From Cystobasidiopsis lactophilus (taxonomy: Eukaryota; Basidiomycota; Agaricostilbomycetes; Agaricostilbales; Chionosphaeraceae): a DNA stretch of 64,000 bases. A program made the translations under genes and the position numbers. Every line of letters begins with the position of its first letter. Position 1 is the first letter of the stretch. This document shows positions 1 through 64,000 of this stretch, one piece after another. The stretch is from positions 2,329,328 through 2,393,327 of the forward strand of contig BCIO01000004.1 of NCBI GenBank assembly GCA_001599975.1, in the 5' to 3' direction. The notes below the pieces were generated by a model. That model was not told where the DNA came from. It ran no database searches and was given only the letters and a program-made list of their open reading frames with translations.

Positions 1-108
1 TGTGAGAAGACATTGGTCCATCGTTGTTCAAACTTTTGAGAGCGCTTCCACCCTGATGTCAATTCGCAACCTCCGACAGGCGGAGCTTCCAACACCACGG
101 AGGGCTTT

Positions 109-647
109 TCACTTCTTCTCGAGCTTCTCGACGTCCGCCTTGGTCTTGTCCAAGTCGGCTTGTTGCTTGGCCAAGGTGGCCTGTGCGTTACGGCTCTTGG
201 AATCAGCCTCGAGGTCCTCCAAGTTGATTCAAAGTAATGGGGAGGGAACAGCACCTTGAGCTTCTTCAGCACCTCGGCCTCGTGCTCCTTGACGTACATG
301 TCCTCGGCGGCCTTCTCGCGCTTGGCGAACGAGCCGTGGCCGGACTGGGACGAGGGGGTCTGCTGTCGTCAAGCCTCAAAGACATTAGTTCCCTCATTGG
401 CATACTGATCCTAGATAGCTGTTGGCCCTTGATTAGAGGGCCTGAAACGTACATCATCAGGGAATCTGTCGGGCCACAAGCAGTCATTAGACGCGGAGGT
501 CTGAGGGGGGAAGGGCAGCACCAACCTGGCCGAAGCCGACGTCGACATGGAGCGGGCCGCGCTGCGCACACATCAGCTTGGGGCGCGGGCGCGAGGGTGA
601 TCCGAAGCTCACATGCGCAGGGAGCCTTGGTATGTGCGGGAGAGCAT
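109..647 (-). CDS. INH1: Mitochondrial F1F0-ATPase inhibitor (IF1 family)
   Basis: Small matrix protein that blocks ATP hydrolysis by F1F0-ATP synthase when the proton gradient collapses. Exons read 613-647, 522-561, 255-362 and 109-216 and give 96 aa with all frames consistent; one intron is only 38 bp. The family core is clear: GHGSFAKREKAAEDMYVKE, then HEAEVLKKLK, which aligns with the inhibitory helix, followed by a charged coiled-coil tail ending in EKLEKK. The N-terminus (MLSRTYQGSLR, then SMSTSASAR) is Ser/Arg rich and acid-free, as expected for a mitochondrial presequence. The acceptor before the core could shift by one codon. The start codons of this gene and ATP14 are 99 bp apart and divergent. 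Family call is secure. Confidence 0.9.
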
Positions 648-746
648 GTTTGGACGATTGAAGGCAGAATGACGCTCGCGCACGGCAACAAGTCGGAGGC
701 CGCTCCAGAACTTGGCTTGCCACTCTTGGTCCCGGTCCAGCACAAG

Positions 747-1460
747 ATGTCCTTCGTTGCCAGGCAGCTCCTCCGCGCTGTCCGTTCATGTCTCTCCTTG
801 GCGATCGCAAAGCCCACTGACAGCCAACGCAGCGCCCGGTCCACACCCGAGCCTTTTCGGTCGCCTCTGCCCTCCGAAAAGGTGCGCCTGCCTCCTCCCT
901 TGCTGCCCGCTTAGTCCTGGGCTGATAGGTTGGGCCATGGTGGCACACAGACTATGTGCAAGAGCTGTACCTGAAAGAGCTGGGCAGCTTCAAGCCCACG
1001 CCTGCCGTTCGTCTCCTCCTTGCCCCTGCCTTCAAATTTCCATTCGGGTCGCTGATGGCTGTGGCGGATGGGCGCGAACAGGCAGCGGATGCGCACAAGG
1101 GCCAAGTCAAGGAGTTCCACTCGCCCACCGCCCCGTCCGCCCCCCAGGCGCTCTCCGCTTCCGATTTGGCGAAGGAGCTCGAGGCGTACGATGCTGCCGT
1201 TCGTCCCCCTTGCCCCTCCTACTTTAGTCGGCGATTGCTGACTGTTACAGTTGGTTGGCGAACAGTCACCGGCTGATGGAGCCGCCCCTGCCGCTGCGAG
1301 CTCCGAGGGAGAGGTTAGCTCGGAGGAGGGTGCCGATGTGCGTTCTCGTCTCCCTTCTAATTGGCCACCATGCCCGGGTGTCTAAACAGGATGACGGTCC
1401 ACACAGGCCTTCTTGGAGAAGCTCGCCTCGTACGACCCGGCCGCCCACGACCACCACTAA
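747..1460 (+). CDS. ATP14: ATP synthase subunit h, mitochondrial (Atp14)
   Basis: Peripheral-stalk subunit of F1F0-ATP synthase in the inner mitochondrial membrane. Exons 747-779, 824-881, 951-1006, 1082-1198, 1251-1337 and 1407-1460 join in frame to 134 aa. Presequence MSFVARQLLRA continues into RAFSVASALRK; the mature start DYVQELYLKELGSFKPTP is the family signature, followed by AHKGQVKEFHSP, SDLAKELEAYDA, an acidic Ala/Ser stretch and the C-terminus AFLEKLASYDPAAHDHH. The last intron could end at an earlier AG, but only the 1407 acceptor restores the conserved tail. Divergent from INH1, which acts on the same enzyme, so shared transcriptional control is likely. Confidence 0.9.
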
Positions 1461-2169
1461 AAGCCTCTCGCTCTCTTGTGGGCGCGCGATTTTCCAAAAG
1501 TAGAGACCTCGTTGTTTGGAGTTGGCTTGGGATAATCAAAAGGCGCTGGGGGCGGTCCCTCAATTTGTTTGGAAGGGCAGCTAGGGGAGGGACTTGGTCT
1601 AACTGGCGCCCACCTCCAGAATGCGATTTCTTTGAGGGAGGCTACCCACAACCCTTCTGTCTTAAAATTCCTATATGACGCTGTTGCGTTCTCTTTACCT
1701 GTTCTGGTCTTGGTGGATGGTGGCGACAAAACCACACATTTGAGCGTCGACTGCCCGGCCGGCGAAATTGGCAGGGGAGGAGCAAGGGTTGCTCCTCGTC
1801 CGTCGTCGGCCCTTGCGATTCGCCACCCTGAGCACTGTTTGCTGCCTGTTGCTCTTGACTAATAATCAATGTTGCTCTCGTCGCGCCTAGCTACGTATCC
1901 GATCTGGCCAAAGTCTTTGCTTCATGTGCTTTGAAACCTTCCGCTCTGTGCAGCTTGGCCCGCTGTTCGAAAGACCAGAGGCTGGTGGCGCCACACCCTG
2001 AATCGACTTAGCGTGCTTCCTTGTTTTCGTGCCCTTTCGCTCCAGTTCCTCCGCCTCATGGCGTGGTTCTTATGAGTCTTGCTCCTGCTCCATTCCCCTC
2101 TTCGCTCTCCGATTTTGCGCAGACTCTCTCACATTCCTTCAAGCTTACCTATCCACGTTCTTTCGAAAC
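1461..2169. other. Intergenic, no gene seen
   Basis: ATP14 3' region and upstream region of the secreted GH26-like gene. No ORF here has recognisable protein character. The last ~150 bp before the 2170 start codon are pyrimidine rich, as is common in fungal leaders. Confidence 0.5.
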
Positions 2170-3783
2170 ATGAAGCTCTCCCTGGCTTGCCTGGTTGCGC
2201 TCGCTGCGTTGCCCGCCTTGGCTGAATTGACGCGCCGCACCGCCCACTCGAAGGTGTACGCCCAGCGCAACGGCGTCTTGATTGGCCTCTTGCCCGATGA
2301 TTCTTCTCAGGTATCGGGCGCTTTCCATCTCTCACGAGTACAGGTCAAGTGGCTGAAAAGTGTGTTTGGTCAGGGAAGCGACGCCCAGAACCTGGCCGAG
2401 CTCGACGCCTACGCTGGCCTGAGGTTCGCCACGTTTGGTGAGCTTGCCCATCTTTCCTCATCACTCTGATCAATGAGAACTAACCCAAGTTGTGGTACAA
2501 AGGCCGATTTATCCAGATCTACGGCGACCAGCCTTTCACCGGCGAGCAAGTCTACTATGTCCTCGACGACCTGGTCGCCAGTGGAGCCATCTTTCAACCG
2601 CACGTCATGCCTTTGCACACCTGGTCCGGCTTCACGCGCCAGAACAACACTCAGGCCGTCGCTTTGTGCAAAGGTGGCCGCTTTCTTGCTGTTTTTGAAA
2701 GTCATTGCGTTATTGACGAAATGTGTGGCACGTAGTCATGCGCAACTTGACGGACACCTACGGCGTCGAGGTGCAGATGCCCTTCGGTTTCAAGATGAAC
2801 AGTGAGCCGGACTTGCCCCCTTGAGCCCTGTCTGCACTTGCTAAGCTTTGAATTGCCCGCAGTCTGTAAGCGATTACAGTAATCAATCCCGTTCAATGCC
2901 TTAATGGGCACGGGAACAGACCAACACGACGACAACCCTGAAGGAGGCAGCACCTACCCGCCCGGCGCCGCCAACTTTGTGGAGGCTTGGAAGGTGTGCT
3001 TCCCTCCTTTATTGTCTTGCTCCCGCGTCAGGACTCAGGATAACGTCAACAGACCGTCAGAGCGGCTTGCAACACTCACGCTCCCAAAGGCAAGTCCGAA
3101 CCCTTTTGCAGGCGGAAGATCAAAGCTGACATGAACGAGGATATAGTCAAGATGATCTGGGCTCCTGGATACACTAGCGACCTCTCGTCGTTGGACGTTT
3201 ACTGGCCCGGCAGTGCAGGTCAGTTGGCTGGTTCACTATGCCGGCTCGTTTCCTTAATCTTAGCTGTTCCGCGACAGAGGTTGATTACGTCGGACTCGAA
3301 TACTCCCCTGAAACTCCGGCCAACCTGGTGAGTAACTATCTCCATTCTTGGAGTACAAAATCTGAGAGACGGGTTGCCTAGACCCAATTCTCGCAAATCC
3401 TCAGCCCTTTCTACCACAAATACGCAACCTCGCAGCACCCCTTTGTCGCTGCCGATACCGACGTGGAATTCGAAGCCACCATCCACCAGGCGAGTGCCTT
3501 GCCAATTGGTGTTCTTTCCCTTGACTGACTTTACGACGCAGAAATTGACCTGGCTGGATTCTATCATCTCTTCCAAGCTCAGCTGCTTCCCCTTGCTTCA
3601 GCAAGTGAGCTGGTTCAACTTCAAGAGAACGGCTTGGACTCCGTACATCAAGTGAGTATTCGCATAGAATCCGCGTTCGTTTTCAGCTCTCATCGTGGTC
3701 ACTTTAGCTACCGCATCATCGATGCCTCGGACAACGCTTTGAGTGCTGCGACCATCAAGTACATCAAGACGGGAAGGTTTTGA
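2170..3783 (+). CDS. Secreted GH26-like glycoside hydrolase fold protein, probably non-catalytic
   Basis: Signal peptide MKLSLACLVALAALPALA. Ten exons: 2170-2310, 2374 (or 2344)-2437, 2503-2673, 2736-2801, 2920-2993, 3053-3218, 3278-3327, 3382-3489, 3542-3651, 3708-3783, all phase-consistent. The intron 3490-3541 appears to be GC-AG. The mature protein resembles the (beta/alpha)8 barrel of GH26 beta-mannanase/glucanase relatives: FIQIYGDQPF, MPFGFKMN, KMIWAPGYTSD, DVYWPGSAGEVDYVGLEY, HPFVAADTDV, VSWFNF. Active GH26 enzymes carry an acid/base Glu in a HE motif after RPF and a late nucleophile Glu; here these positions read FK and D by eye, suggesting a binding or structural role. It may belong to a distantly related fungal secreted hydrolase family instead. 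Confidence 0.6.
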
Positions 3784-3941
3784 CTGGACCGTAGCCTATT
3801 CACTCCTTTGGACATTGGACTTTGAGTACTCTTCGTCTCATGCATTTCGAGCTCGAGCGAAGTTCCCTTTCACCGGCAGCCGTGATTCACAGTCTCGAGC
3901 TTTTATTTTCATTACATTCCGCTGTATACACCCCCGCAAGC

Positions 3942-6091
3942 TCAAACCTCCGGGCGAACCTTGACTGACGCCTTTTCTTTGTCCTCCACGGGCGAGCCGA
4001 TGACAGTCCTTTGGTCGTCAAAGTCGTCGTGCTCCCAGTTCGTCTCTTTGACAAGAGCGTTTCGAGGCGGGAAGATCAATGATAGAAGAGCGTAGGTCCT
4101 GACCACGATTGAGCTTCGCCCAAACGAAGCAAGACAAACACCCACAATATAGACGAGCACATGCCGTAGAGCCAAGTGATGTTGTAAAAGTGCTGCATGC
4201 CCATCGACAATGGCACATTAGGGTTGATGGAATGAATCAGGCCAGGCAAAGTCGGTGCGACTTTGCTCCATAGAATAAGGGCCCACTCAAGAAAGGCGCA
4301 AAAGACACTCACAGCCAACAATGAGCGCTACCAATGCTCGAGGATTCATGCCGTGCCAGTAGGAGTACCGCCCATTGGGATTGTATAGAGATGGGATCGA
4401 CACCCTTCTCCTCTTGACCAGCCAAAAGTCCGAAATCATAATGCCGCAGATTGGCGCCAGCCACACGACGTAGCCGGACAGGAAGCTGATGAAGCTGGTG
4501 GCGTTCTCGAGGATCTTCCAAGGGACAATCAACCAGCACCCGATGAAGGCGGTCAGGAAGGCGCCGCGCCGGAGGTTCAAGAACCGCGGGCAAAGTACCA
4601 TATAGTCGTTGGCAGCAGAAAGTGAGTTGGAGCTGATGTTTGTGCCCAGAACACTGATCAGCATGCCGAAGCCACCAAAGAAGAGGGCAGCTCGGTTGGT
4701 CCAGTTTTGCACTGGATCGAGGTTAGCTGACAACTGCGTCCTGAGTGGGGCTCAGCATACTGATAATCAAAGGATTGAACTCCAGCGGGCCTCCTGTTGA
4801 GACAATTATTAGTGGGTGTCAACAAACGAGTGAACGCCACCCATCGAGACTAACCATATACCACTTGAGCGCCCGATGTGACAGCGATGCCCATGAAGCA
4901 GAACACGACGAAAATGATAGGTATGACAACGACTTGGATCCATTGATGTCTTGGGCTTTTGGCATAGCGAGTGACTGTTCAAACAAACCCTTGAGCAACT
5001 TGGGGTGTTGGGCACGAAAAGTAAGCTCACAGTCCGCAATGTTGACCGAGAGAGTCGAGTAGTTGGAGGCAGCCTATAGCATTGTCGCTTGGTCAGAAAA
5101 GGGTTCGCTCGGTGGCAACGAGCTCTGACCGTGTTCATAGCCCCGAGCCAAGCGAAGGCGAAAGTTGACCCGCTCGTAGTGGCATTCCCGCTTGACAAAT
5201 GGCCGCCACTCTTGTGCAAGTAAAATCCCATGAGAGCAAACCCTATGTGAAAAGTTTAGAACACAGCGAGACGAGCAGTCAAGGTAAGGACAAACCAGTC
5301 GCCGGGCCAAGGGCCGCCTTAAGCAGAAACAAGCGTCGCAGCTTGTGAGGCGATACCATCATCTGAGTTTCCACCAAGTATAAGCCACAGCGTGTCAGTA
5401 AAGGATCATAGAGAGAGTAACTTACGACGGGCGTCTGAATGCAAAAGTAGAGGAAGAAGCAAAGCATGGTCTTGCTGTCGATTCCTTGCGATGCAGGAAT
5501 ATGATTTGGGATATCATTGATGGACGGCCAGAGCCCGCGCAGGCACAAGAGCAAAGCCTGGGCGCCGGTCACCCTGTTACAAATTGATCAACTCATGTCT
5601 CGCAAATTAGCTCCCCAAAGGAAAACGAACGAGTTTACGCCAAACCATACAGTGCCGGTGATTAAACGGCTGATGACTGGGAAATAGGAGAACCAAAATC
5701 CAAAGGAACCTCTCGTAGTCACCGAAAAGGACGTGTGGAGACTTGCGCCAGCATGACCATTGAGCGCGCACGCCCAGCTGATCAGAATGTTCCCAACCGC
5801 TAAAGCTGCCAAGGCGCTCTTCCACGAGAGGCCCAGAGCAATCAACGAGCCGGAAAGCTGCAGTGTGCCTGGGCTGAAGGCGTCCGATATCCAGTAGCAG
5901 CAGTACGAGAACCACGTCCATGTCCTGTCCTCTGGCCTAACAGGGTCCATGTCCCGGTTGCTCCATCGGTTGTCGTGGCTCGGAGAATAGGTCGATTCAT
6001 GCACTTCGCACTCCCACCCTTTCACCGTCTTGTACCGGCGCAGATCTGACGGACTCCAGTCCGGCGTGAGCTTTTGGACGAGGCTTGACAT
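3942..6091 (-). CDS. NCS1-family permease (uracil/uridine/allantoin type)
   Basis: Plasma-membrane nucleobase/cation symporter of the Fur4/Dal4/Fui1 group, ~12 membrane segments. The N-terminal exon (5607-6091) has cytosolic residues NRWSNRDMDPVRPEDRTW, then TMs with YWISDAFSPGTLQLSGSLIA and TTRGSFGFWFSYFPVISRL, which are NCS1 landmarks. A middle exon carries LRGLWPSINDIPNHIPAS; the exon at 4287-4690 carries GTNISSNSLSAANDYMVLCPRFLNLRRGA and the pore-lining ICGIMISDFWLVKRRR, NPNGRYSYWHG. The cytosolic tail ends KASVKVRPEV. About seven short introns interrupt the ORF; the last join (~4090-4140) was not fixed. Substrate cannot be read from sequence. It lies one gene away from a catabolic cluster and could import its substrate, but that is inference. 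Confidence 0.85.
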
Positions 6092-6538
6092 TGTGCTTCG
6101 TTGGTGGAGAGACCGACGTCGACGCCTCGCTTTACGGGCCTGGATAGACGAAACAGAGAGGCCACTGGCTGATCACAGAAAAGAATCATGAGGGCATGCC
6201 GTAGCTTTTTTGGGCAGACCGCAAGACCATCATCATTAGTTCGACAAAGTCGCGTGGCGCTCTCGTGCAGCCAGGTTATCGCTCTCTTTCGACATGACAC
6301 TCGTATAGGCAGCAAGCAATCACTAAAGCAGGAGTGCACATCGAAGGTCGAGCATGGAGTGGAGGATCAATTGCAATCAGTTGGCTTCGAGATCTCGCCA
6401 CGTGAAATGGCGGCCAGTGGTGCTGCGTGGCAAATATAAGGTCTCCTCATGGACGCTGAAGAAGCTAATAGGTGGTGAGGGAGCCAGCCGAAAAGGCAAG
6501 GGCATGCTTTCATATAAAAAGCTTTTCTAACCCGAAGC
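6092..6538. other. Intergenic, promoter of the permease and TAF8 3' end
   Basis: Spans from the permease start codon back to the TAF8 stop codon (both genes on minus). No coding signal beyond short shadow ORFs. Confidence 0.5.
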
Positions 6539-9177
6539 TCAGACCTCGTCCATACCGTTGTGCCCTTCCATCGAGGGCGCAGCCGCCTTGATAAACACCG
6601 CCCCAAAGTCCTCCTCAGATGCCGATGCCGCCCCAGAATCCAAATCTGGGCGCTTGATATCCGGCGACCCTTCAAAAGAGCCGACGTCGAGAGCCGGCGA
6701 GAAGTCCATTGGCTCTTGCTTGAACGAAGGCGCGCCGAAGTCCTCCTCTGACAAGCCCGCGTCCATTTCCAAGCTCTGGTCCACCGCCTGGTCCACTTGC
6801 AGAGCGGCGTCCGGGGTGGGATCGAAAGTTGGTGTGCCATCTGCGCCAGCTGGAGGCGGCGGCTGTGTGAAAAGAGCACCAAAGTCCTCTTCGGAAGTCA
6901 TGGGCGTCAATTCGGGTCGCTCTCCTTCCTCGGCTGCGGCATTGGCAGCAAACGCCTGCACTTGCGTGGTTGGCGCTGGAGGTAGGGACTGCTGGGGTGA
7001 CTCCATCAATGGTGCAGTCGGATCGGCAACTGGCGCAGCTATTGGCTCCGTCTCCGCTGGAGCACCCACCGGAGCAGGAGGTGGGGTGACAGAAGTGGCG
7101 ACCGGCGGCGTGAGCTTGATGCCGCCCAACTTCAGCTTGAACGAGAAGGGGTTCTTCTCTTCCTTCGTTGTTGAAGGCGGCAAAGGCGTAGCGGTCATTT
7201 GCATCGGCGTCTCGACAATGTCGCCGTTGGTGAACGACTCTTGGCGAGGCGGGATGTCAATGTGGATGGGGCTGCGGTGCTGGCCACTGCTCTGGGCCGA
7301 GGAGTAGGCAGGCATGGCGTCGCCTTCGCCTGGTGCACCAGCTGAGGAGGTGCCGTTGCCGTTGGTAGCGGGAGGAAGAGGTTCGTCGACAGCCATCGAG
7401 GTTGACGCGACGGGTGCCGGCACGTTGATGGACTGCGACAAGGCGCTGGTGGACTTGGGCAGCTCGTCCGACGTAGGGTCCGGCACCTTCCACTCGAAAC
7501 CATATTGGACTAGACGGCCTGCCATGTATATCAGTCGTTAGCCTTATAGATGAGCTCAAAAGGAAGCGAGCACCACTGACCCTCTTGGACTTTCGACAAG
7601 TTGGTCGGGTCGTAGTCGTCGACCGATACCAGCAGGAAAGGCAGCGTCTCGCCGTTCGGACCCAAAGGACCGGGTGGCGCCATGCGGGTGAGCCTGGTGA
7701 AGAGTTGGGGCGAGGTCTCCTGTTGGAGGGCGCGCGAAAGGGGCCCGGTCAGGCCCGGTTGCCTGGGCAGCAATGGCTCCAAAATGGGTGGCGCCGCGGA
7801 AGAGACGGGGTCGGACATGGGGTTGAGGAAGGTCTGGCCCAGGTCGAAAGCGTGCAGGACAGGGTCCGGGTCGGTGGGCTCGAGCCTGAGGGGGTAAGGG
7901 AGCCAGCCGGCCGTCTTTTTGGCGGCGCGGGGCTGTGACGGCGCGATGCCGGCGAAGAGCGTGGTGGACGAGTTCTCGGCGGCGCGGTTGAGCTTGGCGG
8001 CCGCTCGCTTTCGCTTTTCGTTTTTGGGGAGGAAGGTGGGCCCGGTGGCGGGCGCTGGCCGGCGAGCCAGGTCCCGATGGGTCTCGTAGAAGGACAAAAG
8101 GGAGGTGGTCGCCTCGGGCGGGCTGGTCACTGGCAGCACTGGGAGCGCCAGCGGTGGACCATCAGCGGTATCCTCGGCGAGGCGGGAGCGGTCGAAGGGC
8201 ACGGTGTGCTTCCACGGGTCCATGTGGACGCCGTGCTGGACGTGGGTGAAGTCGTTCAGCTTGTTCTGGGTCACCGCCTTGGGATTGGCCGACGTAGAGG
8301 TTTCGGCGCGGTCGCCGCTCTCCTGTTGCTGTTGCAGTCCAGCGTTCAAGAGCAGCTCGACGTCGTCCCTCTCCGATCCTGGCAGCGGTGGGAAGTGGCG
8401 AGGGATGTAAGGCGGGATTTGGTCGGGCTGCTTCCAGAGCGAGAACCGGTTGTCGGCCTCGTCCTTCTTTTGCTCCAACCCATAGACAGCTGGGTAGTCC
8501 TCCACCTGCGTTTTCCGCTTCTTCGTCGGCGGCGGCTGCACCACATCGACGCTCATGTCGTCCTCGTCGTCCGAATTGTCAGAGTCATAATCTGGCACAA
8601 CGGGCGCTGGCGGCACCTCCTCCTCTTCCTCCTCCTCGTCTTCCTCGTCTGCTTCCCCCGAGTAGTCCTGGATGCTCTCCTTGAGCTGCTGCACCTTTTC
8701 CAGCGCCTCCTCGCCGGCCTCAGTCAAGCGCTGGTACTCGAGCTCCGTCCGTTGCCTCGGCACAATCCCCGTCTTTCTCCCTGCGACCAGCCCACGTTAG
8801 CACACTTGACACACACTACTCGATGCGTAGACACAGCGTAGAGACGCACCCTGCAGCAGGTCGGCGATGCCCTGCAGCTCGTCTGCTCCCTCCGCCTGCA
8901 AATGCGAGGTGCTGGCCTCGTTGACCCAGCGCTGGATGGCCTCAATGTCAAAGCCGAGGGTGCCCAGAGCGTCGACCGCGTCGCTCAGGTTGGGCTCGGT
9001 GCGGTTGGCGTGCTCGGCGGCTTGTTTGGTGCGAGAACCGAGGAGCTGGATGTATTCCGCCACGATGTGCGCCAGCAAGCGGGCGGGCAGGGAGCGGATG
9101 TGCGTGAACGACTGCAGCTCAGCCGCTGACAGCAGCCGCAGGGAGGTCAGCAGCAGCAGCTGGCCCGGCAGCGACAT
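6539..9177 (-). CDS. TAF8: TFIID subunit TAF8 (histone-fold/TAF8-C protein)
   Basis: Nuclear TFIID component. Three exons; the introns split the codons at LLQ-G (~8770-8850) and VQE-G (~7525-7592), both phase 1 and in frame. The N-terminus has a Bromo_TP-like histone fold (SFTHIRSLPARLLAHIVAEY, then AAEHANRTEPNLSDAVDAL). A very acidic DEEDEEEEEEE stretch and a basic PPTKKRK element follow, then the TAF8 C-terminal motif QIPPYIPRHFPPLPG. The long tail is Pro/Thr rich with three copies of SEEDFGA. Start M at 9177 (MSLPGQLL) is chosen because the histone fold follows directly; the frame stays open further upstream. TAF3 is the main alternative, but the IPPYIPRHFPP motif favours TAF8. Confidence 0.75.
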
Positions 9178-9858
9178 GCTTGGGTCGGACGCTGGTGCTC
9201 GAAGAAGCGGACCAAAAAGCGAGGTGCGCCTTTTGAGCTCGTGCCGCCACCCTTGCGCTCGAGTTTGATGCCTTGTAGCGATCCCTGGCGACGAATGTGG
9301 TATTTGAGAGCGAGATTTGGCCCTTCTGGATGCCCTTGCTCTCCCATGCGCTGCTGCCCGAGCCCTTTGCCTGTGCGCGCGCACCACTGGCTCTCCGCTG
9401 CTCTAGATGCCCTCGAATTGCACCCTATCAAGCTCGGCTGTGTCTTATGTGAAATTTTGTCTGCGGAAGCGAAGTGATATAAAGGCTCAGAGGCACAGAA
9501 GCGAGCTTCGTTAATTTAGGCCGTCTTCGACCCTCCCGCCATGTTTAACCCTCTGCGTTTTGAGATTCCTTGAATGACATATTGATGTTGAAATTGATCC
9601 TGCATATATTGCGTCCGCCCATGGAGCCTTGTGACTTCTTTTGATGCCTTTGGCAAAATCGACCTGTCGATGATGGCAGCTTCGGTCCTCGCTCTTTGTG
9701 TTTCACCCAAATCCGACCGGGTCTGCTAGATTACCTTCACAATCTCTTTGGAAATATGCTGCCCTCTACACTGCTCCACTGGAGGACCAACAGTCCTTGA
9801 GTCGCTTAACCAGCTCTCGGCCCCACTACCAGCGCTCTAAGGCTTGTCTGCAACGACC
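9178..9858. promoter_or_regulatory. Divergent intergenic region TAF8 / flavin monooxygenase
   Basis: 681 bp between two divergent start codons. A TATA-like string gatataaaggc lies near 9476-9486. No coding feature supported. Confidence 0.35.
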
Positions 9859-11405
9859 ATGGCAACGTCTAAACGACCTCTCGCCATTATTTCGGGTGGC
9901 TCGTTTGCAGGGTTGTTCGCAGGAATCGCGCTGAAAGCGGTCGGCTTCGAGGTGCACATCCACGAGAGGTCTGCGTCCCTTGATGACAGAGGTTCGCCTT
10001 GGTTTTGGCCCTACACCTCCACGGATTTCACCTCCTTATGATCTGGATGTTGAAAATAGGAGCGGGGATAGCCATTCAGCCGGACATCTTGGGCTTCTTC
10101 GAACGATTCGATACGACCAAAACCGTCCTCTGCGTTCATGCAAAAGCGAGGCAACATTTGCGGAAAGACGGTCCGTGCCAAGCAGTCCTGACACAGACCA
10201 AGCACTTACAATACTCTCCTACTCAGGAACTGTCCTGCAATACGAGCCAGAATTCAGGCCCCTACACTTGACATCTTGGTCCAAGGTGAGCCCTTGGTGC
10301 TAATACCCTTGGCCAACTACTGAAACAGGGCCGTTGTCAGCTTTACACACTGCTCAGAGCCAACTTTGACGGTTTTCGGCACCAAGCTGTCTCTGGTCCT
10401 GGGCCGTCTGCCGAACCTTCACCACTTGCCCAATACCATCTCGGATCGACTATCAGCAGTTATAGCCAAGACGAAGGCACAGGCAAGATCAACGTCGAGA
10501 TCTCCAAGGCGGGCTCGGCAGAGGTGGAAAAGGTCGTCGCTGATCTATTTATCATTGCGGAAGGGTCGTCCTCCCTGAGCCGCGAGCAGCTGCTTCCAGG
10601 GGTGGAGAAGCCCTACTCGGGCTACTGCAACTGCCGTGGTCTCATTGACGAAACACAGCTTGACAAGCAAGATGGTGCGTTCACCTTTTGCCCATGACCG
10701 CAAGGAGCTGAGTGATCGGCTCAGTGGCACTGATGGACGAATACGTCTCGGTCTACCACGGCAAGGCGGACAACTACTTTCAATTCCTATGCTACCCCAT
10801 ACCCGGCCCCAGCGGTTCCCTCAAGGTCAATGAGCGCCTGTTCAACTGGGCTTGGTACAAATGGTTCTCCGAGGCGGACCTCGAAAAGCTTCTAGTCGAC
10901 CAGAGCGGCCGCCAGCAGAAGTACTCGATCGGGAAAGGCCAAGCTTCTCAAGACTTGATCGCTGCCATCCGGAAGTACTCAGAGGTGCGCTTGCTCGCTT
11001 CGTGGCTGGACAATCAAGCTCAAGCGGCCAATTCAGGTCCTTCCCCCTCCCATGCGCCGCTTGGTCGAGCAAACTGAGGACCCATTCATCCAAGTCATCA
11101 CCGACACTATTGCACCTAGAGCCGCTCTTCTCGACGGCCGGGTATTGCTTTTCGGCGAAACCTTGCAGGGACCTCGACCGCACACCGGCTCCTCGGCGGC
11201 TGCTGCCTGCCGACAAGCTACAAAGCTTTACGAACTTCTCGGAGACGACGCATGCGCCCAAGGATTCGATGCCTCGCACAGGCAAAAACTGGCCGAAGAG
11301 TGGGAGCCGCATTGCTTGGAGTATGCCCAGTTTCTCATCAACAGCGGGCGCAAGATGGGACACATGGCTATGAACGAGTCGCACCCTCTCAGAGGAGACT
11401 TGTAA
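9859..11405 (+). CDS. FAD-dependent aromatic-ring-type monooxygenase
   Basis: Group A flavoprotein monooxygenase (NAD(P)H- and O2-dependent hydroxylation). N-terminal Rossmann motif ISGGSFAGLFAGIALKAVGF followed by the acidic end of strand 2 (EVHIHERS). Exons join as DDRG/AGIAIQPDI, KDG/TVLQYEPEF, LTSWSK/GRCQLYTLLR and so on; six or so introns of ~50-70 bp. A middle block contains VVADLFIIAEGSSSLSREQL (the DG-like region) and NYFQFLCYPIPGP; the C-terminal flavin motif reads RVLLFGETLQGPRPHTGSS, where most relatives have GD, so a conservative D-to-E change is visible. Layout resembles 2,6-dihydroxypyridine 3-monooxygenase-like enzymes. No peroxisomal signal (ends RGDL). First gene of the four-gene plus-strand cluster; substrate unknown. 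Confidence 0.75.
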
Positions 11406-11689
11406 TGCATCGATGTGCCCACAATTGGTGCCTAGACTGTGCCACGGCCCACCACCGGGGCTTCAACTTGACTGAGGTCGGACTCGAGGCTTGCCGACTT
11501 TCGTCCAGTTTAACGACGTCCGTCCTTTTGATGCATTGCTTAGAGTAGGAAGACGAGACTTGCTGATGCCCAAAGCCTGCTCGAGCGTCCACAAGATGCG
11601 ATTGCCTGCTCAGACTTGAAGCCGTCGGGCGTGGCAAGACCCCACCTGAATGGCTCCTTTACTGCTTTGACGAGCTCTTGGCTTCATAA

Positions 11690-13732
11690 ATGTCTTCAAA
11701 GGACGATATCGCGCTGTTCAAGTCACCCTATGCCTATCCCGAGGACCTGCGCAAAGCCGACTCTGTGTGGCACCTCGCGTTTTCGACTCCGCCGGATGAT
11801 GTGAACGCTCCAATCTACATTGATGCGGATACAAACGACTCGGTTTCTTGGAAAGAGCTGGAGCTGCTAACTCGGCGCTTTGCCTCGGCGCTGCTCGGTT
11901 CGGGTTTGAAGCCAGGCGACGTCGTCTGCCTCTTTGCCTCAAATTGCGTGGAATACCCAATCCTGCTGCACGCAGCACAGGCGGCGCGGCTCATCTGTAC
12001 TTTTGCTAATCCAGTAGGCCAAATCACGGTGCTATTCATACGGTAGCTGAGACGGCGGCAGGCCTACACTGAACGCGAGCTGGATCAAGTGCTCGTCGAC
12101 AGTGACGTTTCGCTACTCCTGGTAGATGCAGCGAACTCCAAGGTTGCTGCTAAGGCTGTTGGCAAGCGTGGTGGCATCAAAATTCTACACTTGGGCAAGA
12201 AGGATCCCTCCAGTTGTTGGCAGCTTCTTCGATCGCCACATTGCTCAGACACCTTTCTGCCCAAGCACATGACACCAAAAGAAGCGGAGACAACTGTAGC
12301 CATGCGCTGCTACTCCTCTGGCACTACCGGGCGGCCGAAGGCGACCCTGATCACCCATCGGAACCTGCACGTAGCGATTCATCAGCAACGAATCAGCATT
12401 CCGGAGATCTATGCCACAGCCCACAATCATCTAGCCTACATTCCCTTCTATGTGCGTGATTGAGACCTTTCGGAATGCCTGCTGACAGCCTTCCTCCAGC
12501 ACATTGCCGGCTTAGGGTGAGCAGGATCTGCTTGGCTCTGCCTTCAAAGCTGACATGCTGTGGAAGATGCTTCATGATTCATGCTTTGATGACGGGATCG
12601 CGCTCACTGGTTCAACGAAAATTCGACTTTGGCGAGTTTTTGGGCCTCATCCAAAAGCATCGCGCCACAATGGCCTTCATCTTTCCACCTGTAGCGCTCA
12701 GCTTGGCAAAATCCGATCTTGTGGACAAGTACGACCTGTCGAGCTTGAGGTTATTTGTCGCAGGAGCAGCTGCTCTCGGCCCCGAGCTCCAAGAAGCTGT
12801 CGAGACGAGACTTGAAGTCCCTGTGCTGGGCACTTTTGGCTTAACGGAAGCGTCTGGAGTTGCCTTTGTGTACGCTAAAAAGCCCGTTGACTGGTCCACA
12901 TACGATCTGATCGTCTCTCGCAGTGATCGAGTCGCCACCCGCACCTACGGCGGCAATGGGCGCATGTTGGCTGCTATGGAAGGTCAGAACTACCTTGAAT
13001 TACAAACTCGGTGACATCTGAGATAGGATGCAGGCCGAATTGTGAATGGCGAGCTCCAGCTCCGGGGCGAGAACATGACAATCGGCTACCACAACAACCC
13101 GGAGGCCAACAAAGAACTGTTTACCGAGGATGGATGGGTGCGCACTGGCGATATCTGTCATCTGGATAAGCATGGCAGCCTGCATGTTGTTGATCGCCTG
13201 AAGGAAGTAGGTGACAACACTGCCTTCGCTCTCCTCTTGATGTGAAAGGCTCAACTTCAACGCCCAGATCATCAAGGTCAAAGGCTATCAAGTCGCACCC
13301 TCCGAGCTGGAAGATCTGTTAACGACAAGAGACGATATAATTGCGGCTGGTGTGGTGTCCGAGGACCGGCCTAGCGAAGCTACGGAGGTCCCTCGAGCTT
13401 TTGGTGCGGCTATTTCCCTTGAGACTGCTCACTTCATGCTCATAAGCGTATTCTCTTTTCAGTCGTTTTGAAAGATCAAAGTCAAGCGTCTGAAGCGAAA
13501 GCCATAGAAATCATCGCTTGGATGGCGACCAAGACCGTTGCCTACAAGAAGCTCCGAGGAGGCATCACATTCCTCAAAGAGCTACCAGTGTCGTACGTCG
13601 ATTTGCCACGAGGGGCCGAGCGGTCTGACTCACTTGCTGTATAGACCGTCCGGGAAGATTCTTCGCCGCCAGCTCAAGCTGCGAGTGGACGAGCCAGCGT
13701 TTGGAGCCCAGCACAGAGAGGCTCGCTTATGA
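11690..13732 (+). CDS. Acyl/aryl-CoA ligase (4-coumarate-CoA ligase-like), peroxisomal
   Basis: ANL-superfamily adenylate-forming enzyme converting a carboxylic acid, ATP and CoA to an acyl-CoA. Motifs in order: AMP-binding P-loop RCYSSGTTGRPKATLITHRN, substrate-pocket region FIFPPVALSLAKS, GTFGLTEASG, GELQLRGENMTIGYHNNP, DGWVRTGDICHLDKHGSL, VVDRLKE then KVKGYQVAPSELEDLL, and the C-terminal catalytic lysine motif PSGKILRRQLK. Seven or so short introns split these blocks; the joins around 12430-12660 and 12950-13040 are approximate. The protein ends in ARL, a type-1 peroxisomal targeting tripeptide, matching the SKL of the next gene. Start at 11690 (MSSKDDIALFKS) gives normal family length. 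Substrate (aromatic or medium-chain acid) is not readable. Confidence 0.85.
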
Positions 13733-14149
13733 TTGCAGTCCTCAAGAGCGAGTGAAACAAAGTGCTTATGCTGATGCCTGCACGAGATCACGGGGTGCAA
13801 GCCGGCGTGCAGGCTTACAGCTGCAGGCTTTCTGCGGGCCAACCGACTCTTCTTGCGTACCACCGAATTGCCCTTCGCGACTTGTAGATCTGCCTTTGCT
13901 CTTGAGAGATATGTAGTGGCTTGTCCATCTACGAAAGCGAGCCTCAATGCAGCTGTCTCTGCTGGAAGTCACAGCCGAAGGTTAACGCCGCCACTCGAAC
14001 GGTCGAACGGGGCCGCAGTGTGCTCGCGTTGGCCACTGCTGCCTCTTCTTGGTTTCAATCCGTCGAAGACGCTTCAATAACTTGCAAACAGGAAGACTTC
14101 GAGGGCGTTAAAGCCGGCGCCGCTCTGCCTCCCACTCCAGCCCCCTCAG
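13733..14149. other. Intergenic within the catabolic cluster
   Basis: 417 bp between ligase stop and dehydrogenase start; nothing recognisable. Presumably the dehydrogenase promoter. Confidence 0.4.
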
Positions 14150-15892
14150 ATGCAGACTGTCCCAATCCCTTTCGCGGAGCCGCCCTGGCTGAATGGGCTT
14201 CCCTCTCCTTATCACAAAGAGACCCACCGTCAATGGCAGCAAAGTGTTCGCGGGTTCTTTGATACCCATGTGAACCCTTTTGTGATGGACTGGGAGCGTG
14301 CGGGAGAAGTGCCCACCAGCCTATTCGACACCTGCGTCAAGGAGAACCTCTTGATTTGTGGCCTCCCTCCGTACCTTCTGCGTCAGTCTGGCTGGTACGA
14401 CAAGGTCGGCGTCAAGTCGGTCCTCGGTACACCAGTCAAAGACTTCGACTACTTCCATGCCGCCATTTTCTGGGATGAGTTCGCACGGAGCGGACTGAAA
14501 GGGGCATCCAGCTCCTTAATCACCGGGATCTCATTTGGTGTGCCCCCGGTGAGCCGTGAAATCTTACTCAGATCTGCGCGAGCTTGACTTGCCAATGGCC
14601 AGATTATAAAATATGGCAGCCCAGACCTCCAAGCGCGATTCCTGCCAGACATCCTCAGAGGCAAAAAGAAGATGTGCATCGCGATTACCGAGCCGGGGGC
14701 AGGCTCTGATGTGGCTGGGATTGCGATCTCCGCCACCAAGAGTGCGTGTGGCCGTTTCTACGTTCTCAATGGTGAAAAGATGTGGTACGTGCTTTCCCTC
14801 ACATTGATGATTACCTTCACGAATGATGGCCACAGGATCACCGCTGGGCTGTGGAGTGATTTCTCGACAATGCTGGTTCGCACAGGCGGTCCGGGCGGCA
14901 AAGGCCTCTCGCTCTTGGTGTGAGTACACTCTCTCTATCTTCAAGACTCTGGTCGAGCCTGTTTGTACAGAGTGCCACTGAAAGGCCACCCTGGTGTCAC
15001 TATGGAGCACTTGAGCATTGTCGGCGCGCACGTCGCAGGCGACACGAAGATCTTCTTGCGCAACGTCAAAGTTCCGGTTGAGAATCTGATCGGAGTAGAG
15101 GTACGGGGGTCTCTGGTTCTTCCCTGGATGAGCTCATACAGAATGACAGGGGCACGGGATGCGGTACATCATGAACAGTGAGCTTTTGGGTCGGGAAAGA
15201 GAGCTGTTGGCTAACAAGGCGACCCGCCAGACTTCAACCACGAAAGAATGCAGATTGCGGTCCAGGTGCTGCGTCAGTCCCGAGTGGCGTTGGCTGCCGC
15301 CTTTGAATATGTTCAAGAGCGCGAGGCTTTTGGCAAGACTCTCATGGACCAGCCTGTGGTCAGACACCGCCTGGGAAAGTGTGGCGCAGAGCTTGAGAGC
15401 GTGTCCGCTTGGCTGGAGACGTTTCTTTATCGCATGAACACTATGTCAAAAGAGGACGCGGATCGAGAGTTGTGCGTTTTCCTCGAATCGGCTTGGAGGA
15501 TGAGACTGTTTTCTTATGAAAGCACCAGGGGTGGTCTGACCGCGCTGGCCAAAGCCCAAACCGGCAAAGTGTTCGAAAAATGCGCGCGCTGTGCGGTCTT
15601 GCTTTTTGGTGGCAAAGGCCTCACCCGGACTGGCCGAGGCGAATTGGTCGAGCGTAAGCATGTGTTCATATATGTCACATCCTTCTGATCGTGCTATCAG
15701 GCATTTTGCGAGAGACTGGGCTGGCTCGCATCCCAGGAGGTTCCGAAGATGTTATGCTGGACTTGGCCATCAGGGAGCTGGTGAGCTCCATGTCTTTTTG
15801 ACGCGCCGGTCCTCGCACTGAACAGCGTAACCTAGGTTAAACTGTTCAAGGCAAAGACTGCGGCTCTTTCGACGCAAGCATCCAAGCTTTGA
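14150..15892 (+). CDS. Acyl-CoA dehydrogenase, peroxisomal (SKL)
   Basis: FAD enzyme introducing an alpha-beta double bond into an acyl-CoA. N-terminal helical domain starts PFAEPPWLNG; the middle domain has MCIAITEPGAGSDVAGIAIS and FYVLNGEKMWITAG, spliced across an intron at ~14786-14835; the C-terminal domain has HERMQIAVQVLRQSRVALAA and QEREAFGKTLMDQPVV, then LFGGKGLTRTGRGELVE and IPGGSEDVMLDLAIRELVK. The last exon ends ASKL-stop, a canonical PTS1, so action in the peroxisome is predicted. Peroxisomal dehydrogenases of this kind are known in filamentous fungi and basidiomycetes; they normally pass electrons to O2 or an unidentified acceptor rather than to mitochondrial ETF. About six introns of 45-65 bp. 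Family call secure, substrate unknown. Confidence 0.85.
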
Positions 15893-16147
15893 GAGGGTCA
15901 TGCCAATGGAGATGAAATTGTCAAAGCGCAGCTGCTCTACCGGTAGCAGCCAAGCTAGCCACCCGCACACAATCATCCAAAGCTAATTTGTCGCATCTAA
16001 ACACCTAAGGCCTTATCAGGCGTTCACTGAGAGGCAATATGCGCTCACCGACGGGTGCGGCTCCCGCTTCGGTTGTTCAGCATGGGCTGGCGTACGGCCC
16101 GTTTGCTTGTTTCTCTTCCTTCGACCTGCTCATATCAAACCAAATCC

Positions 16148-17325
16148 ATGGATCTCTTGCAGAACGGCGTTGCATTGGTCACCGGAAGCGCGAGTGGGCT
16201 CGGAAAGGCGACCGCCAAATTGCTTGCGGAAGAAGGCGTGGCGACCGTCTGGCTGGTCGACGTTAACGAAAGCCTCTTGAAAGAAGCTGCCGTGGAGATT
16301 GAAGCTCTTGCGACAAACAAGGCATTCAAGGCCATCCAGGCTGTAGTCGATCTCGCGGACGAGCCCCAGATTGTGGCGTTATTCAAGCGCATTAAAGACG
16401 AGTCTGGTCGACTTGACTATGTAGGGCGCTCATTGATGTCAAGCGGTCGTTTTTCTCACTCGAATATGCTCATAGGCGGTCAACAATGCGGGCATCTTGA
16501 AGAGTTGGTCCCTTTGCCACCCGGCAATGCTTGCTTCTAACCCGTCTATTGCTCCCAGAACACAACTTCGAAGAATTTCCTACATTGGATGTGAGTATAT
16601 CAACGGCGCTCTGGCCTTTTGCTCATCGCGATTCCGACCTCAGTACGACCGCATTGTCGGGATCAACCAACGGGGAGCGTTCCTGTGCATGCGCGAGGAG
16701 GCTGCGTTGATGCTCAAGCAAGACAGGCCTGGGTCAGAGGTGTCTTTATTCAGGCCAGAAAAGAACTGAAGTCAGTCATTACAGCGTCGACAAGCAAGGA
16801 CGAGATCGAGACCGGGGTATCATCTGCAACGTTTCGTCCGGCGCTGGCTTCAATGCTGTTCCTTTCAACGCTGCCTATGTGGCTACTAAGCATGGTGAGC
16901 CTCGAATTGCCGCTTCGTAGGCACAGGGGCCACCGCTGACATTTGGTATTCCAGCAATCCACGGCCTGACGAAAGGTACCCATCTGCAGACCTCCTCCAC
17001 GTCGCAAGCTGATCTTGACGAACATCTACTCAGTCATGGCCTTAGAGCACGCAAAAGACGGGCTCCGAGTGTAAGCCTTTGCGATTTGCCACCGGATAAG
17101 CACCCTGACCTGAATTCCAGAAATTGCATCGCGCCTGGTCTCATGCTTACACCCATCATTAGCTCAATGGAGTACCTCAACAAGCATGTCATCCCTCACA
17201 TCCCGGCCCAAAGAGTCGGCGACCCTCAGGAGATTGCCAACGGGATCATTTGGTTCCTGTCTCCCCGGTCCTCCTACGCCCATGGATTCTGCATGGCCAT
17301 AGATGGAGGGCACGGTGCTCAGTAG
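16148..17325 (+). CDS. Short-chain dehydrogenase/reductase (SDR)
   Basis: Classical NAD(P)-dependent oxidoreductase. Cofactor motif VTGSASGLGKATAKLL with an acidic residue after strand 2 (LVDVNE), suggesting NAD preference. NNAG is rebuilt across the intron near 16420-16480 (GRLDYAVNNAGILKS). Catalytic residues: Ser in CNVSSGAGFNA and Tyr/Lys in AAYVATKHAI, the last split by an intron near 16893-16955. C-terminus: CIAPGLMLTP, AQRVGDPQEIANGIIWFLS, FCMAIDGGHGAQ. No PTS1. Last gene of the co-directional cluster; probably the alcohol/ketone step. Start at 16148 (MDLLQNGVALVTG) places the Rossmann motif where SDRs have it. Confidence 0.85.
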
Positions 17326-17585
17326 GCATGATATCGAAGCGCTGGATTCTCGGCAGGCCCGTGGAGGCGGTACAAGCTTGAAACCAGTACGACTCGCATA
17401 CTCGCACATCGTCAACAATGCTTCCCTCGGCTGCGTTAAATTAGAACGCTGAGTTTGAAAATTCAATTGAAATAGCCCTGTGCCGAAAGCACGCGGGGTC
17501 CGTCTCGTGGCCTGATCGATGATGCTGCTGGCTGGCCGCTGGTTCGAGGCCAGATTTAGCATTGTTCGCTGCAAACGACCGCAGG

Positions 17586-18512
17586 ATGGAGTCCCTACTA
17601 TGGGCAACAGCAATAACAGGCAGTGCCGCGATGCCGTTCTTGCCACTGGAAGCCAGAGGGGATTGGGCCGACTTGGTGCTCATCGATAAGCGCGATTCGA
17701 GCAGCTCGAACTCGTCCGGCCCCAACTCAATTGGATTCGTTTGTCACTCTCGCTTTAGCTTGCGTGAATCAGAGCTCAAAGGGAATGGCAACAGCACGGT
17801 GTCGTTTCCAGTCAACTCATTTATTGGTGTGCAATCTTGTGAGTCGCCCATTGCTGCCCAGATGCTTGGGACTACTCTGAGCTCAAGTTGGTCCTCGCCG
17901 CAGAGGTCAGGCCTTTTGTTCAGACTTCGTCACAAGCCGACAACCAGCTGACCAATGTTCCTTTGCCATCATCAGGCGCCCTACTGGTCCTCACATCCCT
18001 TGTGCGTCCCGATGCTGCTCGAGCTGGAAATGAGACTGTGCTGATGACGACCGAATGGCCAACAGCTGGTCGTGCGAATCAACCTGATAAAGCGAATGTA
18101 CCGGGTCAACCCGCGGACGTTGCTCTTGCCCGTCAACCTTGAAGTGAAGAGCTTGGGCATCAAAAAGGTCGAGCCGCTCAGCCAGTCGCCGCGCCAGCCC
18201 GAAGTCTTCTATGGCCATTTCGGAAGAGCTCGCCATCGTCGCAATCGTGCTACGACAGGGCCAACAGTCGGGTCAGGCGGGCGGAGGGAAGGCGAGAGGG
18301 ACATCGACGACCTGAACGGCGAGGCTGGGGACGAGTTGCCGGAGTATAAGGCGTCCACCGATCTGCCCGACTACCACGTTGCCTTGGACGACGCAGAGCG
18401 GCCCACCGATCCGCCGCCGATGCAAGCCGCCACCGATGGCGTTCCACTACCGCTTTCCGACGCCGCCTACGAGCAGCGTCTGAGAGCGCCGCCGCCGGCG
18501 CATGTCCGGTGA
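17586..18512 (+). CDS. Unrecognised protein with LPxY motifs
   Basis: I do not recognise this family. Exon 1 (17586 to ~17839) reads MESLLWATAITGSAAM, then a Ser-rich stretch, SIGFVCHSRFSLRESELKGN and NSTVSFPVNSFIGVQS. Introns probably occupy ~17840-17862, ~17906-17930 and ~17977-18064, but the small joins are uncertain. The last exon contains VVRINLIKRMYRVNPRTLLL, PVNLEVKSLGIKKVEPLSQS and an acidic tail with GDELPEYKA and STDLPDYHV, then a Pro-rich end. Paired LPxY motifs are typical of substrates or adaptors of Rsp5/NEDD4 ubiquitin ligases, and the beta-strand-like core would suit an arrestin-related adaptor; this is inference. It is plus strand, 260 bp after the SDR stop and convergent with the phosphatase gene. 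Confidence 0.45.
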
Positions 18513-18671
18513 CGCTTGGCCCATAAAAGCTACATAAGCTCAAAGGCCTGCTAGAAGGGTTTGTTGATCAGAAGACTTGTAATCTTGTAATCTCCATTGA
18601 AGACGCACTTGTGCCCATAACTTAGGCAAGCGAATAGCCTTGACATAAACTTCATCTTGAAGCCACATAGG

Positions 18672-19893
18672 TCATAGAAAGTATTGCTGTTCACACCGGA
18701 TGGGCGATTAGGTTGTACTCTCACTCTACCACAGAGACAACGAACCGAAGTGCCTGTCTTGGCCGGCGTCCGTGTGGTCTGATCTGGCACGGCGTCAAAG
18801 ATGGTAAAGGACTCGCGGTCGACCGTGCCGCCTGGTCGGACATTCATCACGCTGGCCACGTTGCCGCACCGATAGCAATAGTTGGGTGCGCTCCAAACTG
18901 TGACCAAGGTCTCGTCGAATAAGAACTTGAAGCCTTCCTGGACGAGCTGGTGGGCGCGAGCAATAAGCTTGAGGTCGTTGACGTGGTTGAACTCTTGGGC
19001 GACTTTCTGGCCGAACAGCCAGCCCGCTCCCCTTGGCGACATGGACCAGGTGAAGACCTCCTCGTCCGGGTCGGACCACATCAAATCGCAGAAAGCACCC
19101 TCGTGCGGGATCTCTTGAGCCCGGGCGATGACGCGGACTTGGTCCAGGGTGCGGATCTCGGGCGAGAGGCCGCCGTGGACGCAGAGGATCGAGTCGTCGA
19201 CGATGGCCGCGAGATTGAGGAAGTCAAAGACGGAGCAGCAGGCCTTCCAGACGTTGGCATTGCCATACTTGACGTTGCACTCCTCGTAGAAGCCGTACGC
19301 CTGGGTGATTTGTCGGGACTCGTGATTGCCTCGAAGCAAAGTCACTCGGTCGGGATAGCTGTGCGTTGAGCCGGACAAAATCATACAGTGCTACACGTTA
19401 GAAAGCTGGACGGTGCTACACACCTGGCTTTGAGGGCCAGCAGAAGAGAGAATGTCCTGGTGCAGGCGCGCATAAATGAGCTGTTGTGACGCTAGCCGTC
19501 CGCGACAGAGTGCTCACTCAAGGCTGTTCCTGCCCCGGTCCACAAAGTCGCCCTGTGCTTTGATTGCTGAGGGCAGCGCAAGGACCTAAAGGCAGCGAAG
19601 AAGGACGCACCATGAAGATGTAAGCCGTGTCTGGGCATTGGCCGCCGACTTCGAGCAAATGCAGCAAGTCCCACAATTGACCTAAGGCCCTCGCTTCAGC
19701 AATGGAAGCTACTACTTCAATGGCAGTGCGCACCGTGGATGTCGCCGCAGACAGTGACCGGCGACGAGACGAGCTGGACGTTGGACTCTTCCGACAATTG
19801 CGCCCTCACGATGTCGCACAGAGCGCGAATCGTGGGCTCTGGCAGGTGCTCGCCCTTGGTCAACAGCTCAATACAATCCTTGGGCGTCAGCAT
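18672..19893 (-). CDS. SIT4: PP6/Sit4-type Ser/Thr protein phosphatase catalytic subunit
   Basis: PPP-family metallophosphatase. Motifs in order: [18 protein letters not shown] joined to [17 protein letters not shown] then [73 protein letters not shown]. The [17 protein letters not shown] block and the GWLFG/NNLKLI-like region favour PP6/Sit4 over PP4 or PPG1. Several short exons surround 19380-19600. The ORF runs past the usual end, but an intron at 18687-18745 joins ...AKTGTS to a 15-nt terminal exon 18672-18686 encoding QYFL-stop, restoring the conserved carboxymethylated leucine. Start taken at 19893 ([11 protein letters not shown]); an in-frame upstream ATG at 20046 would add ~50 atypical residues. 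Confidence 0.8.
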
Positions 19894-20417
19894 CTGAGCG
19901 GCCGGGCTGACAAAGCCGCGTTGCTGTCGTGGGCAGCGGAAGACATCGACTGTCCGCTTCAGGACACTAGAAGCTAAAGGCGCCAAGTTGTGGGCGCTGG
20001 GACCTGGATGGACCAGCTCTCGCTGTGTATCTATTATAATGGGCAAAGCCTTATGGAACTAGAGAACAGGAGAAGACGAGAATGCACGACCTCACTGCTG
20101 ATCAGCTGCTGCCACAGACTATCCCAATCCGCCCCTTATATGCTCCTCCGGTTTCTTGCATGATGTAAAAGGCTCGGAGGCGCGCTTCGCTGGCGCCTCC
20201 TCGCAGCCCATGATGGTTGGGGGAAGGCAAATGAGTGCGCTCGAACGCTCGAAGGTTCGAGGATGGCTCGAGGATGATGTCTTTTACGCTTTTACGGGAA
20301 ATTTCCGAAATGAGGCCTCAAAATTCCAGCGATGGACCTTGGATGTTCCATCCAGGTAATTTGCCCCTTGTGGCCACCCAAATAACATTGCTTCAGGTTC
20401 GCTCTAATTCAGACAGT
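19894..20417. other. Intergenic, phosphatase promoter / FetB 3' region
   Basis: Includes the possible longer phosphatase N-terminus up to 20046. Nothing else recognisable. Confidence 0.4.
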
Positions 20418-21659
20418 TCACTCTAGCTGTACTCCTTGAAACCCTCGGAAGCGCGTCCATAAGCTGTTGAGGCCAGCTTGGATTTGGGCTGTAAGAGCTA
20501 TTGACGTGTCCAAGTGGTCCAACCTGATCCGGTGCTCAGCGTCAGTCATCCGCGCCAGCGCGAAGAAGATAGCCAGGCAGGTGCCCAGCGCGGAGCAAGC
20601 CGTGATCAAGAACATGATGATCATCTGGCTCAAGGGGCTGAGCAACAGAACAAGGGCCACTGCAGAATGCTCGTAGGACACACCTGTAGTTTGGCAGCTT
20701 GCTCTACACTTTGACCAGCCAAGATTGCGCCAGTCATCATTCCAGGAATCGAAACTGAAAAGCCCAGCGTTTGATTATTCCGCTGGGGCGTACAGAACTC
20801 TCGGAGTAGAAGACGAACCTAGTCCTATGACGGACATCTGATTGATAGTCGGGAGCAGTGCAACCTTGAGCGCTTCTCGGGCGATTGGCATGCCTAGAGC
20901 AAAGTGTCATGCGCATTGCTCTTGAAAGTCAACCAGCCGAACAACGCACAGGCCTCCATTCGGGTAGCACCAAAAGCCAACATCACCTCTACCTTATCCC
21001 CGTCCTCAGTGAGCGCTTTCATCACGCTGTTTAGCGCCAGTCTGTCCGTTGGACCAAGTTGTCAATCGGCCGCCGCTTCGAATGATGAAAGCTCCTACGC
21101 TTGGGCGCTCAAAGCATTGCCACTGATCATGCCACTGCACTTGATCTTCAGATGATGGCACAAACGAGGGCAATCAGAAGCGATTCTCACATGACGGGAA
21201 TGAAAGCGGCTGCCGACCAAAACGGCCTCGACTTCATCGCACTATCGGCAGCATCTCGGTCAACTTGGCTCATAGGGAACAAAAAGAGTAAATAGGGACT
21301 CACAACTGAGACCCGATGCAGGCAATAGGCCCAACAGAGGCCACCAACGAGATCAAGGCCGAAGTCATCAGTCTGTCGTGCTTCTTCTTGATCCGCGAGT
21401 GCGCCACTTCATTTGCTGCAAAGAAGAGCATTGCCACGCTCATGCCCAACACTGCCCAAGGACTGGCGGAGGTGAAGACCGCCTGCAGAACAAACGACAT
21501 GACGTGCAGCTGGATGATGCATCTTAGGGCGGCCAAGATCAACGAGCTGGCAATGCCCAGTCTAAAGAAGATGGATATGATGATGGAGATGCCCAAGAGC
21601 GCAAACGCGATGCCAACATTAATCCAGTCGAGGTGAGCTGTTGGCTGTTGGGCCGCCAT
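20418..21659 (-). CDS. FetB/STAR2-like membrane permease (UPF0014 family)
   Basis: Multi-span membrane half of an ABC transporter of the E. coli FetB / plant ALS3-STAR2 family. Exon 1 reads HLDWINVGIAFALLGISIII, then SSLILAALRCIIQLHVMSFV, where RxxIQL is a family hallmark, and SVAMLFFAANEVAHSRIKK. Later exons give MLAFGATRMEAC, IAREALKVALLPTINQMSVI and GLVSIPGMMTGAILAG, the strongest UPF0014 signature, followed by QSVEQAAKLQ and MIIMFLITACSALGTCLAIF. Introns of ~50-70 bp separate these; the 20890-21300 region has several whose edges I did not fix. M at 21659 (MAAQQPTAHL) is the simplest start; 21716 is in frame. Divergent from its putative ATPase 258 bp away. Confidence 0.75.
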
Positions 21660-21917
21660 GCGAGCAATGGCCACCTGCCTTTCTTCCCCAACCCTAATGT
21701 CGTTCAAGAAGCCCAAAAGAGCAGATCTGGCAGAGCAGTGTGCCGCCCAAGAGTCAGGCGAAGCTATTTCCGGACAAGGCGCAGGTGGTGGACTCTCTCC
21801 AAGACGGCCAACTCGCGTTTTGTTCCTTCCTTTGTGCTCGTTTTGCTGAATTTAGAGCCTTGACAAAAACCTGGGGTCCTTGCCTTCGTCGCACTAGAGC
21901 TCTTGCCCTCAGCGATC

Positions 21918-22701
21918 ATGCCGACGCCGCTGCTCGAAGTGCAGGATTTGGCCGGCCCCATCTTCCACTCAAAGCTTGGCCCTCTCTTCAAGGATGTTAA
22001 CTTCAAGTTGGAACAAGGCACTACCATGGTCATACAGGCGCCAAGCGGGACGGGGAAGAGCGTCTTGTTGAAAGTTATCGCGCACTTGATTGTTGTCCCC
22101 GGTGGCAAAGTTCTCCTGAATGGCAAATCTGCGTGAGTCTGTGCGTTCTACTTTTAAATGCGTCGCCTGACTCAGAGAGGTGTATGCGATCACTACGCAG
22201 AAAAGAGCTAGGCGTGCCGGCATTCCGAACTCAGGTCCTCTACGTTCCTCAACGGCCGCCTCTCCTACCCGGTACCCCGTTAGACTTTCAAGCCACTCTG
22301 CAGTCTTTCTCATCGCAAAAGGGGAGACGACCTCAACTGACGGCGGAACAAGTCGCGGCCGACTGGGGGATTAGCGCGTCCTGCTTCTCTCAATCATGGA
22401 CCAGCTTGAGCGGAGGGGAGGCGCAAAGGGTTATGTTGGCAATTGCACTGGCGACAGAACCGAAGGTGGTGCTGTTAGACGAGCCCACTTCGGCACTCGA
22501 CCCCAACTCTGCGAGGTTGGTCGAGGAGACTTTGAAGAACAGCAAGCAAACGTGCATCTGGGTCACGTTAGTCTTTCTCTTTGGTGTACTTGCGTCTCTT
22601 TGACAATACATTGCACCTCCAGGCACGATGCCGAACAAGCGAAGCGGGTGGCGGATCAGACTTATCACCTTCAGAAGTACCAGCGGGCTGAAGAGGTGTG
22701 A
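21918..22701 (+). CDS. FetA/STAR1-like ABC transporter ATP-binding protein
   Basis: Single nucleotide-binding domain, ~220 aa, no membrane segment, so a half-transporter ATPase. Walker [19 protein letters not shown], a Q-loop at [20 protein letters not shown] signature [20 protein letters not shown], Walker [16 protein letters not shown], and an H-loop rebuilt across the last intron (TCIWVT then [11 protein letters not shown]). Two introns, ~22132-22194 and ~22567-22622. Start M at 21918 ([11 protein letters not shown]) fits the usual beta-strand; MPSAI 15 bp upstream is also in frame. Lies head-to-head with the UPF0014 permease, matching the FetAB and STAR1/STAR2 pairing. Role in metal, nucleotide-sugar or other transport is inference. 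Confidence 0.8.
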
Positions 22702-22968
22702 CTGCGGCGTCTTCAAAGGTCAAAACTAGAAGAGATGCTCGATGGACAATGTAGAACAGCTCAGAGGATTGTTAAGGATTTCGCTATTGCCTCGTGCGAC
22801 CTTTTTCGGCCCATGGTTCGGACGCACTGGTCCTGAACAGATATTGCTCTGACAGCTTATCTTTTATGAGCCGGAGAGAGAATTGATCGAAACAAACGCA
22901 ACCAAGAGTGCCAAAGGACTCAAGCGCAAAGTGATCGTCACAGGTCGACTTCGTCTGAATCGGCGACG

Positions 22969-25900
22969 ATGAGCTTCCGCTCAGCGCTGTCGAGCCGGCA
23001 CAGCTTGCAGGTTGATGGCGAACCCCCGACGGACTGGGCTTACGTGTGCGCGCTGCGGGTGGCCTACCTGAGCCACATCCTGCAGCCCAAGCCTTCCAAC
23101 AACAATGCTGCCCCTGCGCCCGCCGCCAAGAAGCCCGCCGCTGCTGGAGCCGGCGCCGCTGCGAACGAGGGCTGGACGACGGCGCTCTTCTCGATTGGGG
23201 ACATCTTTGGCAAGAGCGCAAAGTCGGGCGACATCCGCTTCCCAAAGGAGTTCGTCAAGCTGCTCGGCGCCCGCATCGAGGCCATCGCCAAGGGCCAGGA
23301 CAAGGTGGCGTCCTACAACGAGCCGGACTTCAGGGCTGTCATCGGCGTCTTCTACGGCACCTTCAACAATGCGACGTTCCAGAAGCAGATCCGCGAGAAC
23401 CGCAAGATTGAGGAGCTCATCCTCATGTTCGTCACCGCCGCCCAGGGCAAGCTCAAGAAGCTCTCCGTGGGCGACGAGTGGAAGGAGCGGCTCATGGACC
23501 ACGTCGGCATCTTTGTCGGCCTCATCCGCGACGTTTTGACCTCCAAGGACATCCCCTCGCGTCATGTTCCCAAGGAGCTGCTCGACCGCCTCAACTCGTA
23601 TCTGGCCAAGCTGGCGCCCACGCCGCCGACCTCAGCTGCGCTCACCACCAACAACGCCGAGGCCGGGCCGTCGTCGAGGACCATTGAGGCGGTACAAGAG
23701 ATGGAGCTCGTCAGGGAGGTCGCTGGCATCTTTGGCATCTCAGACCAGCAATTGGCCCAGGATCTGGCTCAGGTCAAGAGACTGGCTACCGAAAAGGTGT
23801 GTTGGAGCTGTCCTTCAGTGCCAAAGGCCGCCACTGAAGGACGGCGAGAGCGCACAGGCTGCCTTGAGGGATCTCAAGACGTGCATCAGCAACGTCAACT
23901 CGGGCGCCCGCTGGCCAGGTCGCAGGGAGGACTTCGACTCGGACGATGCGTATGCGTCTTGGCGCAAGACGGAGATGGACACCTTACAGCAGCTCATCCT
24001 TGCCCTCGCCGCCGCCAACCGCAACGCCCTCGGGCCTTCCGATTCGGGCCCGTCCACCCCTGAGCGCCCTCCCAACCCCACCCGCCCGACGTCCATTATC
24101 GTTTCCCCCTCGTCCACTTCTATTGGCAACAACTTCGGCGGGCAAGGAGGCCCCAAGAGCCCACTTTCACCGGGCTGGGTCCACATGCGCACCCCGTCGC
24201 TCTCCTCTCAGGCTCTCAACTCGAGCGGCAAGTTCGACTACTTTGCCGCCTCCGACTCCTCCTCCATGCTCAGCCCCAACGAGAGCGCCGAGGACAACCT
24301 TTCCATCCACTCTGACTTTACGTCCACGCCCGACACGCCCGCCGCCGGCTTTGACTTCACCTTCATCCCGCCCAACCCGAGGGCCGCGTACTCCAGCCTG
24401 CTCCAGACGTGCTTGGACCGGGACCTGGCCGGCTTGAAGGACCTCCCACCCGACCAGGAGGTGCCGCTCAAGATCTTGTCCAAGCAGCACCAGGTCGTCC
24501 TCACCGAGTGCGCCTTGCGGTGGCGCTTGTCGCCCATCACCCGGGCCATCCTGTTTGCCGAGAACATTGGCAAGAAGTACCATGATGACGACGTGCCGCT
24601 CATTGAGTGCGTCGACGAGTGCCTCTTGGATCTCGACTCGGTCGTCTCGCAGCAAGCTTCCATCGCGCAATCCACCTCGGACGCATGGGACGGCTTGATG
24701 CTCGCTGACCGCCACACCCTTTCCAGCATGCTCTCCCAAACCTTCGACACCATCGTGCGCCGCCTGTGCGGGGCCTTGGGCGACCCGATGGAGGCTTCCG
24801 TCGCCTCGGTCGCCTCCCTTCAGCGCACTTTACTTCTAGTGGCCAACCACCCAGTCTTCGTCGAGGACGTTGTCCAGAACGGCGACTTTGGAGCCCGGCT
24901 GGGCGAGTTTGGCGGGGCGGCCGAGTACTTGGCAAAACGGCAATATGAGAAGATGCGGCAGGATGTGCTCTACCGGGAGCAAGACGGGCAAGAATATGTC
25001 AGGGCGCTGCAGGAGATGCTGAACTGGTTTCGAAGCGTGGTCAAGACGGTCGACCGATTGTTTCCTGAACCAGTCCTTGGGTCAGTCGCTCGTCGCTTCC
25101 ATGATGAGACCAGTCTGATGTTGGTCCGGCGAAACTTTGACAGCTCGGTGGACCCTGCTGCTCGGTTCTTCGTCGTCTGCTCCCCGCTGATCGCAGAGGA
25201 TTGCCACGCGGCCGAAGCCATCATCCCAGCCTTGCTCGACAGCGCACCCGAGATCCCACCCGAGTTGGTGGCTGCTAGGGAGAACGACATTCGATCGCTA
25301 TACGAAGCCGCAAGGAGCCACGCCGACATGCACGCGTCCTTCTTACCAGAGTGAGCTCCACCTCTTTGCTGCTGTCAATGCCATACTGACGCTAGTCGGC
25401 CAGCGAGAGCTTTTCGCTCAACTTCAGGCTGTTCGAGCCGCTCATCATCAAATGGCTAGACGCCACCTCGCAGAAGACGCTGGGCTGGGTCGACGGCGCG
25501 ATATCTCACGACAAAGTGCGTCGGAGAGCTACTGTTCTCATCAGGAACTAATAGGTACTCGTTATGCACAGTTCGTGCCCGAGGGCGAAGATCGCCATTC
25601 GTCGTCCATTGTGGACTTAATTGAGAGCTGCAACTCGGCAGTCGGGCACCTCATTGGCCTGAAGTGGCCGGACGAGGTCGTCAATGCCGTCTTCCTGACC
25701 AAGCTATCCCAAGTAAGGCGCTCATCTGGAGGCCCGCGACTTCGCTCATGTCATTTCTGCACAGAGTGTGGCCAAAGCCATCGAGGAATACTGCCTCAAT
25801 CTAGAACGCATGTTCATGGATGAGATGTTCCCGGCTGTGCCCAATTCTAAGACTGGCGCTGTCGATCCGGAAGAGGACGAGCGGACGTCGGCCTGGCTGG

Positions 25901-27883
25901 TTCGCGCTCGAGGGCTGGTGCAGACCGAGAAGGTCGAACCCTTTTCTTTTAACGAAGCGGTGCGCGTTGACTCTCTCCCCCTCTCATGCCAGAGGGTCTG
26001 AAAACAATCGCAGACCTTGGTCAAGCTCAACAATATTCAAGCCGCCAGAGACCTGTTGGACAAGATGTACAGCTTCATTGATGTCGACCGGGTTTCAGCT
26101 CTAGCTGCCGAGCTTCTTCCACCTCCCCCTCCCGTCACCGATCCCAACGCGCGCAATCTGTTCACTGTCAAGATTGTGCTGGGTGAAGACCTGGTTGGCC
26201 TGGAGGACACTCAGAAGCTGAATCCCTTCCTCACTCTATCTGACTCGACTGGCCATCGCATTGCCAAAACCCGAACTCAATACAACACCAGCAACCCGCG
26301 TTGGGCCGAAGTCTTCGACATCTCCGTCCAAGGTTCCCTCTGGCTGGCCGCCACCATCTATCACCGTAACTTGGTCGAGGACCACGACCTAATCAGCCGC
26401 GGCTACGTGCACCTCAACCCGGCGAAATACAACGACTTCTTGCAAAGGGAGCTCTGGGTCAACCAAACAGCACCACAGCAGAATGCGCAAAACACCAACC
26501 GGAAGCGAGGGCGCTGTCTGTTCCGGGTCAGCATGGAAGGCGAGCAAAACGACATCCAGTTCTACTTTGGCCGGTGTTTCCGCAGCCTCAAGCGAACCGA
26601 GGGTGATATGGTCCGCATCATAGTCGACAAGGTGCGTTTTGGGTCTTTTTGCGGCCGGAGCGCAATGCTGACAGTGGAACTGCAGGTCTCGCCAATGATT
26701 CGAGCTTCCTTGTCTCGAGCGGTTTTGAAAACGCTTCTCAAGAAAGGCGGTTTCATGGCCAACGTCAACTTAAATATGGACGCCGTCACCAAGCAGTTCA
26801 ACGAGAAGATCAAACTCGACAAGTTCAAGGCCATGTTCTCCAGCTCGGGTGGAGCTGACGATCTGGAAATTCCTCCCCTTCCAAGCGAGGTCCTGTCAAC
26901 GCCTTCGTCGGCCAGCGCGGCGGAGAAGAAGAAGCGGCCTGGCCTGAATGACGCCGAAATCGAAGATGCGATCGGCACCTTGTTCGAATACTTTGAAGAT
27001 GTCTTCTCTCTGCTTAAAGAGACTCTTAACGAGACGGGCAAGTCCTTCGCTCGATTTTCCGTTCAGGACTTGACACTCAAGGTCGGATGAAGCCTTCCGC
27101 ATCGTCATGTCCAAGATCTGGAAGGAGATCCTCACCGTCATCGAGGGGCTCTTGGTTCCAGCTCTATCGGATCTCCCCTCGGACATGCGACCGCTCGACG
27201 ATAAGGAGGTCTACATCGTAATCAGGTGGCTCAAGGGCCTGAGCAACTTCTTCTACGCGGATGGCGAGGGTGTGGCCATCGAGGACCTACACAATGCCCG
27301 CTTCCGTCAGCTCCTGGCCCTGCCACTCTTCTATGACTTGCCAACGGACAACCTAAGTGCGTCGCCTCTGGATTTGACGCTGGCCTCACTGATCGTGACA
27401 CTTAGTGATCGAATGCAACCGCGCGCTCAACGCTCTTCTGGCTGCCTCCGCTTCTGGACAGGCGATTGGACTGCAACAGGGCCAAAGCCTGCGGCGCAAC
27501 AAATCTGTGTACCAGCAGCGTAATTTGGGCACCATTCGCCAGCGGAAGACGCTCAAGCGGAAAACCAACGACGGCAGCTCTCGCGAGTTGGGCGAAGCCA
27601 GTCCCGAGATGATGATTCGCATTCTTCGCATGAGGTGTGTGGCTAGCCCTGGAGTAGAGGTTTTGACCGGGCTGACCTGGTACACAGGAAAAACACGCAA
27701 GACTTCCTCACCCAGCAGCTGGAGACGCTTAACCGAATCCAGCAAGACGCCGCCAAGGCGATGACCTCCCCACAACCTGAAAAGGCCAAGATCTCACGGT
27801 CCACCAAGCGCCTCTCGCGCCGAGAGCAGCCGCCACCGCTTCCCCAGCAGCCTCAGCAATACTATCCCATCCACGAAGAATGA
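22969..27883 (+). CDS. Munc13/UNC13-like MUN- and C2-domain protein
   Basis: Large (~1,500 aa) protein of the fungal Munc13-like group (S. pombe Ync13/Git1 relatives), acting in vesicle priming, endocytosis or cell-wall integrity at the membrane. The N-terminus has a long helical domain (DEWKERLMDHVGIFVGLIRD), then a Ser/Pro-rich linker around 24040-24370. MUN/MHD1-type helices follow (EYVRALQEMLNWFRSVVKTV and on). A C2 domain sits at ~26160-26460: FTVKIVLGEDLVGLED, NPFLTLSDSTG, RWAEVFDISVQGSLWL, ISRGYVHLNP. It is an unusual mid-protein C2 flanked by helices, as in Munc13. An MHD2-like segment follows (MSKIWKEILTVIEGLLVPAL). Ends SRREQPPPLPQQP-type tail, stop 27881-27883. About nine short introns from 23790 onward. 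Confidence 0.8.
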
Positions 27884-28032
27884 CGAATCCCATGCAGTCG
27901 ACTTAGATGTATTCTAGAAAGCAAAACCTTGTACAATTCTAATTCGTTCTCACAAATCCGAAAGCTCCGAAAGCGGGAGAGAAGCGGTCCGCGCGAATTC
28001 ATACAGGTGTACATTGCAAGGGCATCGGTTGA

Positions 28033-29281
28033 TCAGCTTCCGTTGACCCCCGTCGACGTGCCATTTGTACTCGGAATGATCTCGTTCCTAAGCTGGGACG
28101 TGCGACTTCGCTTTTGTGGCGAGGCGGCAACAGAGAACGCCGTGCCGCACGTTGTGCACTTGGGAATGGCCGAACAGAATACTGTGCTCATTTTCTTAGA
28201 GTGCTACGCGTAAGAGGATGAAGATAGACGCACTGGACAGGCAGACGGAACAGATGTAGCCAACGTCTATGACTTTGCGATGGCAAAAGCAGGCGGCACG
28301 CAGGTCTACCGTCTCCTGAGTCGGCAGATTGAGATGCTTGCGAGTCCCTATCCCGGGCAGGAAGGCCATCTGGAGTGGAATGCTCGGTAAAGGCGATGTC
28401 ACATCGCGATCCGAGACCAAAGGGGCCTACCATGAGATACTGCAGCAGCCCTGAAGGATGCTCGAGCCGTAGGTACGCCCCGGTGGTCAAATGTGCAGCT
28501 TGCTGTAGAAAGACGGCGTCTTGGCCGTAGATTTTGCAGACATCGATCGGGATGTTCTGCACGCCAGACAGCGATGAGAATCGGGGGCCAAAGAAGAGTC
28601 ACGACACCCACTGATTTTTGAGCGGAAAAGATGCAGTTCATGATACGGACGTATTGCCCCGAGGTATCAGAAGTCGCGGAGAGGATGAGGATGCGGGCTT
28701 TGGGTGGCGACTTGGCGTCGCTACTCTGTTGGTAGCGGTTGATGTCTGTCGGCCATCACTCAGTCTCTGGCATCTTTCAAATGTAGAAATACACACGGGA
28801 AAGTGCTTTTGAAAGGGCATTGACCAGCCCTACGTGGCCTGTTCGACGTCGAGAGGTCAACTCGACGCCTGCACAAGAAGAGGCAAAGGAAAGCCTGTAC
28901 CAGAATCTAGGGTCTCGTCTAGGTCTTCGAACATTGATCTAGCGCCATCAAAGATGGTCGAATCGACCAACTTGAATGGTGCAAAGGTGTTGGCGTCTCG
29001 TTCCAAAGTGGTCGAGTGGAGGATTTTGGCCGAGGAATAGAGCAGCCGGCTTTGGCTGACGGTCGCTGCATATACCGCCAGCTGATTTTCATCTCGAAGA
29101 GCCAGATGGGCATTGGCAAAGACGACGATGCTGTTCAGTGCGTCTTGCAGCGACAGCGGCTGGTCCGCCGTCAAATACGCCCAAGCGGCCGGATTGACAT
29201 CGACCTGTTTCCGCTTTGAGCTCGCTCTTCTTCCCAAGTGCCAAGGTGGCTTACAACCAGCACAAGAAAATCAGCTTCCAT
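28033..29281 (-). CDS. TFB4: TFIIH core subunit Tfb4 (p34)
   Basis: Nuclear TFIIH component for RNA polymerase II initiation and nucleotide excision repair. N-terminal vWA-like domain: MEADFLVLVV joined by a 5' intron to VDVNPAAWAYLTADQPLSLQ, then FANAHLALRDENQLAVYAA. The central part has RILILSATSDTSGQYVRIMN, NIPIDVCKIYGQDAVFLQQA, LRLEHPSGLLQYLM and AFLPGIGTRKHLNLP. The C-terminal zinc module is VDLRAACFCHRKVIDVGYIC, SVCLS, then, after an intron (~28142-28220), IFCSAIPKCTTCGTAF, completing paired Cys motifs. Ends GTSTGVNGS. Six or so introns. Start M at 29281 is the first Met giving the family N-terminus. Divergent from the chitin deacetylase. Confidence 0.88.
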
Positions 29282-29777
29282 CACGACTGAGGCAGTACTG
29301 AGGCCCCTGTCCGATCGCTTTTCTCGCGAGTTCGTGGCTTGCTTCCAACCCACCATCCGCCCTCTTTTCTTCGCGTGAGTGCGCCGTTTTCTTCGCCTGG
29401 TCTACTCTCTGAGATGCAGACAGTGCAGCACGCGTGCCTCCGTGAGCCAAGCCGGCGCTGCGGCTTTGTATCCTGCCTGACAACAATTTCTTTGTTTTGT
29501 GGACAGCATCGGACCTTCACAATAAGAGTTTGCACGACACTCCGGCAAGCCTCAGCACTAATCTAGCAAGCGCAGAGAACGCCAGGAGCCAGCATTCCTT
29601 TGCCGGCCTCCTGACTGCCTCCTTGAATCTCGCGTCCAACTCGCACCCCGGCACTCTCCTTTCCTTTCACAAACAACCCACGCTCTTTTACACCTCTCGT
29701 TCATTACACACCTTTTCGATTCACTTGGTCTGCTCACCCGTTCAAGCTCTCCCATCAACGATAGACCAAAACAAAAC
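29282..29777. promoter_or_regulatory. Divergent intergenic region TFB4 / chitin deacetylase
   Basis: 496 bp between start codons. The 150 bp before the deacetylase start is strongly C/T rich (long unspliced leader likely). No gene seen. Confidence 0.45.
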
Positions 29778-30887
29778 ATGAAGCTTCAACTTTCGTCCCT
29801 TCTCTTGCTGGCGCCTCTGTTCAGCTCAGGCGTTCTAGCCAACGATTTCGAAAAGCGAGCGGCCAAGGCCAAGGCCGTCAGCACTTGCACCAAAGCCAAA
29901 ACTTTTGGTGCGTCTGCCGCGCAGCATTGTTTCGATGTCGCTCGGATACCCTGAATGCTGACATCTCCAAATGAAGCTTACACTTTCGATGACGGCCCAT
30001 ACGTGCGTTCTATTTTTGGGCGATCGCGAAACCAGCTGAAGACAGAATGCTTCAGATCTGGGAAGGCAAGGCCGATGCGGACCTAGCGGCAGTGAAAGCG
30101 AAAGGCACCTATTTGTGCGCCTCTGTCTTTGAACCTTTATTTGACCAAAGAATGACGAGGAAAATGCAGCGTTAATGGAAACAACTGGGATTGCATCTAG
30201 TGAGCGCGTTTGGCATCCCACGATGGCGTTGATCCGAGCTCAATCGGCTTGACCTTGCAGCGACGTGGCTGAGCAACTACAGAAGACGTTCGCCGCTGGG
30301 CACGCTATTGGCTCGCACACCTGGTCGCACGCCGACATCACCACTTTGTCGGACGCCGCCTTCGAGGCCGAGCTGGACAAGGTCGAAGTCGCGCTCAAGA
30401 AGATCCTCAACGTCAAGCCGGCCTTGTTCCGTCCGCCCTACGGCGCCATCAACCAGGCTAAACTTAATATCCTCGCCAAACGCGGCTACACCACAGTAGT
30501 CTGGGACTTTGACAGCGGCGACTCGACCGGCTCCACGTACAAGCAGTCCGAGACCGCCTACGCTGCCCTTGCGAAGACGTACCCTAAGCCTCACATTGCG
30601 GTGGGTTCGCTTTTCGCATGCTGCTGACCCTTGCCTGAACTGGAGAGCTTGGTCCAGCTCAACCACGAGACATACAAGACCAGCGTCTACAACGTGGCCC
30701 CTTACGCTCTCCAGAAGCTCTCTGCAGCAAAGTACCAGCTTGTGACTGTCGCCGACTGCCTGGGCATTGCTCCCTACCAGAAAGTCTACAGTTCCAAACT
30801 GCCCAAGCGAGACGTAAGCCTTCCCTCCTTTGACCAAATGATCTGGTTCCTCAGCATACACGCTTGCAGTCCACCTGGCATTGCTAG
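29778..30887 (+). CDS. Secreted polysaccharide (chitin) deacetylase, CE4
   Basis: Signal peptide MKLQLSSLLLLAPLFSSGVLA. CE4 NodB motifs in order: YTFDDGP (metal/base Asp pair), GSHTWSHADI (two metal-binding His), LFRPPYGAINQ, VVWDFDSGD, and IALNHETY (catalytic His). First exons are short: 29778-29907, 29977-30002, then IWEGKADADLAAVKAKGTY and FVNGNNWDCIY split over further small exons; the C-terminal intron rejoins LPKRD to STWHC-stop at 30885-30887. No GPI-anchor signal or Ser/Thr stalk is visible, so it is likely secreted rather than wall-anchored. Converts cell-wall chitin to chitosan or trims host-visible oligomers in fungi of this kind. All catalytic motifs intact. Confidence 0.88.
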
Positions 30888-31193
30888 AGGACAGGTTGCT
30901 ATTATTGGGGCAAGCGAGTGGGCAGTCCTGCATGGGAAACGGACCCTTCATTTCGACTTACGGTTGTTCTTGGCTTAATAACTGGGCCTTTGCATTTGAT
31001 CTTGAACACTTGATCACACCAACGTGGTTGGCAATCCCAAAAGCTGCGCGAATGTCGAGTCAGCGGGGGTCGGAGCTTGTTGCCCTTGGCCGCCGTCTCA
31101 TCTTCGTTGCCAACGCGCCAGGCATGACAATGCACTAAGCCTGCTCTGAGCAATAGTACTTGCTTACATTGAAGACGGGAAACGGACGCTACG

Positions 31194-34158
31194 ATGGATG
31201 TTGCCGAAGCCGACTTAAGGGGCCTCAACCTCGGTCTCAGACGAGATTCAGCGACGCCTTCAGGATTGGCAGCCAGTAAACCGCCCATTCAGCACGCCCT
31301 ATCAGATCCCCTCTTTGGACTCGGACCGTCCAGTGTTCTGCTGGGCAGCTTGGCCGGCCTCCAGCTCGCCGCTCATGCTGATGCTGCTGATGAATCCTTC
31401 TCCGGTTCGCTGCTGCTGTTGTCCTGCTTGCGCGGAATGGACGTCTGTTAACTTGTTGGTATATACAGATCTGCTGTCTGGTTCAGTCAAGACGCGAGAC
31501 CGGCCCAAGATCCAGAAGCGCCACAAGACATTTGGCGGCGTCACCTCCTCCCCGCCCATGGACGTCGGCGTCGACTTGCCAGATCTCACGTCCGTCTCCA
31601 GGAAGGCGTCCAACAAATCCACCAAGAGCGTGACCGCGGGCGGCTTCGTCGAGGGCGGCGGCGAGCCCTCGCAGCTCTCGCCCCGCCTGGGTTCCTTTGC
31701 CCGCCCCAGCCTGGGTCGGACCGGGTCCAATAAGAGCGACCGATCCAACTCAATGAAGCGGCTTGGCAGCCACAGCCGCTCCCTGTCCAGCCGCAGCAAC
31801 GGTCCTCTGGGCGCCTCAAACTCGCGAAGGAGCTCCAGGTCTTCCGTGTCCTTCTCCAAGCGCAAGGCCCTGGCGCTCGAGCCGGCAGAGCTCCTCGAGG
31901 TCCTGCAAGCCGAGTACACTGCGTCGCCCGCCCGGATCGACGAGAACGCCGCACTCGGCTCACCACCTTCGCCGGTCGCCTCCACCTCCAAGTTCAGATC
32001 GCCGCTCATCATCGACGTCCGGCCCTTGCCGCAGTACTTAGGTACAGATGGGCGCCTCAAGGGATCCATGTGCGTTTGCCCGGATCGCCAGCTTCGTCTT
32101 TGTCTTTGATGGAGGAAGCTCATCTTGCTCACCTGACACAGCAATTGCAATTTCCCCTCACTGCTCATGAAGCGCTTCCGGAAAGGCAAGGTCGCCAATT
32201 TTAGTCTCGAGGCCTTCATCACCACCGAGATCGGCAAAGCCACCTTCCAAAACGCCATAGCTGCGGCCGCCTTGGCGTCCTCGACCGGCTCGGCGGAAGC
32301 GCAGACGACCAAGACGCTGTCCGACATGGACGTATTTGTCATCGATGAAAGCATTGGCGAGCTGGACGGGAGCACGACGGGCTCGGTGTTGATCGCGGTG
32401 CTGGAGCAGGTCCTCGAGTCGGTGCGTTGACAACGTCGTCTCTATTCAAATGCCGGCGCAAGTCTGATGCAAGCGCTTCACTCGTACAGTACATTGGCTC
32501 TGGTTCGCTGTGCTACCTGAAAGGGTCGTTCCAGCACTTGCGAGCAAGGGGCGTGGCCAAAAATTGGATCGTCGAGGGCGAAGAGTCCGAGGCCGCGGCT
32601 TCGACGGAAGAGGGCAGTACGCTGGCTGGTATCCACGAAAGCCCCAAGAAAGGCCTCACCATCCAGCCGCCGCCCAACCCGTCCTTGGCCAAGGCGGCTC
32701 AGGTGGATGTGGAGCCACCGCCACCTGGAGCTGAAGGGGGCGGTCGAAAGAAGCCACAGCTCAGGCGAATCAACACCAACGAACGGCTCCGAGTGGGTTC
32801 GGGCAGCAGCGACTCGAGCCATTCCACCACCACGCCCCCGTCCGCTAAGCGATCGCGATCACCATCGCCTTTGGTCTTTGACAAATCCGCCACCGGGGCC
32901 TACTCTGACTCGCCGATCAAGTACGATGTCACGCCTACAGGAAAAGCAGCGTCCAACATGTCAATCCAAGAGCTGTGCCGCCTGCAAGCCTCTACTCCGA
33001 AGACTGCGTCTTTCAAGGTGAACGGCCCAACCAGCCCAGCCTTGGCTCGGTCCCTCTCTTCGCCCGTCACTCCGGGCACAGCTAGAGACGATGAGCCGGA
33101 GGAGTTCATCATCTCGAGCATTATCCCCAACTTTCTCTACCTCGGCCCAGAGCCCCTGTCAGACGCCAACGTGGAGGAGCTCAAGGCGGTGGGCATCCAG
33201 CAAGTGCTCAACATGGCTCTGGAGGTGAACGACACGTTTGGGCTGGAGAAGAAGATGGAGAAGTACATCAAGATCCCGATGCGCGATTTCGTCGAGGAGA
33301 AAGGGGTCCAAAAGCGCATCGACGAGGCATGCGCCATCCTAGGTTTGTGATCTTCATCTACCCCGCTGTCTTCAGCACTGAGTGGACGACGTCGCAACAG
33401 ATGACGCCGACCTGAAGTCCAAACCGGTCTACGTGCACTGCCGAGCTGGCAAGAGCAGAAGCGTTACCATCGTCCTGGCCTACCTCATCCATCGGTTCGT
33501 TGCGATTCTCCCTTTGTTACTCTTTGGAGCCTGTCTTTGACATGTGATCCCATGCACAGATACCATTGGTCGCTCAAGCGAGCCTATGCTCATGTTGCGG
33601 AGCGTCGCAAGGGCATCTCTCCGAGTGCGCCACTTCGATTGCTCTCCCCATACGAAGATCCGACTTGACGTTTGTTGACATACAGACATCGGGTTCATCT
33701 CCGAGTTGATGCGCTACGAAGAGCGGGCCAATGGCGTCAAGTCGAATGGCGTCCATGGCTTGGGCACTTCCATGCCGGCTTCGTCCGGCCTCCGAGCTGC
33801 ATCCTCTGGGGCCTCCATGCCTCGGATCGACACTGACGAAGTGGACGACCCGACTGCGCCGCCTGGACCGGCTTCAGCTCGCGTCGGGCCTGCTTGGCGG
33901 TATCGCGAGAGCCTGCCGCCAACCAAATTCAACGGCTTTGGTGACGATGAACCAGAGCAAGACAGGTTCGCTTGCCCCTCTGAAAGTTTTTCAGATCAAA
34001 GCTGAGTCGGCGGGCATCCAACAGCGGTCGATTGTACCCCATTCGGCCAGGCTACGACAATGATAACTTCCAGCCTAGCAGGAGGTCAGTCGTCCTCTGG
34101 ATCTGTGGTCGTTTGCTTAATGCGCCAATGTTCGCTTCGCAGAGCCAGCATGCGCTGA
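31194..34158 (+). CDS. Dual-specificity MAP kinase phosphatase with rhodanese-like domain
   Basis: Predicted MAPK phosphatase (Msg5/Cpp1-like). The N-terminal exon from 31194 (MDVAEADLRGLNLGLRRDSA) is followed by an intron whose 3' edge near 31320-31470 I could not fix. Then comes a Ser/Arg-rich linker and a rhodanese/CDC25-like non-catalytic domain (LLEVLQAEYT, SPLIIDVRPLPQYL, MDVFVIDES), as in metazoan MKPs. The catalytic domain has IIPNFLYLGPEPLSDANVEE, PMRDFVEEKG, DDADLKSKPVYVHCRAGKSR with the HCxxGxxR loop, and VTIVLAYLIHR joined to YHWSLKRAYAHVAERRKGIS. The C-terminal exons rebuild GRLYPIRPGYDNDNFQPS and end RRASMR-stop at 34156-34158. Likely dampens a cell-integrity or pheromone MAPK; the partner cannot be read. 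Confidence 0.82.
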
Positions 34159-34831
34159 CGCCACCGGCCTTATTCTTCCTCTCTGTTCTCTCGGACACTT
34201 TCTCTATCTAGCACTGGCACTCTTTCAGTCTCCCTCTCACGCATTTTCCCTCGTCTGGGCCTGCATCGCTTTAATATACCCCTTTCTCGCTACATACGCG
34301 ATTTGAATCATTGTTGCAAACGCTTTGGAGCTGGATTCCTCAGCTTCTTTCATGACTCTGCTCCCATCATCTGAGTACTATGTTGGATGCCACTTCTATG
34401 GATCTAAGTCGCCGGCTGCCCGGTTCGCGTAGCGCTGTCTCCCTTTGTTCTGCCTTCGACGATGTCCGCAGAAATCTTGTTGCCTCATCTGGCTGCCTTC
34501 TTGCTTCCGAACTAGATGTACTTGCATGCTGTGCCTTCTTCTGCAGTCCTGCGACGCCAGCTGCCTGTGGAGAGCGCGACCCGACAGCGCTGCTGGCCCC
34601 AGCAAAGTGCGACCGCGGAGTCGACCCTTTCGTCTCTGTTATCCTCTCGCTGAAGCTGACTCGATGAGACTACCGGGCTAATCTAAACGAGTCAAAAGCC
34701 GTTGGGGATTTCACGGGCTCTCCAAGAAAGTTTGTTCAGCGCGGAACCGTTCGAAAGATGTGCAGCCCTTTTGGCTCTTCCTCTTGCTCTGCATCTTCCA
34801 CCTTCGCATCAAGTTCATTCACAAAGTGAAC
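34159..34831. other. Intergenic, no gene seen
   Basis: 673 bp, pyrimidine rich at 34170-34300. Short ORFs here have no protein-family character. Confidence 0.45.
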
Positions 34832-35568
34832 ATGTTGGCTTTCACGCTCTCTACTTTGCGCCGACTGGCTGAAGGCGTCCTGGTTGTGAGTCTCTTTGCC
34901 GCACTACTCTCTCAACCAACGGCTTCCTCACACTTTGGTGCAGTATGTCTTTGAAATCCTTGCCAGTCACTCTCCAGCCATCTCACAGGGGCAGAAGGCC
35001 GATATCGTGAGTGCTATGCCTTCAACGGTCCGCAAAACATCCCGCTCAAGACCATGTCTTTCAAAGGACCAAGTCATTTACAAGGCGTCCAAGTTTCTGC
35101 GCCCAAAGACCTTCCAAGCCCTCGTGGAGGCGTCTGACAGCCTCACCATCAAGTCGGATGCCACCTTCGCCTCGGACTTGCCACCGCTGCGATCGGCGCC
35201 TTCCTCCTCGTCCTTGCCAGATTTGTCTTCGTCCACTGGCGCTACGCCAATCGATACAACTCCACCCACTCCTCTACACAGCACAATTCGACGCCGGGTC
35301 CAGCTGGATGTCCAGTTCGATCTGCGAAAGAACGAAAAGCTGGCCGCTCTGCCCCAGCCAGACGCCACCTCGGCTGTGTTCTCACAAAAGGTCACCTTGA
35401 TCAAGACTGAAACTGCCGTCTGGAAGGAGCGGTGAGCTCTGCTTCCCTTTCTACCTTTCACTGGCCGTTCTAACTCAGGGAGGTGATGTCGACAGGGCGC
35501 AGCAGTACGACCGCCGGTTCTTCTCGATGATCTCCAACGTGATGGAGGTCATCTTCCACGGCAACTGA
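34832..35568 (+). CDS. Unknown 184-aa protein with amphipathic/hydrophobic N-terminus
   Basis: Not recognised. Exons 34832-34885, 34944-35006, 35067-35431 and 35496-35568 join with consistent phase to 184 aa. The N-terminus MLAFTLSTLRRLAEGVLVYV continues FEILASHSPAISQGQKADI: a hydrophobic, possibly membrane-associated or mitochondrial-type helix. The middle has VIYKASKFLRPKTFQALVEA, then a low-complexity Ser/Pro/Thr linker. The C-terminus TAVWKERAQQYDRRFFSMIS, then NVMEVIFHGN, looks helical. Four consistent introns and codon bias like its neighbours argue for a real gene. The fold suggests a small adaptor with ordered ends and a disordered linker, but no function is proposed. Confidence 0.6.
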
Positions 35569-36773
35569 GGGAGAACAAGCAGGGAGGATTTGGGCGTGAA
35601 CTTGTCTCTAGACATTGCAAAGGTTCTCAGCAACGACGAATGACCTCAGCGCTTCTGCTCTGTTGGCACTAGAAGTCCTCCACGCAGCTCTATAAAGTAG
35701 GGTGAAGTGCTAAGAGCTTAGGGCCAAGCTTGGTTCCAAGTCTTTTTAAATAATTAAGCCGAGATGGTTCGCGAGTTTTGCGCGCCGAGCTTCCTGTTTC
35801 TCTTTGCCTTCGGCTAGCCCCAAGAGCATGCGCAGGCACAAAAATCAATCACAGCCAGTGTTTGTGTTTGAGCAGGGCCTGATCTTTCTCCATGTCGGTC
35901 TTCACAGAGCAAACGGGAGAAGCCCGGGCGTTTTGTGGGTGTGTGGCCGGACGAGCCTGCACAAATCGCCGAGAGGGTCAAAGCCGTAATAAGATGGCAA
36001 TAGGTCAGAGGACCAGATGGCAAAGGTCATACCAGACAAATGCATAGGAGATTCGGAGCGGGGCCGGGCCGGGCTGCTTTTCACGCGCATGACGGCGGGC
36101 ACCCTAACAAGCTCGAGAGATAGCAGAAAAGCAGACAAGCGGGAGGAGAAAAGGCTGGGCCAAAAAGAAGCTGAGACAAGGGACAAAAGCGAAGAAACGG
36201 GATCCGAGCGTTTAGGCGTGAAAGGGGAGCGAGCTGAGCTGAGAGCGACTCTTTTTTTTTCTTGCGCCCCAAAGGTGGAAGGCCGCCCTTCTTGCGCCCA
36301 AGGGAGAGAGAGGAGAAAGGGTTGTTGCTGGACGTCGACCCATTGATCGAGGGCGGCTAGACGAGAACACGAACAGCGCACACGCCCAAAGCCTTGCGAG
36401 ATCTTGATTTGACCGGAGACCCCAAATTTTCAGCCCACCACCTCATTTGATCTCTCTCCTGGACGACGAACAAGCTATCAGGCCGAGAGGCAGAGCACAA
36501 AGGAAGCCGCGTCGAGGTTGAAGCGCAAGAGTAAAGTGCTTGTGGGCGCGGCCAAGATTGACGCGGTCGAAAAGCTTAATCCGGCCTCTCGCCACTGGTC
36601 GAAGGCTGTCGGTCCCATAACACCCCAGCTCACTCCTCGACACAAGCGACCAAGCGCAGAGGACAGCCCCAGCAAAATTGTCAACAACAAGGCGCGCAAC
36701 CAGAAGTCGGGACAGTAGTCAGCGCTCAGGTCCTCCCTCCAAGACCTCTTCGCGGCTTTCCGTGCGATTCTCA
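35569..36773. other. Long intergenic/leader region upstream of CDC24
   Basis: 1.2 kb. Contains G/A-rich tracts at 36110-36240, a T-run near 36250-36260 and a short plus-strand ORF at 36518-36718 (MKRKSKVLVGAAKI...) that would be an upstream ORF if transcription starts early; no family resemblance. A long regulated leader for CDC24 is plausible. A 159-codon minus-strand ORF here has no coding character. Confidence 0.4.
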
Positions 36774-39700
36774 ATGGCCGCCGTCGCCACCAGCTCGCGG
36801 CTGCACTCAGCCAGCGCGAGCGCGAGCCTGGACAGGGTGCCGTCCAGCTCCAAAGTGTCAGTCTACTCGATGCAGTCCGAGGCCGGGCAGGCGCAGGCAC
36901 CTCAGGCCAACCTGCTCGCCGTGCCCGCCAACCACCTGTCGCTCTACCAAAAGTCCATCCTGGTCAGGGAGAGGCTCGCGCGCGTGCCAGGCTTCCAGGA
37001 CAACTTCCTCGAGCCGAATGCGCCGTTTGCCGCCGCCGACTCTGATGCCTCCGTGCCCAACGACCCCGTCTCCATCGTGTGCCACTGCCTCCGCCTGGGC
37101 ACCTCCCTCTGCTTCCTCTTCAACGCCCTCCACCTCGACAAGGAGCTCGAGCTGAACCCGGACGCCAAACCGAACAACATTTCCGCCTGCAAGAAGGGCG
37201 CCGCCCACTTCTTGATGGCTTGCAAGAAGGACCTCGGCTGGAAGGACGACGACCTGTTCACCATCACCCAGCTCTACGCCCCTGACACGACCGGCACGGT
37301 CAAGGTGCGCTGCTTTTTCCCACACCCAGAAAATTCGTGCTCCCTCCCCCTAACTTTGTTATGCGACGCGATTGCGCAGGTGGTGGATTGCGTCTTGAAG
37401 CTGCTGGGCGAGCTCGAGCTCCGGGGCTTGCTGCTCGAGGCCGCCAGCCAAGAGTCGGAGGACGACGTGACCGCAATGGACAGCCGGGCCCGCGTCGTCA
37501 AGGAAATCCTCGACACTGAGCGCACCTACGTCGCCTCGCTCGAGATCATCCAGGTGCGCTTCCCAGCCTTGCTACAGTCATTTGTCATGTGTCTGACTGT
37601 CTTTGAATACTAATCGCGCAGGACTACAAGCGAGTGCTGTCGCAGAACGAAGTCATCCCGCACGACCTCATCCACCAAATCTTCATCAACCTGGACGCCC
37701 TCGTCGACTTCCAGCGGCGCTTCTTAATCGGTGTCGAGGCCCATGCTAGCCAGCCGCCCGATTCGCAGCGGTTAGGGCACCTATTCGTTTCCATGGTGAG
37801 AGGGTCCACGCGTTCCACTTCTAAGTTCTTCCGGCTCAACTTGCCACCCGCCCTCACACACAACAGGAGAGCTCCTTCAGCGTCTACGAGCCCTACTGCC
37901 AGAACTTTGCGACGGCCAACAACCTCATCGAGGAACAGAAGCCCGTCCTGGAAGTGCGTTTTGCCTCCTTTTCCCTCCCGCCTGTTCCTTTGATCGGGGA
38001 AGCTCATCGTTCGCGCGCACCATTCAACAGAGCTTTAAAGGCGTCTTCCAACCCTCCGAACTCCACGCCCAGCTCATCAAACCCGTCCAGCGGGTCTGCC
38101 GATACCCTTTGCTATTAGAAGTGCGTTTCTCGTTTCGTCACTTCTCAGCCCGGGCAAGCTGATTTGGGCCAACCCACATTACAGCAACTCGTACGAGTCA
38201 CCGACCCATCCACACCCCATTATGACGAACTTCAACGCGGCCTCGAATCCTCCAAGCGGGTCACCGAGCGCATCAACGAGGCCAAGCGCCGGTCCGAGAA
38301 CGCGCAGGCCGTCATCGAGCTTGAGAAGCGGGTTGAGGACTGGAAGAACCACGACGTCAACGCGTTCGGCAACCTGCTGCTCGAGGACACGTTCTGGGTG
38401 ATCAAGAACGACAGCGAGCGCGAGTACCACGTCTACCTCTTCGAGCGCATCATCCTCTGCTGCAAGGAGATTGGCGTCAGCACCAAGAAGTCGGGCCGCT
38501 CCAACTCGATGATCGCCAACAAGCGGCAGTCGACCCGGAGGAAGCCCGACCTCCAGCTCAAGGGGCGCATCTACATCAACAACGTGATGCAGACCACCCC
38601 GCTCTACAAGAATGGTGTGTGACCCTTGTCGCAGAATATTTCAGCTACCAGGGCTCATCTTTGTCAATCATGCTCGCAGAACAACACCAGCTGCAAGTGA
38701 CTTGGAAGGGCGAGAGCGGCAACGAAAACTTCAGCATCAAGATGCGCAACGAGGACACGCTCCACCTCTGGCGTCGGTCCATCCAAAAGGCCGTCGACGA
38801 GCTCGCGCTGGCCCGGCAACGGCAGCGCGCCAGCGCTAGGAACCGCGGCCTCACCAGCCCGCACAGCCAGTTCCCAAATACCCCCATGTCCGAAATGGGC
38901 ACGCCCTCGATGTACGCTGGCTCCGATTATCGCCAATCGGCGCACGGGAGCGGCAGCGGGGCCCACAACGTGTTCGACGATGAGCATGGCGACTACGTCG
39001 ACTCGCTCGAAGGCCGTCGCCGGCCCACCCAGTCTCTGCCGCCAGGCTCAAGGGACCGGGACAGCTCCAGCCTGCGGCCGCGCGCCCAGACAGAAGACTC
39101 GTCCTCCGCTGTCATCAACCAGTGGCGCAACCAGACCCCGTCGACCATGCCCAACTTGCCCCGCGGCACCTCCATGTCTTCCAACGCGTCAGACGCCTCC
39201 CTCCGCAGCTCAGCCTCTAACCGAGCCTTGCGCAACAAGCAGAGCCACGACTGGGGCTCGCTCAGCGGCCGGATGCCCAACTTTGACGATGACATCCGGT
39301 CCGCGAGCTCCGGAGGGGAAACGGTCAAGCATGCCATCTCGAGGAACGGTTCACAGGTCAGCTTGCCTGCCACCTACGCGTCAGTGCCCTACCCGCCTCC
39401 GCCGATGCGAAGTCGGTCCGCTTCCAGCCCGCACGTCTACCAGCAGCCCGGCGGCCAGCCAATGTCGAGAAACGGCTCTCAGGCATCTACTAATGACGCC
39501 CACGTCCCCAGCGTGCCACCTCTTAACCTTCTCGGAAAGGGCAAGGGCAACATGTCCTCGGCCACTTTGCACTCGTCGGCTTCGGCCTCGACCAACGACG
39601 ATGCCCGGCGGTTCAGCCAGTCCAGCATGGGCTCGCACCGCTCTTCTGGTGACTCGTCCCAGTCCCAGTCCTACACCAACGTCACCTCGCCGTCGAGCGT

Positions 39701-40034
39701 CTCCGACAAGACCAACATGCCCTTCCTCACCCACCGCCTATACAGCGGCGACGCCGTGGCCGTGCGCATCAAGGTCCGCTACGGCAAGGACGCCTACGTG
39801 ATCGCGGCGCTTTCCTCCATCCGCTTCCCCGAGCTGGTGGAGAAGGTGGTCCGGAAGATCCGGCTGTGCGGCGACCAGGCGCAGATCGACGAGCACTCGG
39901 TCCGCCTCCGATACGAGGACGAGGAGGGCGACAAGATCCTCATCAGCTCGGACGAGGACATCACGCTCGCTCTGGAGGGCGCCCGCTTCAACCCGGCCTC
40001 TGGCGGTCCGACCTTGACGGTCTTTGTCGACTAG
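36774..40034 (+). CDS. CDC24: Cdc24, Rho/Cdc42 guanine-nucleotide exchange factor
   Basis: Polarity GEF that loads Cdc42 with GTP at bud or tip sites. Exons 36774-37304, 37380-37553, 37622-37795, 37867-37953, 38031-38120, 38185-38614 and 38635-40034 keep frame throughout and give 961 aa. Domains: CDC24 calponin-homology-like region (~60-180, SLYQKSILVRERLARVPGFQ, then SIVCHCLRLGTSLCFLFNAL); DH domain (~215-390, RVVKEILDTERTYVASLEII, LIKPVQRVCRYPLLLE); PH domain (~420-570, VFLFERIILCCKE-like block, HVYLFERIILCCKEIG); a ~300-aa Ser-rich disordered linker; C-terminal PB1 (~875-961, IRLCGDQAQIDEHSVRLRYE, then DEEGDKILISSDEDITLAL), which binds Bem1. Introns cluster in the DH part; the linker and PB1 are one exon. 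Confidence 0.95.
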
Positions 40035-40636
40035 AGCCCCTACACATCCACGAAACCTCTCCATCCCGCCCTGGCAAATACCCTACCACCTCGTTAACCA
40101 GAAACCTCAGCATGTACATCATCCAGCATCTCGGCCTTCTCCCTCTTTATGGCACAGAACCACACTCGTTTTATTCGTCACGTTTCCGGCCCGCCTTTAG
40201 CGTCCAAGAATATCCAGACTCGCACCTTCGACACCGTCCAGTGTTCAGCTTTCGCCCCTTCTCGGCTTCCATTTTTGGGTTGTGTGTTGCGGGATCTCTC
40301 TTTTCCAACTCTCTCTTACGAACGAAACCCATCAAACGGCTTATCATATCGACCTTTCGCTTCTTTCGCTTTCGTCTTCTCATTTTACGCCTCGGAGGCT
40401 CCTCCATTGTAACAATATCTTCTCTTCGTTTGCGCCTCCCAGCTTGTTTCTCATTAGACGAATTTGAAAGCTCAATGAATATATCTCCAATTCGAAGCTG
40501 TGGATGAGTGAAGATACTGGACAAATCTAATGGTTGATTGAGGCAAGGGAAGCATGCTAATTACAACGGCTCGGTGGCGAAGGCATGTCCGGCTACAAAG
40601 GAAGCCCTCTCGCCGCATACCAGATCCAGACAGCAT
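40035..40636. other. Convergent 3' intergenic region
   Basis: 602 bp between convergent CDC24 and orphan A stops. T/C-rich tracts, no gene seen. Confidence 0.5.
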
Positions 40637-42672
40637 TCAAAGACGAAGCTCTCGACGAATCGAGTGCCGAGTGAAAGCCAGACGTGGCCACTCCAGGAAA
40701 TCGCGATATGGCCGCTCGCACATTTCGGCGTCGCCCTTGAGGTGAAACCAGCAGTCATTGCCTTTGACCTCAATGAGCACATCCATGTAATGTATGTTGC
40801 CAAGTTGGACGGTGTGAAGCACGAAGGGGATGTGCTTTTGGTCCCAGCAGAGGGCCGCGTTTTCGCAGGCCGATATTTTATCCCGGAAAAGCGTTGTGTC
40901 AGTAAGGTCATCGTGCACAATAAAGCTGAACTGGGAGTTCCGGCCTTCAAAGACTTTGTTGTGACGGAAGCGAAAAGCATGATTGGTACCGTTGGTTGTT
41001 AGAAGTTGGCCATCGACCAAGGGCAGGTGGATTCGGTCTAGGGCAGTCGACTTGACGACTTGAAGAGGCGCATTCGGTTCCGGTTTCTTGAAGAAGTAGC
41101 TCAAAGGGGCGCAAGCGGGGAGAAGAACGGTGCGCTCTCGCTCGTTGCTTTGAGACAGCAAGACCTTGAGCACTTTGAAATGGATCACAAGTCCACCTTT
41201 AAGCTCGTCGATGCGAACGTAGAGCGTTTCCTGCACATGAAAGCTCAGCATATGAAATTTGTTCCAACTGACAGAGGTCTAAGTCTGGAACTCACAGCTG
41301 CAGCAGAAACCTTGGCCATCCCATTCTTTTCGCCTAAGTGCTGGACGAAGTGGCTTATTGCCCGGCGGTTGTTGGGGTCACCGAACACATCGACATCGGC
41401 CGCGACTACTGGGTGGAAACAGCCTTCACCAGATGGCTTTGTAGTAGATGGGCGATGCGTCGCCCAGCACGAAACACCATCAAGCTGGAACAAAATAGGA
41501 CGCTTGACCACTTGCTTCCAATTTTCCGTACCCGACTCGGCCCCGAGCTGTTGCCACGACGCACGGCGCTGTAGTGTCTCTCGGACTGACAGGCACCGCA
41601 CAGTGGTGAAGCGGCACAAAGAGGCCAGAGAAAGAGGTACAGCGCGAATCGTGGGGCCGATTTTGTCACAGTCAAAGACCACAGATGCTGAAGCTCCAAC
41701 AAGCAGCCAAATCCGTGCAGTATTTTGTCTTGTAGGTAAATCCATTTCCGCAGGCCATGATCGATATCCCGATAATCGGAGAGCTTCGTCTTTGATGAAC
41801 ATAAAGGGCTGCGTGAACACATTGGCTAAATGTTCGATGCAGTCGTCGTTGAAGACAAGGTGCAAGGACGTCCGAGCAGATTCAAATCGAGCGGCGAACG
41901 CGTCCATATCGTTGATATCAACGTTTGTGGCCAAAGAGGGGATGACGACCAGACAACAGACGGAAAACTCCCGAGAGCATTCGATTTCGATGACCGCCAA
42001 CGACTGGGAACCAGAGACGGGCGCATCAGACTGCCCTTCAGCGACTGAAGGCTTGTGCAAGGTGAGAGTCTTCTGTAAGAAGGGCAAGAAAAGGCGTTTC
42101 GCTGCCTCCAGAAAATTTGTGGTTGGCGTGGCGTGAAATTGTCGGTCCTTGGTTTCCAAGGCTCCCGGGAACGGCTGGGGAAGACCAGCGAGCTTTACAC
42201 CAAAAGCTTGGCACATGAGGTGATTACGGCTAGCCGCACGTATGCTGAACTGTGAAAGACGGCGTTCCGGAGGAAACGCACGACGAGCTGCGATTTGTAC
42301 AACCACCTCCCTCTTGTCTGCCACGAATGTCAAGCCACGGTCTTCAAGACGCCAAAAAACATCTTTTTGCTCTTCTAAGAACAGCAGGATGCCCAAGATG
42401 CAGTAAAGGTCTTGGTCGGAGGAAGCACCTTCCCGGCACTGGAGGCTGAAACTCTCGGCCGTGGCGTCGGAGCGAAGCCGTATCGTGATGAGATAAACTG
42501 GGTTGGAGGAGGGACCTGACTGTGCTTCATACTTGATCTGGGGGTATTGCATTGACTCCTTTGGGCCTGACGGTGGAACCTTTGTCGGCTGGCGCGGATT
42601 GCGTCCTTTGGGCTTCAAGGCCATCCGTCGAAATTCGTCGAGAGATGTCGGCAGAGGTGGATTCTTGTGCAT
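40637..42672 (-). CDS. Orphan family protein A (656 aa), paralogue of the gene at 48105
   Basis: Family not recognised. Two exons: 41296-42672 and 40637-41230, phase-0 intron of 65 bp, 656 aa. It shares its whole architecture with orphan B. Shared blocks: N-terminal DLYCILGILLFLEEQKDVFW; FAARFESARTSLHLVFNDDC; LSGYRSWPAEMD; ISHFVQHLGEKNGMA just before the intron; and in exon 2 KISACENAALCWDQKHIPFV, DCWFHLKGDAEMCE and RPYRDFLEWPRLAFT. It lacks about 60 residues present in B before the ISHFVQHL block. No signal peptide, membrane segment or zinc motif is visible; predicted soluble. The strongly conserved Trp, Cys and Arg positions suggest a folded, perhaps enzymatic or binding, C-terminal domain. 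Confidence 0.75.
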
Positions 42673-42799
42673 GCTGGAGACGTTTGAGGTTCAGGGTGAG
42701 AGGCAGTTGGAATAGAGGGCGCTGGTGGGCCAGGACAAAAGAGGCTGGAGAGGACCTAGCCGCCAATGCCCTCTCGAGTTTTCGTTTCAAGAAGGGTCA

Positions 42800-43135
42800 C
42801 CGATAAGGGGAATGGCCAGACTGAGTCCTAGCAAAAAGCCTGACGTCTCAAGAGTCGTTCAACCCGAACGCATTCTCGTCGCGAGGTTGCAAGGCCCTGG
42901 ATTGCTGGGGCAGCAGCCGGCCAATTGAAACGGGTATTCAGGCTCTGTAAGGCAATCCAGAGGCGTTCAAGGGCACAAAGGCAGAGGCCAAGCTGGTCAA
43001 TGCAGAGCAACTTGCTCTGGTGACCCACGCGTCGATTTCGCACCCCACCGGCCCTCGTAGTCAGAGTTCTGGTCAGCGACTCTCAGTTCGACCATCTCAA
43101 GGCTCTCGCGCGCGTGCTCAAGAACTGAGCAGGTA
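42800..43135 (+). CDS. Possible small gene, unknown
   Basis: A short segment reads like coding sequence: ESFNPNAFSSR, then after a probable intron (~42886-42951) EAFKGTKAEAKLVNAEQLAL and VTHASISHPTGP. It could continue unspliced to a TAA at 43133-43135 (...RARAQELSR), or be spliced at ~43056-43086 to FDHLKALARVLKN-stop at 43126-43128, although that join does not keep phase. I could not find a convincing start exon; one candidate ATG lies near 42764. The 5' end overlaps the region just upstream of orphan A. Treat as tentative. Confidence 0.25.
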
Positions 43136-43879
43136 AGGCCTCTTTGGACAAGGCGTTTTGCCACCGAAGGATTGGCACAGGTGGCAAAAAAAGGACCGCC
43201 ATGCGAAAAGCCCCAAAAGTTTCTTGCATGAAAGAGTAAAAAACGACCAAAGAAAGAAGTAGGAAGATGGAAAAGAACAACAATGATTTAGGTAGAGCGA
43301 ACCCCAAAGAGCGTCCAAGAGGAGAAGAGAACGAAGCGACCAATTTCCCATCAGCACGATTCTTCTCGCCCCAATCCACCAATTTTGCTACCCTGGTGAA
43401 TCCACCACCAAGCATCGTCCATGAAAGTCCTTGCCCTGCGCTTAAAGAGGTTGGGTCTTGCTAGAGAAAAGAAGTCGTTCTAAGGAAATTGGAGTTTTTG
43501 TCGAAGTTGGAAGTTTGCGAGGGGGAGACGTCTAAGGACCAGGGGGCGTTTTAAGAGATGCGACAGGGAGCAAAGAGCTGGAGGTGTCGGACGAGCTGGT
43601 GGAGGAAGAAGCTGGGCACGGTTTGGTGGGCCAAAGAGATGATGAAAAATGCTGAGAGGGTGGTTGGTCGTTTCGGTCCTTTTGAACCCTTGAACTCTTG
43701 AGGTTTAGTTCCCAAGAAAAGAATTGTTGCGGTTTCCATTTATTTGCCCTGAGGGGCTCTGCGAAGACGTGAAGGCAAACTGAGCATGTGGAACGCAGTT
43801 GAAGCCCAGACCGGTCACTCACTCCCTAAAAAGTAGCGAAAGCGAAGCGGCGATGGTCAGTGCTAGAACTGTTAGAAGG
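43136..43879. other. Intergenic, eIF5A 3' region
   Basis: Purine-rich on plus strand (43190-43350, 43460-43560). No supported gene; a 96-codon minus-strand ORF has no family features. Confidence 0.4.
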
Positions 43880-44824
43880 TCAAGAACAGACGAACTTCTG
43901 GGCAAGGGCCATCTGTGGGAGGCAACAGCATGGTAAGCGACTTGGAGGCAAATAGCTTGAGGCGAAAACTCCTCACCTCGATGCCCATGGCGGTGACGAC
44001 GGTGATGACAAGCTGAAGACAAAAGCATCGGCATTAACACTTAGAACTAGGAGCGGTGAGAGCGAGGGCACCCACCTCCTTGCCATCGTCGAAGCCGGCG
44101 CGGATCTCGTCGCCGAGCTCGCCCTCGGGAACCTTGACGTCGTTCTTCTCGCCGCCCTCAGTGGTCATCAAGTTCACTGTGGATACCAGCTTTGATTTGA
44201 GCCAACCGTTTCGAAGGGGGCTTTGAAAGTTGCAGGCAAGAACGTACAGAAGTCCTCGTCGATGTTGACCAAGGTGTATTCGTTGCGGACCACGTTGGGG
44301 ACATCCATGTTGTGGGTGGAAGGGGAGATCTGTGCAAAACGATGGCAGTCAGCGAAAAAGGCCTGACAATCGCTAAAGGGGGTCAAAGGGTCATGCGCAC
44401 ATCTTCGAGCTTCTTGTTGGTGAAGATGTCAATGGCGATCAAGTGGACCTTGGCGTGTCCGTGCTTGCCAGTCTTGGAAGTGGACATGTCGACGATCTGC
44501 GCGTACCAATGACAGGGCTGTCAGCGGGGGAGAAACGCGGACGAAGGCCAAGGGCCGAGAACGCACCTTGCAGGGACGACCCTTGATGACGACGTGTCCG
44601 CCCTTGCGCAGAGCAGAGCACTGCATGGGGAAGGTCATCGAGGCGCCGGCATTGGCAGACTCGCTGTGGGCGCGGCAGTCAATTTTGCGCAACCCAAAAA
44701 ATTTAATAGGCTGCTGGGCACACTCACAAGGTCTGTTCGTGTTGCCTGTGGATCGGACGCCAAGGTCAGTATACGCAGCCAATACAGTCAGACAAGCGGA
44801 CGCCACCCACTCATCGTCAGCCAT
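43880..44824 (-). CDS. EIF5A: Translation factor eIF5A (hypusine-containing)
   Basis: Cytosolic elongation/termination factor needed for polyproline translation. The hypusination loop is exact: [20 protein letters not shown], the modified Lys lying between TG and HGH. Upstream [20 protein letters not shown] and [12 protein letters not shown]; downstream [52 protein letters not shown]. The 5' end is built from tiny exons: 44811-44824 (14 nt, MADDE) and 44728-44745 (18 nt, QHEQTF), then ESANAG. Further introns fall after PCK, LED, EDF, GKE and GIE. The tail [10 protein letters not shown] after the last intron differs from the usual ending, so the final join is less sure. Eight exons for ~160 aa is intron-dense. 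Confidence 0.93.
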
Positions 44825-45156
44825 TGTGGGCAAGAAGGAGGGCGGGCCGAGGAAAAAAGGGTTGCTGCTCGAAAAGAACAAAAAATTGGGCCTGAAGAGC
44901 TGCTTTTCGCGCGCCGCCGGTCAGCTCAGCGGGTGCGTCTGAGCTCAAGGACTACGCACAAAGCGGTTTCAAGTGCTTTCTCAAGGGGCGGTGTGGAGGA
45001 CGGGGCCAAGAAGCCGTCTCGCTGGACTCGCCGAGCGAGTTGCGGTCTCTAATGGCACGTGGTAATTCCCAGCCCGCAGGTCGCCAGGTCAAGTGTGCAG
45101 ATCGAGTAAAGTGTACAATTTGGGGCATCAAGTCGTTCTCTAAAGCGAAGTGGGTT

Positions 45157-46082
45157 CTAGGGGAGAGTGGCGTCCTCCATGAATCTCCCCAATGCGCATG
45201 AGCAATGGTCCCCCAAAGCGCTTGATGAAAGCCAGCGCGGCCAGCCAAGGCGAGCAAGCAAGTTTGAACTATCGTCCGTCTGCCAACCATCAAAGAGCCT
45301 CAACACCCTGGAGCATAGACCGGAAACAAGGAAGGCCGACTGACACTTTTGCAGCTCCCACTCCTTGTTGTCCAAAGGGCAAACCTGGCGCGTCTTCAAC
45401 CAGCGCGAGATGCAGTGGAAATGAAAGGCATGCTGTGAGATGTCACGACCTCAAGGATCAGACCTTGCTGACTGATAGCAGGGGGGACGGTGGCGAAACT
45501 CACGTTGCAGATGCCCCAGGCCACCGTGCACTCTTCGTTAGTCGCTGAAGCTTGGTTGGCTTGGCAGTCAATGCCTGTGCGGAAGGATGGCGATATGAGC
45601 ACAGGCGACACAAGTGCTAGAAGGGCAGTGGCAAAGCAACGCACACAGCTCCATGATGTGATTTCTGCCAACATTCGCCTTTCAACTACAGTTACAGCTG
45701 TAGCAACAGGATCACACTGACTTGCAGATGGCACTGTGTTGTCCCAAGCGGTCTGAGCTCAGTCTAGGAAGAGCAAGAGGCCTGTCCGAGCGCACCAGTT
45801 GTCCACGACAATGTCCCACGCCCAGAGCGACACGGCGTGCCCTGTAAGTCGGCAATTCGCCTCAAGACACTACGGCCTGATGTAGAAGAGCAGCTTACAC
45901 TGGGACCGGCAAGGTTTGAGCCCAGGTTCAAGCGCGCTCTGACAGGGAGTTGGACAGGCAGCCCACCTTTTTGACCTCGAATCGCTTCTGCTCGCCGCTT
46001 GGCTTGTCTCTATATCGACGCAGCTAAGATCAGCAACAGTAGCGGCTAATGCAACGCGAAGAGGGGAACCATACATGTCCAT
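45157..46082 (-). CDS. RBX1: RBX1/Hrt1, RING-H2 subunit of cullin-RING ubiquitin ligases
   Basis: Recruits E2 to SCF and related ligases. The protein is spread over very small exons: 46075-46082 (8 nt), 45967-46009, ~45790-45841, 45722-45733 (12 nt), 45645-45664 (20 nt), 45504-45574, then from 45432 downward. Spliced reading: [94 protein letters not shown], i.e. all zinc ligands of the RING-H2. The join between the second and third exons needs a GC donor or another small shift. The usual last residues (YGH) are not evident; the frame runs to a stop at 45157, so the C-terminus is uncertain. Divergent from IMP2 with 59 bp between starts. Confidence 0.85.
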
Positions 46083-46141
46083 CCTGCGCGAGGTGCTCGA
46101 CGTCTAGTTCCAAGAGCTCCTTGGAGTCGAGCAAGCGAGCG

Positions 46142-46945
46142 ATGTTCCGGCGTTGGCAGCGTCTGGTCCCCGCCTTCCTCCGAGACTTCAATTACAAGCT
46201 GCTCTACTGGGTGCCCGTGGCTTGGTTCGCGGAGGAGCACATCTGCTTCGTCTGCGGCATCACTGGAAGGTGAGCTCTTTCGACTTTCTCAATTTTAACT
46301 GGCGCTTTCGTCCCTGAGTCTTCTTTGGCCTGCTAGATCCATGCAGGTGTGTCTAATGAAGCTACGCTAGACTTTCTGTCCAGAGTCTCAAGGCAGGAAC
46401 GGGGCCCACAGCCTTCGCTCAACCCAGACTCGTCCCAGCTCCGACAAGACGTCGTGCTGCTGAACAAGATGGTGACTTTCGACCCGGCCGGCTCTCTGAA
46501 GCGAGGGGACGTCGTCGTCTTTCGCCACCCTAGGGAGCCCGGCGAAATCGCGGTCAAGCGCATCTTGGCCTTGGAGGGCGACACCGTCCAGACCCTCAGA
46601 GTCTACCCGGACAAATACGTCAAGGTGCCCAAGGGACACGCTTGGGTCGAAGGCGACGAGTCGTACCATTCTAGGGACTCGAATTACTACGGGCCGGTGG
46701 GTTTTGCACTCCTTCCTTTGCCGGGGCGATACTGGATGCCGACTGGCCTACAGATCTCGCTGGGCCTAGTCACTGGGAAAGCTGTGCACATCGTATGGCC
46801 GTATTGGTGTGTGTCTTTCTGTCCTGAGGCATTGCTGGGCGACGAGATCTGATCGTTGTGGTAACCCTGCAGGCGCTTCGGACCGGTCCCGCACAATTTG
46901 AACCCTAGCTGGCGCAAGCGAGTCAAGCTGGCTGAAAAGTCGTGA
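46142..46945 (+). CDS. IMP2: Mitochondrial inner membrane protease subunit 2 (Imp2-like)
   Basis: Type-I signal-peptidase-like serine protease facing the intermembrane space. Exons 46142-46269, 46337-46346, 46412-46696, 46754-46806 and 46873-46945 give 182 aa, all in phase. Catalytic Ser lies in GRSMQPSLNP; its codon is inside a 10-nt micro-exon (A-TCC-ATG-CAG). The Lys of the dyad is in IAVKRILALEGDTVQ. Also VFRHPREPGE, VPKGHAWVEGDESYHSRDSN (box D/E), YYGPISLGLVTGKAVHIVWP. The N-terminal segment LLYWVPVAWFAEEHICF is the single membrane anchor. IMP2 is preferred over IMP1 because of the extended DxNPSW-type tail (HNLNPSWRKR) and box spacing, but IMP1 is not excluded. Confidence 0.85.
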
Positions 46946-48104
46946 ATCAAAACTCCACGTCGACAGAGGTCGCCTTCGTGACTTTGTTGGGTTGCCACCG
47001 AGGAGGCTTTGCCACCCGCTTGCTGTTCGAGGTGGGTTGCTGCTTGCCTGGTCCTCCAGATCGACCATAGTCTTAGCTTTGTCTAGCAGTAAGCCAGCAT
47101 TGTGCTTCATGCGTCAGTGTCCTCGGGCAGGGACTGCGAGTGATATTGACGCGGCGCGGTGCTCGTCTCCCTGCGGCCAGCTTGCAAAATGCGCGCTCAT
47201 CGTCGGGCTCCAAGGTAAGCCATTGTTTCTCTCTTTGAGGGTAAGGCTCAATCCCTCAGGCTACGGAAAGGATGAAGGGCGACGTCGGCGGAGCATTAGG
47301 GCTCAAGCGCAAGAACTTCCCGAAGGCCCATTGTTTGGACGCAGCCTTATCCCGAGCATCTTTGGTCAGCGACAAAAACTCGATGGGCCGAGCTGGGGTG
47401 GGGGCCATTGGGTGACAAAGGGAGCCCAGACTGGGCTGCAAGTCGCCTTGGGCAGCAGGCCCTTTTGATGGCCATTTGAGCTTTCATGCAAGCTACTATA
47501 TACTTAGTCACTTCCTTGACTTCCTTGGGTTGTTGGGATGGAGTACCATTGTCCTCGAACATCTCTCTGAGAGACGCCTTCGATTCTAACAGGGCGCGTT
47601 GACTGCAGCCAACCATGTCATTTTCGTCAGACCTCATCTCCAAGCTGTCATGCTGAACACAAGCTCGTCTACCTGCTCGAGTGAGTGCCCAGAACAGTAG
47701 CCCATTCTGCAGCGGCGAGTCTCGTTATTTGAAGGCCGGGCGAGGGCAATGACTGCATCACTGCCTCTCGTACGAGAAGATTCCTCTCTTCGTGTCCTGC
47801 CCAAGGAGGCGGAGTGTTGTGGTATACAATGACTCGAATTGCCTCTGGTTTTTGAACTGAAAGCGTTCGGAGACGTGCTTGCGAGCAAAGGCGTCTTGCC
47901 CGACCGTGTTGGTCTATGTTGCCAGAATGACTTTGTTCCAATCTAATCCCTTTGTCGTGTCTTCGCGGACAGAATATGGACGAGGAACGCCTTCCGTGAC
48001 CGGGCTCTGATGGGCCCTTGCCCTCTCTGTCTCGTCCGACCGGTACTTTCACTCGTGCGGCTCTCGGTTAGTCGGTCATCGACGAGTAACTGGCCTAGTC
48101 TCCG
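46946..48104. other. Intergenic, no convincing gene
   Basis: 1.16 kb. On the minus strand a 98-codon ORF (47347-47643; contains LRQMFED-like LREMFEDNGTPSQQ) and a 61-codon ORF (47256-47441; PIEFLSLTKDARDKAASKQ) look mildly coding but have no plausible start, splice linkage or family. The plus strand has a 158-codon ORF at 46992-47468 with no family features. Includes orphan B's promoter. Confidence 0.3.
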
Positions 48105-50330
48105 ATGGGATCTCCTACTGATGATCAAAATGCGCCCCGGAAACCCACTGGACCCGAATTGGCAGCTGCATTTCGCCAACAGCTGCACCAAGACGCCTTG
48201 GCTCCACATTTCAAGAAACGCCAGAAAGCCCCCACTGGGGGTTCATCATCAATGCCGCTTCCCAGAGTTTGCCTTCAACACGAACCGGGCACTGCTCACG
48301 GCGCCACTTACAGCATCAAGATTCAAGTCAGGGGCGGTTCAACTCAAGAATCCTTTCCGCTCCATTTGGAAGGCGCCGTCGATTACAAGGACCTGTATAT
48401 CATTGCTGGTATTCTGGTTTTTGCAGAGACCCAGGACTTCATGAGATGGCGCGTCATTTCAACCACCCCTCTGATACTCGACCTAGGCAGCAAGCAATTG
48501 GTTCTGCAAATTGCGATGCGCAGCAACTTTGTCCACTCAAAACTTGCCGGCCCTATCTCATTCGGCTCCGGGACCAGTAGCTCGAACCTTGTGCAGCGTT
48601 TGGACTTTGCCGTGAACTTAGCTAGCTGGCCACAACCTTTCCCTACTGCGCAGAAGGAGGGGTTGAAGGATTTTGGCGAACAGCTGGACAAGGACTTCCA
48701 CCGCTTGGCGGCGACTTGGTTCTCGCCGTTCTTGCAAGACCGGGTCACTGTTCACAAACTTTCGGCGCCCTCACGAGAGCCTGAGACAGGGAATGGCGCC
48801 AATCAGGCCGCGCTAAACCTGGTTTCAGAACACCACCGCCTCCGGTTCCTGGCGATTGTTGATGTGGCGTGCTCCCCGGGAGTGTCCATCTCCTGTTTGA
48901 TCCCTGTCCCTTTGCAGCCCATCGAACCGCATGTCAACGACCTGCGCGCCTTCGCGGCTCGTTTTGAAGCAGCTAAGAGCTTATGCCACACGACATCAAG
49001 GTGTATGAAGCAGTTTGCAGCGTTTTTCCTACCTCTGCGCTTCGACCGAATCGCTCCCGAGGCCCTTAAGCGGATTGGATACAGGTCATGGCCTGACGGA
49101 ATGACTACTGCCCTAGCAAACGCGACCAAAGGGCTATGGTTCTGCTATGGGGGCCGAACGGATACGTTGTTCACCGCAACCCCATACACGGCCGACATTA
49201 CGACGCTCTCCGCTCTCACTCTGAACAGTTTGGCGTATTTCCCTACGCTAGCTTCAGAGCGTCGAAGGTCCGTCCGAGAGCTTCTGGACGACCCCAGTTC
49301 CTGGCAAGAGTTGCACCCAGTTGAACCAAATGACACCCGATGCGGGAATTGCCACTGGACGCCCATCGCTGACCGCCCGGGATATTTTCAAATCGATCAC
49401 CTGTGGTCTCTGGCTTCTGAACATTCGCGCCTGGAGTATCTAGAGACGCACAGATTGCTCAAAGATGTGCCGAGGCCACAACGAAGCGCCGAGGAGGAAT
49501 GGCCGCTTCGGACGCAAGTGTCGCCAATTGCTTGGGCGCAGTTTCATCCGATCGTTTTCGTTTCGGAGAGTGCAGGCTCTCTAACACCCCAAGATCGACT
49601 GGCAATTGGCCACTTTGTGGAGCATCTTTGTGAGAAGAACAAGATGGCCAATTTATGGAACTATGCTCTGCCTAAAACTGCAGAAGCCGTGAGTTTTGTG
49701 CTAATCAAAGTGATGCATGTATAACGTGCTCTGTAGTCGCAACCACATTCCATTCGTGTTGGAAGAGCTGCCGGTACTGGCCTCTGGGTCAAATTCAGCC
49801 TGTTTTATCAGCTTCATGCCGGGCAGGAACCTATATCTCTTCCCGCGACGTTCCCTTTGGGGTCCTTCACAAAGCAAGCAGGTGTTGGGTCGCCTCTCTC
49901 TGTCGTCAAGCCGCATGTTCAAGATTTGGTCCATGAACCTCTCCTCACTGGCCGAGTGCTGGCCTCCGCAAGTCCACATGCTTCGTTCGTCTTCAGCCAC
50001 TCCAAATTACACTCTACGAAAGTAGTCTCTTTCAATTTCGTTGTTCATTACAACGAGCTCGGCAATACGACCGAGTTCAGGAACCAAGTTTCAGCTTGCG
50101 AGAACGCAGCTCTCTGCTGGGACGAGGACCATATCCCATTCTTGTTGCACACTGCTCGATTAGAAGGAGGAGCAACAGTGGAGAATGTTCTGATGGAGGT
50201 TAGAGGCACGGATTGCTGGTTCCACCTGAAAGGTCAGACGGACATGATGAGGAGACCTTACCGCGACTTCCTAGAGTGGCCGCGCTTGGCATTCACTTGG
50301 TTCGCGATCCGTCACGAACTTGGAATTTGA
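48105..50330 (+). CDS. Orphan family protein B (725 aa), paralogue of the gene at 40637
   Basis: Family not recognised. Exons 48105-49688 and 49737-50330 with a 48-bp phase-0 intron; exon 2 is 594 bp, exactly the length of orphan A exon 2. The N-terminus is polar and disordered (residues 1-60). Shared blocks with A: DLYIIAGILVFAETQDFMRW, LRAFAARFEAAKSLCHTTS, RIGYRSWPDGMT, IGHFVEHLCEKNKMA, QVSACENAALCWDEDHIPFL, GTDCWFHLKGQTDMM, RRPYRDFLEWPRLAFTWFAI. B carries an additional segment (~residues 420-490: LWSLASEHSRLEYLETHRLL and on). No transmembrane helix or targeting signal is seen. Transcribed away from A, with eIF5A, RBX1 and IMP2 between them. Both copies have intact frames and similar codon use to neighbours. 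Confidence 0.75.
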
Positions 50331-51095
50331 TCGCCTTCACCGATAGCATGCAGAGGGCGCTCTTTGTAGCCAGGCGCTTCCTCACGAATCTTTTCCCTGT
50401 ACCTAGAACTCTTTTCACGTCTCGCTCCCTGTAATCAAGCCCACCTTAGAGTTGTTCAGCGAATTGGTCTTTGACAAGGCACTTGAGCTCGGCATCAAAA
50501 GTTTTTGGGATTTGCCACCCGCGCGCTCAGCCTGCCTGACAGGTCGACGACAGCCAGCCTTGTCAAGAAGCAGACGCCACTCCCATCTCAATGCCAAGTC
50601 TCAAGCACGAGTCGCTAGGAGGACTTTCTCAGAGTGACGGGCCGAAAGGTGGCTGCTGCGCTCTCTGATCTCCGACTTCTCAACCATGAGCACGTCCGCC
50701 ACCCTCTCAACGTCTCAAGCACGCAAAAAAGCGAGGAGGCGGCACACCATGTAGAGCCAAGAAGTTTGGGGATGAGGAAGGAACGAGCGCCCTCGCCCGC
50801 TTCCGAAGAAGGGACTCAAGCGCAGTTCAAGTGTGAATTCCAGAGAAGCGCATCGCAGGGTAGGTCGTCAAAGAGCCGGGATGTCGTCCGGTTTGTCCCT
50901 CCTAACAACTGCCCCCCGAAATGCCGCTCGCCATAAAACGCTTGAAATCCAAACCCGAGCCTTTGCCCCTTCCCCCCAATTTTCCCGTCCGAGTCGCCGT
51001 AGGAGAGCCCAGAGGGTTGTTTAGAGGTGTTCCACAAACAGAAGAAAGCTGGTGTCAAGATGATGGGAGATGCAAAAAAGGGCCGAAAGGGAAGA
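50331..51095. other. Convergent intergenic region orphan B / RPL39
   Basis: 765 bp; short ORFs on both strands, none recognisable. Holds 3' ends of both convergent genes. Confidence 0.4.
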
Positions 51096-51541
51096 TCAGA
51101 GGTTGAGCTTCGTTCGGCGCCAGTGCCGGCGCTTGGCTGTGGGGCCTCTCGTCAGCAGATATCCTTGCCTGGATGGATTAGCTTAGCCAGAACGCACTAT
51201 TATAGCCCAATTTGCCCTCCTGTATCGTGGCCGGTCAGCGTGAACGTCAATGCGGAATTGGAGCAAAGCACAACGTACGCCCTTGAGTCTGAACCATGCC
51301 GGGATAGGCTTGTTGACGCGGGCCTTCTTTGCCTGTTCGCTAGCTTGTAAGCGACATGCTCCAAGGGCAGAGGGAGAAAGACAACGAACGAGGATCCGCT
51401 TGATTCGGAAGGCTTTTGCATCAAAGTCAGCTTGGTCCACTCGCTCGCGGGCAATTGCGGCTACTGACTCTTGTTCGACGGCTGCAAACAGGTGCATTAG
51501 TCTCTGTTACACAGTCTGGGCAAGCAAGGCAGGCTCACCAT
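51096..51541 (-). CDS. RPL39: Large ribosomal subunit protein eL39
   Basis: Very small basic protein of the 60S exit tunnel. Exon 1 is only the ATG (51539-51541), exon 2 is 13 nt (51469-51481, PSNK), exon 3 starts at 51412 (TFRIKRIL), exon 4 ends at 51279 (EQAKKARVNKPIPAWFRLKG), exon 5 is 51198-51219 (EGKLGYN), exon 6 51096-51136 (KRRHWRRTKLNL-stop). MPSNK, PIPAWFRLK and KRRHWRRTKL are family hallmarks. The exon 3/4 edges are uncertain: total phase works if exon 3 runs to 51386 and exon 4 begins at 51343 (~56 aa; the family norm is 51). The segment EGKLGYNT replaces the usual GNTIRYNA with equal length, so it is divergent there. Divergent from the first MYND gene. Confidence 0.75.
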
Positions 51542-51900
51542 CTTTGCGTTGCTCGTCAAGGCTTGCGGATCGCGGCCAAAGTTGGTTCGCTCGGCGCGAT
51601 TTCAGCTTGTGGTTTGAAAAAGGCTCTTAACTTTGGCTCTCCAGCTTGAATAGCACTTGTCCTGAACTGCCATTGCTAAGCTGACGTGGAGAGTTGTTTG
51701 AAGCGTGAACTCAAGCTGAGCGTGGACGACTGTGCGGCGCTTTCGGATTTTGCCACCGCGACAGCCTCGTTGGCGCTCGAACTGCGTGACTAGGAATGCT
51801 TTTGAATGGCCCTTCGACGCTCTGAATCTCGATAAGAGGTCTGGTTGATCTGAGACTGCCTTTTTGGTATCGAGCGGGTCTCTTGGCTTTCGACCGACAG
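51542..51900. promoter_or_regulatory. Divergent intergenic region RPL39 / MYND gene 1
   Basis: 359 bp between start codons. A 113-codon minus-strand ORF here is most likely the RPL39 leader in a chance open frame. Confidence 0.4.
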
Positions 51901-53521
51901 ATGGCGGCCCCGGCACCCAAGCCAGGCTCGAGCCGCAAGCCACAGAAGGACACGTCGCGCCTTCGACCCTTGTTGGCCTATCAAAAGTGAGTTCTACTCT
52001 GCCCGGTGAGCACCAGGCGACTAGAGCACGGGCCCGTCAGACAAGCCTGCTTCCGATGTGCCACTACAACCAAAGGTCTCTCTCGGTGCTCGCGATGCCA
52101 TCGTGTGCTGTACTGCTCGGTCGCTTGCCAAGAGGAGGATTACAGCTCGCACAGAGAGTACTGCCGACTGTCCAACGTCGTCCAAGAGGTCCGCCGCCTG
52201 GTGCAGGGTTCCGGCGCGGTCGACGAGCAGTCCGCCGTGTTCAACTTCATGCGCAGCCAGGGCCGCGAGCTCAACTCAGCTTCCGTATCGCTCGTTAGCT
52301 GGGAACCTCGATGTCTCTCCTGTTTGAGACTGCTGCCGTCGGAAGAGACAGCGGTCGGTTGCCAAGGTTGCCTTAGACTGGCATACTGCTCGCTCGCATG
52401 CCAGAAAAGCGACCTGTACAAGCACTCCCAAAAGCTGCACTTTGGCAAAACTACAGTGAGTACGTTGTCGTTGACCTCAGAGAGTGTTGTAAAGTTCGAC
52501 AGTGCCAGCACCTGGCAGCCTCGCAAAACGTCGACCTATTCCTCAGTCACTTCCTGTACTACGATCAAGATCGGGATCCGGAGCAAAAGACGATCAACTG
52601 GTTTCAGCAGACTGTGGACAAGACGATCCAACCTCTTGCCTCATCTTGGCTGGAATACCTGCAGCGCGTCCGGTGCCCCCTTCTTGTTCGGCCCGTCTTG
52701 CTTGATGCTTTCACCTCGTTATCCCATGGCATGGTACTCACCATCATGGAAGGGCTGCAAAGGCTGGTCGGATTGGAGCAGTTTAAAGAGTCGGCGCCAA
52801 ACCCGGCCCGGAAGCTGGAAGTGCACTTGATTGGCAGTAGAGAGATGGAGTGGACCCACGGCTCAATGGCGTTCGAGCTCCTCATGCACATGCTCCCCTC
52901 GGTGGACACGCTCACGGTCCGCTTCATTGGTCCGGAATTCATCTTGCCCAATGACCCTCTGATGGAAATGGAGACTTGCCCGGACTGCCTTTCGCGTGGC
53001 AGTGAGTGCGCTCATACATTTCGAACCCTTCGAACCCTGAATAAAGGCTGCCCTCTAGGAAGGCGACTGTACGGCATGCACCGCGAGACATACCAAGACT
53101 ACGTGCTCGCCAACCCGGGTTCACGGCCGACGCTGGCCGTTGGCTTCAACACGGGCTTCTTCGAGAACAGGGCAGAGTGGACGCCTGGTATTCGAGCCGT
53201 GCAAGAGCTGCACTGCCCTTTCATCCTCACCTCGTACAACAAAGAGGAGGCCGACGGCGACGCCGAGGCCTTTGAAGAGCTCGGGTTCGAGCTGGCTTGG
53301 AAATGCCTGCCTAACACTTGGACATCAAGTGAGCCTCGTCCGCCGGCCCATCGAAGGCAAGATCTGATCAAGTCGAGGCTCGAGCAGCGTACTTTCACTT
53401 GGACTACTGCAGCGAATCGAGGCTCTGGGCTGACAATGTATGGTACAACGTCTCTTCTTCCATCAGACTCTGACGCTTGGATGTTCTTCAGAGCTTCTGG
53501 CTTGGCGGGACGGGCAAATGA
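51901..53521 (+). CDS. Double MYND-finger, MSS51-like protein, copy 1
   Basis: Starts MAAPAPKPGSSRKPQKDTSR; intron 1 rejoins LLAYQK to QACFRC. First MYND finger: CFRCATTTKGLSRCSRCHR, then YCSVACQEEDYSSHREYC. A second MYND-like finger lies ~80 residues later: CLSCLRLLPSEETAVGCQGC, YCSLACQKSDLYKHSQKLHF. The C-terminal half resembles the MSS51/ZMYND17 C-terminal domain (LEVHLIGSREMEW, LMHMLPSVDTLTVRFIGPE, ETCPDCLSRG, RETYQDYVLANPGSRPTLAV, FILTSYNKEEADGDAEAF). The last exons rebuild YFHLDYCSESRLWADN and SFWLGGTGK-stop at 53519-53521. Mss51 proteins regulate mitochondrial COX1 translation in yeast, but no presequence is visible here and function is not assured. Tandem copy follows 234 bp downstream. 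Confidence 0.75.
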
Positions 53522-53755
53522 GTGGGCTTCAACGCGAGCCTTCCGACAAGCTGTCCCCGGCAGTCTGTAAACTTGTAATTAAGGCTCAATTTGAGAAACT
53601 GTCAATGAGGACTTGCCACCAACCAGCAGTGTGGCCACGAACAGGTGGACCGGAAGAGATCCGACCGCAGCTTCGTCTTGCCCGGCGACCAACCCAGCCT
53701 TCTTCTTCTGTCTTCAGTGTCCATTAGTACCTCCTCATCTGTTAGGCACCCAGAA

Positions 53756-55392
53756 TGGAGTTCTTCTTGGGCCAATCGCCGGAAGACGCCAAGGTCCTGG
53801 CCAAGTCTCGCTTTCGTCCTTTGTTGGCCTACCAGAGGTGAGAATGGCCAGATAGTCAAGACGATACAAGATGCAGAATACTTGTTATACAGACAAGCTT
53901 GCTTCCATTGCGGCACGACGTCCAAGCCTCTGAAAGCGTGTTCGCGGTGCCACAAGCGAGTCAAATACTGCTCGAATGACTGCCAGAGGGAAGACTACAG
54001 CTCGCACAAAGAGTTCTGCCGAGCCTACGCCGCTCTTAAAGAGGACTACATGGACGAGCTGAGGGGCAATGAAGTCTTTCCGGAGGTCGAGGCCATGCGC
54101 CATCTCCTGGCCGCCGAGATCCCCATCGTTGGGTCCAACTCGATCTTCCTGCTTGGTTTGGAGCCTCGTTGTCTCGCTTGCTTGAAGGCGCTGCCGGACG
54201 AGCTGGCCGCCGTGGCCTGCGATTGCCTCAAGCTGGCGTATTGCTCGACCGCCTGCCAGCAAACGGACTTGCCCAAGCACACCGAGGTGGTGCACTTTGG
54301 AAAGACTGCGGTGAACATATTCCGATACACCGAACATTCCCATTTTGACGTTGAAGCCCATGATTCGCAGTGCCAGCACCTCAAAGCCCAGCTCGCCACC
54401 GACAAGTTTCTCAATTTCTACTACCACGACCCGGACCGCGACAAGCACGACGCCAAGCAAATGACGATCGACTGGGTGCAAGAGACGGTCGACGAGACGG
54501 TCCAACCCCTGCCCACCAGTTGGATCGAATACTTTGAGCGCGTCCAATGCCCGGCGGTCGCGCGCCCGGCGATCCTGGACAGCTTTACGACGACATCGCA
54601 CGGCATGGTGCTCACCATCTTGGAAGGTCTCCACAGACTGGGCGGCTTGCAGCGCTTTGAAAAGTCGGCACCGGACGCCGTCAAGCAGCTCGAGGTCCAC
54701 CTGGTTGGCTGCGAAGGGATGGAGTTTGCCCACGGCGGACGAGTATTCGAGGTGCTCATGCACATGCTGCCTTCTGTCGCCACCCTTACTATCCGCTTCA
54801 TTGGTCCGAACCTTCCGATTCCCTCCACTGCCAAACTGCCAATGGACACCTGCCCCAACTGCACCTCCAAGCGTCGTATGGTGACGCTCCAACCGGTGTT
54901 GATTTTTCTGAGCGTTTGAATTGATTGCAGGCAAGCTTATCGCCTGCTTCTACGGCATCCATCGAATGACCTACGAAGACTTCCTGAAGGCGGAGCCCAA
55001 CTCCAAGCCGACTATCGCCGTGGCCTTCAACTGTGGCGTGCACGAGAGCAGCAATTGGAACCCGGGCCTCTTGGCGCTGAAGGAGCTCAAGTGCCCGTTC
55101 GTTTTCACGTCATTCAACGCGGTAGAGGCAGAGGGCGACGCAAAGGTGCTCGAGCTGCTCGGATTCGACTTGACTTGGCGAGCTGAACCCAACACTTGGA
55201 CGTCAAGTAGGTCTTCTTGCTCTTCGCTCCTTTGCCAGCATAAGCTGAACTCGATGGCTAGCCCACTTCCATCTCGACTACTTCTCAAACCCTCGCGTGT
55301 TCGCCATCAATGTCGGTCTTTCATGAAGCAGCAGTATGTCTAAAGCTAATAGCGACACACAGAGCTACTGGCTGGGCGGTATTGGCAAGTGA
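53756..55392 (+). CDS. Double MYND-finger, MSS51-like protein, copy 2
   Basis: Paralogue of the gene before it with the same intron positions. MEFFLGQSPEDAKVLAKSRF, RPLLAYQR then QACFHCGTTSKPLKACSRCH, YCSNDCQREDYSSHKEFC; second finger CLACLKALPDELAAVACDC, YCSTACQQTDLPKHTEVVHF. C-terminal domain: LEVHLVGCEGMEFAHGG, LMHMLPSVATLTIRFIGPNL, MDTCPNCTS, a last-third intron (~54876-54930), MTYEDFLKAEPNSKPTIAVA, FVFTSFNAVEAEGDAKV. Terminal exons give HFHLDYFSNPRVFAIN and SYWLGGIGK-stop at 55390-55392. The linker between the fingers differs from copy 1 (acidic, MDELRGNEVFPEVEAMRHLL). Copy 2 has only the six ligands CxxC..CxC visible in the second finger's front half, slightly reduced relative to copy 1. 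Confidence 0.75.
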
Positions 55393-55637
55393 TTTGGAAG
55401 CACGACTTGGGCCGGTGGCGTCGGTCAACTTGGAAGCGTCAATTTCGTTGACGTTTCTGGGATCTCATCGCATCACTGTGACCTTCTCCTTTGCGACTGT
55501 TAGTTAGTGAATGCTTTCAAGCGACCGCCTCAACTCAGAAAAAAACGACTTTGAGACGAGCCGGCACTTTGTGAATGGATAGCCGAGCGAGCTCAATTTT
55601 TGGCTCTGAAAGTTGACCTTGATCTGCCTCCATCAAC

Positions 55638-56854
55638 ATGTTATTGAAGCTTGCTGCTCAACGTATTGGCAGCCGCGCGTACGCCACGGCGGCAAGCCCG
55701 TCCAGCCTGGTCTTCATCGAGCACCGGGGTGGCAAGATCAACTCAGCTGTCCTCAACGCCATCACGGCGGCGTCCAAGTTGGGCGGCGATGTGACCGGCG
55801 TCGTGCTGGGCGGTGAGAGCGAGCAGATCGACGAGGTCGTCGCTGCAGCCAAGAAGTAAGCACATCGAGGCCCAATCGAGTGCGGAGGAGTTGCCCAGAG
55901 CTCATTCGTTCCGCCCTCTTGCAGGCTCCCGCTCGTTAAGGTGCTCCACCAAAAGTCTGACAGCTTGGCCCATGGCTTGGCAGAGACGACAGCGCCCGTG
56001 CTCGCCGAGCTCATGAAGTCGGGCAGCTTCACCCACTTGGTTGCGGCCCATTCCGCGCAGGGCAAAAACATCTTTCCCCGGGTGGCCGGCCTGCTCGATG
56101 TCGCCCAGGTGTGTGCTCATGCCTCATGCTACGTTTTGAATTGCAGTACTAAAAGATGGGCGGCTGCAACACAGATTTCGGACGTGATGAAGATCGAGAG
56201 CCCAGACACCTTTGTGCGACCGATCTACGCCGGTAACGCCATTGCCACCGTCAAGTCGAACGACAGCACCAAGATCTTTACCGTCCGAACCGCCTCCTTC
56301 GACCCGGCGGCCCCAGCAGGCGCGGACGCTGCCGACGCTGCTTCGGAAGCCGCCGCACCAGCCAAGGCGGAGGGCTCCGAGTGGGTCAGCGAGGAGCTCA
56401 CAAAGTCGGAGCGGCCAGAGTTGGGAACGGCCAAACGGATCGTCAGCGGTGGGCGGGGCGTCAAGAACAAGGAGAACTTCGACTCGGTGCTCACCCCCTT
56501 GGCGGACGCCTTGGGAGCGGCCATTGGCGCCTCGCGGGCTGCCGTCGACTCGGGCTACGCCGACAACTCGCTCCAGGTCGGCCAGACCGGCAAGGTTGTC
56601 GCCCCCGAGCTCTACATCGCCATCGGCATCTCCGGTGCCATCCAGCATTTGGCAGGCATGAAGGATTCCAAGGTCATCGCCGCCATTAACAAGGTTTGTC
56701 CCGCGGTGCCGCACTTTGATGATATCTTGGCGATGCTCATCTTTGCCCCACACAACAGGACCCTGAGGCCCCCATCATGTCGGTGGCCGACTATGGCTTG
56801 ACCGCCGACCTGTTCGAGGCCGTGCCTGAGCTCGTCAAGAAGCTGCAGAAGTGA
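55638..56854 (+). CDS. ETFA: Electron transfer flavoprotein alpha subunit, mitochondrial
   Basis: FAD-binding half of matrix ETF, which passes electrons from acyl-CoA dehydrogenases to ETF-ubiquinone oxidoreductase. Presequence [20 protein letters not shown]. Domain [44 protein letters not shown] domain: [20 protein letters not shown] (the SGGRG loop), [57 protein letters not shown], then [20 protein letters not shown]. Three introns: 55858-55925, 56110-56175 and 56695-56759 approximately. An Ala/Glu-rich insert ([15 protein letters not shown]) sits before the FAD domain. All binding motifs intact. Likely serves mitochondrial dehydrogenases rather than the SKL-tailed enzyme at 14150. Confidence 0.95.
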
Positions 56855-57132
56855 AGGGCTGACAATCCTCGGAACCTTGCTTAGACCTTCTGCGTTGAGT
56901 GGAAGGATGGAGGACTTGTAACGCTCGTCATGGAGCGCATCCCAAACGCTCATTATCAGAGGCCACCATATTTCCCTTCATGCATTGTATTCACGAACAA
57001 TCACAGTGTTCCTCTTACAGCTCAAGTCGTGGGCGGCGGACCTCGCTAACTCCGAATGGAGGGGTTCAAGGGCGAAAGTTTGGTGTTGAGATCAAATTGA
57101 CGCCAGCTACGAGATCCCCTTCTCCCTTTGGT

Positions 57133-58351
57133 CTATTTTGGCAAATGCTTCGCGCCATAGCCCATGTCGTCTGTGCAAAGGAGGACGAATCAGTGACAGA
57201 TCGCACAGAATCGGCCTCGTCAACTCACAATGCAGTTCGTTGAAGCTGGGCATCCATACAAAACCAAGTCAGAATGATAGCCCGACGTAGGTGCAATGCA
57301 CAACGCACTTGTAGTTCTTGATAAAATGCCAGCCGTCCTGCTTGATGTGGTAGAGGTTGAGCGAGTTGCCGGAGAAAGCGTCGCGGTGGCCCGCGGCGTA
57401 GATGGAGCGGCGGCCGAGCTCGAGCGCCTCCTCGTCGGTCAAGTCCCACTTGTATTCCTGGTCGAGCACGCCGAAGGCAAAGGTGGAGCCGGACCCGACT
57501 GAGAAGACGTCGCCTTTGAGCCGGCTGCCGTCCGAGTCGACGTAAAAGATCGCCGGCCCCGTCTTATCCCAGCCGCAGCTGTGAGCACAAGATAGAGCTG
57601 ATCAGATTGTCATCACTCTGAAAAGGCAGCGAGTGCAACCCACATCATAGTGCCCTGTGCGGAGGAAAGGGAAAGATATCAGTCGTGCTCTGCCTGTAAA
57701 TATCCATGTTCTCCTCACCATCGAGAGTCCCATCTGTGCGGACCGCAAACAGCACCTATCAACCAATGCCAACAACAGATGACGAGGGAAGCCGGACAAC
57801 GCACCCCCTTGTAGCCATAGACGAGGTTGGACAAGTACTTTGAGGCGGCGGCCACGGATATCCTCTCCTTCTCCCTGAGCTCGTGCAAGCGGCACTGGAT
57901 ACCGAGGTAGGTCTCCCAGTACTGGCAATCCGCCGCGCCTCCTGCCATGGTGCCCACTGTGGTGCGCGAATCGCCAGGAGAAGGTCAGTCCGAAGCCCTA
58001 GTGCGCGACATGCAAGGTCCATGAGCACGCACAGAGGTACTTGTTGATCTCGATGACCTTTTTGACGGTGCCGGAAGCGATGTACGAGCCCGCGGTCGCC
58101 CTCGAGTCGACGGCGACGATGATGCCGCCTTGGAAGCGGAAGGCGAGCGTGGTCGTGCCGTGGGCGAGCTTGATCCGCGCGTTCTGGTTGTTCGAGTCGA
58201 CGTCGGTGAGGCTGCTGAGGAAGCCGGCCGGGTTGTCCACCGGCGGCAGGGGAAAGTCCAAGGCGGGCGAAGCGTTGATGCTGTCCGCTGACCACGCTGC
58301 CGGATTGGACGTCGAGCTCGAGGGCCCCCACTGCTTCACTAGCGACTGCAT
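57133..58351 (-). CDS. PRE2: 20S proteasome beta5 subunit (Pre2), chymotrypsin-like
   Basis: N-terminal nucleophile hydrolase of the 20S core. Propeptide [17 protein letters not shown] to IKLAHG is removed so that Thr1 of [20 protein letters not shown] becomes the nucleophile; Lys33-region motif [20 protein letters not shown] follows; then [77 protein letters not shown] and [20 protein letters not shown]. The C-terminus after FIKNY is rebuilt over two introns to [18 protein letters not shown]-stop at 57133-57135, giving an extra short tail. Start at 58351 is the first ATG; the open frame extends to 58411 only with non-ATG codons. Seven exons. Confidence 0.92.
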
Positions 58352-58640
58352 TGGAAGTTGTGCGCTTTGGGAACAGCGAGTCGTCGAGCTGGACTGAGCT
58401 TCGCAACGCACTCGCCGCGCACGCTCAAAGGAAAACGTGACCCAATGTTGCCACCGGCTGAGCTCCGAACTCTCTCAATTGGGACTTTGCAGAGGGAAAG
58501 GAGAAGCGTCAAAAGGATGTAAAGGCAGTGTAAAATCACAGGATAGCAAGGATGGCCGTATTTGGCCGGGCCTTCTCCATCCTTAACTTATGCCAAAGGA
58601 CCAATCACCGTTCGGAATGCCACAGCGTGCACGAGCAATT

Positions 58641-59583
58641 TCATGCGTTCTCCAGTGCCACGTCGTCCTTTGCATGACTCCGATTGTCGTCCTTGCCTTG
58701 CTTTTCGCTGTCGCCTTGCTTGCTGCTGCTGCCTTCCTTCCGCCCCTTCCGCCCTCCATTGCCGGGGTCGTAATCATACTGCTCAACCAGGTCTTTGTAG
58801 CCAGGTACAGCCAGGAGGACGTCTGGAGGTTCATCGGGCATGTCGGAGCGTTTGTAGATTGAAAAGGTGCCGCCAGCTTCAATGATGACCACCTCGACCT
58901 GTTCGATACAGCAAATGCTGTGAGTGCGCAGAGCGGCGTTCAAATCGGTGGCCGAAATGCGGTGCTTGCGCATGACCTTGGTGAGCTGCTCCCCGCGAAA
59001 GGCAATGACGAGCGGCGGCGAGTTCAAAGGCCAGTCGAAGAATCTGCCCCAGTGCGACGACATGTACGAGGTGGCAAACTGGAAGAGAAGTAGCGTGCTG
59101 ATGCCAATCAAGCCGCGCACGAGAGAGTTGCCATTCACCACGCCAGCAAGCGTCTGCTCGCGGTCTTGAGCGGACGACACACTTGCCTTTCGAGAGACAT
59201 TGGTGCTTACGCTGCCGAGTGCGACATTAACCAACCACTGCAAGCTGGAATCAGCGGCCAAAGAGAAGTCGTAGCCACCTCAGGACAGACATCGAACAGC
59301 GCGACCGGCGCGACGCTGCGATTGCTGCCAATCCGAAGGAGCACAAACAGGAAGACCAAGGCAATGGTTCCTATTGCTAACGGGTGCAATATGCTCGCCT
59401 CTTGATAAACTGTGCATGGGGCGCAGATGTCAGTTCAATCGGCCAACCCCTGGAGACGCGAGGCAGGGGCAAACAATCTCCTATTTGCAGGACCTTGAAG
59501 CCGGGGATGCTGTGAGCAGTGGATTGGCGTGAGCATGACGACTGAACTGGAGGAGTGGCTCACATTCCCGTCCCAGTCGACAT
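58641..59583 (-). CDS. DUF421/YetF-like membrane protein
   Basis: Membrane protein of the YetF/DUF421 family, best known in bacteria. 5' exons: MSTGTG (from 59583) and IPGFK are tiny; then ASILHPLAIGTIALVFLFVL, LRIGSNRSVAPVALFD (TM1-2) and, after a short intron near 59230-59275, WLVNVALGSVSTNVSRK. A TM with GLIGISTLLLFQFATSYM precedes the soluble domain, PLVIAFRGEQLTKVMRKHRI, SATDLNAALRTHSICCIEQV, EVVIIEAGGTFSIYKR, the usual beta-rich DUF421 module. The C-terminus is a long charged tail (GNGGRKGRKEGSSSKQGDSE) absent in bacterial relatives. Joins of the first three exons are tentative. Function of the family is poorly known. Confidence 0.7.
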
Positions 59584-59862
59584 GGTCCTAGGCCCTTGAG
59601 TTTTGGTGGTCGAACTCCGAAACAAAGACGTCAAGCGGCGGCCAGACTGAGTAGTTGGCTGTTGGCCCTGGCCGTATTTAAAATCTCCCGCCCCGCTCGA
59701 ACCAGTCGAATCACTTGGCACTGAAACGGGGCCCGTATCCGTTTGAAATCAACCCTGCCCGCGCGATTGACCATGACGACTGACTGACGAACGCAATGGA
59801 CACCGCAAGAGCAGCAGCTCGTATCCCTTGCCCTCGTACCAGTCACTTCTCGCACTTTCAAC

Positions 59863-60396
59863 ATGTCAACCGGAAACCCAGCTCCAGGCGTCGGCGGCAC
59901 GGCTCAGGATGGAGGCCTGTCGACTGCAGGCAAGTCTCGAGGAGCTTCTTCGGAACCAATCAGTCGGTCCTGACCACCGAGACAACAGCTACCGTCGCCG
60001 ATGGCGGACCTGATCAAAGCTCGAAAGGTGGTCAATACCTCCCAGAGGGAGCGTCGTCCGAAGAGAAGCCGTGAGTTGAGCCGCAAACAAGAAGCTGCGC
60101 CACCCGGCTGACTCTTTCCCACGTCGCTGCAGGTACACGGAGAGCTCTGACAATGTTGCGACGTGAGTTGCGTCTGGTTTCAAGTGAAGTGAACGAGCCC
60201 GACTGAAAGCTGTTCGACGAGCAGTTCCAACCCTGCGCCGGGTGTTGGTGGCACCGCTCGCGACGGAGGCCTTTCCACCGCAGGTAGGCTTCGTTTTCAA
60301 CGCTAAAGGTCTGTACATGCTTATAAAGTATTGGCAGCGACTGTGGAGGATGGCGGTCCTGATGACTCGGCGGAGGATGCCGACTACAAGCCCTAG
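59863..60396 (+). CDS. Small acidic disordered protein with an internal exon duplication
   Basis: Exons 59863-59929, ~59989-60070, ~60133-60161, ~60221-60281 and ~60339-60396 join in phase to ~97 aa. Repeat 1: NPAPGVGGTAQDGGLSTA then ATVADGGPDQSS; repeat 2: NPAPGVGGTARDGGLSTA then ATVEDGGPDDSA. The intron sits at the same codon in both repeats (after the STA codon, phase 1), so the unit including its intron was copied. The first intron appears to start with GC (gcaagt), the second with GT (gtaggc). The linker contains QYLPEGASSEEKPYTE and the tail ends DYKP. Low complexity, acidic, no Cys, no signal: predicted soluble and disordered, reminiscent of small abundant stress-type proteins, though I recognise no family. 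Confidence 0.6.
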
Positions 60397-60651
60397 GCGG
60401 AGGACAGTTGCAGCGGTTTCCACTCTTTCTCTATGTACCATGTAGAAACAAGGCAAAAGCAAGCTTCAGCCATTTGTCCTGCAATATCGATATGTTCGCC
60501 ATTCGACAACAGGTGCTGCTCTTTGGAGTGTCTACGAAGAAACAACACAGCCGTCACCCAGGAAAGCGAAGAGCTCAAGATAATAAAGCCTTGGTACTGC
60601 CCGTGTGGAAGGCTTCGTGGAGAGGTCAACGCTTCAAGCCGAGCTTGCTGG

Positions 60652-61292
60652 TCAAGCTTGCGATCCGGGCGGCGGCAGTGGACCAGGCTTGGTTGTCTGC
60701 AGATCGCAGCAGTATATTGGCTTGTAGACCAATCTGTTGCTTTTATTAATGCAAACGACGATGAAACCCGCGAAGGGGCTCACCTCTTTGAGCCAGTGCT
60801 CGACCTTGTCAAAAGTCGCGGGGAGGCCAATCAGCCCTTCCGGTCCAGAACCGCCGCTCAAGTAGACATGTGAAGACTCCAAGAAGACACGGAGCTGCTG
60901 AAAGCATGAGGTCCGCACAGGTCAGGCGGGTCGAGGAAGTTGGAACCTACATGCGGAAGCTGATGGTACAAAATGGTCAAGCCAGTGTCCGGTGCATCAT
61001 AACGACACTTGAGGTCACTTGCGCTCTGAGGCATTGCCATGAGTCGTTCATCCTGGCCAAAGAGACTACGAACAAGAACGCACTGAATGCACTTCTTGCA
61101 AGTAGCTCCTGAACGTATCGAGGTGCGCATTGAGATCGGCATTGTCAGACTCGAGGGCTGATCCATGGATGTAGTTGAAGGTTCTCTGCGCGCGAAGATG
61201 CTTCAGTATACGTTGCTAGCGGGGCATTGTGAGCTCACCGTTACGGCTCGCCGCCCTTCCAGGTCCTTGGCCGGCAATTTGATGTCCGACAT
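60652..61292 (-). CDS. Small unknown helical protein
   Basis: Not recognised. Spliced reading: MSDIKLPAKDLEGRRAV; after an intron of ~75 bp RTFNYIHGSALESDNADLNA, HLDTFRSYLQEVHS; then (probable acceptor near 61034) SASDLKCRYDAPDTGLTILY, HQLPH; then QLRVFLESSHVYLSGGSGPE, GLIGLPATFDKVEHWLKE; and a last exon TTKPGPLPPPGSQA-stop at 60652-60654. About 130 aa. The final three blocks and stop are phase-consistent; the exon around 60960-61040 is less sure. Helical with a Pro-rich end. Convergent with the mini-repeat gene at 59863. Confidence 0.45.
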
Positions 61293-62403
61293 GGTCAGCT
61301 TGATATGTAATGTGACTCGACGCTGGCAAGTAAGGCGGGAGGTAGACATGGGCCGCCCGGTCTCGATGTGGCGCGAAGAACCCTTCCGAAGAAAGGGCAA
61401 AACTGTACCAGAACAGCTGGTCTCCGAGGGCTGGTGTCTCGAGCTGGTATGAACCAGCTTTTTTGAGCGCTTGCCCGACGTCGACCCAACAGGATGCGTC
61501 GCAAGGGCAGGACGCAGTCGCACCGAAGACCTCACCTTTGGAAGACACCAAAAGGTTTCAGAACGACCTCTAGACTCTCGGCCTCGTGTTTCACAACCAT
61601 GCAAGAACATGCAAGTTCCGAGCAAGATAGAGTCAAAGGCGCAAAAGCACTAGCGCGCAGAACGTTGGCGAGGAGTGGCAGCAGTCTGGCCAATTTGAGC
61701 GACAGACATGGAGCAACAGATGGGGTTCGATCTCTCTTTCTCCGCTGAACACACAAAACCAATGGCACTAAAGAGCGCCTGCCGCTCGAGAGCCCGTGTA
61801 AGCCAGGCGGTTAGCGACTCTGTCAGTCGACCGGCTCTTTGAGCGAGATGGCATGGTCAGACGAGAAGCTCGGCTCAGATTGTCCGTAGACCTTCTCTGT
61901 AGGCCAGTCAAGTGATCTCTTTTGCAAAACAGACAAGTTAGAGTTAGAGACGAGCCGTTGTGTGGGAGCAGGCCAGTTCGCTTCAGCAGAGGCCATGTTA
62001 CATTGTCACGCGCAGTTGCTTCTTGGAGCGCTGCGTACGCTGCGTTCGACTGCTGATTTGAGGCTTTGCGCGTTCGCATCAATGTCTTACGACACAACGA
62101 AGCGAGACTTTCAATGCTAGGGAGCCAAGTGGCGACTGGGCTGCATTCGCCTCTCTGCGGTGGCAAAAAAGTCGGCCTTCATTAAACATTCTGGTGGCTC
62201 TTTCCAGCACGGCCAACTCTGATGCCAGGACTGCTTTGATTGCTGTGTTTCGAACGCCTTCTGTGCAGCGCATCGGCCGCTAGTGCTTAGAAACCCGAGC
62301 TGTCGCGCTTGCGGCACTCCAGACCCCTCCAAGAGGATGGCGGGGCATCGCTTCGTCCGTTGCGCAGGCTGGCGCTCTCTGTGGACTACAGCCACTGCCT
62401 GCA
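61293..62403. other. Intergenic upstream of P450
   Basis: 1.1 kb. Minus-strand ORFs of 132 and 129 codons at 61768-62166 and 62117-62506 have no family character and the second overlaps the P450 start. No gene supported. Confidence 0.35.
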
Positions 62404-64000
62404 ATGTCTCTCGCTCTATACGTGGTGTTGGGTGTCGTGGCTGCGGTGCTCGTGAAGAAAACGCTGCTGTCAAAGTCGCGCCCGCCGCTGCCTCCCTCGC
62501 CGCCAAAGCATTGGTTCCCGTTCATTGGGAATGCGCATCAGGTCTTGGGCTCCAAGATTCCCTTTCCCTCGTTGTTGGACGAATGGGCGAAGGAATGTCA
62601 GTGGATGGGTCTTGCGGGTTCTTTCAAAGAGGGCTCATTTGGTGTTGAGCGCAGATGGACCAATCTACTCGTTCAGCATGTTCGGTGCGTTCCGAGCTCT
62701 CCTTTCTCACACAAAGGATCTCTGTCTCAGTTAGAACGCAGGCATGGTCACCATCGTCTTCAACAAGGCCGATATCCTCAAGGAACTCTTTGACATTCGC
62801 GGAACTATCTATAACAGCAGACTAGACATGCCGTGTGTCCATTGTTTCCCGCGTTCACACAGCAGACACTCAGAAACATCCCGGTGAAGGCTTCTCCGAG
62901 ACGTCATTTGCAAGGGCGGCAACATTGCTTTCCTCCAGTACACCGAAGGCTGGAGAGCGCATCGGCGAGCAGGTGAGGGACTTCACAGCTAAATGCCTTA
63001 CTTGTCTCTGATGCGTTTTGACAGTGCATCGCGAGTTGAACGTCAACCAGTTCAAGCGTATGTCCTGTTGCTTGTGCCGGACTTCACGTTTTGACATTGC
63101 CTTCGCGCAGAATACAACCACATCCAAGAGCGAGAGGTCAGTACAAAGACAAGAAACACGTTCTTTGAGCTAATCGGACGACAACGACAGGCTTATACCT
63201 TGGCGCAAGGTTTCCTCGACCACGGAAGCTACAACGGCCAGGGCAAAGACCCGCTTCTGATGATTGCCGAACGCTTCGGTGGTGCCATTGGCATGGGAGC
63301 ACTCTACGATCACAAGGTCGAGATGTACGACGACCCCCTTATCGTCGAGTTCTCGCAAGTTCTGGTCGGCAAATTGGCTTTGTTGCAACCTGGAGCCAGC
63401 TTCTACGACATGATGCGTATGTGCAACTCCTTCATCTTCGATACGGTCGCTAAAATTACCTCGTGGACAGCCCGTTTCCTCGGCGACGCTTTGCCAGAGT
63501 TCTTAATGCCATCCAAGAAGCGCGCGAGAGAGACCAGGGAGCGAGGGGAAGCCATCGACTACAAAATGTCCAAGATGGTACAAGACCGACTGGCAAGAGG
63601 CGAAGAGACTTCCAGCTTTCATGCCGGCATTCTCCAGCGCGAGAAGGAGGGCATTGCGGATTTGTCGCCCTTCGATCGGGACTGCCTCTCAGGAACCTTG
63701 GTCGGCGCTGCTGTCGATACTACGACAGCGAGCTTCCACTCTTGCGTTATGGCTCTGGTTCTGTACCCGGAAGCCCAAGCGAAGGTTCAAGCGAACATCG
63801 ACAACGTGGTCGGTCGCGATCGCCTGCCCACCATCGAAGATCAGCCGGCACTCAGCGTCGTCAGAGCGTTTGTGTGCGAGGCTCTGCGCTGGCGCTCGGT
63901 TTCTCGTTTCGGCTTGCCGCATGCGACCGCCGAAGAGGACATTTTCCGCGGCTACTACATCCCTAAGGGAGCCACTGTGATCGGCAACAGCTGGGCAATG
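62404..64000 (+). CDS. Cytochrome P450 monooxygenase (3' end beyond window)
   Basis: Microsomal haem monooxygenase, N-terminal two-thirds. Membrane anchor MSLALYVVLGVVAAVLVKK, Pro-rich hinge RPPLPPSPPKHWFPFIGNAH. Early exons are short: GPIYSFSMFG, MVTIVFNKADILKELFDIRG (substrate region 1), VHRELNVNQFK, YNHIQEREAYTLAQGFLDHG. Helix I contains LVGAAVDTTTASFHSCVMAL (AGxDTT-type oxygen-binding groove), helix K has EALRWR (ExxR), followed by GLPHATAEEDIFRGYYIPKG. The haem-Cys FxxGxxxC motif is expected just past 64000. About seven introns of 45-70 bp, the joins between 62590 and 63190 tentative. Resembles fungal CYP families of secondary metabolism or xenobiotic oxidation; the exact family cannot be set. 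Confidence 0.85.

Follow-up and report, generated by a model that had tools for sequence, protein, structure and literature searches.

A divergent pair of two-exon paralogues around conserved genes in a fungus, from a family unrecognised in the collections searched

Two genes that lie on either side of a small group of housekeeping genes raise the question of whether they are copies of one family, whether that family is a known one, and what history and selection would account for the pair. The window, i.e., the whole stretch of 64,000 nucleotides analysed here, is C4:2329328-2393327 of a 22.1-Mb genome in 8 contigs. The gene order is copy A (-), eIF5A (-), RBX1 (-), an S26-type peptidase (+) and copy B (+). 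The genes between the copies had been named as eIF5A, RBX1 and IMP2; the first is identified by Pfam and the second by PDB sequences, whereas the third is recognised only as a signal-peptidase S26 gene (Pfam), a level at which IMP1 and IMP2 are undistinguished. The two copies comprise the following features, in window coordinates:

42672-41296, minus strand: copy A exon 1, encoding 459 aa; supported by its open frame and by splice sites; tblastn against copy B, E 1.8e-45
41295-41231, minus strand: copy A intron, 65 bp, phase 0, GTGAGT..GTGCAG
41230-40637, minus strand: copy A exon 2, 594 bp, 197 aa and stop; tblastn against copy B, E 4.2e-52
40637-40873, minus strand: slow-evolving C-terminal block of copy A, counterpart of the copy B block
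48105-49688, plus strand: copy B exon 1, 528 aa; tblastn against copy A, E 7.2e-46
49689-49736, plus strand: copy B intron, 48 bp, phase 0, GTGAGT..CTGTAG
49737-50330, plus strand: copy B exon 2, 594 bp, 197 aa and stop; tblastn against copy A, E 5.1e-52
50091-50330, plus strand: C-terminal block of copy B that evolves slowly, beginning with SACENAALCWD and ending at the stop

Both genes are intact, with two exons each, and encode proteins of 656 aa (copy A) and 725 aa (copy B). The models of the original prediction, with a phase-0 intron and a 594-bp second exon ending in a stop codon, are reproduced at these coordinates. Alternative splice choices likewise leave the frame open; the GTGAGT donors picked here agree with the consensus donor, and both map to one site of the protein alignment, so that the phase-0 intron occupies the homologous position in A and B. 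The equal length of exon 2, which had been singled out, is true as a measurement but is a coincidence and not a constraint, because the alignment of the two exons requires four gap columns in each row. Antisense to exon 1 of copy A lies an open frame of 364 aa (window 41042-42136, +), which probably does no more than mirror the coding strand.

Judged from their sequences, copies A and B are true homologues. Of 644 aligned residues, 249 are identical (39% protein identity), and the local alignment score is 911, with none of 200 shuffles exceeding 64, which bears out the claim of two strongly diverged copies of one family. The motif blocks named earlier are present in both proteins, and the longest identical runs extend over 15 and 11 residues; when columns were shuffled 20000 times, a longest run of at least 15 arose in a fraction of 5e-5, and a second run of at least 11 in none (0/20000). 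In addition, the best 80-column window holds 54 identities, a value matched in 0/3000 shuffles. The residue types most conserved over the whole protein are Phe (0.77) and Trp (0.70), with Arg at 0.39 and Cys at 0.41, which corrects the Cys/Trp/Arg emphasis originally placed on the exon 2 block. An internal repeat relating exon 1 to exon 2 is not supported by profile comparison (hhalign probability 0.3 on a scale of 0-100).

Fourfold-degenerate sites are identical between the copies at 36/114 positions overall, at 23/72 in exon 1, 13/42 in exon 2 and 6/23 in the C-terminal block, where the identity expected by chance, computed from third-position composition, is ~0.26. By the NG86 method, dN is 0.64 and dS 3.1 overall, and dN is 0.26 and dS 2.98 over the last 78 aligned codons, which make up the C-terminal block with a protein identity of 68%; both dS values are saturated, and the dN/dS of the pair is indicative only. 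Synonymous sites near saturation, together with a conserved protein, indicate that the duplication is old and that both copies are constrained by purifying selection, most strongly in the last ~80 residues. The conservation of the C-terminal block itself is likewise put down to purifying selection on the strength of these sites, which give no hint of a recent gene conversion.

The C-terminal block might be a zinc-binding module, since it carries, in both copies, the arrangement C-x5-C-x4-H-x5-H-x21-C-x2-H (copy B spacing). All six Cys and His residues are identical between A and B, and copy B matches a Pfam ZNF451 finger below threshold, with E-values between 0.05 and 0.21. However, in a block with 68% identity, six retained Cys/His residues are in our judgement not clearly beyond expectation, and this Pfam match (PF23108, a C2H2 zinc finger) reaches 13.8 bits against a cut-off of 29 and has no counterpart in copy A. 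We regard a zinc module as unlikely.

The second exon had been proposed to form a folded domain under selection. Selection at the protein level stands, whereas the fold is no more than plausible and is suggested by the conserved aromatic residues: in AF2 models built from the two-row alignment, exon 2 has a mean pLDDT of 39.1 and exon 1 one of 32.5, with no confident fold in either. For the low-confidence exon 2 model, Foldseek returns 0 matches at E≤0.001 (best E 0.16).

The claim that the family is unknown holds within the collections searched. Neither copy has a Pfam match above cut-off (the Transglutaminase-like core PF13471 scores 14.4 bits, below its cut-off of 26) or an NCBIfam match at E≤10; the best PHROGs match has an E-value of 0.43, and the best among PDB sequences, a search in which copy A was represented only inside profiles, one of 0.22. 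Pattern-seeded scans of viral contigs and of prokaryote genomes found no relatives of A and B, and a literature search on the motif strings of the family found none of them. The status of the family as unrecognised thus applies to Pfam, NCBIfam, PHROGs, PDB sequences and the viral and prokaryote sets; the last two being viral and prokaryotic, their silence tells little on fungal distribution.

Rather than being new, the family may belong to a known superfamily beyond the reach of profiles, e.g., one with an alpha/beta clamp-like or beta-grasp-like fold. A b-b-a-b-b-b order is discernible by eye at the N-terminus of exon 1 and again in exon 2, and the secondary structure of the AF2 models, although of low confidence, is compatible with it. 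The absence of Pfam matches above cut-off and of Foldseek matches at E≤0.001 with the poor exon 2 model weighs against this explanation, which we consider a real possibility, if a somewhat doubtful one. Its most specific form, the 9-1-1 sliding clamp, is not supported. The likeness of A and B to Rad9, Rad1 and Hus1 (PF04139, PF02144, PF04005) consists only of a b-a-b-b-b pattern judged by eye, whereas the two copies lack a profile match: canonical Rad9, Rad1 and Hus1 are found at other loci in the genome, and their models miss the A/B locus at E≤10.

In pairwise scores against open frames from the three clamp loci, 2 of 46 comparisons exceed z 2.5, each of them involving copy B (z 4.0 and 4.8), in a set whose six Hus1 pieces are antisense and whose Rad1 piece lies in a frame other than that of the Rad1 match. 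With sense-strand frames of the Hus1 locus, one of 32 comparisons exceeds z 2.5 (z 3.2, 3/200 shuffles), again in a frame other than that of the Hus1 match, where the long frame itself scores at chance against the two copies (z -1.7 and -0.3). The highest value of all, z 5.7, belongs to the antisense piece already raised in the first set, and to copy B alone. Every raised value thus involves copy B only, and none comes from the frame of a clamp match; because many frames were tried, we read these values as noise, which is not proof of absence.

Within its own genome the family is confined to the two loci. Four protein searches at E≤10 of the 22.1 Mb (8 contigs) return A and B only, with no third locus, and the pattern PYRDFLEW likewise matches exactly these two. 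Two strongly diverged copies of an unknown family could in principle be domesticated remnants of a mobile element or selfish gene. However, the genome holds just the two loci, the intron is kept at the homologous site, and the pair is internal to a 3.12-Mb contig and set among conserved genes; a repeat scan of 39900-51200 finds no inverted repeats that frame copy A or B, the longest inverted match near the copies (77 nt, 74%) being the homologous exon 2 coding block itself. Terminal repeats together with several copies, as expected of a mobile element, are thus not found, and we consider such an origin very improbable.

A two-exon fungal gene was duplicated locally long ago, and two intact but divergent copies of it persist under purifying selection. 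The explanation that we favour, tentatively, is that these paralogues belong to a lineage-restricted fungal family with a common C-terminal docking domain. Lineage-restricted protein families are common in fungi. Under this explanation, the products of A and B may be soluble proteins of mixed alpha/beta structure. Solubility is not certain, because a hydropathic stretch reaches a Kyte-Doolittle peak mean of 1.96 near residue 248 of copy B (1.56 near residue 226 of copy A). The conserved C-terminal block would provide a surface on which a single shared partner, or the product of the other copy, docks, whereas the faster-evolving exon 1 would have specialised, and the two proteins might belong to one complex, either as alternative subunits or as a pair. 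The docking mechanism is suggested by the pattern of constraint alone, i.e., a conserved C-terminus and diverged N-terminal parts, and any function can be assigned to the two proteins only by weak inference. Upstream of A and B there is no excess of common promoter words: the two regions have 29 9-mers in common, compared with a mean of 29.8 for control segments, which is inflated by segments overlapping the query region (maximum 850); co-regulation of the copies is therefore not supported.

Like orphan fungal families, the pair has no recognisable domain, consists of diverged paralogues and is under selection on the protein; it differs from them by its place among conserved genes in the interior of a contig. 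A bolder version, in which A and B represent a new fungal fold or superfamily, with a novel aromatic-rich C-terminal domain, and act as two paralogous subunits that are both needed in a complex essential to the lineage, strikes us as quite improbable. If conserved across a fungal class, A and B would be part of the core genome, as a protein pair lacking an assigned domain, and a good target for structure determination and knock-out; if merely a local orphan family, they would be one among many.

Some observations concern the wider surroundings of the locus. In the whole assembly, neither 5.8S rRNA (E≤0.001) nor an aromatic ammonia-lyase (E≤1e-5) gives a match. Within the window, five long open frames have no Pfam match at E≤0.01 (6539-8796, -; 22870-25354, +; 31302-32441, -). 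Two further features point to a fungus as the source: an MSS51 C-terminal domain, and a gene of Cdc24 type in which calponin, RhoGEF, PH and PB1 are matched (RhoGEF and PH below cut-off). At 51991-54919 (+), two zf-MYND frames flank, and partly overlap, the frame of the MSS51_C domain, and these frames may represent tandem MSS51-like genes.
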